Notes under the pieces: model-generated
What the model was told of the DNA's origin: nothing
Databases searched by the model: none
What the model saw: only the letters and a program-made list of their open reading frames with translations
Shown here: positions 1 through 64,000 of the stretch, one piece after another
Position numbering within the stretch: position 1 is the stretch's first letter
Layout: each line of letters opens with the position of its first letter
Position numbers and translations under genes: made by a program
NCBI GenBank assembly: GCA_947561395.2
Contig: OX387186.1
Location: 40,009,220-40,073,219, forward strand
Length of the DNA: 64,000 bases
Direction: 5' to 3'
Origin: Buxus sempervirens
Taxonomy: Eukaryota; Streptophyta; Magnoliopsida; Buxales; Buxaceae

Positions 1-319
1 CCCCACTTTGCCTGAGTCGAAACCCTCCCTTCTTCCTCTCCGTTGCCCCATAACCGAGAGGACGACAAGCTTACTATTGGTGAAAAGAGGTGTTGTTCTG
101 GCAGTCGTTCGTACCTAAGGAGGTTTAACACATCTTGCCAGGGTTCTTCAACCCAAGGTAATGTTTCCCATAACTCGTCCTGCTCATAAATAAGAATAAG
201 CTCAAGCATGTTAGGGCATTTTCAGTCTTTATCACGTTATTTGCTATTCTTGCTTGTCTGATTCGAAGACGGGAGCATGTTCCCCGATGGTCACTTCATC
301 TAATGTACCCCTTATAAAG

Positions 320-337
320 CCCCCCCCCCCCCCCCCC
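320..337. repeat. Poly-C tract, 18 nt
   Basis: An uninterrupted run of 18 C. It lies in the LTR-like region and has no visible function; length errors are likely in such runs. Confidence 0.9.
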
Positions 338-574
338 TTCTCTACCCTTCTTCTCGGCTTGTTCCCCTGTTGGTCGGGTTGAGGTGCATGTTTTGGGAGG
401 TTATGAAGACTTTTCGAGTCTAATGTGAAGCATGGGAAGTAGGCTAGATTGATTCCAAGTCCGGTTTAAATGCCTTTTGGGAGTGATAGAAACACCGGGA
501 AGGTGATACAGAGCTTGAAAACTAGACAGTCATGGAGTTTGAGCAAAAACAGAGAGTTGTCTGCGCAGAGGGGG

Positions 575-795
575 TATCCGCTGAGCTGGCGTTGAGCTCG
601 CGCTCAGCACTTTTCGCGCTCGCCGAGCTCACACCCCGCTCCCACTCAGCGCTTTTCGCTCGCGCTGAGCGCCTTTTTGCGCCCTCCTTGCTCTCGCCCA
701 GCTCGCACCTTGCACGCGCTGAGCGCGGGCCGAGGGTCCTTTTGTGTTGTTTTTGGTTCGGCCGAGCGCGCGCTGACATCGCGCCTAGCGCTTGA
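575..795. repeat. GC-rich palindromic island
   Basis: A sharply GC-rich stretch in AT-rich surroundings, built from variants of GCTGAGCGC, GAGCTCGC and GCGCTGAGCGC that read similarly on both strands. Both strands are open for about 85 codons, but only because the composition is palindromic and Ala/Arg/Ser-rich. Shorter blocks of related GAGC/GATCG wording occur near 2690-2840 and inside the solo LTR near 30470-30650, which suggests an LTR-associated low-complexity segment rather than a gene. Confidence 0.6.
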
Positions 796-882
796 GGTCA
801 ACGCACCCCCTTTTTAATGTCGAATTGCTTGTATTTTTGAAAACCCGAAAATGCCCTTTTACCATGCCGCGAGGGGCTTTGG

Positions 883-901
883 CCCCCCCCCCCCCCCCCC
901 C
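883..901. repeat. Poly-C tract, 19 nt
   Basis: An uninterrupted run of 19 C, the second of three long C runs in the window. Confidence 0.9.
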
Positions 902-2010
902 TCCCCTTGGACCCAAAATATGAGCCATCATCTCCCTTGAAAGAATGCTATTTTTGTGTATTTTTGTGATTTGTGATTTCTGGATATTCTGTGATCCTGC
1001 TGAGTGTGGGTGACCTCTTCAAACCAAACCAAATGAACCAATAGGGTTTTTGGGTCGCCCGGAAACCCAACATGGGACTTGGACCATTCGGTCTAACTTG
1101 ATTTCTAGTGGGCCTTCCAACGGGGCCCACCCAGCTTGAACCATTCAATTGCGCTTAAATAAGATAATTAAAAGAATTTAGTGGACCAGACCCTTTGAGG
1201 CCCGCCAATGCCCGATCCTGGAAGCATGCTTAGATTTAAACATGGTTTGGCCGAGACCACGGGTAGGGCCTCTCAGGCCCTCTAAAGCCCATTGAACCAA
1301 GCTAACTTAGGGTTTCTAAACCCTAACTCAGGAAGTCTTGGGCTTTCAAGCCCAAGCCCAGGTAAGCGGCCCCAAGCCCAATGCTTGGCCCGCTTTGGTA
1401 CAATTAATCAAGACAATCTCAAATCAATTTGGCAACCAATTGTGGGGCCCGCTCGAGGGCCCACAAAGCAGTCCCGACTCACTTTGCATGGAAATCACTA
1501 AATAATCAAACTTGAACTTCAAAATAAACTCAATTCATCAAACTAAAATTCAAAGGGCCTCTCAGGATTAGACTGAGGCCCACCAAGGAACATGTGGGCC
1601 ACATTTGGCCCACCAAGGGATCCGTGGGCCCTCCAACGAGGCCCACCCAATTAGACCCATCTCACCTTAAGCTAAGAAGATAAAATCAAGTAAAGGGACC
1701 CACACCACTTTGGCGGTCCCTCCAGACTTAACCAAATGTGCATGCTGGAACAAGAATCGGGTGAGTGAGAGACCAAAGTTGACTCAAACCAGGAAAACCT
1801 ATGGGACCCGTCATTTGACGGGGTTGACTGGGATGTCTACGGACTTCCCCAGACCACAACCGAGAACTTGTTTAGAACCTTAAGCCGCAGACCAAGCCTT
1901 AATAGACAAACTTAGGCACCCAGGTGTTCGCCTGCACCCCATCAGGCAGTGGCAACTCTAATTTCCCATTTTCACCCAGTGCGACTCGAAAACAAGCACA
2001 CACAGGCGAT

Positions 2011-3516
2011 GCTACTAATGATACTCAAACCCGTGAGCCGTAGTCATCGACTTATTGTACACGAACTCAACCGAGTTAGTAAGTACCACCAGCATGCAGC
2101 ACCAGAATCAATACATGGAGATGGTCGCTTATCCACATGTACAGGGAATCACCAGCGGAGCACCGGGGTGTCCCTCCAGAGCAAAGGAAACGTGTTCGCA
2201 ACAGGGAGTAACCCAACCCAAATGAAATATTCTTTAGCTATCTAGCCAAAACTATGGATCCATAACTAGCTATGCTCACTAGACACCAACAATCCCTAAG
2301 GACTTATTTTACTGTAAGTAATAGTGTCTAGCGGCATATAATGGTTATATGTACAATTTCTTTCCTATTTTTGGGTTAACAGTATTAAAAGTATAATCTG
2401 GAAATCCTGTATATCACATTCTGGTTACAAGTAGAAATTTACATGTCACTTAATTAATTCTCTCAAGTTTACAAGTTCAGTTCTTTCAAAACTTGGGTTT
2501 CTCACAATTTACAAAGCTTGGCTACTAACTACCCTAAATACCTTCCTATTTTTATTCTTTTGTAAAACAGGGAATTGGTAAATTATTTTGGTCTTAAAAC
2601 ATCTTATTTGAAGGTTAAAATTTGTTAAAAATAGCTTAGAATTAAATTAGGGTTTGAAAATACGAAAATCTGCATTTTCTGCACAGAGCGTTCAGGATCG
2701 CCTAGGATTGCTCAGGCGGTCTAGGGTAGGCGGTAGTTCAAATTCGGTTGCCGACGATAAGCCAGGTAGCTGTCTCGGGCAGTCTCAATTTTTCAACAAG
2801 CACCTGGGAGTGCCGAGGATCGCTGAGCACAGTAAGCTCGGCGGTCTCCCAAAAACGAACAAAAAGTGTTTAAAAACTTGATTTTTCAGATCCAAGATCA
2901 TTCTAATATACATATAATATTTTTATCAAACTAAATACCTGATTATATAAAACAAAAACATGCAGTAGGGATTAAACCAAACATGAATACCAAACGAACG
3001 TTAAAAACCGGTGTTGCCTACCTTGATCATGTGTTCTCCTATAACCCGCAGCATTTACTCTTCTTCATTGATACCAGGCAATGCTCTAGACGATGAAGAG
3101 CACAAGACACGAGTCCTCTCTTCCTCCTCCTTCTTCTTCTTCTCTTCCGGTCGCACAGTAGTTCTCTGTTTCTCTCTTACGGCTGCTGAGTCTCAAACGA
3201 ATACAAGCAACGTATTTCCCACCGTATGTCATTAGGGTATTCTCACACACACACACACACATATATATATACACTCTATTCCATGCATCTCACATGCATA
3301 ATACTCCACACACACGCCCAATCATATCTCTTCAAAATTAAAATATTAATCATACCTTGATATCTCTCGATCAGAAGGTTGGATCTGCGCCCAACTTTGG
3401 ATCTCCACTAATTATAATATCCCTTACATTAATAAAATATTTCCATCAATTAAAATCTTCAAGAATGTTAATTACTATATTTACTTTTATATTTAGAAAA
3501 AATTCGGTGTCTTACA
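2011..3516. other. Intergenic, possible degraded LTR
   Basis: No gene seen. 2690-2840 is a GC-richer patch resembling the variable segment of chromovirus-type LTRs. On the minus strand the sequence beginning at 3516 reads TGTAAGACACCG, like the start of Tekay/Del-type LTRs, so a minus-strand LTR may begin here. I could not find its other end or a target duplication. 3110-3150 is CT-rich. Confidence 0.3.
3243..3272. repeat. (CA)n(TA)n microsatellite
   Basis: About nine CA units run straight into about five AT units. It is a simple compound microsatellite in non-coding DNA. Confidence 0.85.
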
Positions 3517-3708
3517 CCAACCGCATCCGAATTAGGGTCCAACTTCATAAATACTTGGTGCACTGTGTTATACAACTCAAGATGCGTGCCAAGCTAGTGC
3601 TTGTAGTGATACTTGCGTGCCAAGTTGTATCAAAGAAAAATTTTAGTATAATGACAATTGACAAACTATAATATAAATGTAAAATAACATAAATTTTTTC
3701 ATACTTAC

Positions 3709-5384
3709 CAGCTAAATGTAAGGGATGCAACAAAGTCTTGGTCCATCTTGCGTCAACAATCTTGTGCACTCATTTGTACGACCGAGGTGCTACATCATGA
3801 ATCTGGGTCTTCATGACTCTCATGCACTCATATATGGACTCTTATCGTGGGATAGGCATCCGTAACAACCATTCTCAATACATGGTATATAGGCTCCAAA
3901 TATCCTACGATGTTTCGGACATCATCCCAAAATGAACTAGACAATGCCATGTCCTCAATTCTCCTGCCTGTTGTCGTGCTACTATGGGAGCAACTAGACC
4001 AATCCTTACTAGTAAAAAGTGTCCTCAATCCTGTCTAGTGCTTCAAAAGACTATCCAAGGCAATGTATTTCGTGCTGAATCTGGTAATACCCGGCCGAAC
4101 TATGTCTCCACCACATATCTATCTCATCTTTGCCAGTATGAAGTTGTGGTTGTAGACAAATGCCGTCAGGGCTTGGGCATCTCATAAAACATCGACTACA
4201 GTGCTCCTCTGTGCAATCGAGTCTAACATCAAGTCGATGCAATGCGCTGCACACGGCATCCAATGTATACTATACTTCTGTTGTATCATCTTCCTAGCCT
4301 TCTTGTAGTTACTTCCATTATATGTGACAATCTGGACCCCATACTGTGCACCGACATCAGATATGACCCTCTCAAGTAGCCCTGATATATAGTCCACATC
4401 CTTGATTTTATCTGATGCGTCCACCGACTTCAAGAACACTGCCTTGCTTATACAGTAACCATAAAGTTGATGATGGACAGTCTAGTAGGACATGTCTAAT
4501 CATCACACATAATAGCCACCCCGAACTACTCCCAATGAGGTTGTAGAGATGCAATAAAATCTCTCATCTCCCTCTTCTCCTCATCCAGATATCTGCCAAT
4601 ATGTTACGGGGTGTGGCTGGACTCTTGGACGCACCCCCTGAATAGTGTCAACCATGTTCTTGAAGTGGGGAGATGCCGTTGCATTTGCTGGGATGTGATT
4701 AAAGATGAAGAACTTCAATATGTACTTTCCCATTCTCTCCTTCAGTGATCCCTTGCTCCAAACATCCCTAAGTCTCTTTTGTCTCGATCCAGAAGAACGA
4801 TATAACAAGGGCTCTGTAAGATAGTCTGGCATTCTCATACTTTGTGTTCGCCCTAAGTTAGGCTTAGCCCTATGCCTTAAACCTCCAACACGAGTAGCAC
4901 GGTCACCTCTAGAGTAACAACCCCTCTCAAAGCCCAATTTGTGGCTCTTTCTCTTCTCATACTCATCCCGTAAAGAATCTCGAACACTGGCTTGAAATGT
5001 GGCCCTCTCTGCCTCAGTCACCATATCAATGCGGTAGACAATGCCATCATCTGAATCCTCAGCCCCAGCAGGTGGTCATACAAGCTCCCTAGTCTGCGTC
5101 TGATCTCATGCTCTATGGCTCTCTTCTCGTAATGGCCAGTCATCCTTACGTGTAGATGTTCTCTCATTTGCTTTTTCACTTTTGGAGGTACTCTTGGACA
5201 GTTTACTACGTTCTTGTAGCCATGTGCTAAGTGTTGCTTCAGGTCATACCACCCTTAAATTTCTAGCCACAATAATTGCATTCTGTTTTATTTCTGTCCC
5301 CATCCACTTTCTTACAATAGTTCCAGCCATATCTAGCTGCCTATGACCCTGCTGGTCACCTCCACTACCAGTGCCAGAAGCCAT
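3709..5384 (-). pseudogene. hAT-family transposase, broken
   Basis: The reading direction is minus, from a start near 5384 (MASGTGSGG) to about 3709. In order it shows a BED-like N-terminal part, then a segment like the hAT N-terminal core (FKNMVDTIQG, about 4620-4660), the DUF659 core (FLKSVDASDKIKDVDY to PCAAHCIDLMLD, about 4220-4435), the RPGITRFSTKYIALDSLLKH block (about 4030-4100), and a KIVDARWTKTLLHPLHLAG block ending at 3709 where GTAAGT looks like a donor site. The exons behind that donor, including the C-terminal dimerisation domain, are not visible. Several stops and frame changes interrupt it, so it cannot make a working transposase. A tandem repeat array lies directly upstream. 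Confidence 0.8.
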
Positions 5385-5573
5385 ACCAGATCAATACACT
5401 AAGTAACAATCACCTGCGCAATGAGCAAATAAAATACCAACAACAGCTTAGTTACAAAACAAACTTATAATGTTAGATACATTATAAAACAAAATAATAA
5501 GGCATCATAAACATAATTTCTTATTGTTATTCTTATATATTTTTTCATATTTTTTTTAATAAATTTAGATTAG
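5385..5573. other. Upstream flank of the hAT pseudogene
   Basis: AT-rich non-coding sequence between the transposase start and the tandem array. Nothing specific is seen. Confidence 0.4.
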
Positions 5574-6570
5574 TTTATAACATTATTTGTTGTATTTTTA
5601 TATATTTTCCCTGTTTTTAATTAATATTCGTGACAAATAATTATAAACAACTGATTTTCATACAAATAATTATAGGTGGCCTTTATAGTAATTTTTACTA
5701 ATTTATAACATTATTTGTTGTATTTTTTTATATTTTTCCCAATTTTTAATAAATTATCTTGACAAATAATTAAAAACAACTGATTTCATACAAATAATTA
5801 TAGGTGGCATTTATAGTAATTTTAACTAATTTATAACATTATTTGTTGTATTTTTTTATATTTTCCCAATTTTTAATTAATTTTCGTGACAAATAATTAA
5901 AAATTTTTAATTTTCATACAAATAATTATAGGTGGCATTCACAGTAATTTTTAGTAATTTATAACATTATTTGTTGCATTTCTTAAAATTTTTCCTATTT
6001 TTAATTAATTTTCGTGACAAATAATAAATATTAATTTTCAATCAAATAATTATAGGTTGCATTCATAGTAATTTTTACTAATTTATAACATTATATGTTG
6101 TATTTCTTATATTTTTCCCTATTTTTAATTAATTTTCGTGACAAATAATTAAAAAGATTTAATTTTCATACAAATAATTATAGGTGGCATTCATAGTAAT
6201 TTTTACTAATTTATAACATTATTTGTTGTATTTCTTATATTTTTCCCTATTTTTAATTAATTTTCGTGACAAATAATTAAAAAAAATTTAATTTTCATAC
6301 AAATAATTATAAGTGGCATTCATAGTAATTTTTACTAATTTATAACATTTTTGTTGTATTTCTTATATTTTTCCTATTTTTAATTAATTTTCGTGACAAA
6401 TAATTAAAAATATTAATTTTCGTGACAAATAATTATAGGTGGCATTCATAGTAATATTTACTAATTTATAGCATTATTTGTTGTATTTTTATATTTTTCC
6501 CTATTTTTAATTAATTTTCGTGACAAATAATTAAGAAAATTAATTTTAAAAAAAAAATTTATAGGTGGCG
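5574..6570. repeat. Tandem array, about eight units of about 128 bp
   Basis: The phrase TTTATAACATTATTTGTTG or a close variant recurs at 5574, 5702, 5830, 5958, 6082, 6210, 6339 and 6465, a period of 124-129 bp. Each unit also carries TTTTCGTGACAAATAATTA and AATTATAGGTGGCATT. Units are well conserved with small indels. The array is very AT-rich and lies just 5' of the hAT transposase, so it may be a subterminal repeat of that element or an independent minisatellite. Confidence 0.9.
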
Positions 6571-6950
6571 GCACTCATCGATTGATCGGGTGCCAATGCA
6601 TAACATATTCAAAAAATAACTCAATCTAATACCTTTAAGCCTATAAAGTAGAAGAAAAACATATCTACCTTCTTTAGGATCGAACAAAAATATCGTAAAA
6701 CTTCCAATCTAACTCAAAATCGTGTCTAGCCTGAATCTACAACGAAAATGTTGATATTTGATGAAGTTTGGGAAAGATTTCACAAGAAACAGAGAAGATT
6801 TGAGGAAGAAATCGCATGAAGAAGGTTTCTCTCTCATTCTTGTCAACACTTCGTCGATTTGGGCGAAATATTTGTCCAAATCGACACTTTAAATTGCTAG
6901 TTAAATTTTTTTTTTAAAATGGCACGCGTTGGCACCTCAGAAGCGAAACA

Positions 6951-6988
6951 AGCTAGCGGCATTTCACCATCGAAATGTGCCGCTAGCT
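6951..6988. repeat. Imperfect palindrome AGCTAGCGGC...GCCGCTAGCT
   Basis: Two arms, AGCTAGCGGCATTTC and GAAATGTGCCGCTAGCT, face each other across about 6 nt. It could be a transposon terminus or a hairpin; no flanking duplication was identified. Confidence 0.6.
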
Positions 6989-8094
6989 GATAAAAAGTGA
7001 TTTTTCGGTGTGCTGCCGAAACTGAAAACACTGCGCTTTAAATCTCTTTTTGTGAGACATGGAAAAATCACCGAGATGATTCCCTCCGTTGTCACATGAG
7101 CTCAACGAAATGGGAGAGTCACCACCATCCAATTTTTACGGTGTGAATGGACACCAAAAGATTTAAAATAAGCAAAAAGACAAATCTAGAGTAAAAATAA
7201 CTCTACTTGAAAATCAAATCTAGAGATGGGTAAAGGGATTAGATTATGAACGGGGGAAGGTGTTAGGCACTCCCATTCACCCACACAAGGTGGTTGCCGA
7301 GTGTTGTTCATGCTAAAAAAAAAATGAGAAAGCTTGCTAAAATAATCAAAAACCTTGAGAAAGGATTAAACAAATGTGTGATACCTTCACATAAGAAATC
7401 CAAATGAATTCCAAATCCTCTTTTATGTCAATATCACTTTTGGAATATTACCAATAGATGGAAATCAAAGCAAAAATTGCACATCATCAAGTTGAGTCAA
7501 ATTCGGAAAATTCGGTAAAAGATAGAGCCATTAGTCTTGAAATCATTTAAATCTAGTTTAAATTGAATCAAACCAAATCCATTTGAAAGATTATGATAAA
7601 TAGAAGACTCATGCAAATTTTCAATCAATTCCGGTTAAAATCCTAGAAGTTATTCTCCTTTGGAATCTTCTGCTGGAGATAGTTAAAAGTGATAAGTGGG
7701 CAACTTTGGAAATTCATTTAAGCCCCGATTGGTTTAATGAATTGGAATTGGAATTAAGAATTATAATTCCAATTCTAATTCATCAAGAATTGGAATTATT
7801 GTGATTGGATGGCAAGAGAATTGAAATTTGGAATTACAATTCCATGAAGAATTGATTTAAAATCCAATTCCACTGATTGGATGAACTTATGAAGAATTAA
7901 TTTATATCATTCCCATGTTAATAATAACACAAATGACTGATTATCATGACATATGAATTCCAATAATCCATTCTCTGCAACCAAAACCAAAACAACACTA
8001 CTGGGGTTTAATAATATTTTTGTTTTAATCAGGTCCTCCATGTAAGACCAAAGGATTATGATCAACTCGATAGGTCAAAGCAAGTGGAAACAGA

Positions 8095-8172
8095 AGAGAG
8101 AGAAATATAGAAGGAGAGAGAAGAAACAAGAGAGATAGAGAGATGGATGAGAGAGAGAGAGAGAGAGGAGAA
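8095..8172. repeat. GA-rich microsatellite
   Basis: Imperfect (GA)n with a pure run near 8150-8166. It creates a spurious Leu/Ser-rich frame on the minus strand. Confidence 0.8.
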
Positions 8173-8293
8173 AAGAAGGGAGAAGATACGTACTAGTCCC
8201 TGCAACACCAGCGAGGAAGAGGAGAACGAGATTTGGTAGCTTTGCAACACCAGTGAGGAAGAGGATAATGAGATTTGTTAGCTTCTTTATTGG

Positions 8294-8670
8294 TAGAGCT
8301 GGCAAAGGGTCGGGTCATAATCTGGTCGGGGGTTAATTGGGTTGGGTTCGGGTTAAAATAAATTAAGGCGGGTTGGAAAACCCCCCAACCCGTTTTATTA
8401 TTATTTTTTTATTTTTCAAAAAATATGATTAAAATAGGGTTGAGGGTTAATTGGATCGGGCTGTACTGTGTTTGGGTCGGGTTGGGGGTTAATCGGATCG
8501 GGACATACCACTTTTGTTGATTTTCTTTTAAAATCAGGTTACTCGTTGGGTTGCCGGGTCATAATCAGGTTGACCCAATTACTGGCGGGTTGGGGAAACC
8601 CCAACCCAATTAATAAACAGGTCAACCCAAACCCATTTAACTCATGTCAGGTCAAATTTTTCCAGTTCTA
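8294..8670. mobile_element. hAT-like MITE nested in the Harbinger element
   Basis: The ends are TAGAGCTGGCAAAG on the left and the reverse complement of TTTTTCCAGTTCTA on the right, which form imperfect terminal inverted repeats. The body is made of GGGTCGGGTT/AACCCAACCC phrases common in plant hAT MITEs. The flanking 8-mers are no longer identical, so the insertion is old or the ends are off by a few bases. Confidence 0.55.
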
Positions 8671-10462
8671 TTTGTCAAGCATATATCATGCTTCTAATTC
8701 TCTATCCCGTATCCCCAATTCTTTTCGCTTTAGTAGGGAATTAGGTAACTTCAAAAATAGCCTATAAGCTAATTCTATGGAATTGGGCCTTAATTCCAAT
8801 TCCAAATTCCAAATATTTAACCAATCAAAATAATTGGAATTGAGAACCCAATTCCAATTCTTACCCCAATTCCAACCCCTGATTTCGCGAACCAATCGGG
8901 CCCTTAGAAAAATCGGCTCCATATAAATCCATGAAATTTGGTGTGAATGAAGTATGTATGGCCATATTTCAGATGAAACTAGCCTCATACAAAAATTCAT
9001 TCGGATGTGCCTTGGGTGACCTCCCGAACAGGTCCCGAGGATCACAGATTAACCTAGAAAAGTGCCGTTGAGCAGTTCTGAGTAAATCTGTTACCCACGA
9101 CACAAATGGAGTCAAAAATTTATGAAACCAACTGGATTTGAAATTAGACTTCCAAAAGAAAACACATAAACAAAATCACTCGAATCGGACTTAAAACGAA
9201 CACATGGCGCTCAGTCGAAATGACAGGTTCCGCAATCTGGCCTGAACTGACTTATCAACTTCGACTGAGTGATGTCAAAAATCCACTCCATAAAAATTGA
9301 TGAAATTTTGCAGGCATAAACTAAACAGCCTCACCTTTCCCATGGTTTTGGAATCACTCCAAAATTCATCCGGACGATGAAGTTACGAGTGTCCGAAGTT
9401 GGGGTACAGCTGCTGTCCAGTTTCAGCCTTTATGAAGAAAATCAACTCAAAATAGTGATAAGGTGTGTGTGATCTGTGCAATATGAATCAAAATCATTTA
9501 AAAAAAGGTTGAAGAACCTCTAGGAAGAAACAGGGCACAAGGTTGGCTCACCATTCCCTCCGATTGGAAAGAATATACCAAAACCCTAAAAGTGAGCAAA
9601 AATGCCCAAAATCGAGAGGTTAGACCTAGAGGTCTTCCATACTTGAGATAAACTTGATTGAAATCAATTTGAAAATCATTGAGATATATTCCAGAATTGC
9701 TTGGGGCTATTTATTTTAGATCTACCACAATGACAGCAATAGATCCAAAATACAAGCCAAATCTAACAAAACAAGTGCTATGTATGTATGTGTAAAAATC
9801 CACTCTTCAATAACATGATAACATATAGCATGCATTCATATCAATCAAATGGGGTTCTAAAACAACCTAGGGTTCCGTTCCATTCTCGTTTCCCTTAGTT
9901 CTCTCTCCCCGTTTTACGGTTCTTCGAGATAATCTTGGGGTACTTTAAGTATGAAATGGTTTTCATAGAATCAAAAGGCTTTTCAACAAAGTTCTAGCAC
10001 TAAGGATCAATCCTCAGTCTCGTTTCCCCTAGATCCCGCCTTCATGTTTTACGGCTAGGGGGAGTCTTGAGGTACTTTGAGTAAAGAAAGGGTTTACATA
10101 CACATAGAGTAGGCCTTATTCTACAGAAGGGTAGAAGAAAAAAACTAACTCTAAAACGTAAAGACAGAAAAATAAAGAGGGGTTTAGGCTTACCTGGGTG
10201 TCTGGAAGCAATGCGGCAGCGGTTCCCTTCTTCACTCGGAGCTCTTCAATCTCCAACTTATTGGCCATTTGCTTGAGGAGGAGCCTCTTATTTATAGGCA
10301 AAGGCTAGGGTTAGGGTTTGCATGATGGTAGACACAAAATAATGTCTAGAGCCCACCAACCTTAACCCTAAGGCCATTTCCGAGATTTCCACTTCTTTAA
10401 TGAAAGATATGATGGTAAAAAGTGAAAACTCTCGGAAAACCCTAATTTTGAGCAAAAAGCTT

Positions 10463-10594
10463 GTATCCGACATATCAGGTCGGATACAATAGCACATATA
10501 TGTATCTGACATATGTCGTCGGGTACATTAACATCTGCTTATATCTGACAACTTCTGTCGGATATGCTTGTATCCGACCTGAATTGTCGGATAC
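10463..10594. repeat. Cluster of four 25-nt imperfect palindromes
   Basis: Four units of the form GTATCCGAC-N7-GTCGGATAC occur at 10463-10487, 10502-10526, 10541-10565 and 10570-10594. The 9-nt arms vary by one or two bases; loops are always 7 nt and differ in sequence. They lie about 100-235 bp inside the 5' end of the proposed minus-strand LTR, so they could be U3 protein-binding sites or small hairpins. Confidence 0.85.
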
Positions 10595-10697
10595 AAGAAA
10601 AAAATGCTTAGTTTCCAAATTTTGTGCTGGTTTTAAAGTAAAGAATGATTTTTGACAGTTGTTCATCATTTTTACTGTGCAATTTGGGGTGTCTACA

Positions 10698-12100
10698 CTT
10701 TCCTTATCATGTATTAATCCAACTCATAGAGGACCCTCTAGCAGGATAATTTTTATCTCCCTTTGTAACATCATATTTGGGAGGATATATTACAAATAAA
10801 TTCATTCTCATGATATAAACGATTGCAGGGGCTGGATCAGCATAAGTAAAGGTCTCATGATTAATTGCTTCTGTTTAAGTTTTTGCATTTTATTCAATCA
10901 TAAGCTTTGCAGATTCCCAAGTCAACAATGGTTGAGACTCTGTGATATTTCACATATTTCTCTCAGAAGTGATGGTTTATGGTAACAAACTACTCCTTCG
11001 ACGACTTCCCAACGAGAAAATTTTGCTGGTGCCCCTGTTCTCTTATCATTATAATTTTTTCCGATGGAAACTTTATTTGCATGGATTCCCCCTAGTACTT
11101 TCCTGATCAGTTACTTGGAATTGTTCAACTTTCAATTCCCTACTCCCTGTTTAAGATTAAGCAAAATAAGCTTTCAACCTTATATTATTCCGAACAAAAT
11201 CAAAGAAGTAATGCCTCTTGGTATGTCAGCTTTAGGAGGGTCCCTAAATTCTTTTAATTTGGTATGTATGGTATTCCATGTGCCTTCTACTAGTTATTGG
11301 TCATGTGTTAGTTCTCAAGTAAATATTAGCAATCTGTGTCAAGGAGAAGGGCACCTTCCAAAATTTTTTTTTTTTTTTGGATAACATACCAAACATTCTT
11401 CAATTCACTGGCCGGAACCTTGTAGGTCAAATATAGGTCAAATTGGGCATCCCATTGCATAGGCTGAGGGGACAAAAGTGAGTCATGTTAGTGGGTTACT
11501 TGTTTTGAGAAGGTGTAGTTGAGCTTGGTTTAGCCCGAGCATAATTAGGCCCTAATGTGGAAGAAGACGAATCCAAGGGTTAGCCATCTTGTTGGTATCT
11601 GAAACAATGAAAGATCAAGGCTGGTTTGGTGCTAACTGCTTGACTTGGCTTTCCCATTTTTTTATTAGCCTTGAGATTAGGAATTTTTCAATGTATCCAT
11701 CGTCCCCAAAATTCTTTGCTGGACCAATTTTTGTTAGGGTTTGGTTTTGTTTTTACTTCAATTTTGATGGATAGTACTTATATTAGTAAGGCCAGGTGGG
11801 AAATATTCACTAGATTCTAGCCCGCCTTTTTCTTTGCAATCAAAAGTCCTAAAAACACTCCCTTATTCTATATATATATATATATATATAAACCAACTCT
11901 TATCTTATCAATAACTACTGGTTTCTATCCCCTAAAAACCTACAATTGAAAATCATGTCAACTTCTGAATACGTCCAGTACTGCACATGCCTCCTCAAGT
12001 AATTAAGAAGAAGATTACATTTGGGTATAATAACCATCAAGTATCAGTCATATTTTTGATTTTTGTTATTTAGTTTATTTACTCACTTATGAGGCCTTTG
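10698..12100. other. Intergenic, no gene recognised
   Basis: AT-rich DNA with a T run near 11362 and an (AT)n stretch near 11871-11890. The longest open frames (for example 11064-11384) match nothing I recognise. Confidence 0.4.
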
Positions 12101-12576
12101 TTTAAATTTGCTTTCAAAATTTGTTGTCAAAAGTTATAAAAAAAAAAAAAAAGCAAAAAAGAAATTTTTCATAAGATTTTGAAGAATAGAAAAATAATTT
12201 GTTGATTTTATTGAGCAGCAATGATTTATTGCTTCTTCTCCAAAAAACAAAAAAATAGTTTTAGCAAAATAATTTATTGACATTGTTGAGAAGCAATAGT
12301 TTAGTGCTACTACTGCTTCTTCTCAAAAAAACCAAAAAATGCTTCAATAAGGGGCAAAAAGACTACAAATTTCTAACCAAACATGGTTTTTTCTTTTTTA
12401 AAGTGCTTTTTTACTTTGAAAAGCAAAATAATACTTTTGAAAATCAATACCATTGATATTGCTTGTCTAATTTTGCTTCTTTGCTTATGTAAGCAAAATC
12501 ATGCTTTTTATAGAAATAAGAGTGTTTGTTTAGGTCTTGTTTTTGCTTCCATAATGAATCAAACATTTATTTTGCC

Positions 12577-12600
12577 TTTTGCTTCTCATGAGAAGCAAAA
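12577..12600. repeat. Perfect 24-nt palindrome
   Basis: TTTTGCTTCTC followed by ATGAGAAGCAAAA is perfectly self-complementary. GCTTCTC/GAGAAGC recurs many times between 12220 and 13560, so this is probably a junction of inverted transposon ends. Confidence 0.85.
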
Positions 12601-12819
12601 AAAAAAAAATTTTTTTGATTTTTGGTTGTGTTTAGTATTGCTTCTCAAAAATTGCCTCAAAAAGCAAGAAAAGTAACTAGATTGTTTTTGCTTTTATTAA
12701 ACATTTTCATGAAGCAAAACAGTTTGGCTCACATTTGTTTTACTGTAGAGAAACAAGAAAGCATGTTTGGTAACATCAAAAAATAAAAAATTGCTTCTTT
12801 GATAATATTATCATTATTA

Positions 12820-13070
12820 TGGTAGGAGTGGGTGATGGTGGTGGATGGGTGGTTTTAATGATGGTGCCGATAGTTGGAATTGAGAGTGGATGGTGTGGTA
12901 GGTGGAGGTGATGGGGAGTGAGTGATGGGTAGTAGTAGTAGTAGTGACGGTGCATGGGTGGTGTCAATGGCAATGCCCAAGGTGGGAAGTGAGGGTGGCT
13001 CGTGGTGGTGGCGTGACGGGTGGAGGTGGTGGTGGGTTGTGTGGTAGTAGTGGTGGTTTGGGTTGATTGT
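12820..13070. repeat. G-rich GGTGGTG minisatellite
   Basis: Degenerate GTGGTG/GATGGTG/GTAGTAGTAG repeats. On the minus strand they produce His/Pro-rich open frames that I regard as artefacts of composition. Confidence 0.75.
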
Positions 13071-13103
13071 TGGTATTAGAAGCAATAAGCAAAAAATGAA
13101 AAG

Positions 13104-13106
<3 letters not shown>

Positions 13107-13136
<30 letters not shown>
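13107..13136. repeat. (AT)n microsatellite
   Basis: About 15 AT units flanked by inverted AAGCAAAT/ATTTGCTT, inside the foldback element. Confidence 0.85.
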
Positions 13137-13139
<3 letters not shown>

Positions 13140-13562
13140 CTTCTCAAGAAAGGCAATTAGATTTTTTTTTGTTTCATCATGAGAAGCAAAAGCAAATACT
13201 AACCAAACATGCTTATTGTTTCAAGAAGTTTGATTTTGTTTAAATAAACAAAAAGGCATAAGCAAAAAGCACTGTCAAATGCGAAATTTATTTATTTTGA
13301 TTCATTGCTTTAAATACCAAACGCCCACTAAACACCCCCACCTCCACACCCACTCTGAACTAATCACCCAGCCACCTATCACCTATCCAGAAATAATGTG
13401 TGTGCATTTTATCGTTACCAAACAAGCATTTTTGGTTTTTGGCAATATAGCAAATGTGAACAAAAAAGTTTTGCTTCATGAAAGGATCATCACAAAAGCA
13501 AAACTACCTTGTTGCTTTTCTTGTTTTTTGAAGCAATTTTTGAGAAGCAATACCTAACACAC

Positions 13563-14335
13563 AGTTGACCCAACTCTTTTAATTTTCAATGACAATTTAT
13601 CTTAGACAGACTTCTATGTTGTGGGTAATGCATGAGAGGTACTCCGGGCAATTATTCAATCAAATTCTGTATGGGTCTAGGTTTCGATATGAGAATTGGA
13701 ATATGTTAAAATAATAATTGTAATCAAGAAATCATTAAACAAGTTTTACTTGTTATTGGAGATTGAATCAATCTCCCTTGCAATGATTTTTTTTATTTTT
13801 TTATATATATTTGTAAGAAACTTTTAAACTGGGTCCATGGACCACAATTCCATAGGCGTAGAGAGAACTCAGCCCACAAGTGCCCAACTGTAGGGCATTA
13901 TAGTCTTAATGTTTGGGAATTATGGTGCCTATAAGCATTTAGAGTTGATTATCATCCAGTGAACCACATATTGCTGTGTGAGATTCCTCATCAAGGAGGG
14001 AAATCAAAGTCCATGTGCCTCTACATAAATAAGAAATCTAGAAACTTAAAGAGAACCAGAATGAAAATTTGTTTCTTTAAGGACATCAAGTCCATAGTAC
14101 ATCTCCTTACATAAATAAGAAGTCAATGAACTTCAAAGGATTAGAATGAAACTTTTTTTCTTCCTTATGATAGCTATCTTCTCTATTTTCATCACATTTA
14201 CATTGACTTTTGACATGGGATTTCTTAAGCTAAGTAGACGTGGATATGCCCATACAAGTTAAACCTTGCTGTGTTTGTTAAAGGCTCTTGCAAGCTCCAG
14301 TTAGACTTGTAGCTTCAAACATTTTCCTGGGCTGC
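13563..14335. other. Intergenic, nothing recognised
   Basis: Contains a direct repeat-like pair (CTCTACATAAATAAGAAATC near 14018 and CCTTACATAAATAAGAAGTC near 14105) but no supported gene. Confidence 0.4.
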
Positions 14336-14489
14336 TCAGTAATTAGAACCAAACATCACCTTCGACATTAGCTGTCCAAAACCAGGTCCTGCAGGCAGTT
14401 GCAAAGCATGAATCTCAACCATCTGATGCCGAGGAAGTTCAGGACCCATCTCCTGATTCAACCACTCGTCATTGAGAAGGTAGATCTCT
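14336..14489 (-). CDS. Orphan terminal-exon candidate, 50 codons
   Basis: On the minus strand an acceptor-like TATGCTTCAG is followed by a 50-codon open frame ending in TGA at 14336. It starts EIYLLNDEWLNQEMGPELPR and ends PGFGQLMSKVMFGSNY. The composition looks like a real protein end rather than AT-rich noise, but I do not recognise the family. The preceding junction would be phase 1, unlike the all-phase-0 CASTOR gene, so it is not part of CASTOR. Upstream exons were not found between here and CASTOR. It may be a gene fragment or a captured exon. Confidence 0.3.
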
Positions 14490-16251
14490 CTGAAGCATAA
14501 AGCTCATACGTGTACACCAAAAAAAAAAAAAAGGAACACATTAAGCATTGGAACACAAATGATCTGTATTTATGATATATGTTTTGTAGAACTTTTAGTT
14601 GGGATATTTATTTTTTTTTTAAACTTTTTCTCATGATGCCATTTTTGTTAGTGCTTTTCCATTTGCAGACACAGAATTCATTCCCATATAGTGTGTTTTT
14701 TCTATTTGCAGACGCAGAAGCCATTTTTATCATGCCATTATAAATTCATACCTCTATCAATTACTAATAGCAAAGGTTCCTATGGGTATTCTTTAGGATT
14801 GACCTATCTTCCTCACAGGTTGCAGACAGATTTCCTGAGAATGAATACAGTGAGATTCCCCACACGCACACACAGAGAAAAGAAATGAAATTGGAAAAAA
14901 GGGAAAATTGTCATTAATGTTCTTCTATGGATCCATTTTCAGGGATTATCCATTTTTAATCCAGATACAGTTAATTCCAATTGATTTTAGCCCACTATAT
15001 ACTTCAGAGTTCTGGTTTGAGGACCTTCCATCTTTGGCTTGTCATTTACTACAAGACAATATTAGATTACTGTGCTCTGGGACTTCATTAAATTGTTTCT
15101 CCTTTAAACAAGAAAAGCTATGGAAGAGAGCCCCAAAAAAACACAAATAAAGTTTTGGGATGTGTACCATACTATTGTCTGGATTGCATTAATTAGATAA
15201 TTGTAATGATAATAATAAGGCATCATACATGTATGGTCCAAAAGTATTGAGGTCGCTTTTGATCACTGATGGATTGTAGGTCCCCAGTCCTTGAGTTTAC
15301 CCCCTTCAGGTTTTCAACAATCCTAGAATACCACCATGAGGCTTTCAATATGTTGCACCCTTTTAGAGGTTTGGCTATTAAAGTCATAACTAAGAAAATG
15401 CTAATTGACAAATTTGCCCTCTCATTATTTACATTTAATTTTAAATAAGCTTTTATTTATACCTTTACTACCAAAAATGAGATGTGATCCGGGTCTAACT
15501 TTTGTCATTTGACCTAATGTTATAAACATTGAACCAATACACTAAAGGGTAATCTGGGTATTTAATTTTAAATAATCAGGATAAAAGGGGTAAAATTATC
15601 AATATATATATTATCTCTCACCACCTCACCAACATAGTTAAAATTTTAACAGTCAACCCTCTAGAAGGGGAAGACTATCACACCCATCAAACCTTGAAGG
15701 GGAAGTGCGATTGTCTAAAATCTCAAGGGGTAAACTGTAATTATCCCTTTTTTAAAAATAAAAATTCAGGCAATAATGCTTTTGAATGAATTATATAAAA
15801 TGATTTAATGATTTTTTTTTCCCATTTTCTATTAGCAAGGCAACTAGAATTGAATTATAATCAACCAACAAAAGCATGCTAATAGTGTTTAACCCTTTTG
15901 ACCTAATCTGAGGTCAAAGTACCTGACTGTTTTTGTTAGTAGATTTTGGGAAGGTAATTGTGTCAAACATCAGCATCATTTGGCTTGACCACCATATGAC
16001 ACTACATTATTGTCTTGGATGGTGGAAAATGCATAAGCTGATGAGGTTATTAATTATCTCAGAAGAATTAAGTGAGATTGAGACCACCATGAATAGCAGC
16101 AGCTGTAGGAGTATGTTAAACCTTTATAACTATGTCAGAGCATTACTAACATGAAGCCTAATCTGCTAAATATCTGTGCTTATCCACCAAACAAGTTAAT
16201 AAATGAATAAAACAAAAGTAAAAGTTAAAAAAAATGAAGAATTTCTGAAAA
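14490..16251. other. Intergenic, nothing recognised
   Basis: AT-rich sequence with short A and T runs. The open frames (14691-14888, 14908-15150, 15933-16154) match nothing known to me and have no splice or codon support. Confidence 0.4.
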
Positions 16252-16417
16252 TTAAGAAACTGAAGAATAACTCAAGAGCTTTACAGCAGCAACAGGTGGA
16301 AGTATAACATACAAAATATCGAAGGCAATTGTACATTTTTGAGCATTCAAACACTTAGGCCTTTCTTGAGTAATCAGCTCCCCATCATAAGGAGCTTCTG
16401 CTCCATTCTGAATTTCT
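16252..16417 (-). CDS. Weak terminal-exon candidate 3' of CASTOR
   Basis: A good acceptor (pyrimidine-rich tract then CAATGCAG) precedes a 54-codon open frame (EIQNGAEAPYDGELITQE at its start) that ends in TAA. It lies about 335 bp beyond the CASTOR stop on the same strand. A frame of this size can occur by chance, and the phase does not fit CASTOR introns. It could equally be CASTOR 3' UTR. Confidence 0.15.
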
Positions 16418-16751
16418 CTGCATTGATAGAATTGAGAGAAAACTGATCAACAGCTTCAAGTCATGTATAGAAACATCACAGCTCAGAAATTAACCAGATT
16501 GACAGACAGCTTCATAGCTCAGACATCAATCAGATTGACTTGGATTTACAGACTTCTTCATTACCATAATTCAAAGATGATTTCTGGAATTGGAGATCGC
16601 AAAAATGAGGCCTGCACTATAATCCACTCCACTATTCTCTACACTCAATGCAAATTTATGATGGACTGGTTACCAATTGTGTTCCCAACCGATCGATCTT
16701 GTACCAAATTATTCAGCATGAGAGCATTACAGAGATCAATGAAATATTTTA

Positions 16752-16970
16752 TCATTCCTTCTCAGCAATCACCACAAAAACATCCTTGGATGACCACCTC
16801 CGTCTCTCATTCTTAGTTGGAGGATTGATGACAGCTCTTTCTTCATTTGCAAGACGGTAACCAATCACTATCTCTCTCCTCTGTCGGGCACGTAAGACTA
16901 TTTCATAGAAACTCAGTTCCTCGGATTCATCAAGGTAGAGATCAGCTTGTCTTATATGCATCTCATTACC
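16752..16970 (-). CDS. CASTOR: CASTOR exon 12, C-terminus (823-894)
   Basis: Encodes [20 protein letters not shown] through the conserved end [16 protein letters not shown] and a TGA stop at 16752. Acceptor GAACAG. The C-terminus is complete, which supports an intact gene. Confidence 0.95.
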   Translation of the reverse strand, partial: GNEMHIRQADLYLDESEELSFYEIVLRARQRREIVIGYRLANEERAVINPPTKNERRRWSSKDVFVVIAEKE

Positions 16971-19900
16971 CTGTTCGATCAAAAGATACATGAACAAGTT
17001 TCAAAAGATATGTGAACAAGTAACAACCACACCTTGATTGCAAATATGAGAACTATAAACACTACTAATAATAATGATATTAAGAACTTTGATGGGTGGA
17101 CTTTTGAAAGGAATTTTCAAAGTACGCTTACTTTATCATGGATCAAGTAGTCCACATAATTTCTAAACCATTTATAGAATTTTCTGATAGTTTATCAAAC
17201 AGAAAACCCTTAGTTCCTCATATCACTTTTGCTCTTAAGATTATCAGCTATGCACAAAGAAAATAAAAGACAAATTAAAAAGCATCATCAGAAGATTAAA
17301 AATTTTAAAAAGATCCAACTCAAATTAAACAAAGGTAAAGGAAAAGAAATTTCTAATTGATGTCAATTATTGAAACATTATAAAGAGATACTAGCTACAG
17401 TTCAATGGCAAAAACATGATAAAATGTTTTTCTCCTGTTTTATAAAAGAAATCCCCATCCAGGGAAATGAAATAAACCATTACAAATTGTCCAAATCTTA
17501 GGTCAATTGCACCTAGATCAAAGGACCTATCTTCACATCACTGAGTAAATCACAAAATTCATTAATTGGATAACATTTTAGCTATTAAATTCAAAAATCA
17601 ATTCTTCATTACTTGAAATGGTTGAAACAGCAACTTTGATCTGTGGCAGACCTTTCAGCTGGTCCAATACCTGGGAATTCCAAACTACTAAGTACTAATC
17701 AAGGGTCCACATAAAAGGATTTCCCTTTGGGTCTAGGAAAGAACTGCAGACTCTCTCCAGACAGTCCTCAAGCTCTTATTTGGTCTTATATCTAATATAA
17801 AGATAAATAATCACTTTGCATGTGATTTACTCCAATATAAATATAAGGATTTCACCTTAATTTTCTTAAGCTGGTCCACAACTTCATTTGGAGTTCTATC
17901 TAGATAAGGATTTCACATTGCCTCGGATAAATATAAAATATAAGGATGTCATTATCTTCTTTTAAATCAAGGATTTTTAAGGAAAGAATAAGACTTATGA
18001 CACCATCTCACTTGGTTTCTTGATTTCTATAGCAGTATAAATGCACAGATCTAGAAATGACAAGGTGATAACTGAAATCCTTGCTTTACACTAATAAATG
18101 CTATATGTTGAATACACAAAATCAATACTCTGTTCGCTTACCTGTAGTGCACTTATTATGATGTCTAAAAATTTTCAAGGTCATGTTGAACACTCATCAA
18201 CAACGTAAATAGATATTAAGAAAAAGGTCTTAAATTTATGCCACATTACAAGTCAAAATCCAATATTGGCCCACCCAGGAGCTCTAATTTCACTGGCACC
18301 CCAGATTTTTTACTCATTTAGTGTATATCTGACATTCATCTTATGCCTGTTCAATTTTTTATAATACAGTGTGTTCGTATGCACTAGAAATGGCATTAGA
18401 AGTTTTCTTTACCAGCGGACCTCTGTTCTTTTGCCTTTTCTCAGTAATAATGATAATGATAATGATGATGATGATGATAACAACAACAACAATAAGCCTC
18501 ACCTAACTAATTGGGCTCAGAAAGATGCATCCTGTTCCTTCATCCCAATTTGTCACCATACTTTCAATTTGATTATAATTATCTAAATCCATTTTTATTG
18601 ACTATCCAAGATTCCTATCAACCTCTTAGATTCTTCAATGAGTATCCCCTTATACCTTCTCATAGTTGCCTCCACGGGTCTCTTTTTTATATGCCCCATC
18701 CTAACCCGTTTTCCTTTTTCTTATTTTCTATTTAGACAACAGATATACACTCTGGGAGGGCCCATTTCTCACCTTATCTTCCCTAATGTTTTAACAAATT
18801 CATCTTAACATCCACATCTCGACGATGTTCATCCTATACATTTTAACTCTAGGCAGAATGATATCCACAACCAAATTTCATAAACAGCAGCAACAAATAT
18901 ACGTTGAGCAGTTGAGAATTCATGAAAAAATCGTTAATTAATCAGGAATACACAGGTGTGACACCGATTTTCAGTTATGCACTTATGGCCAATGGTAAAT
19001 ATGGCTAACTATTGAGTTATTAGACAGAATAAGACTAGAGATAATAATGATGGTCAACATCTTATGATCATTCTGTTAGGCAAAGGAAATTGTCAGATAG
19101 ATCAATCATAGCAAAGGAAAGCTTACCTCCTCAGCAAACAATTCTTCTAATACATCATTTATTTGCTTATCTTCTGCAACCATGGCCAATGCCATACTAA
19201 CAAGCTCATTTGATAATACATAATCACTAATCTTTGACATGGATAACAGGTTTTTGGTCCGTGGATCCAGAATTTCACTGATTATCACTGATTTATCTGA
19301 AGCCTGCTGCATTTCTCCAATCCAAGAACCCTGTGAGAAGCTTCCTCTGTGAACATGATTGACCATTGCATCTCTGTAAGGGAGACGTTTAGCCTGAAAG
19401 GGAAAAAAAGGAGAGAGAAATAGATACATACTTAGAATTCAAGGTAATAAAAATTCAAAAATACAAGATAAATAATTAATTGATTGCAGTTAAGCGTTGA
19501 AGAAACAAAAGAACAGAAAATCCTGGATGTTTGACATGATTCTTTTAATGTTAAACCACAAAAATTAAATTGCAAGATAGATAAAAGACAACAATAGCTA
19601 TACAAATCATGTTCTCCCAACCCAATCTGTCAAGAACTACATCTTTTGTTAGAAAACGTGTATCAAATTCTTCTGGACGAAGGCCATCCAAGCTATTTTT
19701 GGTATTTTGCTCATCTTCTTAGATTCATGAGACTTAAAGCTTTCATTTTACCCATGTAATGTCTGCCAAAATAGAGAAAGAAGAAGAATGTCTATCTTAT
19801 TTCTCCACTGTTGCTAGAATATTGGATGGGTTGTTGTGTAGTTGTCACTGTAGTTACCATAGGTTGTTGTGTAGTTGTCCCCCACAACCACAAAAAACAA

Positions 19901-22900
19901 CACGTCCCCCACAAGCTGCAGTATATATATCATGTAGATCCAGCTTGGAACAAATATACTCTGATCGAATTCTGCATAAGGCCTTTGTGCAAGCTGATCA
20001 TCAGTTCTCACAAATTGTGTGGATATATCATCACCGAGTATTTTGTCCTGCACAAAGTAACAAGTTACTTAAATATGTTAGGTCCTTTCATGGAATATTG
20101 GATTGTAGTTAATATGTAGGGCTGCCTGATAATTACAGTACAGTAGTATATGAGTAGGAGCTGGTAAGGCAATCTCCTGAAGAAAATGTTGAAGCCAAGT
20201 CAGCTCACTAGATGTGTGAGACAGCCTCTGCACTTGACCTCACAACCACCATCTGTATCTTACTCTTCCAGGAGATGAGATTTTCTCCCAATAATGTGCA
20301 ATATCCTGTGGTGGATCATCTATCTAAGGGTGACCCTGCCTAGTTTGCATCTGCAAAGACTTAAGACTCTGAGATGACCATGCTTCCTGAATAATATACC
20401 ACAACCTGGAGCTGTCTTTAAATATTGAATAATGAGTAGTAGCCTCCCAATGTAGGAGTCTAGGAACTTCTAAGAATTGGCTCACCACACTCCCTGCATA
20501 GGAGATATAGGGTCACATAGTAGTGAGAGAGTTTAATTTCCTAACTAGTCAATGGTATCTGCTAGGATCTGGAAATATGTCTCCCTCACCCGTCAATAGT
20601 TTCTGAGTTAAATCCATTGGAGTGCCAATGGGTCTAGCACCAAGTAGTCCTATTTCTTCATGTATTTCAAGTACATACTTTGTCTGGTGTAAATTAATGT
20701 CCATTTGAGATCATGCAACTTCAACAAGAAATAACATGATTTTCCCAGATCCTTGGTATGGAATCATTTTTGTAGAAACTGTTTCAACTTGGTAATGCAT
20801 TCTGGATCATTTCCACTGATCTGTGATCACAACATGATCCACATAAACCACAAGTACAATATCCCAGCATCAGAGTACTGATGAAACATTGAATTATTCA
20901 TGTGGCAACAATGAAGACCAAAATCTAATACTGCCTTAGAAAACTTCCCAAACCATGCTTGTGGGGGGTTGATTAAGCCCATAAAGTGCTTTCTTTCAAT
21001 TTGTAAATAATGCTCGAAGAGCAACAAAACCAACGAGTTGCTCCATACAGACTTCCTGAAGTAAATCACCATGAATAAAAGCATTCTTGACATCTAATTG
21101 ATAAAGAGGCCAATCCAAATTAACAGCAAGAGAGATTAAGATCCCAACAGAGGAAATCTCGGTAACTTGGAATAACATCTAATCATAATCAATTCCATCT
21201 GTCTAAGTGTAGCCTTCAGCTACCAATTACACATTTAACCAATCAATTGAGCCATCAGGATTAAATTTGACAGTATATACCCATTTACAACTCATGGTCT
21301 ACATCCCAGGAGAGAGAGAGAGAGAAACAAGGTCTCAAGTCCCATTGTTAATGTAAATCGTCCATCTCAACTTCCATAGCTTTCTGCCAACCCGAATCAG
21401 AAAGGACATCTTGAACTATCTTAAAAGAGAGACACTAGAGAAATTAGAAGTAAAACAAGAAAACAAAGAAGATAATGAGTGAGAAGAGACAAAATTACCC
21501 TTGGGGTGTTTTGTTACACTACACAAGACCAAGTATCTTTCTGAAAAGCAATCGATAAGGTAGAAAGATCAACAGCTATAGGTGGAACAGAAGGCAATGC
21601 ATAAGGGGATGGGGGGCCTCCAGCTGATGATTTTGGCCATCTGGAATATATATGTAAAGGACACCTGGGCTGGGACAAGGATGGCACAAATGCAGAGAGA
21701 GGACTTGGGAGTAGAAAAGGGGATGGAAGCGACACGAGACGTAAAGGTATAGTCTTCTGGGAAACAAGTAGCAGGGTGATATGACTTGGATTCCTCAAAA
21801 GTGACATCAGAAATGGTAAAGTAGTGATGCAAAATAGTGCTATAACAACATTATCCCTTTTGTATGGGAATAGACAAGAAAGATACGAGTTGAATGAAGT
21901 TCAAGTTTATCAAGTCTGGACCCAAGATGCTGAACACAGGAATACACCCAAATATACGAGGGGTCAAGTAAAACACAAGAGAGGAAGGAAACAAGATGGA
22001 GTGAGGAGACGCACTGTTCAGAACAGAGGAGGGCATCATATTGATAACATTCCGTTAGATAGATCACTGAAAAAATGTTTAGGAACATATATATGAAATA
22101 ATAGAGGTCTTGCAACATGACGATTTTTGCACTCAATAACACCATTTTCGTTGTGGTACTTAGAAGCGAAAAGCTTGATGAATAATTCCTTTATCTGAAA
22201 GATTAGGATTGAATGATTGAGAAGCATATTCTTTCGCATTGTCAGCGCGTAAGAAACAAATTTTATGAATAAACTGGGTTTTTATTTCCTTTCAAGAAGT
22301 CTGAAGATATGCAATAATTCAAAATGAATTTTCATAAGAAACAACCATGTGATGCAAGAGTAGTCTTTAACAAAGGAAGCAAAATAACGAAAATTATTAG
22401 ATTGAACACTAAAAGAACCCTATACATTAGAGCGGACTAAATCAAAGGGGGTGGATACTTGACTAACAATGCCAGAATGAAAAGAAACATGATGGTGTTT
22501 ACTAAATAGATATGCTTCACATGACAATGAAGACACTTGACCAAGACTCCCCAACATTGAAGAATAGAGAAAGAATGATGACCAAGACAGCAAAGCCACT
22601 AAAAAAGGAGAGCATGCCTGAGAAGACAGGCAAACTGATATAGGTGTGAAATCCAGGTAGTAGAGATCACCAACTTCATGCCCCCCACACCAACCATTTG
22701 CTTCGTCTTGAGATCCTAAAAGATATAAAAGAATGGGTAAGAAGTAACATAATACAGAAGCTATTTTGTGATTTTACTGATTTAAAGATAGAAAGTTAAA
22801 GGGCAGACCAGAGATATGTAAGCAAAAAACAATGACAAATCAAGATGAAGATGAATGTTCCTAAAACCTTGAACTTCGACTATAGAACCACTAGCAAGGG

Positions 22901-25900
22901 TAACTCGCTGGGTGAACTGAACAGGTGATAATTAGTGAGAGAAGTGGTGGGTAATATAGTAGGATGCAATACCTGATTGGACAAGAATATACGTGGAAGT
23001 CATAGAAAGACAATTGTGAGATGCAAGAATCTGAGCATACTCATCTCGAGGAATGGAAATAAGGTCAGTCTATGGAACAATGAGAGGAAGAGCGGAGGAG
23101 CCAGATGTATCCTCATGAAAAAATGCCTGATGAGTAGATTCAGACGGTTTGGCATGCAGAACCCAACAATAATCAACCGAGCGATTCGTCCTACAACAAT
23201 GTATACACTTTTTAGATACACGGCCAGTAAACCAACCACCGCAACATAAATCCTGAGAACCACAAATACTACAATCATTACATCCAGTATGACCCCCTAC
23301 ATGTACTACTAGAACTGCCTCAAGAGGCACAAAACGCGAAGCACTCAGTAGGACCAAATCCTCTCTCAATGAGAGTGGCAAGCTCAAGACAAGAATAAAT
23401 TTCCTAAAGAGGGGCCAACTCAGAACTGCAAAAGATTTGAACATGGATGAGTTCATATTCCTGTTTCAACCTAGCAAGAAAGCCCAAAACATCCATATCA
23501 TGACATTGTTTCTCCATTCATTTAAGATAAGCAGCGGGTTGATACATGTTCTGTTCTCCCATTACGGCCATGACCTGATATTCAACCAAAGCTTAGTCAC
23601 CTTGATCTAGACTGAAGTATTCCTTATAAATATCAAACAATAAATTGATATTTACTGATCCCAAATGGGAGTGTTCTAAGAACTCACAAATGGCTTTGGC
23701 GGATCAGGGAGAACAGGTCATTCAACAGGGGGCTTCTGAAATTGTGGAGGCTTTTCGTGCAAAAAAGACCAGTTGAAGTGAAGGGTTTCTTCAAACAACA
23801 AAGAGCTGAGTCAACTATCCAATCAAATGATATTGAGCATGTTTCATCTGCTTCCATTTCAACTTTCTGTAAGCAGGCCCAGGATTTTTCCAGCTGTTCA
23901 ATGGCCCCTCCACGTATTTCTTCTGAATTTCGAATTGTACTCAAGATCCTCTGTTTTCGATTATCTAATAAATCAGTTAATGTAGTAACATGTCGCAAAT
24001 GGTGGGTTTGATGCCAAACAACATCAATAGCATGATCTGATAATCCTCCTAACCCCAAAGAATAAAGGATCCATTCTTGGATGTAGACTTGGGCTTGTCA
24101 AAAAGAAGATGAGCACATAACCCTTTCCCACGCAAAAGGATGTCAAATTGAGCAGGACCAATAGTTAGAATTTTTACCATTAAACTTATTGGATGTCATA
24201 GAGGAGTTGAAGGCAGAAATATCAGGTTTTAAACTCAAGATGATAACAATCACAATAACTAAGTGATAATTTGCCAAATGTACCGAAAATAAATGCAGAA
24301 AATGGTCAAAGAAGTCACTACACCAAACCCAAGAGATCTCCTCCAAGGTTAAAAGGAAAAAAACAGCATAAGTATGTAATGTAAAACAGCAACCATCCTG
24401 AAATAGAGAATATAGAGAATCCATTTGGTAAGAGAGACGTCAGAGACAAGTGATGCGATCTGAAATAGATAAAAATTTTCTGTCTTAAGCCTTATGGTGG
24501 CTAAGAACCTAGCCGTAGGAAAATTTTGCATGAGGAACATTGCTGTCACATTTCACTGCAAATCTCCAAAGTAGGTTCCATAAAAGCCAGGCTAGATCTC
24601 CCCCCAGAAAATCTCAGAGGTTTCAAGTGGCCTGATTATAACTTTAATAGCGATTTAATTGTAGCTATGCAGCAAAGTAATTGTAGAAACCAATCTCTAC
24701 TTTTTATGAACTAAGAGTAATGTGATACCCCAAATTTAATGCAGTTGGTTAATGATGACTACTGAACTTTAATCTGATAATCGGAAGACTTATTAAGCAA
24801 TCTTAAGTTGATTAACCTTAGGATAATTAAAGTAACATAACACACTATGACTTGCTCCATTGGATCATATCCAAGTGTATAAAAAAGAAGTGACCTGAGA
24901 GGTTGGAGGCAATGCTGGAAGGCTAAAGCAAAGAAGTAAGAATTCTCTTAATTGATAGCAAGGAATTGAGAGTCCAAAGAACTCCAATAAGATGGTTTTC
25001 TCTAACTAAAACATCAGAAGCTATTATGAAAAAGAAAGCAAGAATTATGCGCATTGTTGTTGTTAGTTTTGATTCTAATATGCATGAAGTAAATTATAAG
25101 TGAATATAGAATTGAGCTAGCAAAAGAAAAAGAAAGAAATACGATCTTCTTTGAAATAGATGTACATGTCCTACCATAATAGGAAACATTAAACAAACAG
25201 AAACACTAGCAGAATCCTTTGGTTGGTACATGCAATGGTAAAAGAGTGACATGAAAAGAGCTAGGAAAAAATTGAGATTCACCAAATTCATGCTGTTAGG
25301 CTAACCCTTGGTTAACTCCCGGCTAATCACCGAAGCATCCAGAAACTTGAATTTCGCAGATTCCACTCTGCCCAGTTAACCTAAGAACTCTCTCAGCTCA
25401 CTGAACAGTGTAAAACCGATTATGTGGAAACAAAAAATGTGAAGGGTTTGATTATAATTTGGACTCTAAAGTAAGAAGGTGATACAAAGCATATGATAAC
25501 AAAATAGTAACAGCATTCAACTTTAATTAGGAATGAATAGAACCTAGCAACCTTAAGTCTCTCAGTCGGATAAAATGGTTACTTAAATTGCCAGAGTGAG
25601 TAGGAAATAATAAATGTATTCAATGATATTAAATTGAAATAGTTCTTGGAGTCTGCGAGTAAGTGCATAATTATTTTATCTAGAAGATATGAAATCAACA
25701 TTGATATGCCAAAAGGGGATAAGATAACTGGGAAATAATAAATGTAATCAATGGAATTGAACTGAAATAGTTCTTGGAGTCCCTAAGTAAGTATACTTAT
25801 TTTATCTAGAAGATATGGAATTGACATTGATATGCCAAAAAGGATACGATAACTGTTTTAATTTTAAGAAATGAAATTTAATAAGATAGAGTATGAGATG

Positions 25901-28900
25901 TTTTGAATTTAATAAGGAAAGCAATTACACCTCAGAAATATAATTATAATATTTGGATCCATATCATATTGTGGAAACGTAAAGTTACATGAAACAAGGT
26001 TTTATGTTCCGATGCCACTGGGCATTTCATCCAGGGCACGAAATGAAATTTCAGTGGCATGCTGCCAAAATTTCAACAATTCAAGGAAAAAATGAAATCG
26101 CTTGAATCAAGAACCACTAAAACTCTCCTATCTAATACTGTTTTGCCAAGATCATCGTTATAATTTAGTTGTATTTAATTTTTAAAATAATTATTTTTTA
26201 GAATTTTTTCCAACAGGATCAATGATGGTCTGAACTCAATCAATACCATTGGTATAAGAGTCAACTTGAGATAGGCCTCAAGTGATTCAGAGGGCAATAC
26301 GGATGTTTTCAAAATGGTCTTTCATCTGCACAGACACATTCTATGCTAATTTTAGTAATTATTATTTAGATTATATTATTAGTTTATCAAAGAAAACGAG
26401 ATTTGCTTAGAGCTTTAATTTATTATGTATATCACGATAATTTGAGAGCTTCTATGTGTTTACATTTATCCAAGATACATCCCCCTAAATAAGTTATTGG
26501 TATTCACCGAATTTTAAAATATTGGATGGATTATGAAACCTTTTATAGTTTATAGATGAATCTAGATGTGAAAATATAAAGCTAAACCCAAGAGAAGCGA
26601 AGGACAGGTAAATTAAAGCATGAAATTCATGCAATAGTCATCTTCAATCAAAAGCAATTAGGTTAGACAACTTAGACTACCTCAATGCTGGGAACAAACT
26701 TCTGCAAGATAAAAAGCCAAAAAAAGAAAATGGTAGAAAACTGGGAATAACAGACATTAAAGATTAGGGTCAATTTAAGTAGCCAATTTACACTAGTGCC
26801 CTAGCGTTCTGACAAAGAAAAAAAAAAACTTTGCTGTTCTGTGATCTTCAATTAAAAGTAATGAGGAATTTAGAATTCCACAATACCTGAAGTAAACCAT
26901 TGCAAGAGGAAAAGCCAAAACAATAGTAGGAGACCAGGGAGAACATATTAAAGAGCACGGACAATATACATAGCAATCTACACAAGTTCCAAACAGTTAC
27001 GAGTTATGATTAAAAGCAAACTTTCTAGTACCTGAATATCACGAATCAACAGTAATGTAGCAAGAGATCTCGAATCGGCTTGCATTGCTGAATCTTCCAC
27101 TGATTCGTCAGCCAAAATTAAAATCTGTATAAATTAGAAACTGCATCACTTCCTGTATAATCTTGTAATAAAGAAACATAAAATTTCCAGAAACATCAGC
27201 CCGAAATACCACATTACAACCCAAGGGAGTAAAAATCACTGAAAGCAGTTTCCTGATATATGTCATTTATATTCCCATGTAAGGAAAATAACTTGCCATT
27301 ACTAATGGAATAGTATGAACCAGCCAAGCATGCCAATGATGGGGACAAAACATTTGATGAGTCCTATAAGGGAGATCTTATGGTTCAAAGAACTAAGCAG
27401 ATCCACTAATGTTGCTCCTTACTGCCAGGCCCATTGGAAATTTTGACGGTCAAAAAAAAAAAAGCAAGGTTGACATGTCACTCACTCAGTCACATTGATC
27501 ATTGACTGATGATCAATCCCAAATGCTGAATAGAAGGGGGGAAGGGAGGGAGGGAGGGAGGGAGGGGGGGAAGGTGTTGTTTTGTTACCACAATACGCAA
27601 AGTCCAAATGGAATACACCGTTATAACAACTAGACTACAAACCTTTGCCTTAATGTTACCACAATATACAAAGAAGCATACTCACTGAATCAAAAGACTC
27701 CAAGGGAAGGCTTTCCAGATGTCGCCGTATAACAGCATTTCCTTCACGATTGACAAGTGATATATTCACCAACCGACTGATGTCAAGACCACCATCAATA
27801 AGCTTCCTTTCTCTCTCCTTTTCAGGAACATCATTGAACATCCACAGCTCAGAACCAGGTGCTAAGAAGGCATCTAATACCTGAAAGAATTATAACGGAG
27901 AAAATTATTACTGGAACTTAAACATGTTTTTTTTTTTATCGGTAAATAATATGATATATGTATTGAAGTAAAAAGAAGGAAATGTCTTGGTACACAGAAA
28001 GTGTACCAAAGACTACAAGAAAGAATAAGAGTGAAGACTAGGATATCCTAAACTCCATCCTGTCCACCCCCTAATCTGGGAATGCTTCCCCCAATAAGAA
28101 CTCTTGAAATGGTACATTAACCATCAGATTATCAATAGAAGCCCATCCAAACATCATGAGCAGAATTTTTTTTTGTAGTGCTTCTCCACTAATTACTTGA
28201 TCTTCAAAAGTCCTACGGTTTCTTTCAGCCCAAATCCCCCATGCTATAGCTGCTGGAGCTATATTCCATAGTAAAGCTCTCCTGGTTTTTCCTTTTCTGT
28301 GCCCCCACGATTGTAAGACCATGGCAAAATTCTCAGGTTGAACCCACACTAATCCAAACAAAGCCATAAATCTGTCCCAAATAGTCCTTGCCTCCCTACA
28401 ATGAACCAGAAGGTACTGGAACTTAAACATGTTATGGGAACAAAACAGATATCCCGGAAGATATCTTGAGTTATCAGAAGTCTGGATTGCATCAAGACTC
28501 AGAATTGAAAATTGAAGATGTGATGGACATATGGAAACATTGTTGAAATGTCTACCACCACGTTTGACATACACCCCCAAACTGCTTTTGAAGCAGTGAG
28601 TGTAAGAATGATTGTAGTTTCCTTGTAGCATTACCATAACCATATCTTCCATATCTCTCCGCCAACCACAGAAAAGTATCCTTTCAGGAGACTTTGGAAC
28701 AATAAAGTCTTTGGGTAGATTTCCTCTCCAAACCTGCAGAATTGAGGGCAAAAAGAAGGATTAGGGGCTTCAGTGGAAAGCACTTACCACAATCATATCA
28801 TCAATGTCCCGTCTCCATCCACAAAGTAGAATCTTCTGTGGCTTTCTTGCAGGCCGGACTATGTGTATAAATGGTGCTTCTTTGACCTGAACGATCAAAG

Positions 28901-31900
28901 TGGTTATAATTTTGTAAGTTTTAGTTGTGGCAGGCCCCTGATAACTAAATTCCATGGTGGGCATTATCTCAAGTGTAGAAAATAAAAAAAGGGTGTTTAG
29001 GTTTTTGGGTACTTGAATGAAGATTTTGCTTCTTCTTTCACTTCATTTTATTTCTTCATTATTATTTCTTTAAATCACAATTAGTACTGAATTTGTAAGA
29101 AATAAAAAAGAAAAGTATCTTATTGGAGTTTCATATCATTAGGTAGTTCCATAGTACATGCAGCATGATACAAGACCACGCAAGCAACACAGACCACGTA
29201 CAAATATTGTGTGCAAGAAATCATCTCATGGCCACATATGTAATGCAGCCCACTAATAATGTCAAACTCAGGGAATCAACATGTTCAGCAAATTTATTGA
29301 TTCATTTATTTTTTGATGTATAATAGATAGCTATATTAAGTAGAGATAGGATATACAAGTAACAACATGTTCAGCCAATTAACCAACTGATTGACGGACA
29401 TATTTTTCTTAGCCTATTGATTGTAAGCCTTTGGATGAATGTAATTAACTAAACAATTATAACTGTCTGATCAAACTAATCTTTTATACAGAAGACTTCC
29501 CAAGAACAGGGTCAACAAATTGATGACCTGTGTAAAATCCCAGATTTTAGTAATAAATAAAACTAATTATTAAATAGACTAATTGGGTTAATAATATGCA
29601 GGAGATGAGATATTGGTTCAAACCGGAGGAGAACATCGAAAGCTAATCTAAGGTGAGATTATTCTTAAGTTTAAAGTAGGGAGAAAGTTCGTTATTACAA
29701 TTATTCAGATTATTAGTAAGAGCTAATTAAATATAAATTAAACAACAAGGGAGTTGGTCGAACCCAAAGAGAGTGGGTTGACCCAAAGGTTTATTTGGTT
29801 TGAGGCTTCATGGTTTGATTGTAATTGGTTTAAAGAAGGGGGGTAATATGGTAAAAGACTCCTAAATAATTAAATAACCTAGACATGCAAATAATCTATT
29901 CACGTTCAGAATATCATAGAGAGAAACCACAGCCGCACGTCCACTTATATTCTCCTTATTCTTCTTTCTTCTTCCTAGAGATCAAACCCTAGTACCCAAG
30001 CACTTGTTGGAGCAGATTTAGAGAAGGAAGAAGGAGATTTTCGTGCACAAAAACTCAGGTAAGATCAAACCAAGATAGGAAGTTCTGTTTTTGAGAGATA
30101 GATGTGTTGCTGGGTTCCTAAAGTTATGATTTTCTTAACCTAGAAGTGATCGAGGCTTGTTGTGATCGTTTGGCGATCTTAGGAGTGATTTTCGTTGATT
30201 TTAGAGAAGGTTTAAGTTCTTAGAAACAGGTAAGTAGTCCATTTAAATCTTGCACAAAATAAATTCGTATTTATTCAATATTCATGATTATTCGATGATT
30301 TGATGAGTTTTATTCGTTATTTATGATGTTTTATTTGTTGGAAATTGTTCTAACATATTTATAAAGTGTTTTAGAATGATTTAGAATAGATTTGATGCAT
30401 TAGATATTGAGTTGTGGAATTTTCATTGAATTTCGTAAAGTTTCGGATTTTCTTCGTATCAGGCCCCCTTAGCAGTCGCTCGAGCGCCCTTTGTATGGTT
30501 GTCAAACCCGAGAGCAATTTTTCCAGATTGAACTGTCGTCCAAACAGTCGCTCAAGCGATCTATTGAGTGACCAACTCTGAAACGACCAAAGTATAAGGC
30601 CGTTTGATCGCCCCTGGCCGCTCGAGCGCGCTGTCTGTCAGATTTTTGGAAATTAGCCTTTTAACTTAGTTTTTCACTACAGAATTGTTTTTATCCAATT
30701 TTAACCTATGTACCATCAAGTTTAGGGTATTTGGGGATTGTTTGTACTGGCAGATGTTTAAAATTCAATTTTATAAAGATTTTGGATAGATTTTACCAAA
30801 GAAGCACTGTTACTTGATACCATTGTTCCAAATGATTTTTCTTTCAATCAAAGTTGGTTTTGTGAGTTCATACACCTGTATTTGAGTGATATGAAGGTAT
30901 TTTGTGCATCGATGGAGTCGATATACATTCGGGACATATTTGCCCATTGAAACCTAGAGTTTGGACATATGAATTGGTACATCTTGTTTTGGTTTTGGAT
31001 CACAGTTGTGACAAGGCAGGTGCCTGATTTTCTTGGTTTCCGCATGGCGGATTTGGTTATACAGATAAGGTTTTATATTTGTGAGTGTCATTGAGAAGTA
31101 TGTCCATTCCTTGGTTTGGTTTTCCACTGTTGAGTAGGCTTAGCGGTTATATGGATCCATAGAATAGCTAGTAAGTGAAATGTTTATTAGAGGGGTTTGA
31201 ATTCTGTGTCACAGGCATTCCATCATCTCGAGGGTGGTACTGCTCTCGGATAGGTCGGTTGCTACGTTACCCACTCCTAGATAGGTTGGGTCGTACATGC
31301 TAACCCATGGTTGGGTTCTTCCATTGGTGTTGAATAGCCAGACTGCAGGGTGGCTGGTCCACTGTAATTCGGTTAGGTAGCATATTGGCGCATGTCTACT
31401 CTCATTCTCTGGTTTACTGTTCCATGAGTCCCATGAGGTGAACAATTGGATTTGATCAGTTTTTATTATATTGTTGTTTGTATTGTATTGTGATTAATTT
31501 GATTAAGCGTTGCATATTTTATTGTAGTCAACTATTTACATGACTACTTACTGAGATGTTTCTCGCATTATTATTTCTCGGTTTTGTTTTCAGATATTCC
31601 TCGTGAGGACGTTGTTGGGGTAGAGACTCCAGGGGATTACTGTGATTACCAGGAAGAAAATTATTTCATTCCTGTGTAGGTTCAAGAGGATATGGATTTG
31701 ACTTAGTTTTGTTTAGGGATTGACATTAGTTATTTTTATTTGAGGATTTTGATGTTATTAAAGGGATTATTTGGAAATTTTATTTACACAACTTTACTGG
31801 ATGTTGCTTATTTTATTTAGTTGAACCCTTTCCAGACTTTATGAATATACTAATATTGGATTATTATTGGTGGTTTAATTCCATGCTTCTTGAAGAATTG

Positions 31901-34900
31901 TCATTATTTCCGCACTCTGATATATTTAATGGAATTGTTTCAAGTCTGGATTAGTTGTTTTGGGCCATTATACTAACGAACCAGATTTGGGTTTATGTTT
32001 TTAAATGAACCTGGATCCGGAGCGTTACAACCTGAGTCGGAAAAAAATGTGAAGGGTAGAGACCCTATAGAATCAGAAGAATACCATATAGATATTTCAT
32101 GTCTCTTTTGTGTATATAACTCAAAAGGCCAGTGTATTTAATCCTTAGTTTCAACAACAGGAGGAAGTGACTAATTAAAAATCTGAACAATGTGTACATT
32201 GACATAATACATAGATGCTAGCGAACATCATAGATAGCAAAATTCACAAAACAGTGTTAACTATTGTGCTTATAAAAAATACTAATGCTGACATCGTAAC
32301 TTTCAATCAATACAAGTTCAAGTACTTCCTAAGGGTGTCCTGATCAAACATCTAGACCAAGTGCAAGAAATATATTCCTAACCACATAAACTAACTCCTC
32401 TACAACGTTTTCCTTACTTTTCTTGTGTCTAAAGAATGCTGGACTTAGGCAAGTCACATTTTTAAATTTCCAACAATTCAATTACCATAAATCCACTAAT
32501 ATTGATGATATGTAAACTTCACTACAGAAAGAAGCTAGATGAAATTCATAGTAGATCTTGAATCGTTATGTTCCAAAGAAAGAGAAAGCACCATAGGTAA
32601 TGCTGTTGGTGCATATGTATCGTCGTCCTCTGCAATTACAAGGACTTCATCTCCTTCTTGCATAACATAGGAGTCATCAGGATTCAAAATAATCTTTCCA
32701 CCATAAGCTGCAGCTTTCACCCCACAAGGAATAGCATCAGGAAAGCTTAGTAATACATCTTCAAAATGCATGCCATCCAACTGTGGCCATCTTTTGATAT
32801 AGAACTCACAGTTTTCAAACCCAAGGATATCCTCCCAGATCTGCCATGGTCCATTCATAAAATACAAGAGATATATGTTATAAATAATAGAACACTACAC
32901 CGTGCACAAAATGATGATACTTAGCCGTAAATAACAATTAACTTATATATAAATTAGTAAAACAAATAAGATATGACCAATAAAACTTATATTGCATATC
33001 ATAACAAAGTTATAGAAATCAAGTCAACTGAAACTGACCTGTGCAAGGCCTGGCTGCCGAGCGCACTGAATCATCAAACGACCAATTACATCATGAGCCA
33101 CAACAGTTTCAACAAGATCTCCACCAACAAGTTTCACAAGGACCTCATTGTCGAGATCACTCAGTTCCACCACTATGTGTCCTCTCAGCCCTTCTTTGAC
33201 ACCAGTTAAACTCAAAACTGTTCTCAATGCCCGAGCATCACTCTGTACCAAATCACAGAAGAGTTTAGAGTAAAGTTCTGTTAAACATGAACTACATTGA
33301 TGTTGTCACTAAACTAGACCTGGTCAGCATTTCCATCTTCAGCTAGGACAACCACTGCACGGGCCTTTGAAACAGATACCTGCAGAATTATGATGCAGTC
33401 AGTGTACTATGAGAGTAGTATACAGAGTCTACGAAGAGTCTTAGCATCAGAAGTGACAATCATCCATGTTAAATGTAACAAACTTCCATGATCCTGTTTC
33501 ATAATTCCACTAGTAATAAGACAGGAGACAGAAGTTTGAATTACCACTAAATCAACTAGATCAAAAGATAGAGCTGATCATTACAGATATTTAAGAAAAT
33601 ATTTGAGTGTACGAAAATATTTGCAAAAAATAAAAAGTTCATTGAGTTTCCCCACAAAAAGAAAAGGAAAATGACCACAAAAACAAAAGAAATGAAAAGA
33701 GAATTTTTGAGTGCCCCCGAAACTTTGAATTACTGCGAAACCAACTGGTCAAAGATGTAGCCAACCAACAGAGATTTAAGAAAATATGGCAGAGTAAAAT
33801 GACATTCACAAAAAATAAACATGTTAATTGAGCTCCCCACAAGAAGAAAAGTGATATTAAAAAAATATATATTGATTTCATAAATTTTGAAAAGAAAAGA
33901 AAGGTGATAAAAGATATCGATGCATACCTTTTTCAGGTCAGCCAGAATCAGAGGGCTTCCACTTCTGCAAATGACAGATGTCCCCCTGAAATCAAACTCC
34001 ATCTTAGCAATGTCAAGTTCCATCTCTTCTTTGTCACGCTCAGCCATCACTACAATAGTGCCTCCCCCCAAACTCTCATTGGCTATTGCTAGTTGATTCA
34101 ACAGTGATCCCTGAATTCACATAGTTTCAATGAGGGAATGAAGTTTCAAGTTTTCAACCGTAGCCAAGCGTTTCATATCGCCTTATGGTGTCCACTATCA
34201 AGAGAATTTTGATTAGATTAATTATATTAAAGTTTTCTTTCTCTATTGTCTATTATTTTTTGATAAATTCTTTATATATTGTTGTCAATCACTCCTTGCA
34301 TCGTCATCAGCGGGACTCAAAAATAGTTTTCTACATGAAGACTTTAAGTAAGAAGCATACATGGGTTACCTCTTGATTTTTATCCCTAACAAAATAAAGA
34401 AACAGTTTGAAAGTAGCAGTGTAGCAAAAGGCCGACTGCTGGGTCAATCAATATTCCAGATCTTAGTTTGACGTTTAGTGCAGTGATCTCTCAAACTTAT
34501 TTCTAGAGGAGCTCCACAAGTCATTTAATTTTCTAAAAGCAAGCCAAAATACTAAACTTTTGTAGTTAATGTAGGATATGCTGTAACCGCAAGAAATACT
34601 GAGCAATAAATCTCTTGCATTAAAGAGGTGGTGAAATCCTAATGCTTCTGTTGCCGAAGTCCTATCCTGGACTCCTTTTGGTATATCATGGAACCTTCCC
34701 TTTAGGAGAGACCTTCGTCCTCCCGAAGTAGAAGAAATTGCTGTGATGTTAAATACTCTTAAGGAGGTGGTGATTGACCCTCTATGTTATGATAAGGTTA
34801 CTTGGTCCCTATCTCCTTCTGGCTATTACTCTTGCAAATCTTTTTTCAGTTATATAAGCCAGAATCCTTCATACACTAGTGTGCCTTTCCATGTGTCTAG

Positions 34901-37900
34901 GCTATGGAAGCCCAAGGTACCTCTTAAGATCAAAGCTTTTCTGTGGACAGCCCTTTTGTATAAAATTAACACCGCTGATCAAATCCAGAAAAGATGGAAA
35001 ATGAATGCCCTGTCCCCGCAGGTGTGCTTTATGTGTATGGAAGCAGAGGAGAGCATTGATCATTTGTTTGTTCAGTGCCAGTTTGCAAGAGCCGTGTGGA
35101 TGCAGATGTTACATATGATTGAGGTGTCATGGGTTCCACCTGTGACATTTCAGGATTGCTTTGTTCAATGGAAAATGGGGGGATTGGGGAGAAGAGGCCA
35201 TACCATGTATAGAGCAGTGTTTCATGCTGTTGTGTGGTCTATATGGTTGGAGTGAAATGGAAGGATCTTCCGAGATAGTTGGTCGACGGTGGACCAGGTG
35301 ATAGGGAGTATTCAGATAGCAGTGGCGTCATGGGTTTCAGTTCTTCCAGAATTTATGGATATTTCACTTTTAGATATAGTCAGGGAGTGGCATAGATAGT
35401 GCTACTCCACATCTACTGTAGAGGGGAGTTCGGTAAGAGGGATGGGTTCACACTTACCATGGGATGTTGGGTAGTTCTGGTGGAGGGTGGTCGTCCTTGG
35501 CACATTATTGAACGTCTTGTTTCGTAATGAGCCAAGATTCATTGTGGATATGAGCATTGATAGAGGGTGGTAATCATTTCTTGGGGGGCTTTTTGTGGTT
35601 GGTGTATAGGAGGTTTTTGGTTGGTTTTTGGTCATGTTGACATCCGCACGGATTTGTGTGCGTTGTACAGTTCTCTTTCTTTACTCACATATATATATAT
35701 ATAGATATATACATTACTAATCAAAAATAAATAAATCTCTTGCATTAAAGGGTATTTGAGGCACATTCTTTTCACTAAAGATTTTTTTCTTTGAAGTAGA
35801 TTGAAAAAAGGAATTTTTATCTCTCAATGCAAATATATAGCCAATATCTTGGATAAAACTTTTATACTGGAAGCAAGACCATCTACTTCTATTAAAGTGA
35901 ACAATATCTTCAAGATCAATGGTTTGATCGTCTTAATGATCAAATGCATTACCAGAAACCTGTTAGCAAGCTTATCTATTTCACCATACTCACTGGAGAC
36001 ATTGTGAATCGTGCTATTAAATTTAGTAATTTTCATTATAAGCATGGATAAAGGATGAGGTTGCGTCAGGTTAGCAGCCGGTGTAAAACTCTTGCTAAAT
36101 CTAAACATGACATGAATCTTGAATTAGAATCCCATTTACATGCTAGGTCATTGCTCATTTTAAGTGACGCGCTGTGACGGAGTCCAGTTGCAATGAGAAA
36201 TGAGCAAGAGTTGAGGGCGTCATCCGCAAACAACGCGCTGCAATGCCACCAGGTTGCAGTGAAAAGTGAGCAAGGGTTCTCGTGTCAAGTTAGATTAACA
36301 CAAGTAAAGAAGGTAGTCCAAGAGAGTAGGATTTGCTTATGTACTTGGAATATAAGAACCTTAACAGGGAAGAATCTAGAGTTAGAAGATACTATAAAGA
36401 AGAGGATAAATATAATGTGTTTACAAGAAACTAAATGAGTATAAGCTTTGACATACAAGGAAAGGTAATAATCGAAATGGGGTAAGAATAATGGTAGATA
36501 AAAATATGAAATATAATTTTGTTAGCGTTAAGAGAATTAATGATAGAATAACCTTGCTTAAATTAGTCATAGGTCAAGAAGTTGTAAATATTATTAGTGC
36601 CTATGCACCTCAAGTAGGCTTAGATGAAAGCATTTTTTTTTTTTGATAATTGATGAGATGAGATTTCATTAAGAAAAGAAAGGAAAGAAATACAGAGAGA
36701 AAGAAAAACAAGAAAAAGGAGCCACAAACCATGGGCCCCCCAAAAGAACTAAAAACAAACTAACTCTCCATACAATAAGCCATCTCTCCAAAGACCAGAA
36801 AACTACTAGTCGCTCCAAACTTAGCTAATCTGTCTGCAACACCATTGGCGGCTCTTGGTACATGTTTGAATGAGACATTCAAACCCTGCACCAAAGAGCG
36901 CGCCAATCTTATCAGTTCCAAATATCTCCATGGACCAGAATCCTCTCTCGTCATCCATCCCAAAATATTGGCGGCGTCCCCCTCAATTACAACCCCTTGA
37001 AGCCCCAAAGAATGAATGTAGTGAATCCCTGTGATAAGTGCCAATAACTCCGCCCGAGTAGAATCCGCTAGTCCGATAGGGCCACGATAAGCAGAAATGA
37101 CCTGACCCATGTGGTCCCTAAAGACTCCTCCAACACCTGCTAATCCTGGATTTCCCAGAGAGCTTCCATCAAAATTCAGCTTAATGAACCCTTCAGGAGG
37201 TGGTGCCCAAGCACAAATAGGTACAACCACTACAGGGGAAGAAAAACAAACCGTAGCCCAACTCCTCATCATATCATTACCGGAAATGTCATGGAACTCA
37301 AGGTACCTGTTAGCCCATAATACAACCGATAATCTAATAGCTTCAACTACTGACCATCTAGGGGATTTTTTATCCTCAAAGATTCTTCTATTTCGTTCCT
37401 TCCAGATAAACCACAAAACTGCATGAAATAGTAATTTGTATAGAATCTTTCCCCTCTTTCCAATGCCTGGGAATCTCCACTGATCAAGCAAGTCAATGAC
37501 CTTCTCTAGCATAGCCCAAAAAACACCAATCTCCCCAATAAAATAACTCCAGATGAAAGCATTAAAAGACTTTCTTGGGAAGAAATAGATGGGTTGATAC
37601 AAGACATATCTAAAAGTGAAAGGATATTTATAGGAGGGATTTAAATAGTCATGTAGGTGATGAGAGTGATGGTTATAATAGAATTCATGGAAGAAGAGAC
37701 TTTAGTCAAAGGAACAAAATGAGAAGATCGGTCTTTGAGTTCGCTGTAGCATATGACCTTGCTTTAGCAAATACCTTTTTCAAAGAGAATTGAACATTTG
37801 GTGACTTTTAAAAGTAGATCAAATTGGAGTCAAATTGACTTTTTCTTCTTCTTAAAAGGACTAAACTAGCTACTTGTAGAGATTGTAAGGTTATTCCAGG

Positions 37901-40900
37901 CAAGAAATTAGCTTCACAACATAGGTTAATGGAGATGGATATTTGTCTTAAAAAGTAGGAAAAACAAATACACTAAAACAAACCCAAAAATAAAATTATG
38001 GAAGTTAGAGAAAATAAATTTAGTAATTTTTAAGAATAAGTCAATGAAAGGCCAGTTGGGATCTTATGGGTGATCCAGCTAGAATATGGAATAAAATGGC
38101 CAAATGCATCACAAGACTTGGAAAGAAGTATTAAGAGAATGGCGAGGTAGTATTCCAGCTCATTAGGAAACTTGTTGGTGGAGTGATGTAGTCCAAGAAG
38201 CTATCAAAAAGAAAAGACATTATTATAAAACTTGGCAAAAGATTAAAACCCCAAGAAAACTTAGAAAGGCAAAAAAAAATGTTAAAAAAGAAACTAAGAA
38301 GCAGTGTCATTAAAGGTGCTCGCCTAGACGCCTAGGCGTTTTTTTAAAAGTTAAAGCGATGCTAGCCTAGGCTATTCTCGCCTAGGCTAGCGCCTATGTG
38401 AATAGGCGGCCGCTGGGCACTAAGGCAGTCGCCTCATACCACTTATTTTAATTATTATATGTAGTGTGAAGTAAATTATTGATATATGTTTTTAACATAT
38501 AAAATTATACTTTATTAACACATTATAAGCCACAGAAACGAAGCATTAATAAAAGGGTTTTGAATCTTGGTGAACCCGCAAAGAAGAGAACAAGAGAAAA
38601 AGAACCATGCACGGCAAGAACTTGCTTTCAACCGAAATTGGATGCTACCTAAATACAATCCTTTAGAAATCATTTCTGTTTTTCTTTCGAATCAAAGAAT
38701 TTCTGGTTTTTTGGGTTCTGTTTGTTTTCTCAAGTGTAAGAACATATCTTTTTTTTATTATCCATAAAGGACGTCTTTTTTTTTTCGTTATGTTTAATCA
38801 ACTATTTTATGTTATTTTTTTTGAAAATGGTACATTTTTATTTGTGTTGTATTTAAAAATCAATTGTGTTTATTTGTTGTCTTTAAAATTACACTCAAAG
38901 AGCAAAATATACATGTGTTAGATGTAGATAAACACAACAATACAAATAATTCTAGTAACTTCTTAAGGAAAAAAAATTATCGCCTCGGCACCTAGGCTAC
39001 AAGTAGGTCTATCGCCTGGCTTTGCCGAGGCAATTTTATACCATTGCTAAGAAGAAAATTAGTGAAGCTAAAAATCATGCCTATGGAAACTCATATGATA
39101 AGCAACGTTTGACATTTCGCAAAATTTCACCAAAATTTCCATTTCACAAGGTCAGCAACACAAAATGCCTGGGGAAAATGAGATTTCCCTAGCTTCATTG
39201 CATTTCCTTGATTTTGGCATTTTGCAAAATGTCGGCAAAATTTCGGTGAGATCTAGCAAAATTTCTCCAAATTTCCGAAGATTTCCCCCTGTATGCATTT
39301 AATATGAATGTATTAAACCAAAAAAAAAAAACACAAGAAGATTTGAAAAACACATATTTACCCATTTCCCCCACTGGGGAAGTGTGGGGAAATATACCCT
39401 AATTTCGCCGAAATTCAGTGAAATTTCACTGGATCTCCCACAGCAAAATTTCAGTGAAATGGGAAAATTTTATCCTTGATGATAAGTTCGATACTAAAGA
39501 AGGTCAAAACTTTATTTATATTAGCAAAATTTTAAAAAAGGAAAACGAGGGACTTAGATCAAGGTAAATGTATTAAAAGAAAAAATTCAAGAGTTTTGGT
39601 AAAAGATGAAGAGATTAAATAAAGGTCGAAAGGATATTTAATGAAATCATTAAATGGAGACAGTACACATAAATTTGGATTCTTGTATGGATGATAGCAG
39701 TAATGGAACTAGAGAACAAATCTATATTCACAGGGTTCGAGTTGTAAAAGTTAAAGATGCTACAATCAAAATAAGAATAGGAAAAGCTTTAGGCCCATAT
39801 GGCATCTCTATATAGGTGTGGAAGTGCATGGGATATATTGGTGTATTTTGGTTGACCAAATTATTTAATGAAATTTTAAGGATCGGGAAAATGGCAAATG
39901 CTTGGAAGATTAATACAATAATACCAATATATAAGAATAAAGGAGATGTATAGGAATGTGCAAATAACCATGGCATCAAACTTATGAATCACAAAATTGT
40001 GCGAGAGTGATTGAACATAGATTAAGGCTATAACTAGAGTGACAAAAAACCAATTTGGATTTATGCCTAGAAGATCCACTATCGAAGCTATATATTTACT
40101 TAGACAGTTAGAAAAGTTTAGACAAAAGAAAAAAGATTTACATATGGTTTTTATTGATTTAGAAAAAGCATATGATAGGGTTCCAAGAGAATTAATTTGG
40201 TGGACTTTGTATAAAAAAAAGTATACCAATGAAATATATTGATGTAATGAAAAAATATGAATGTAGGAGCCTTAACAAAAGTGAAAACTGTTGGCGGTGA
40301 GACAACTGATTTCCAAGTTAAGATAGGTTTGAATCAAAGGTCAGCTATTAGTCCTTAACTTTTTGCTTTAGTTTTAGATGAGTTGACGAGTCATATTCAA
40401 GATGAGGTGCCTTGGTTTACATTATTTACAGATGATGGAGTACTGGGAGTAACACTAGAAAAGAAGTAAATATTAAGTTAGAATTGTGGGTAAACACCTT
40501 AGAATAAAAAGGTTTTAAAATAAGCAGTGCAAAGACTGAATATATGAAATGCCATTTTAATACAAATAACAATATAACTAATGAAACTATTAGAATTGAG
40601 AATCAGGAAATACCATTAATTAATAAGTTCCAATATCTTGGATCAATGGTACAAAAAGATGGAGAAATTGACGAAGATGTTGCACATACAACTAGAGCTG
40701 ATTGGCTTAAGTGGAGAGGTGCTTCTAGCGTTTTGTATGATAAGCATGTCCCACTTAAATTAAAGTATAAGTTTTATAAGATAGTAATTAGACCAGCTAT
40801 ATTGTATGGTATAGAATGTTGAGTGGCAAAGAATCAATATGTTTAGAAGATGAGTGTTACTGGGATAAGAATGCTAAGATGGACTTGTAGGAAACTAAGA

Positions 40901-43900
40901 AAGACAAAATAAGAAATGAAGACATTCTAAAGTGGTTAGGCATAGCATGCATTAAGGATAAAATGGAGGAGAGTAGGTTAAGCTAATTTGGTCACATAAA
41001 GCAAAGACCTAGAGATGCACCTATAAGAAGATATGAAATTATGCACATCGAAGGGCCTAAGCGAGTAAGAAGTTGACCTAAAAAGACATGGATGGAATAT
41101 ATAAAACAAGACTGACAAAAACGTAGATTAACTGAAGATATGATTTTAAAATGAAATGGAGAAACAAGATTCGTGTCACCGACCCCACTTTGGTGGGAAC
41201 TAGCTTATGATGATATGATGTCAGTATAATCATTCCTTGGATGCCACTTGCTTTATTTTCAAGTACTTAAATCTATCACCAGAACAAGTGTCTGTACCAA
41301 AATTATGGTCATTTATCTATGGTAGTTTAGGTGATGCTGCTGAGGCTGGCGTTTATAATGATCAGAGTTCAACCAGTGGTTATTGCACCTTTGTTGGGGA
41401 AAATTTAGTAATCTATAGGAACAACAAACATGGACTGGTTTCTAATTCAAGTTCAGAGGTGGAAAGCCATGACATGTCTCAAACTACTTGTGGATTCCTT
41501 TGGCTTTGTTAATTTCTTTGAATGATGTAAGTTTACCCTACAATACCAATGATACTTCATTTTGACAATCAAGCTACGGTTCATATCATGTGAATTTTGT
41601 ACTCCAAGAAAGGACTAACATATTCAGCTAAATTATTACTTTGTGAGAAAAGGTTAGCCTACAGTTATATATTTATTTATTTTTTGATCGGTACGGTTAG
41701 TGTACAGTTATAGCCAGACCTTTTGTCAAATCCAAGAATACATCCACAGATATCTTAACTAAGGCTATGAGACACATAAGAACTTAGACAGTTAGACTAC
41801 CTTGTTGAGCATGTTAGGCACACATGGCATTCTTGCTCCAGCTTGCGGCCAAGTGCGAAGAAATATGATATTTCTATGCACTTGCTAGTGGGCTTTCTAC
41901 CTCAAACTTTGTTCACCAAGGGATTTGAACTCAGATCTATTAGTTTTCCAAAATCAGGCCTTACCAGCTGGGCAAAATACCAATTGGTTAAGTTTCAATT
42001 TACTATAACAAGTCCTAATTTTTAGGTTAACCTATACATTTTATCTTCTTTGGTGCGAATGATGATCATTCTATTTACACACCATGTCACTTCATAACAC
42101 CTAGGCTTGCTACTTACTCCTATTTTGCTCTAGTTCAGGTTTGTAATATGTTCAGGAAGAATTAACTTGAAGCAACTTCCTCAACCAAAAAGGAGGGCAA
42201 CAGAATCAAAAGGGAGCTGCATGAACACTGATATATGGGGATCATAAGAACACCCATGGTCAAGAAAATGAGAACTAACTTGGGACAGCTCACAATCTGT
42301 ATCAGATGGTTGGAACATTAAGCCTCTGTTTCTTTTGTTTGCTTTCTGCAAGGATCAATATTTTTCATTTCTGCATTGTATTGGCCCAAAGCTACAGTGT
42401 ATCTAGGGTTTTGAAGCCCCTCTTCCAAGAAAACCATGATAAACCAGATAATAAAATTTCATGTTACGATCAGTTCACAAGTCATAATGAAGTTTTACAA
42501 TTTGTTTCTCTAATCAAATCAATGATGCAAAGATGGGGAAATTTTATAAGAAAATAAAAATCTTACCAACTTATCACTCCACCCTAGGATAAGAGTATGG
42601 CCTTTCTCTACTACCTCACTTCTTCCCTTCCTCAATGAGTCAAACTTCTCTGATATTGCATCAGAAACAAGTCCAAGCATCATTGCAAAAATAAGCATCC
42701 CACCAAAACTTATGGAAACTGAAACTAGCCTGGGACCAATTCCCTCAGAATTTGCATGATTGCCTGAATCAGCTATATAAGTCCAAGATAACCAAAGGGA
42801 ATCTGCCAAGTTATCATCAGTAACACCAAAGAGTGCCAGTCCACCAAGAAAAATAAGTAGTAGAGTTGAAATTAGCAATGCCAATGACTTTGCATATGGG
42901 TAGACTGATAAAGACACATCAATCCAATATGCTAGCTGCTTGTTTAGAGAAACTTCTTCTGATGCATTGTCTGACAATTTCCTCGACTTAGAGACATAAT
43001 CAATGTACTTCAAAATGAGGAGAGGTATGGATAGAATTGTGACAGAGACAATCAAAGCGGAATGTTTCAAGCTCTTATTAGGAAGATGATCACTCTCCTG
43101 CAATATGGAATTGGCAATATCCATAGGCTCCAACAAACTGCACGCTTGTAATCTCGCATTGAGCTTGGAGAGCTGGACCTGCAAGCACAAATTTGACTTT
43201 GTCTATAAATTTTTGGTAGTATGAAAACCATTGGATACAGCATCTGTACGATCAACTCATCTAAGCCAGACCAGACCAGGAAACTGAAAGAATCCAGTTC
43301 TATAGGAAGAAAATAACAAAAATCATAACAGAGAACCATATATAACTCTCTGATTCAATTACTATCCATTCAGGCCGTTTGAGTTATAGCATCAATCAGA
43401 TAGTTCAACTGGATGTATGCCCACTGAAATTTATAGAAACGGATTGGTTCTACCAGATTGAAGTGCCATACAACAAGAACACACATCTATGGGTCCTTTT
43501 GGGTTCAGTGATTTCTATATGAGCAGCAAATAGAAGGAAATAAGTCACATGGCTTATCAGCAGCAAACTCAGAAATGTGTCAATCCATTTAAACAAAGCA
43601 TGAAAAGGATCCTATTTTTTTCTAATTTCTTAATGAAACTAAGCGGAAAGCCAAAAAACAAATTTTATAAAATGGAGAAAAGATTACAGATACAAAGGTC
43701 AACTTACCTGTAAATCATTAACCTGATTGTGCAATGAGAAGTTTTTGTGTAGAAGAGAAGCGAAAGCTATAATCACAATCTGCAATTATAAACAATACAA
43801 CTATTAACATCAGGCTTTTTTGATTGCATAAGACGACCGAAATAGTTCAAACAAAAATCGAGCAAGTCAACAAAATTCCAAGAAAAGTAACTCACCGACG

Positions 43901-44327
43901 CCATAAAAGCAATCTTCCATCGGATCTTCAATCTAAAACTCAGGAAACCCAGAAGTCTCTCTCCAGCCGACGTTTTTTTCTCCGAAACATCAGATTTCTC
44001 TGGCTTTTCGTCCGAAGCAACCTCGACAGGATTGCGCATCTCCGTTTCTTCATTCCGGCGAGCAAAATCGATCCTCCGACGAATTCCGGCATACTTTATG
44101 TCGTCCTTGTGAGGTACTCGGCCAGACGACGAGAAACTCTGATTCAATGACGGTGGCTTCAGAGATCTCGAACCTGAAAGGTAGTGTTTCGTAATCTTAG
44201 GGTTTGTGGAAAATCTTCGAGGAGTTTTGACAGATTTAGAGGAAGGAGTTGAGTGTATGAAGGAAGGAGACGGGAAGAACCAGTCCCTGTGGCCGGAAGG
44301 GAACGGCTCGGAATCAGAAGAGGACAT
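16752..44327 (-). CDS. CASTOR: CASTOR nuclear-envelope ion channel (12 coding exons)
   Basis: This is a CASTOR/POLLUX-family cation channel. The family acts in the nuclear envelope and is needed for nuclear calcium spiking in the common symbiosis pathway. Coding exons on the minus strand are 43896-44327, 43708-43779, 42567-43178, 33928-34110, 33320-33379, 33039-33242, 32592-32840, 28635-28733 (or 28788-28886), 27686-27880, 27032-27124, 19127-19393 and 16752-16970. They sum to 2685 nt, or 894 residues plus stop, and all introns are phase 0. Four membrane segments (about 137-155, 207-227, 261-287, 319-343) surround the pore filter ADSGNHA (304-310). Two RCK-like regions follow (GWSDKL near 367-372 and CGWRRD near 626-631). 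The start at 44327 ([12 protein letters not shown]) fits the family; an in-frame ATG five codons upstream (44342) is the alternative. No disruption was seen. CASTOR rather than POLLUX is favoured by the N-terminus ([10 protein letters not shown]) and the overall match. Confidence 0.95.
18443..18495. repeat. Trinucleotide microsatellite in CASTOR intron 11
   Basis: AATGAT, GATGAT and AACAAC repeats in succession within the intron. Confidence 0.85.
19127..19393 (-). CDS. CASTOR: CASTOR exon 11 (734-822)
   Basis: Encodes [20 protein letters not shown], then [20 protein letters not shown] and the helix ending [12 protein letters not shown]. Acceptor TTTCAG, donor GTAAGC. Confidence 0.95.
19850..24430 (-). 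pseudogene. Degraded Copia retrotransposon in CASTOR intron 10
   Basis: The order on the minus strand is gag start ([10 protein letters not shown] near 24170), a gag block [16 protein letters not shown] near 23470, a zinc-knuckle-like CIHCC with [10 protein letters not shown] near 23110-23220, integrase pieces ([20 protein letters not shown] near 22130, then PSSVLN and [12 protein letters not shown]), reverse transcriptase ([20 protein letters not shown] near 21080-21120), and the RNase H tail near 19950-20050. Each block is broken by stops and frame changes. LTRs were not identified. It is an old, inactive copy inserted in the same orientation as CASTOR. Confidence 0.8.
25603..25857. repeat. 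Tandem duplication, 2 x about 128 bp, in CASTOR intron 10
   Basis: The block starting GGAAATAATAAATGTA at 25603 recurs from 25731 and includes GAAATAGTTCTTGGAGTC, TTTTATCTAGAAGATATG and ATTGATATGCCAAAA in the same order. The copies differ by scattered substitutions and small indels. Confidence 0.85.
27032..27124 (-). CDS. CASTOR: CASTOR exon 10, 31 codons (703-733)
   Basis: Encodes [20 protein letters not shown] and [11 protein letters not shown]. Acceptor TATACAG, donor GTACTA. Found by protein continuity. The 7.6 kb intron 10 downstream contains a Copia relic. Confidence 0.92.
27536..27570 (+). repeat. GGGA-rich tract, G-quadruplex potential
   Basis: Consecutive GGGA units framed by G5 and G7 runs lie in CASTOR intron 9 on the non-template side of the minus-strand transcript. 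The pre-mRNA would carry the C/T-rich complement. Confidence 0.8.
27686..27880 (-). CDS. CASTOR: CASTOR exon 9 (638-702)
   Basis: Encodes [32 protein letters not shown] and [20 protein letters not shown], the second RCK-like region. Acceptor CTTTCAG, donor GTGAGT. Confidence 0.95.
27929..28413 (-). mobile_element. 5'-truncated L1-type LINE in CASTOR intron 8
   Basis: A 20-bp direct repeat (27909-27928 and 28414-28433, containing GGAACTTAAACATG) flanks the element, and an A run on the minus strand abuts the left copy. The body encodes a zinc-binding reverse-transcriptase tail ([15 protein letters not shown] near 28345-28410, then [16 protein letters not shown] near 28195-28250). The perfect duplication points to a fairly recent insertion, about 200 bp downstream of exon 8a. 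Confidence 0.9.
28635..28733 (-). CDS. CASTOR: CASTOR exon 8a, alternative 33-codon exon
   Basis: Encodes [18 protein letters not shown] followed by [15 protein letters not shown], the form that matches the well-known legume CASTOR sequence. It is 99 nt, phase 0, with acceptor TTCTGCAG and donor GTAATG. Only 54 bp lies between the 8b donor and this acceptor, shorter than normal plant introns, so the two are unlikely to be spliced to each other. Confidence 0.93.
28788..28886 (-). CDS. CASTOR: CASTOR exon 8b, alternative 33-codon exon
   Basis: This exon comes first in transcription order. It encodes [18 protein letters not shown] followed by [15 protein letters not shown]. It is exactly 99 nt, phase 0 at both ends, with acceptor TCGTTCAG and a consensus donor GTAAGT. 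It aligns without gaps to exon 8a with 12 of 33 identical residues, centred on CGWRRD. The DIDDMI wording resembles POLLUX proteins. It is open and intact, so I read it as a functional alternative to 8a rather than debris. Confidence 0.8.
28887..29530. other. CASTOR intron 7, proximal part
   Basis: AT-rich intron sequence between exon 8b and the solo LTR. No feature is recognised. Confidence 0.5.
29531..32029 (+). mobile_element. 2.5 kb solo LTR in CASTOR intron 7
   Basis: It starts TGTAAAATCCCAG and ends GGAGCGTTACA, giving TGTAA...TTACA inverted ends. Both sides carry the 5-bp duplication ACCTG (29526-29530 and 32030-32034). There is no internal coding region. Length and ends fit a chromovirus (Tekay/Del-like) solo LTR left by recombination. 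A GC-richer segment with CGCTCGAGCG palindromes lies at about 30470-30650. Orientation is inferred from the resemblance of the left end to TGTAACACCCC-type LTR starts. Confidence 0.8.
32592..32840 (-). CDS. CASTOR: CASTOR exon 7 (522-604)
   Basis: Encodes [20 protein letters not shown] to the acidic [17 protein letters not shown] linker ending ALPM. The donor ATG/GTGCTT is weak. That may matter because the next splice chooses between two alternative exons. The 3.7 kb intron that follows holds a solo LTR. Confidence 0.93.
33039..33242 (-). CDS. CASTOR: CASTOR exon 6 (454-521)
   Basis: Encodes [20 protein letters not shown] through [20 protein letters not shown], a strongly conserved part of the first RCK-like region. 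A 77-bp intron separates it from exon 5. Acceptor GGTACAG, donor GTCAGT. Confidence 0.95.
33320..33379 (-). CDS. CASTOR: CASTOR exon 5, 20 codons (434-453)
   Basis: A micro-exon encoding [20 protein letters not shown], the strand-loop segment of the RCK-like fold. Acceptor TCTGCAG and donor GTCTAG flank it. It is missed by simple frame scans. Confidence 0.9.
33928..34110 (-). CDS. CASTOR: CASTOR exon 4: first RCK-like region (373-433)
   Basis: Encodes [20 protein letters not shown], then the acidic helix of a Rossmann-like fold and [19 protein letters not shown]. Acceptor AATTCAG, donor GTATGC. The 8.4 kb intron 3 before it is filled with transposons. Confidence 0.95.
34626..35729 (+). mobile_element. 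5'-truncated L1-type LINE in CASTOR intron 3
   Basis: An exact 21-bp duplication flanks it (34605-34625 and 35730-35750, containing AATCTCTTGCATTAAAG). The body encodes the zinc-binding tail of an L1 ORF2 ([47 protein letters not shown]) from about 34743 to 35255, then a stop. It is inserted antisense to CASTOR. Confidence 0.9.
35760..36130 (+). pseudogene. Copia pol fragment, part 1 (split by an RTE LINE)
   Basis: [20 protein letters not shown], followed in another frame by a [11 protein letters not shown] piece, matches the Copia reverse-transcriptase connection region on the plus strand. It breaks off where the RTE LINE begins; the matching RNase H part lies at 41225-41810. Confidence 0.6.
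36635..37550 (-). mobile_element. L1 3' fragment with RNase H, nested in the RTE
   Basis: A 13-bp duplication AGATGAAAGCATT (36622-36634 and 37551-37563) flanks it, and an A run on the minus strand lies at the left end. The open frame encodes the end of an L1 ORF2 with an RNase H domain ([56 protein letters not shown]); D-E-D-D residues look present. Confidence 0.9.
38302..39046. mobile_element. hAT MITE, 745 bp, nested in the RTE
   Basis: An exact 8-bp duplication CTAAGAAG flanks it (38294-38301 and 39047-39054). The ends are CAGTGTCATTAAAGGTGC and, in reverse complement, CAATGGTATAAAATTGCC. GCCTAGGCG phrases lie next to both ends. It has no coding capacity. Confidence 0.9.
39103..39478. 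mobile_element. hAT MITE, 376 bp, nested in the RTE
   Basis: An exact 8-bp duplication ATGATAAG flanks it (39095-39102 and 39479-39486). The ends are CAACGTTTGACATTTCGC and, in reverse complement, CAAGGATAAAATTTTCCC. The body is made of inverted AAATTTC/GAAATTT phrases. Confidence 0.9.
41225..41810 (+). pseudogene. Copia RNase H fragment, part 2
   Basis: Shows a [10 protein letters not shown] piece and then [20 protein letters not shown] and [20 protein letters not shown], the Copia RNase H signature, with a DILTKA-like tail near 41750. Same orientation as the fragment at 35760, from which the RTE LINE seems to have split it. Confidence 0.75.
42567..43178 (-). CDS. CASTOR: CASTOR exon 3: pore module (residues 169-372)
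   Basis: The largest exon holds membrane segments 2 to 4, the pore helix and the selectivity filter ADSGNHA at about 304-310, followed by [20 protein letters not shown], and ends at GWSDKL, the start of the first RCK-like fold. The filter keeps Ser; legume DMI1/POLLUX proteins are known for an Ala at this place. The acceptor is TTGCAG and the donor GTAAGA. Confidence 0.95.
43708..43779 (-). CDS. CASTOR: CASTOR exon 2 (residues 145-168)
   Basis: A 24-codon exon finishing membrane segment 1 ([11 protein letters not shown]) and starting a short coiled region (LHNQVNDLQ). The acceptor is ATTGCAG and the donor GTAAGT. It is too small to show as a long open frame and was found by protein continuity. 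Confidence 0.9.
43896..44327 (-). CDS. CASTOR: CASTOR exon 1 (residues 1-144)
   Basis: Encodes the Ser/Pro/Arg-rich N-terminal tail ([10 protein letters not shown], then basic stretches RRRIDFARR) and the first residues of membrane segment 1 (KIAFMAS). The donor is TCG followed by GTGAGT. The tail is the least conserved part of the family and faces away from the RCK ring. Confidence 0.93.
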
Positions 44328-44513
44328 GTTAGGAATTTGCATAAAATGATCGGGGCATTTCGCAAAGCTACTTTTTGAAATTTTGATGCTTTTTTTTTTG
44401 AAATTTTGATGCTGATAAGGCAGATGCTCTTCGTAAAGATTAATAAGCCGTTGAAGTTTCCTTTTTTGTCTTTAGTTATTGGCATCATTGGACAGGTCGG
44501 AAGGCAATATATA
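44328..44513 (-). promoter_or_regulatory. Remaining CASTOR 5' flank
   Basis: Only about 186 bp separates the CASTOR start codon from the 3' end of the upstream LINE. A TATATAT string (44507-44513, read on minus as ATATATATT) is the only TATA-like motif, about 180 bp before the ATG. The phrase TTTTTGAAATTTTGATGCT occurs twice in tandem near 44371-44412. Which part is promoter and which is 5' UTR cannot be told. Confidence 0.35.
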
Positions 44514-47500
44514 TTTTTTTTTGTATGGAGAAACAACAGGCATTTTATTAATTATGAATAACACGTACATAATTTAGCCCCCTTGCTTCGTCAAAAAGTT
44601 CAGTAAATACAAAGGGGGTGGCTTAGAAATCCAGGTATATAGATATTGGTCTATAGCAAAGTTAGCTAAGAGATCAGCTATAATATTCCCTTCCCTATAC
44701 GTATGAACAATTTGTACATTGCAACATGATTCCAGAATCCTATGAATTTGATGGACCACCGGCAAAATGAACCAAGGAGGTTGTGGGATTGTTTTGTTGA
44801 GAATGTTGACCATGAGTAGTGAATCACCTTCAAGTATTATGTTGGTAAAACCTCTTGCTTTGGCCAGTAATGCTGCTTGGAGTGCTGCCAATGCCTCTGC
44901 ATGAAGGGCGCTCTTTGGTGAACATGAAGCTGCCACTGCTGCTAAAAATCCTCCCTCACTGTTCCTTGCAATAACCCCAATACCTGCTCCTCCATTAGAA
45001 CCCCTCAACGCTCCATCAAAGTTAAGTTTAACGACATTAGTTGGTGGATGTTTCCAGGTGACTGAGATGCAACTGGTATTGGATATCTCCTGTTTATCTT
45101 GCTGTTGAATGGTTGTTAATTCAGTAGAGACCCTTCTGAACTGCCGTATTACCTGAAAAACATCAGGTTGTTCATCTTCAAAGAGTACGATTTCTGTGTG
45201 ACCACAAGGTCCATCCGAAAATTGCAGCATGAGATAATAATAATATAATATATTGAGATCAATGCTAACACTTGAATTTAACTTTACAATATTTTGGAAC
45301 CAAGAGAGAAGATGAAGAACCAAATGATTGAGAACCATCAACAGTGTGGAGCCATGCTGCTCTGGAGAAAGGACAGGTAAGCCAAATATGGTCGACCGTT
45401 TCAAGACCAGAATTACATAAAACACAACTTCCATCTCCTTTTTTGAGTCTATGCCAGATGAGATCACCTGTAGGAAGCTTACCATGTAGACTTTTCTTCG
45501 AGGAGGAGAGTTGAGGTGCCATACCTTTAACCAAACTTTGTCTTCATTAGATACAAGACTTCCCAATAGCAAGCGATAGGCTGAGGAGACCAAGAACACT
45601 CCTGACGCTGTGAAGCTCCAAATCTGCTTATCTTTTTGGAGTGAAGGAGATATTGAAGTGGAAATAATTTGGGAAACAGTGGAGCTAGGCCAAAGAGTAA
45701 AGCAAAGTAGTATTCCATTCTCTAGTTGATTGAATTATTAACTAACTTACCTTTGACAGTGGGCAATCATTGCCTTCTCCATGGGGTTGTTGCAGTCGGC
45801 TGCCATTCATAAGCCAATTATCAGTAAAAATTCCAACAGAACACAGAATCTCTATTGGCTAGGAGCCAAGATAGGCCCATCTGCAGGTGGTTCTTTAAAG
45901 ACTGAAGCTGTTTCCAGCCGTAAGAATGAGATTGCTTGACTTTAGCATCCAAAAATGAAGAATCTGGATAATACAGATTTTTCATAATTGAAGTCCAAAG
46001 ACTAGGTTGGAGCATTTGTAGTTTCCAGGCAGCTTTTAACAGAAGTGCTTTATTCATGATTTCAGGTCTTTTGATATTAAGTCCTCCGTTTCTCCATGGA
46101 AGAGTGATTTGATCCCAGAAAATGGTCATCAAGGCTTTCTTGTTGTCTCCCTGTCTCCAAAAAAATGATCGTGCCATTTGATCTAACCTGGATAAAACAG
46201 AGTTAGGCAAGAGGTAACATGACATAAAGTGATTTGCCTGTGCATTGATAACAGATTGAATCAAGGTCACCCTGCCCACTAGAGATAACAAAAGGGACTT
46301 CCATCCGGCTAGTCTTTTTGAAACTCTATCAATAAGGACTTGACAATCTTTAACCCGAGGTTTATGATGAATAACAGGAACCCCCAGGTATTTATCACAA
46401 TTGTTTACAATTTTAACATTAAACATATGTCGGATCAAATGCCTCATCTGCCTAGGGGTATTAAGGCTGAATCTGATTGAAGATTTCTGAAGATTAAGTT
46501 CTTGGCCAGACTCAGCACAGTACTTGTGCAATAGCCGAATGATACAATGAGCTTCTCGCTCCACAGAATTACCATAAATTATGACATCATCTGCAAACAT
46601 CAAATGAGTTAAAGAAGGGGTCCTCCTAGATAATTTAATGCCATGATATCTACCATCTAGTTCAAGTCTAGTGATGGCAAGACTTAAAACTTGTTGACAC
46701 AATATAAAAAGATACGAAGATAAAGGATCTCCCTGTCTAAGACCTCCCTGTGCCTTAAAATTTCCCACTAGAACTCCATTAAGTAAGATACTGTATGAGA
46801 CTGTCTGAACACAATTCATAATGAGCCTAGAGCTGAATTCATTGAATCCATATGCCTTCGAGAAGTCCAGTTTTAAGGCATAGGACTCCTTATTCTTATT
46901 GTTCTTCTTCACTTTTTTCTTCGATGCCTTTTTCTTCTTATTGAAGGAGTGGCAAACTTCATGATGTAGCATGATGTTATCCCAATGTGTCGATTTGGCA
47001 TGAATGCTGCCTGATTAGGGGATATGATCTTGTCAAGCAGAGGCCTAATTCTATTTACTAGAAGTTTTGATATAACTATATAAACCACATTGCATAGACT
47101 TATGGGCCTGAATTGGCTCAAAGTTCTAGGGTGTTCAACCTTGGGTATCAAAGCTATGAAGGTATGGTTAAATTTTTCAGGCATAGTGCCTGATTCAAAA
47201 AAGCTTTGAACTGACTTTGTGACATCCATACCAATTATGTCCCAAAAATGTTGGAAAAAAGCAGCAGGACACCCATAAGGCCCTGAGGCTTTAAAGGGGG
47301 CCATCTTCTTAATAACAGTCCATATTTCAGTTTGAGAGTGTACCTGGCAGAGAATGGTATTATGTACCTCATTAAGTGAGCAGGAATTAGCCTTGTGAGT
47401 TTGAAGGAAGTCCATCTCTGCTGCTCCCTGAAATTAGATTCAAAAAAATTAACCACATAGGATTGTAAATCATTATAATCTGTAATTTCATAATCATTCG

Positions 47501-47545
47501 AAGTTTTCAGAGAATAAATAAAATTTTTCTGTCTTCGAATAATAG
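44514..47545 (-). mobile_element. L1-type LINE upstream of CASTOR, split by a Gypsy element
   Basis: The 3' end is marked by an A run on the minus strand (T run at 44514-44522). The ORF2 parts in order are reverse transcriptase N-part (FKASGPYGCPAAFFQHFW, LSQFRPISLCNV; 46980-47415), RT core with GLRQGDPLSSYLFI and FADDVIIYG (45821-46972), a zinc-binding tail (LIWHRLKKGDGSCVLCNSG near 45410-45460) and RNase H (KLNFDGALRGSNGGAGIGVI, LHAEALAAL, EGDSLL; 44574-45100). About 20 residues after KLDFSKAY are missing and there are frame changes. The 5' part is cut by the Gypsy LTR at 47546 and should resume beyond the window. Confidence 0.88.
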
Positions 47546-48641
47546 TGTTGCTCCGAAATTGGGCCGGTGTGGACACGTGTTGGTGGTGATGATGTGTCTC
47601 TACGCGGGCGTGCCAGTATCGTTTGATACAAATGATTTCGGGTCGAACCCTGACCCCGGGCACCTGTTCCGAATCTGAACCGGGATCGGTCCAGTCGTAC
47701 TGCAAGTCACCTGTAATAAAATGGGTCAGGCGATGATATGAAGACTAAGGGTCCGGTCTTCGTTTGGGTTCTTGTAAGTGTTTGAAAGCGAAAGCAACTA
47801 ATGGCACACAAATCCTTTATTATAAAATCGGCCGACAAGCCAAAAGCGACAACAGATAATCCTCAAAAGGGAAACAAAAAGTAAAAAGAAAACTGACAGG
47901 ACTCGCAGGATCGGCCTGTCCTGGTCTTATAGCCATAATCGGGTATAAACGCAGGAGGAAGGGGGCGGCTGCTAGCAAAGTCAATTCAGGGGGTTCACCT
48001 TGGATTGCTGCTTACCCGAAAATACACAAGTCACCTGGCGTGATCAGAGCGAGTCTCGGGACCGGCTGCTCGGGATTCTGTTGACACAGAACTGCGAGTC
48101 AGGGGCGGCCTCAACTTACTCTCCGGTGGCAGGATTCTGGTGTTAATCAGAGTAAAGAGGGGTCGAAGATGTCACTGCGACTGGAAGCAGTGAGAGAGGT
48201 CCTAGTTTATCCTTCTGTAGTAGAGGGGATAAAAGATCACGGATGATCAAAATAATATAATAACCGGTTGCGGTTGGATCGATTGTGTCCCTGAGTTCTT
48301 CGAAGTTATGCCTTTTATAGCCGATCCTTGACGGTTGCTCAACGTCCTACTCTTGCACGATCTTCATGGCGGTTGGTCGTCTTCAGTCTTCCGTTCCAGA
48401 ACGATAACCGCTCGGCCACGATCTTAAAATAGTTTATTCTTGAACGACCGATGACACGATCTTCTGATATTTGTGGTTTTTTCGTATTGGCGTGACTCGA
48501 ACTGTATTCTTGGTTCTGTGTTCATGCTGACGTGGCCTAACCAACTGTGCAAGGCCTACGTGCTTTGATGCCATGGCCTAAATAAGCCACATAGGCACCA
48601 CGTGCCCTTTTCTTATTCGTTGGTCATATAGGGTGTAAACA
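47546..48641 (-). repeat. Gypsy 3' LTR, 1096 bp
   Basis: Read on minus it starts TGTTTACACCC at 48641 and ends GGAGCAACA at 47546. The left flanking five bases are AATAG (47541-47545); the matching duplication is expected beyond the window. Confidence 0.92.
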
Positions 48642-48660
48642 TTGCCCCCCTACTTACTTA
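48642..48660 (-). other. Polypurine tract candidate
   Basis: On the minus strand AAGTAAGTAGGGGGGCAA lies directly before the 3' LTR start TGTTTACACC, in the position expected for the plus-strand priming site. Confidence 0.6.
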
Positions 48661-48866
48661 TTACGTCGTCATCAGCCGGTGTGATGAGTAAGTACTTTGG
48701 GTTTTTCAAAAATTGTCCGTTGCTTGATGTGAAAAGATCGCACCACTTTCCCACGATCGCAATGATGAGACTTTTCGGACTTCATCTCGCTTATAACATA
48801 CTGCAACCGAGATTTTACTTTACTTTTCTCTTTCGGCTATTTGTCTTTTCTTCTTCTTTGTCTTCA

Positions 48867-51800
48867 ATGGCGGGCAATCTCATACGCTATACTTCTACAG
48901 TCGAAGTTTTCGACGGCTCGATATCTGTAGGTCCCTTCCTTTGTGCCAGAAATACTCCTTTGGAAGCCCCGACTGAGAAAGTGAGGGGTCCTTTACTTTT
49001 CATTGACGACCGTAGTCTCAATCTACCTTCTCGAAAAAAATTTCGAAGTTGGCTGACCGCCTATCCTGAATGGGTGACCTAGGTTGACAGCATGAAGGAG
49101 CGTTTCGCCGTTATTTGGCGTAAGACTGGTATTTATGACATGATTAACTTTTCCTGTCATTCTATTCCTTTGAATCGCGACCTTCTCTGCGCCATGAGTT
49201 TATTCTGGAATGTTCAGACTAATACCTTCAATTTCCCTTGTGGGCCGATGACTCCCACTGTCATGGATGTCTGCTTTATTACTGGTTTCTTCGCGACTGG
49301 TCATGAGATCTGGGTTGGTATGGCAGATCTTAAGGATTACCAGCATTTACCTCCGATGGACGTAGGTGACAAGGGAAAAGAGGTAGAAAAGAAAAGAAAG
49401 CAACCCCCAACGAAGAAGAAAAAAGCTTCTAGGAAGGCGGGATCTCTTCGGCAGAAAGGGATTGTTTTGTTAGAGAACGAACCTCCACCGTCAGAGAGCA
49501 AATCTCCACCGATTTCGATCCGTACCTCTTATCGGTCCTACATCAAGGACTGTGCCCAATTCCGACCTCCAGCCTATGAAGATGAAGTGGAACACTTCTA
49601 CTTTCTCCTTTATTTCTTCTGTAATTTCGTATTCTGTTCCAAGGCTCAAGCAGTTACCAAAGAGTATTATTCACTGGTGAAGCTGATTCTGGGTGAGTAT
49701 GAAGTTGCCCTCGCTCCTTATTTTTTATCGGTTTTGTACCGTTCACTTCAAGAGTTTGTTCATGGCACCCTTCAAAATCCTGGGGGGCCATTGTGGTTTC
49801 TTCAATTTTGGGCTTATCACTACTTTCCATCCCAGTTTTATGCTCGGGTGCCGATTCCTTCCAATGTGCCTTCTGAGTTTGGTGGCTATGCCTGTTTGGC
49901 TGTTACTTCTGTTGTTCTCTCTTTTCCTGAGTGTTTCCGTTTTCTTTTTTGGTCTTCATCATTTCCCCACTCCTCCTTTTGGAGTTTCCGCAAATGCTCC
50001 CGGTTTCCTTTCTATGGTTGATGTCATAACTGATGAGCAGCATCTTATCTGGGCCAGTTTTCTGATTGCTCGAAATTTGAATTATGCTGTGAAGTCAATC
50101 AACAAGAAACCGGGGTTTGAGGTATACTTGCCAAATTGTGTAAGCCAGCAATTTCGATGTGAACAGAGGATCCCCTTACTTGATGCGGATGGTCTGTTTA
50201 CTATTGATACCAGTTCTATTGATCGGCCGTCTGTCACTGTAGCCGAAGCTGCCCAAATGGAAGATAATTATAGGGTCTTTGCTATTGATTTTCGTCTTCG
50301 CTTTCTTCCTTGTCATCAAAACTGTCGTTCTGATTTCCATGTTTGGTGGAATTCTTTGTGGACTAAAATCTGCTGCCATTCGGCCGATTATTATCTCGAA
50401 AGATTGGGTCTGCTTGAATCTTTGGCTGCGTCGATCCAAGAAGGTATATTCTTATCTTCCTTGTTTCTGATCCACTTGATACTAATTCAGTTATTCTGTC
50501 ACTAGGTGAAGTACCGCCTCTAGCTTTGGAGGCTGGTCCGTTTGAGTCTTTGTCTGCACCGATCCAAGAAGGTATATTCTCTACTTCCTTGTTTTCGATT
50601 CATGTGACATTAATTCAGCTATTAGGTCACCAGGTGAAGTACCGTCTCTAGCTTTGGAGACTTATACTTCCCCTTCAAGGGAATTGGCCGAGGATGAGGC
50701 TTTGTCAGCAGAATGCCCTGTTTTGATTGTTCCAGATGAAGATCCCGATGATGTCCCATTGCGACGGCGTTCTCAGAAGGTACTGAATCTTCATTGACCA
50801 TTCTTCTTCTTTTTATTTTTTCTTTTGACACTTCATTCTTCTAGGTTTCGAGTTCTTCGGGTCCAATTGCTCGTTCTTCCAATGTCATGGAATCTTCTTC
50901 GGATCCAGTTGTTGATCCTACGTCTGTTTTTGACCCGGCCGACTTCGTTGGTCCTGTCGAAACACTGGATTCTCTTGGTAGTGTCATCGGAGAAGCTCCT
51001 TTAGCACTTCCTGAAGGTCAGGAGCCTTTATCTATTCGAGAGGATTCTTCAGAAAGAAGTTCTTCTCCAGAATTACCTCCTGGGTATGAACAGAGCGCTG
51101 CCCCTCCGGTAGTTGAGACTACAACGTCTACTGCTTCCTTCCATCAGGACTAACATTCCTCTGGGTCCTTCCGCCTTGACCGATATTCCCCCAGGTTCTT
51201 CTGCTATAGTAGCGGAAGGTGATATTGATCGGCCGAAGCAAACACTCGTTGAATTGGGGAGCGCCAGTTCATCTCTTGTTCCGGGACTTTCTCCTGCTGC
51301 GGGATTACTCTCTGATGATGGGCATGGCCAATTGGACGTTATGTTGAATGATGTCTGTTCCAATCTTCCGTCGGATAGTTCATCTGAGCCCTCATCTTCA
51401 TTTCCAACAAGTATCCGATCGGAGATTATCCGCCTCCTCACTCCGGGCATAGTTGGCATTTCAGAAGAAACTCTTACCCGTGTGATGGCATTGGCAGCGA
51501 AGCTTCGGGATCTCTCTTCTGTATCTCTTGACGTAAAATTGGTGTTCTCTCAACTTACTCTCCTTTACTCCTATAAAGTTGTTTTTGACCATCTTTCGGC
51601 CAAGCTATATGAAATGAGTAATATGGCCGATTCTGTTGATGGCCGATATCAACTTTTGCAACAGTTAAGGAATGAGCGCGAGATTTGTCATCATCAGTAT
51701 ATTGAAACGGTCTACCGTACGAACATCATAGATGATAATATTACGGAGGTTGACCGTCAGATTGCGGAGTTACAGTCTAAGAGATCTGATCTTGCAAATC

Positions 51801-52012
51801 AACGGGAGGAACTCCTTCGCACTAATAAAGCTGTTGATGATACTTTGAAGGAAAAGACCCGTCAGTGCGTCGAAATCTCCCATGAGCTGAAATCGGAGAT
51901 AGAGTTGGCTCGAGGTTCCTTTCTGCTTTGGTCCACTTTGGTTGAAGAAAAACGGTCTGCTCAAGAGTCTTTTGACCGTATTGATTCTGCAATTTTAAAC
52001 ACTTCTTTGTAA
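48867..52012 (+). pseudogene. Plant mobile domain (PMD) gene copy 1, antisense in Gypsy
   Basis: The plus-strand coding trace starts MAGNLIRYTSTVEVFDGSIS. The PMD signature follows: NTFNFPCGPMTPTVMDVCFI, then a Lys-rich loop, ALAPYFLSVLYRSL, GGPLWFLQFWAYHYFPSQF and VYLPNCVSQQF. A Ser/Pro-rich linker and a predicted coiled-coil tail (RQIAELQSKRSDLANQREEL) end at 52012. Introns are visible at 50444-50505, 50572-50633 and about 50779-50845. It is broken by a TAG at 49080-49082 and frame changes near 49930 and 51140. PMD proteins related to MAIN/MAIL1 act in plant gene silencing and transposon control and are known as passengers of plant retrotransposons; a role here is not shown. Confidence 0.8.
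50407..50662 (+). repeat. Intron-plus-exon tandem duplication, 2 x 128 bp
   Basis: The block from 50407 recurs at 50535. Each unit contains an exon end (ATCCAAGAAG), a 62-nt intron (50444-50505 and 50572-50633) and an exon start (GTGAAGTACCG). The result is an extra 66-nt exon (50506-50571) that keeps the frame, since both introns are phase 1. Confidence 0.85.
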
Positions 52013-52354
52013 AGCGTTTAATGAATTCAAATCCTTTTTTGAAATCCATTTGCCAACTGTCTTGGCCATCAGAATCGGCCCCCTTTTTGACAAAGTTTAT
52101 CTTTTCAAATTGATTCGCCCGTATGATCTTTACTTTCAAAACGCTTTATTCAAGAAGATCTCCAACCGCCGTTTCGATTTCTTTGGGAAGGCAATCGTAC
52201 CATCAACACCTTTTTCGGGAAAACCGCGGTCTTATCAAAAGCTCTTCCCCGATAGTTTAATCATTACGAATCTTTTCTATCAGCAGATGTTTTCTGTAGT
52301 GCTTCATCTTCCTTCTTTCTGTAAGCTTTCTTTGTCTGGTTCTTGTCATCGATC
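52013..52354 (+). other. Spacer between the two PMD copies
   Basis: 342 bp with no recognised function. It would hold the 3' UTR of copy 1 and the promoter of copy 2. Confidence 0.5.
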
Positions 52355-55097
52355 ATGGCAGACGAACATCCCAATGACTTGAATCTGTTTGGTGATGGCT
52401 AGGATGGACCTGTTCTCGGTCCATGCATCGATGTAGAGACGGAAGAGGCCCCAAAGGTCTTGCATTCTTCTTACCATTTAATCGGTGCCCATGACACTGT
52501 GAGGTGGGGTCCTCTGATTCTTCTTCCTCGCTCTTGGCCTAAGTGTTCTCCTGAGTGGAACAAATGGGTTGACAGGCTACGGCCTTATCACATAGAGACC
52601 TGAGTTAGGCTCGGGTTGGCGGAGATAATCTTCTATTCCACTTTCTACATTCCCTTCAACCCTTTCTTACTTGGGGTGGCCTCATTTTTCTGGTGTCGGG
52701 GTTCCAACACCTTCTCTTTCTGTCACGGTCCCATGACTCCCACACTCTTAGATGTTTGTTGTATCACTGGCCTTTCAGTTCTTGGGAAAGAAATAGATTC
52801 CAGTCTATCTTTTTTCCCGTTTTCTGTTTTCAGCACTGTTCATGCTTCTTCTGCTTTTGGCACCTTCGTTCGTGCTGAGCGAGTTTCAGATGCTGATACT
52901 CCTCCCTCCTTTCAAGAACATTGTTATTTCTTGCTGTTCCTCCTTTGCCACTTTTTCTGCTGTGGCCCATCTGCTTAGATGGTAAAGGAGTTCGCCGGCA
53001 TTGCGGTAGCCCTTGCCCAGGGTCGCAGTCTGGCTTTAGCTCCTTTCTTTCTCAGCCAGGTCTATCGTGGTTTATATAGTCTGTCCTCCGGCCGATTAGG
53101 GGTCGCTAGTGGCCCTCTTTGGTTCTTACAATTCTGGTTTTATGAATACTTCCCCGGCTTTTTCTGTGAAGCCGTAGATAACCCTTTCCCTGATTATTAC
53201 TATGCTGGCCGTCGCTGGCTTACCGTGACGCCCAGGCAATTGTCTTTTAGGGTTGTTCTTGATTTCTTCCTTGTGGGTATACAGGAAGCAAATCTTCCTT
53301 TATTTCATTGCTTTTCCTTAGAACAATTCCATGGGTCCCCTCTTTATGCTGCCATCAATTCTTCTCTTGAGGCTCGCCGACGTGCTATGGCTAGTTTTCT
53401 TATTGCCCGGGAGCTCCCTTTTGGCTTGCATAACCGAGATGCTCCTGCTACTTCCAGAAGAGAAGGAGTAGAAATCTATCTGCCGCATTTTGTCAGCCGG
53501 CAGCTTAGTTATGGCCAAGGCATTCCTCTTGTTTTGTTCCCATTTACCAATGGTGACTCTCGGTCAGTCTTGAATCCCAGCTATCTGTCGTTAGCTACCC
53601 ATCGGTTTCGTGATTTTTCTGATCGTTTCCACAATTATCCTCTTCCTCGGGAATCCTCGGCCGAACCTTCCTTTCGGAGATGGTGGGCTCGACTTTATTC
53701 TGACTTTGTCCGACTTGATGCGGAGTCGTATACTACGCTTTTTCGACCGACTGAGGCCGATGTTGCGAGTATAGGAAAACTCCGTGGGCATTATGAGGCC
53801 CGTTACCCAGGTAACTTTCTTTTATTCTCTTGCAAATTGATTTTTTCTATTCGGTCGCGTCTGACTTTCTTATTCTCCATTAGATGATCGTCGGTCCTCC
53901 AATGAAAAGGGCAAGAAAAAGAAGGCTGAGATGACGCCGATGGTCACCGTCAGCTAGAGGCGACCTTCAAAGGCTTCTGCCAGTCGGAGCAACACTTCCT
54001 CCAAGAAGTCGCCACTAAAAAAGCGGAAGATTTGTGAGGTATCAGATGGCCGTGCTTATGTCACTCGTTCTAGCTTGCGATTTCGGGTTCAACATCCGGA
54101 TGAACATATCATCGTGGCTGACGATCCTTCGGACGAGGAAGAAGATATTGATTTATCTCGCCCTCAGCATGGGCCTCCCGTTCGTTCTGGAAGCAGTGGT
54201 CGATCATCTCCCATGCCGACTCCTCCCCGTGCATTCCATTATGTTAGTCCCCCATCTCGTCCTCCAACGAATCCTGTCTCCTCCATGGCCGGTCCATCGC
54301 CTAGGGCGTCTAGGCAAGTTCCTCTCATTCCTTCTCCTGGTCTTGATGAAGCCAGCCCGTCCACTTCCCCTGGCGGTGTTTTATTGGATTCTTCTTCTGA
54401 TGAATTACCTGATGATCCAAAAGTCCCGGTGGTCGATGAAGATAATTTTAGACCTCTTCCTGGCACTTGCTTTGGATTCGTTAGATCGTGTCTCACGGAG
54501 GTAGATCTTTGTCTTGCCTCCCCAGAATTCCATGATCTTCGTCCAGCATTTCTTTCAGGTTTCGACAGTCGTGACGAACTTCGCTCTTTAGTTCTTCGTC
54601 GACCTGAAGATCTTTCTGATAATGAGCTAGCTGAGATCCGATTGCTAATATGTCGAGCCGTGGTGACTAATCCTCATGGGGATCCTACGGCCGAAAGTCG
54701 GCTAATGTCCATGCTTGGATTTTACAGTGCTGTGCCGCAGCTAAGAGAAGCTATGGACTTTCTTCGTTCTATCAATATCAGATGTTCCGACTTTCGCCAA
54801 GATATCTGTGAGGTATTCAGTTATCATCGTCAGCTGGAAGCTTTGAGGCGGACTCTAGGTGTTAACTCTCTCAATCAGGCCTCTGTTGCTGGTAGTTCAT
54901 CGGCTGCTACTTCGACCGAATTATTTCGACTCCAATCTGAGGAACAACGTCTTAAAGAATCTATTAAGGCTCAGTGGATGCTGGTCGAGTCAAGCCGTCA
55001 TCGCTTGGAGGAGCACATGAGAGACAAAAGAGAGGTGGAGGTACGCCGGGCTGAGATGCAATTCTTGCTGGAGCGGGCAAAGTATGATCATGCCTGA
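52355..55097 (+). pseudogene. Plant mobile domain (PMD) gene copy 2, antisense in Gypsy
   Basis: Starts MADEHPNDLNLFGDG and then hits a TAG at 52400. It shows the same signature in the same order as copy 1: NTFSFCHGPMTPTLLDVCCI, ALAPFFLSQVYRGL, SGPLWFLQFWFYEYFPGFF, MASFLIARELPFGL and IYLPHFVSRQL. An intron (53811-53883, GT-AG) separates this from a basic and Ser/Pro-rich linker and a coiled-coil tail (EEQRLKESIKAQWMLVESSR) ending at 55097. Stops at 52601 (TGA), 52976 (TAG) and near 53956 break it. The two copies are clearly paralogous but well diverged, so the duplication is older than the insertion of this element. Confidence 0.8.
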
Positions 55098-55966
55098 TTT
55101 AAAACTTGGTTTTGAGGGGTAAGATCTTTTAAACAATTATACCATTTGTTCGGTGTTAACTCTTTGATGACAATGCCATATGGTTGGCATTTCAAACTTT
55201 CTTTAGCTGGTTTCTCGGCTTTTTATTTAAACGGTAGTTTTTTGCATGTCTTTAGATGCGTAACATACTCGTTTTATTTCATATCAACTGCTCGTTATAG
55301 AAAGACTAAAACTTGAAACAAGAACAAACAAAATATATTTATTTCAACATTGATCTTTCATACAATCAAAGCCGAGCTCTTCCGGCTCCTTCGTATAACC
55401 AAGGCCAGATGTTTCAGCCGGGGCCTGATAATTCAGCCGAGGCCGGTATGTCCCTGAAATTGCTCCGCACGCCAATTATGGATGGCGTGAGCGAATGACA
55501 ATTTAACCAAAGGGACAAAAGGAAAGAGGGGGGGATGGCGACTAATCCGACCGGCGTATATGTTGGTCGGAGAAGAGAACTCTCGTCTCTGCCCAGAACT
55601 CGGTGGTAGAAGACCTACCGTGATGGGGTCAGCGAGAGTGGAGCCGCCTTTTCCGATCCCGCCTATTCCTATGAAGTAATCGGCTTTGTTGACCTCTTCT
55701 TCTTCGATCATCTCCTTAGTCCGTAGTCGGCTTTTGATCGCTCGCCATTTCTTTTCCTTCATATTACTCAGCTTCCATTTCTTGAAAGAATGGCGAACCT
55801 CACCTTTAGTATTTATAGACCGAACATTCAGAGGAAGATCAATGGATTTGAGAGGATCTCGAGGAGATCTTCTATTTCAGTCTAATCCACATCGTGTATT
55901 GTCGGCGCTTCGATTTGACAATGCCATTTATTTGGCGTTGCAGGTACCGAGCAGTAGATATTTATT
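55098..55966. other. Gap between PMD copy 2 and integrase end
   Basis: A minus-strand open frame of 109 codons (55433-55762, MKEKKWRAIKSRLRTKEMIE at its start) is present but not recognised. It may be an extra reading frame of the retrotransposon or noise. Nothing else is seen. Confidence 0.4.
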
Positions 55967-57228
55967 TTATTCCTGATTTTCCTCAGGTTGGTTATCGATT
56001 TCGCGGCTTTCCCATAGAGTGGGAAAATACCGTTTCAAAAACTGGCCGTTGATAATCTTCTTTTCTTGGCCGTCTAATGACTGTATGTGATATGCCCCCC
56101 CCCCCCCCCCCGGGCAATACTTTGCTGACTTGCAGTGGTCCTTCCCATGTAGGTGACCACTTTCCGTATAAGGAGTCCTTTTTTCCTATTGGTAGAAGTG
56201 TTTTCCACATTAGGTCTCCTTGAGCAAATGACTTGTACTTCACTTGGCGGTTATACGATCTCGCAATCCTTTGTTTAAGTGCCTTTTGTCGGTCTAGGGC
56301 TAGCCTCCTCATTTCTCCCAAGTCTTCTAACTCAACTAACATTGCTTCCGTGTAATCCTTGGGAGTAAAATTATTTTGAATAGCCGCTCTCAAAGATTTG
56401 ACCGTAATCTCCACTGAAATAACTGCCTCATGACCGAAGGTTAAGGCAAAAGGGGTAGTTCCAATAGACGTCTTGTAAGACATTCTAAACGCCCATAATG
56501 CTTCAGATAGAAGTTTATGCCAACTTCTTGGCTTATCTTCGATCATCTTTCTCAGAATATTTTTCAATACTTTGTTGGTTGCTTCCGCCTGTCCATTTGC
56601 CTGTGCGTAATATGGTGTCGATTGAATCATTCTGATGCCATATGTTTTGGCAAATTCAACCATTTCTTGTCCCACAAAAACGGTGCCTGAATCGGTCGTG
56701 ATGGTTTCTGGGATACCGTATCTGTGAATTATCTGCTCCCTGATAAACTCAATCACATCCGATTGTTCCACCTTTTTCAAAGGTTTGGCTTCCACCCACT
56801 TGGTGAAGTAATCGGTAGCTACTATGATGAAATTATGTAGCCCAGCTGAAGGAGGATACACCTTTCCAATTAAATGCATTGCCCATCCTCTGAAGGGCCA
56901 TGGTTTGACTATTGTTTGCAATTCGAATGCTGGTACCCTTTGAACTGGTCCATGCTTTTGACATTCTTGACATCCTGTGGCGAACGTTTGGCAATCTTTC
57001 AATATTGAAGGCCAGTAATAACCATCGCATTTTGATTCCAGCTTGGTGTGCGCCACAGACCCCTTCATGTACTTCGGCCATTACTAACATAGCCTCTGTA
57101 GGGTTGACACATCTAAGTGGGATGTCGTCAATACTCTTTTTGTATAATTCACCGCACAGAATGAAATAGTTTGCAGCTTTCCTTTTGGTTGATCTGTTAG
57201 TCTTCACAGTAGGATCTTTGAGATATCC
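55967..57228 (-). pseudogene. Gypsy (Tat) integrase, broken
   Basis: Shows the zinc-binding CQECQKHG and catalytic-core blocks VATDYFTKWVEA, TTDSGTVF and NGQAEATNKVL with D, D and E positions present, then a C-terminal WSPTWEGPLQV. A frame change lies near 57030-57070. A 17-G run at 56095-56111 shifts the frame just before the C-terminus; the frame ending at the TAA at 55967-55969 looks like the original one. An in-frame TAG at 57229 separates it from the RNase H part. Confidence 0.88.
56095..56111. repeat. Poly-C tract, 17 nt, inside integrase
   Basis: An uninterrupted run of 17 C on the plus strand (G on the coding strand) that alters the integrase frame. It may be a real slip or an assembly error. 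Confidence 0.9.
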
Positions 57229-59535
57229 CTACATTTCACCTCTCCAATCCTGTCGTATTGTCTGATTACAACATGCCAGTGAATCTACCAAAAATGGTAT
57301 TTTCTCGGAATTGGGGAGAGATTGTACGGTCACTGTTCTGATTGAATCGCGCAGTCTGAGTCCGGATGCTAACTGGGCCAATTCATTAGCTTGGTAATTT
57401 TCCTTCCTCGGCCGATGTTCAAATTCGATTCTATTGAACTGCTGGGCCAAGAATCTCGCTCTTCGCAGTAAGAGTACCAATGACTCACTATTGCAGTTAT
57501 ATATGCTCTCCATTTGCTTCAAGACGAGTTGGGAATCCCCAAAAATATTGACCACTCGAGCACCCATTTCCCATAAAATTTCCAACCCTATAATCGCAGC
57601 TTCAAACTCCGCTTGATTATTCGTAGACAATTCTTCGAGCTGAAATGCATGTTCGTGCTTGTCGCCGGTTGGTGAAGTTATTACCACTCCAATCCCAGAA
57701 GCGAATTCTGTTTTTGAACCATCAAATTCCAGTGTCCATGGTTGGAATTCAGCGTAGCAAAAACTGGCATGAAACATTGGGATATCAAGTTCTTTTTCTT
57801 GTACGCTGGATGGATGATCGGCCAAAAAATCGGCCAATGCTTGCCCTTTTACCGCTTTCTGTGGTACATATTTGAAGTCAAACTCCATCAGAGTCAGAGT
57901 CCATTTCCCGAGTCTACCACTCACCGTGGGTCGAGTGAGCATATATTTAACCACGTCGGTGGCTGCTATGACAAAAATTTCTCTGGCCGAAAGGAGATAA
58001 TGTCGCAATTTGGTAGCTGCATAGTAAAGCGTGAGACATAACTTCTCCAGATTAGTGTACCTTTCTTCTACCGGAGTGAGAAATCTGCTAAGATAATAAA
58101 TGGCCTGCTCAAACCCTTGCTTGTTCTCTTGGGCCAATAAGACTCCAATCGAATCATTTGCAGCCGCTATGTAAAGCTTTAGCGGCCGTTCTTTTGAAGG
58201 TGGCACTAGGACCGGTGGTGTTGCCAAATATTGCTTAATGCTTTCAAAAGCGGCTTGGTGCTCCTCATTCCAAATAAATTCTTCAGCATCCTTGATCTTT
58301 AGTAATGGAGATAGGACCCTGATCTTTCCGGCCAAGTTTGAAATGAATCTCCTCAAGAAATTCACTTGGCCGAGCAATCTTTGTAGCTGTTTCTTATTGG
58401 CCGGTGGTTTGGCTTCTATGATCGACTTTGCCTTATTTTTGTCAACCTCTATTCCTCTTTGGTGCACGAGAAAGCCTAGGAAATTTCCGGCCGATACACC
58501 GAAGGCACATTTTAACGGGTTCATTTTCAAACTGTACTTTCGAAGTCGCTCAAAAACCCGCTTTAAATGTTGTAAGTGGTCTTTTTCGGTCTGCGATTTT
58601 ATTACCACATCGTCAATATATACCTCGAGTATCTGACCGATCATATCATGGAAGATAAGATTCATTACCCTTTGATAGGTTGCACCAGCATTTTTCAACC
58701 CGAAGGGCATAACTACCCAACAGTAAGTTCCTAATGCTCCGGGACAACGAAATGCCGTTTTAGCTACATCCTCTTCGGCAATAAAAATTTGATTATAACC
58801 GGAGTGGCCATCCATGAATGACAAAAACTTATGCCGTGATGCATTATCAACTAAGAGATCAGCGATCGGAATTGGATATTCATCCTTGGGTGTTGCAGAA
58901 TTCAGATTGCGGAAGTCAATACATACCCTAATTTGTCCACTCTTTTTTATTACAGGCACCACGTTAGAAAGCCAATCAGCGTATAGTATTGGCCTAATGA
59001 ACCCGGCTGATAAAAGCCGTTCTATTTCAACCTTTACTTTACATATCACGTCGTCACTCATCCTCCTTGAAGGCTGTCTGAATGGTTTGAATTCCGGCTT
59101 GATAGGTAGCCTGTGTTCTACCATCTTTCGATCCAATCCTGGCATCTCTTGGTAAGTCCAGGCAAAACAGTCCGAATATTTGGCCAACAATTGTTCCATT
59201 TCTTGTCTGACCAAAGGTGGTAGCAACTTGCTTATGAAAACAGGCTTTCGTTCTGCTTCTGTTCCCAGGTTGATTTCTTCTAATGGATCTTGGGTGTCTA
59301 CCTTCAGGTCTTCTAGCTTGGCTGGTGCTGCTTGCAGATCGGCAAGAGTAATCTCATCCCGATCTTGTATCCTTTCATAATCTTGTTCGTTGATGAATTC
59401 GGCCGAGTTCACCATTATCTCACCGTTTTCCAGCCATTCCTGATCCTGTTGCAATTTCCCTACTTTTTCTTCCTGTATATAAGCCGTCATCTTTCTTAAG
59501 ACGGCCTCTGCAACTTCTGATGGTTTAACCATCAT
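57229..59535 (-). pseudogene. Gypsy (Tat) reverse transcriptase and dual RNase H
   Basis: An uninterrupted 768-codon frame. Reverse transcriptase spans about residues 170-350 with VCIDFRNLNSATPKDEYP, MPFGLKNAGATYQR and YIDD (306-309). The usual Gypsy RNase H follows at about 440-570 (LYIAAANDSIGVLLAQ, LEKLCLTLYYAATKLRHYL). A second, archaeal-type RNase H lies at about 605-735 (WTLEFDGSKTEFASGIGVV, NNQAEFEAAIIGLEI, GDSQLVLKQM). The double RNase H defines the Tat clade. The frame is shifted from the upstream protease part, so the polyprotein is broken. Confidence 0.93.
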
Positions 59536-60773
59536 TTGGTAGTTCTTTGAGTTCAGCGACTGCGGCTACCTCTGTAAGCCGTTGTTGCGCCGATTGTAGT
59601 ATAGCCGAACTTGAAGCGATCGGCTACCCATTCTTGTCATATCCATTAAATGAAATAGGTTTTTCCCCTTCGTTATAAAGGGATGCATGTGCGGCATTGG
59701 AATCTACGGCAAATGGCCGCTTGTCAGCTTTCACTTCTTCGATCTTGCCATCTTTCCAAAACAGCAACGATTGGTGTAAAGAAGATGGTACACATCTATT
59801 CGAATGGATCCAATCTCTTCCCAGCAATGCGTTGTATCCTGCCGATGATTCAATCACGAAGAATGCCGTGAGAGATTGCCGTGCCCCAACCGTTTGTTCG
59901 ATTGGGAGGATTCCTATAGTTCCTGTAATACCCCCTGCAAAGTTAGTAACAGTGATTTCAGAAGGAATTAAATCCGATCAATGTGGAGATCGGGATGAAA
60001 TTTATTGATGCCCCATTATCAATTAGAATTCTATTGATAGGGATCCCGTTCATGTGCGCCTTTATAAATAAAGGCCTCAGATGTTGAGTCATGGCTAAGG
60101 ATGGTTCAACAAAACATACCTCTTCAACCGGACCGATTTTGTCACCATCGGCCGGTCTCTGGTCTTTTTTCTCTTCCTCGAGGTGTTCCGGATAGATCAC
60201 ATACAAAGCTACTGGATCTTCCTCCTCATTGATCTCTTGTAACCGTGGCAATTCCTGGCTCGCCCCAAAAGTCATGGGTAAAGTGAGGACCATATGGCAG
60301 TCAAGTGGTATCGGGGGCATCCGGCCAAAACAAATTTCAGCTATTGACGCATCAGCACTCAAAGGGGGTTGACTCAGTGATTCGCTGATCTCGTCTTTCG
60401 GAGTTTCGAGCGTCAATTCTTCCGTTATTTCTATCGTAGAGGGAGTTGAGATCCTGCTATATTCAGTTAACAATTGTTCAACTAACAATTGTTCTCCTTC
60501 CCCTCCGGCGAAATTGTCCGTCAATTCTTCGTCAGAAACCAGCCTTTCGGTTACTGCATTGGAATTATGTTCGGGTGTAGTATCTGGAGCAACTGATGAA
60601 TCGGGTAATGGGCTCCTTACGAGCCTTTGTGGTTTTGGAATGCGCCTTTTGGCGACAAACCTAGAAGACCAATATGGCTCGGAGGATCCAGTACTCTGTT
60701 CCTGGTATCGTCTCTTAGCTTGCTGTCGCTGCCAGTGTCGCTTCTGTGTTCTGGTTAATTCTGCGACATTTGC
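59536..60773 (-). pseudogene. Gypsy (Tat) gag-pol junction and protease, broken
   Basis: The protease motif LIDNGASINFI is near 59985-60017. GYNALLGRDWIH, the second conserved block, is at about 59795-59845 in a different frame, so a frameshift lies near 59960-59985. A TAG near 59624 and another frame change before 59535 follow. The N-terminal part continues the gag frame after the TAG at 60774. Confidence 0.8.
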
Positions 60774-63095
60774 CTACACATGGAAAGGAAATTTAGGATG
60801 AGTCAATCTTTTCCAGTGACCATCTTGAATAATAGGGGGTTTTACCATCCTGGGTTTGACCCTGTTTACCATCCTATATTGTTCGTGAGTCATATAGCCG
60901 CTTTCCCTAGCGGAGCTATATGTGGCTGCCGTCCTTGTCGGCGAGCATACTTGTCTTCCAGAAGTTAAGTATAACGGTCTCTTGCCCCCCTGAGTGTGGC
61001 GGGCATCTTCATGCTTAATGGATTTCCCTTTATACTGGGAATGCTGGTATTCTGTTATCACTTTTTGCCTGCAGTCTTGGCAAAGGTGATCTGGTGATAT
61101 TTCTATTTTCTCCGGAATCTTGCATGGTGCACCATTATTAATGGAAGAGTCCTCTGAGGATTTGGCAATCGTCTCCGGTCGCTTTCTGGTTGCCACTTGA
61201 TTGGAAGATAATTCAGAGGCAGTCGAAGCCAATTTCTTTGTTGTCATCTCGTTAGGATCTCGCTTTCTGCTTTCTTCCATTCTGGGTTCGCGCCTGGATT
61301 TATGCCACCATTCGCCCCAGATTTCACCCCTCCTTTCTTGACGCCATGACCGTCCTTGTGTAGGTGGATACCTCCAACAGTTTCTCGGTCGCAGGTTCAC
61401 CTGGTTTTGCTCTGGTTGCACTTTTTTCCCCCATTTCTCTGACGAGGATCCATCCAGGTCGACTTTAACTGCTGGGGTGCGTTTTGGCAAACCAATGGTG
61501 ACCATATTCGCCGACACCTCCTTAGGGAATGGTTGTGTATCAACCTGCATTTCCCCTTTGTCCGTTTCTGCAAACTTTAGGAGTCCTTTATCAATATTCT
61601 CCTGTATCACATTACGAAGTACAGTATACTCATTAGTTTCGTGAGTTTTTACTCCGTGCCATTTACAAGATTTGCCCTTGGCCGCCACATTGGCTGGGAT
61701 AAAAGGGTGGTCTTTAGTCAGTCTGAAGAATCCCTGTTTTAGAAGGTATTCAAATATTTCGGCCGTCTTATTTATGTCAAAGGAATAATTTCGGCTAAAA
61801 GTATTTGTCTCTTTTGTCGCTTCTGTATCCTTGGTTTTTCGGATAAGAATCGGACAGGTGATTGCTTGTTTTCCCACGACTTCTACAACCCCGTATTCAA
61901 AGTTCGGGTCCCTGTAATAAGACCCGTAAGACGAAACTTTCTTTTCGTTGTCTTCTTGTAATAGCCATTCATATTTGGCTGCTCTGGCCGACAATTCAAA
62001 TAAATCTTCGAACTGTTCACCTTCGAATTTCTTTCGAAGTTCAAAGTGTAGTCCGTTTAAGGCCAAATTTTCAAATTCCGATTCCGGTAAAAGAATTCGG
62101 CATTTGTTTTTCATATATTTAAAGCGAGCGATATACTTATCGGCCGACTCCCCTGGTTGTTGTCTTAACCGAGCAAGATCAACCATGGTTACTTCGGGTT
62201 CTGTGCGATAAAATTGGGAGTGGAATTTCTCTTCCATCATTACCCAATTTGTAACGGAATTGGCCGGTAATGTAATGTATCATGTAAAGGCCTGTCCGGT
62301 TAATGAGTTTCCAAATAGTCTGAGCCTGAGGAAATCATTACCGGACGCCTCTCCACATTGTACCGTAAATCGGCCAATGTGTTCAATGGTTGACTGTTGA
62401 CCTTCTCCTGAAAACAAAGTGAATTCGGGAATCTTGTATCCCCTAGGACATTCAAATTGCTGGTCAATCCAGCCCGGGTAAGGTTTCCTATAAACTGGCC
62501 TAGTCATTCGTCGGTGATATTGATCTCCGATCATCTCTTGAATTACATTTTGGATGTAATTACGGTTTACGGCCATATTTCTTACCCCGATATGTTCTCT
62601 ATGGTTCTCCTGCGCTTCCCTTTGCCCCATTGGACGTACCTCAATCGGAGGTACATTAGGAGGAATTGGGATACCATGTGGTATTTCTCCCCTAAAAGCA
62701 GCGGTGTTAGCCTGTTCATTTCGGCCATTTCCACCTAAGTTCATGGGTGGTGGTTGCTCCGGGATATTAATCCTTTCATGAGCATTCGAACCAGCAGCCG
62801 ATGTTTCAGCTCGCTCGGCCATCATAGCCGGTCTTGCCATTGTGGAGAAACCTTCCTGTAAAACTGCTAGGATTCTACCATTATCAGAAGAAATTTTGTT
62901 AATACCCTGACCAAAGCCTGCCATTTGTTGGCTAAGACCTTGTATGGCCTGGATGAGTCGTTCATTAAGATCTGGCTGAGAACTCGAAGGTCCTTCTTCC
63001 GGGACTTCTGAACCATAAAGAGGATTTACCTGAGATTCGGCAGGTTCCTCTGGCGTTGCATTTTCAGCATGCCGAGTACTTCTTTTTGCCGCCAT
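60774..63095 (-). pseudogene. Gypsy (Tat) gag, one internal stop
   Basis: I start it at the ATG at 63095 (MAAKRSTRHAENATPEE) because the upstream ATG at 63230 lies inside the LTR. Conserved gag blocks are IPEFTLFSGEG, EEKFHSQFYRTEPEV, RQQPGESADKYIARF and CRILLPESEFENLALNGL. A TGA at 62280-62282 interrupts the frame at a place where this family usually has Trp, so one G-to-A change explains it. The frame then stays open to a TAG at 60774. Confidence 0.85.
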
Positions 63096-63117
63096 TAGTG
63101 CTCTTTCAAAGACTAAT

Positions 63118-63136
63118 GGTCCCACCGGGCGTGCCA
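63118..63136 (-). other. Primer-binding site candidate
   Basis: On the minus strand TGGCACGCCCGGTGGGACC follows the 5' LTR end after 8 nt. The TGG start and position fit a tRNA primer site; the tRNA was not identified. Confidence 0.6.
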
Positions 63137-63144
63137 AAAAGGGA

Positions 63145-64000
63145 TGTTGCTCCGAAATTGGGCCGGTGTGAACACGTGTCGATGGTGATGATGTGTCTCT
63201 ACGCGGGCATGCCAGTATCGTTTGATACAAATGATTTCGGGTCGAACCCTGACCCCGGGCACCTGTTCCGAATCTGAACCGGGATCAGTCCAGTCATACT
63301 GCAAGTCACCTGTGATAAAATGGGTCAGACGATGATATGAAGACTAGGGGTCCGGTCTTCGTTGGGTTCTTGTAAGTGTTTGAAAGCGAAAGCAACTAAT
63401 GGCACACAAATCCTTTATTATAAAATCGGCCGACAAGCCAAAAGCGACAACAGATAATCCTCAAAAGGGAAACAAAAAGTAAAAAGAAAACTGACAGGAC
63501 TCGCAGGATCGGCTTGTCCTGGTCTTATAGCCGTAATCGGGTATAAACGCAGGAGGAAGGGGGCGGCTGCTAGCAAAGTCAATTCAGGGGGTTCACCTTG
63601 GATTGCTGCTTACCCGAAAATACACAAGTCACTTGCCGTGATCAGAGCGAGTCTCGAGACCGGCTGCTCGGGATTCTGTTGACACAGAACTGCGAGTCAG
63701 GGGCGGCCTCAACTTACTCTCCGGTGGCAGGATTCTGGTATTAATCAGAGTAAAGAGGGGTCGAAGATGTCACTGTGACTGGAAGCAGTGAGAGAGGTCT
63801 TAGTTTATCCTTCTGTAGTAGAGGGGATAAAAGATCACGGATGATCAAAATAATATAATAATCGGTTGCGGTTGGATCGATTGTGTCCCTGAGTTCTTAG
63901 AAGTTATGCCTTTTATAGCCGATCCTTGACGGTTGCTCAACGTCCTACTCTTGCACGATCTTCATGGCGGTTGGTCGTCTTCAGTCTTCCGTTCCAGAAC
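63145..64000 (-). repeat. Gypsy 5' LTR, partial (856 of about 1096 bp)
   Basis: Collinear with the 3' LTR from TGTTGCTCCG onward. I count about 20 differences, nearly all C/T or G/A, plus a 1-nt indel. It runs off the right edge. Confidence 0.92.

Follow-up and report, generated by a model that had tools for sequence, protein, structure and literature searches.

The CASTOR channel contributes to the nuclear calcium signalling that comes before symbiosis with fungi and with nitrogen-fixing bacteria, and legumes are the family used as the model of such symbiosis. To our knowledge, deeply conserved pairs of mutually exclusive exons are rare in plants. In the CASTOR protein of Lotus japonicus, an RCK1 domain (residues 320–552) is joined by a linker (553–580) to an RCK2 domain (581–853); at the Ca(I) site, which locks the two N-lobes, R589 and R590 stack with H463 and D442 pairs with R590 (PMC6697748). 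The D442A mutation produces a leaky channel and no nodules, and the opening of CASTOR is suspected by the authors of the structure to involve factors beyond Ca2+ (PMC6697748). The text of that paper contains no occurrence of "isoform", "splic" or "exon".

The exclusive exons of alpha-tropomyosin, as cited in PMC6692369, are kept from joining by a short distance between the 5' splice site and the branch site; about 50 nt between the two are needed for efficient assembly in animal systems, and with a distance of 35 nt no assembly takes place on one animal pre-mRNA. In vertebrates, exons 4a and 4b of OGDH stem from an old exon duplication, are separated by a short, restricted intron with branch points 25–41 nt from the 5' splice site, and set the Ca2+ sensitivity of the enzyme (PMC7969005). 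Mutually exclusive MADS-box exons are also reported for Picea abies (PMC6243048), another plant case although not a channel.

Here we describe two exons, 8b and 8a, of a CASTOR gene located in the window, that is, the whole 64-kb stretch of DNA that was analysed. The pair resembles that of alpha-tropomyosin in the short distance from 5' splice site to branch site, although alpha-tropomyosin is an animal gene whose protein is unrelated to CASTOR. With OGDH it shares the old duplication, the short intervening intron, the position of the branch point (predicted at 26 nt in CASTOR) and a Ca2+-regulated product, whereas OGDH is an animal enzyme, its intervening intron measures 118–131 nt in birds and mammals against 54 nt in CASTOR, and its Ca2+ motif lies inside one of the exons, while in CASTOR the Ca2+ ligands are in other exons and it is the linker that changes. 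Lotus CASTOR and Medicago DMI1 belong to the same protein family, and their Ca2+-site residues are kept here; the solved Lotus chains carry 8a, whereas the gene in the window has both 8a and 8b. We consider, with a probability of roughly 0.85, that 8b and 8a are an ancient, tandemly duplicated and mutually exclusive pair of CASTOR exons, presumably kept apart by steric exclusion, whose exchange would alter the gating ring. The strongest new points, in our opinion, are the evolutionary depth of the pair, the conserved geometry of its spacer and branch point, and its apparent absence in legumes.

The CASTOR gene and its exon pair

The CASTOR gene is complete, spans 44327 to 16752 of the minus strand and has 12 coding positions (Table 1); every exon length is a multiple of three, every intron is in phase 0, and the protein has 894 residues with either 8a or 8b. 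Two tandem RCK domains accompany a Castor_Pollux domain, as in CASTOR channels: Pfam matched Castor_Poll_mid and Slo-like_RCK in the 8b isoform (PF06241, E 1.5e-44; PF22614, E 3e-9), and 544 residues of the 8a isoform were aligned to Lotus CASTOR (6o6j). The filter encoded by exon 3 is that of a CASTOR channel, for which the motif ADS(A)GNHA has been described (PMC6697748). The closest database proteins among the best 120 of 1574 matches are those of Davidia and Nyssa (82%), Liquidambar (81%) and Cornus (80–81%), which hints at a core eudicot.

Table 1. Coding exons of the CASTOR gene and the spacer within its exon pair, in window coordinates
Feature	Position	Strand	Remarks
CASTOR exon 1	43896..44327	(-)	start placed at second ATG of its open frame
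CASTOR exon 2	43708..43779	(-)	
CASTOR exon 3	42567..43178	(-)	pore, filter ADSGNHA
CASTOR exon 4	33928..34110	(-)	RCK1
CASTOR exon 5	33320..33379	(-)	
CASTOR exon 6	33039..33242	(-)	equivalents of D442, D444, H463
CASTOR exon 7	32592..32840	(-)	E493, E552-D554 equivalents; upstream partner of 8a and 8b
Exon 8b, alternative, 33 codons	28788..28886	(-)	
Spacer, 8b donor to 8a acceptor, 54 nt	28734..28787	(-)	
Exon 8a, canonical, 33 codons	28635..28733	(-)	
CASTOR exon 9	27686..27880	(-)	downstream partner of 8a and 8b
CASTOR exon 10	27032..27124	(-)	
CASTOR exon 11	19127..19393	(-)	
CASTOR exon 12, including stop codon	16752..16970	(-)	

Several mobile-element remains surround these exons. The 8.5-kb intron between exons 3 and 4 contains retrotransposon remnants matched by Pfam as zf-RVT and RVT_3 (34635..35255, plus strand, and 36760..37701, minus strand), and an open stretch at 28071..28421 (minus), in the intron just downstream of 8a and without a Pfam match, resembles the tail of a LINE-type reverse transcriptase. 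Upstream of CASTOR lies an RVT_1 reverse transcriptase fragment (45821..47014, minus; Pfam). Two open frames at 49083..50021 and 52979..53887, both on the plus strand, match the plant mobile domain (PMD), and LTR-retrotransposon-like polyprotein pieces at 57229..59565 and 55992..57080 (both minus) include reverse transcriptase and RNase H by Pfam, together with a frame that we take to be integrase-like.

The gapless alignment of the 174-residue stretch encoded by exons 7, 8a and 9 to Lotus CASTOR (6o7c, 6o6j) and to Medicago DMI1 (7vm8) identifies 8a as the canonical exon, and the slot of the solved Lotus CASTOR is of the 8a type. The preliminary description had proposed an adjacent pair of 99-nt, phase-0 exons that are free of stops, have good splice sites and lie 54 nt apart, and this anatomy is confirmed, with its coordinates: both exons are flanked by AG acceptors and GT donors. 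It is likewise correct that 8b fills the 8a slot without gaps, with 12 of 33 residues (48 of 99 nt) identical, and that the N-terminal 15 residues differ almost wholly, a single V being common to both. Equal length, equal phase and tandem homology are the features expected of a mutually exclusive exon pair. The window contains 79 open AG-99nt-GT blocks (48 on the minus and 31 on the plus strand, 8a and 8b included), among which 8b reaches a score of 66 in comparison with 8a, the runner-up 5. When all stop-free 33-mers in the six frames of the window are considered, the highest score against either exon, apart from the pair itself, is 30.

The description of 8b as POLLUX-like holds for its DIDDMI stretch but not for the slot as a whole, over which DMI1 has a median of 18/33 identities to 8b against 19/33 to 8a. 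An origin of 8b from POLLUX was rejected, as DMI1, the one POLLUX-type sequence compared, is equally far from both exons over the slot.

Exon choice and age of the duplication

The use of the two exons in other plants was classified from database proteins. Searching with the 8b slot matched 255 proteins, of which the best 120 comprised 29 with 8b alone and 91 with both exons. A search with the whole 8a isoform, in which the search words were taken from the first 500 residues and hence from outside the slot (residues 605–637), gave among the best 120 of 1574 matches 71 proteins with 8a only, 30 with 8b only and 19 with both, a ranking that slightly favours 8a. Altogether, the 273 proteins from the searches divide into 133 with 8a only, 46 with 8b only and 94 with both. 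Exon 8b precedes 8a in all 92 proteins in which both blocks were scored, and also in two with a shortened 8a. One-exon forms of each kind thus occur in relatives, mostly as annotated proteins, and many of the 8b-only proteins are named in their sources as CASTOR isoform X2, X3 or X4.

Twelve pairs of proteins are identical elsewhere and differ within the slot. Eleven are full-length and come from ten species: Melia, Lactuca, Mangifera, Gossypium hirsutum, Gossypium mustelinum, Hibiscus trionum, Alnus, Craigia, Theobroma and Cornus, the last represented twice. The twelfth involves P0094, a protein of 723 residues from a 2667-bp contig, all of whose 9-mers are found in the lettuce 8b isoform; the contig would represent a spliced transcript, since it spans exons 3 to 12. 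These isoform pairs, together with the position that the slot occupies in Lotus CASTOR, bear out the earlier prediction of two CASTOR isoforms with different gating-ring linkers. We did not find the exon pair described in the openly licensed literature on CASTOR splice variants and exclusive exons, including passages of PMC9114929, PMC13299084 and PMC12155092; the first of these states that its supplementary tables list variants arising by splicing of DMI-type genes in several crops. As far as these searches go, the pair is present in public annotation, apparently without a description in the literature.

In a tree of slot peptides, rooted with a single DMI1 peptide, all 74 8b sequences form one clade (support 1.0) and all 122 8a sequences another (support 0.948); the tree was built from 75 distinct 8b and 124 distinct 8a peptides after three proteins in which 8a is shortened or overlaps had been set aside. 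Slot identity is at least 16/33 within 8a and at least 18/33 within 8b, and ranges from 10 to 18, with a median of 13, between the two (121 8a and 70 8b peptides). Copies from Ginkgo and Cryptomeria fall inside the 8a clade and inside the 8b clade. The two clades, each with gymnosperms, argue for one early duplication, and a single event before gymnosperms and flowering plants diverged, probably before the radiation of seed plants, is suggested by this comparison of peptides. Over 249 residues of RCK1, the Ginkgo and Cryptomeria proteins score slightly nearer to DMI1 than to Lotus CASTOR (difference –14), and they may be other than strict CASTOR orthologues. No fern, lycophyte or moss names occur among the matches listed. 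The gene model of P0001 (Xanthoceras) has two identical 8b blocks followed by 8a, possibly a recent extra duplication or an assembly artefact.

The exon 8b could conceivably be a poison exon or a cassette remnant, spliced at a low level and without function in the protein. The apparent loss of 8b in legumes would fit such a remnant, as would the replacement of W by M, in the wheat group, within the GWRRD of 8b, a motif that hardly varies elsewhere; the resulting GMRRD is present in five proteins (P0109–P0112, P0115) and may reflect decay or a change of function. We nevertheless regard a functionless remnant as very improbable: wherever a protein contains 8b, the block is open and its length does not vary, and its second half is conserved no less than that of 8a, with a mean majority share of 0.98 versus 0.93, over a taxonomic span from Ginkgo to daisies. 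The open frame, the constant length and the conserved second half point to selection on the protein encoded by 8b.

Spacer geometry and proteins with both exons

Plant introns generally need roughly 70 nt, and the next shortest intron of the gene after the 54-nt spacer, between exons 5 and 6, has 77 nt. The only (C/T)T(A/G)A(C/T) site of the spacer is CTAAT, with its A 26 nt downstream of the 8b donor and 27 nt upstream of the 8a acceptor; the distance from the 5' splice site to this putative branch point, identified by sequence match, is below the approximately 50 nt required for efficient assembly in animal systems. Retention of the spacer in this gene would introduce an in-frame stop after five codons. 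Five database proteins read through the spacer, which is open in all of them; it amounts to exactly 18 codons (54 nt) in Populus, Cucurbita, Phragmites and Eragrostis and to 22 codons in Papaver. The four 18-codon spacers start with VS and end with Q, as expected of GTAAGT...CAG, and all five are compatible with an initial GTAAGT and with CTAAY at offset 21–22, which places the branch A 24–25 nt after the 5' splice site. Shuffled spacer peptides reached a mean of 0.37 of five, and none of 2000 shuffles reached five, although the shuffles ignore shared ancestry.

On the basis of this geometry, exon 7 would be spliced either to 8b or to 8a, and each of these to exon 9, while splicing of 8b to 8a would be blocked because the branch point of the spacer, about 25 nt from the 8b donor, is too close for the U1 and U2 particles to be accommodated together. 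Exclusion might instead depend on competing RNA structures or on a repressor protein, mechanisms that PMC6071210 describes for other exclusive exons. Where just two exons flank a spacer of less than spliceable length, such a mechanism is unnecessary, and grasses and eudicots are alike in spacer length and branch position, so that we consider it unlikely in comparison with simple steric exclusion.

The claim that the 54-nt gap sterically prevents joining is supported by the conservation of the spacer and branch position, but it is qualified by the proteins that contain both exons. In 83 of these 94 the exons are joined seamlessly; many are automatic gene models, but the seamless forms include the named isoforms Solanum stenotomum X4, Nicotiana attenuata X5, N. 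sylvestris X7, Cucumis melo X2 and Salvia divinorum X1. Papaver X2, also a named isoform, joins both exons with a shortened 8a, and the spacer is kept in the named isoforms Populus X5, Cucurbita pepo X1 and Phragmites X2. The seamless named isoforms may come from genes with a longer spacer or from faulty gene models, unless an intron of 54 nt can in fact be removed. In Persea P0036, Urochloa P0087 and Papaver P0071, 8a begins 13–14 codons late after 8b, which would lengthen the intron to about 95–105 nt, as if an inner acceptor were used that avoids the short intron.

It could be argued from these proteins, 94 of the 273, among which six joined forms bear isoform names, that both exons are normally included together, making the linker region 33 residues longer, and that exclusive use is the exception; as 8a and 8b are both in phase 0, joining them keeps the frame. 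However, an intron of 54 nt whose branch point would lie some 25 nt from the donor falls short of published limits, pairs of one-exon proteins that differ in the slot only are found in ten species, and a doubled slot would duplicate the first RCK2 strand and GWRRD. Moreover, among the joined models five retain the spacer and three trim 8a by 13–14 codons instead of splicing out 54 nt. Regular double inclusion therefore seems to us highly unlikely. In some plants the two exons may genuinely be included together or the spacer retained, or such forms may be gene-model artefacts; the CASTOR 8b/8a pair is real and old and probably largely exclusive, and it may not be strictly exclusive everywhere.

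The slot in the channel and in legume proteins

When Lotus numbering is counted from the construct start, K312, the slot corresponds to residues 565–597, and the swap covers the second half of the RCK1–RCK2 linker (565–580) together with the first RCK2 strand and turn (581–597). D442, D444, H463, E493, D553, D554, R589 and R590 are all present, in the 8a and 8b forms alike. Of the Ca2+-site and latch residues, eleven that lie outside the slot, between A342 and D554, were compared with Lotus; all agree and all are encoded in other exons, and within the slot R589, R590 and D591 are kept in both 8a and 8b. The two exon families differ almost without exception at Lotus positions 568 (G in 121/124 8a versus A in 70/75 8b), 581 (E in 124/124 versus Q in 74/75) and 593 (E in 121/124 versus D in 74/75). 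A difference in linker charge was rejected, the median net charge of 565–580 being 2 in both families. The AlphaFold model of the 8b isoform has a mean pLDDT of 34, too poor for use.

Since the Ca2+-site residues are in other exons and the latch is kept in both isoforms, the swap is likely to affect the linker or a binding surface rather than the Ca2+ ligands. It would keep the R589/R590 latch, replace the second half of the linker and alter G568, E581 and E593; the 8b version would thereby change the linker or a regulator surface of the gating ring and, presumably, the calcium response. We infer this effect on the channel, like the mechanism of exclusion, from sequence. A conserved swap in the RCK1–RCK2 linker, beside a latch whose partner mutation D442A abolishes nodulation, would offer a handle on CASTOR gating.

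A search with the soluble domain of Lotus CASTOR returned, among the best 120 of 2142 proteins, 33 that by name belong to 24 legume species, one of them the solved Lotus construct; 8b was found in none of these, all 33 having 8a only, including named isoforms from soybean, wild soybean, Abrus, Cajanus, cowpea and Prosopis. No Medicago proteins were among the matches listed for this query. Of the other 87 proteins, 25 carry 8b, each together with 8a (Fisher p 2.2e-4 versus legumes). An isoform with 8b alone scores about 37 bits lower in the slot region, and most legume proteins score 1082–1188, the lowest of the 120 scoring 1044; most legume isoforms with 8b alone would thus have been listed. 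Legume names are also absent from the best 120 of 255 matches to the 8b slot. It is likely, judging from these clustered database proteins, that 8b was lost in legumes, and its apparent absence would explain why work on legumes did not meet the exon pair. Alnus and Morella, which are actinorhizal, keep 8b, so that the loss is not simply tied to nodulation. Tuning of the symbiotic calcium signal by isoform choice, as proposed in the preliminary description, would be a prediction, and the legume proteins matched, which come from the model family of this symbiosis, have no 8b.

A broader scenario can be proposed, to which we would give somewhat less than even odds: steric splicing provided two versions of the CASTOR gating ring before the diversification of seed plants, legumes discarded 8b, and the structure and physiology of the Lotus channel represent half of the repertoire, the loss perhaps accompanying the division of labour between CASTOR and POLLUX/DMI1 in legumes.

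Other in-frame variants were observed near the Ca2+ sites in legume isoforms. P0261 (Abrus) and P0269 (Glycine soja) miss 23–24 residues inside exon 7, right before the Ca2+-binding EDDD, and P0248 (Glycine max) misses the whole of exon 5.
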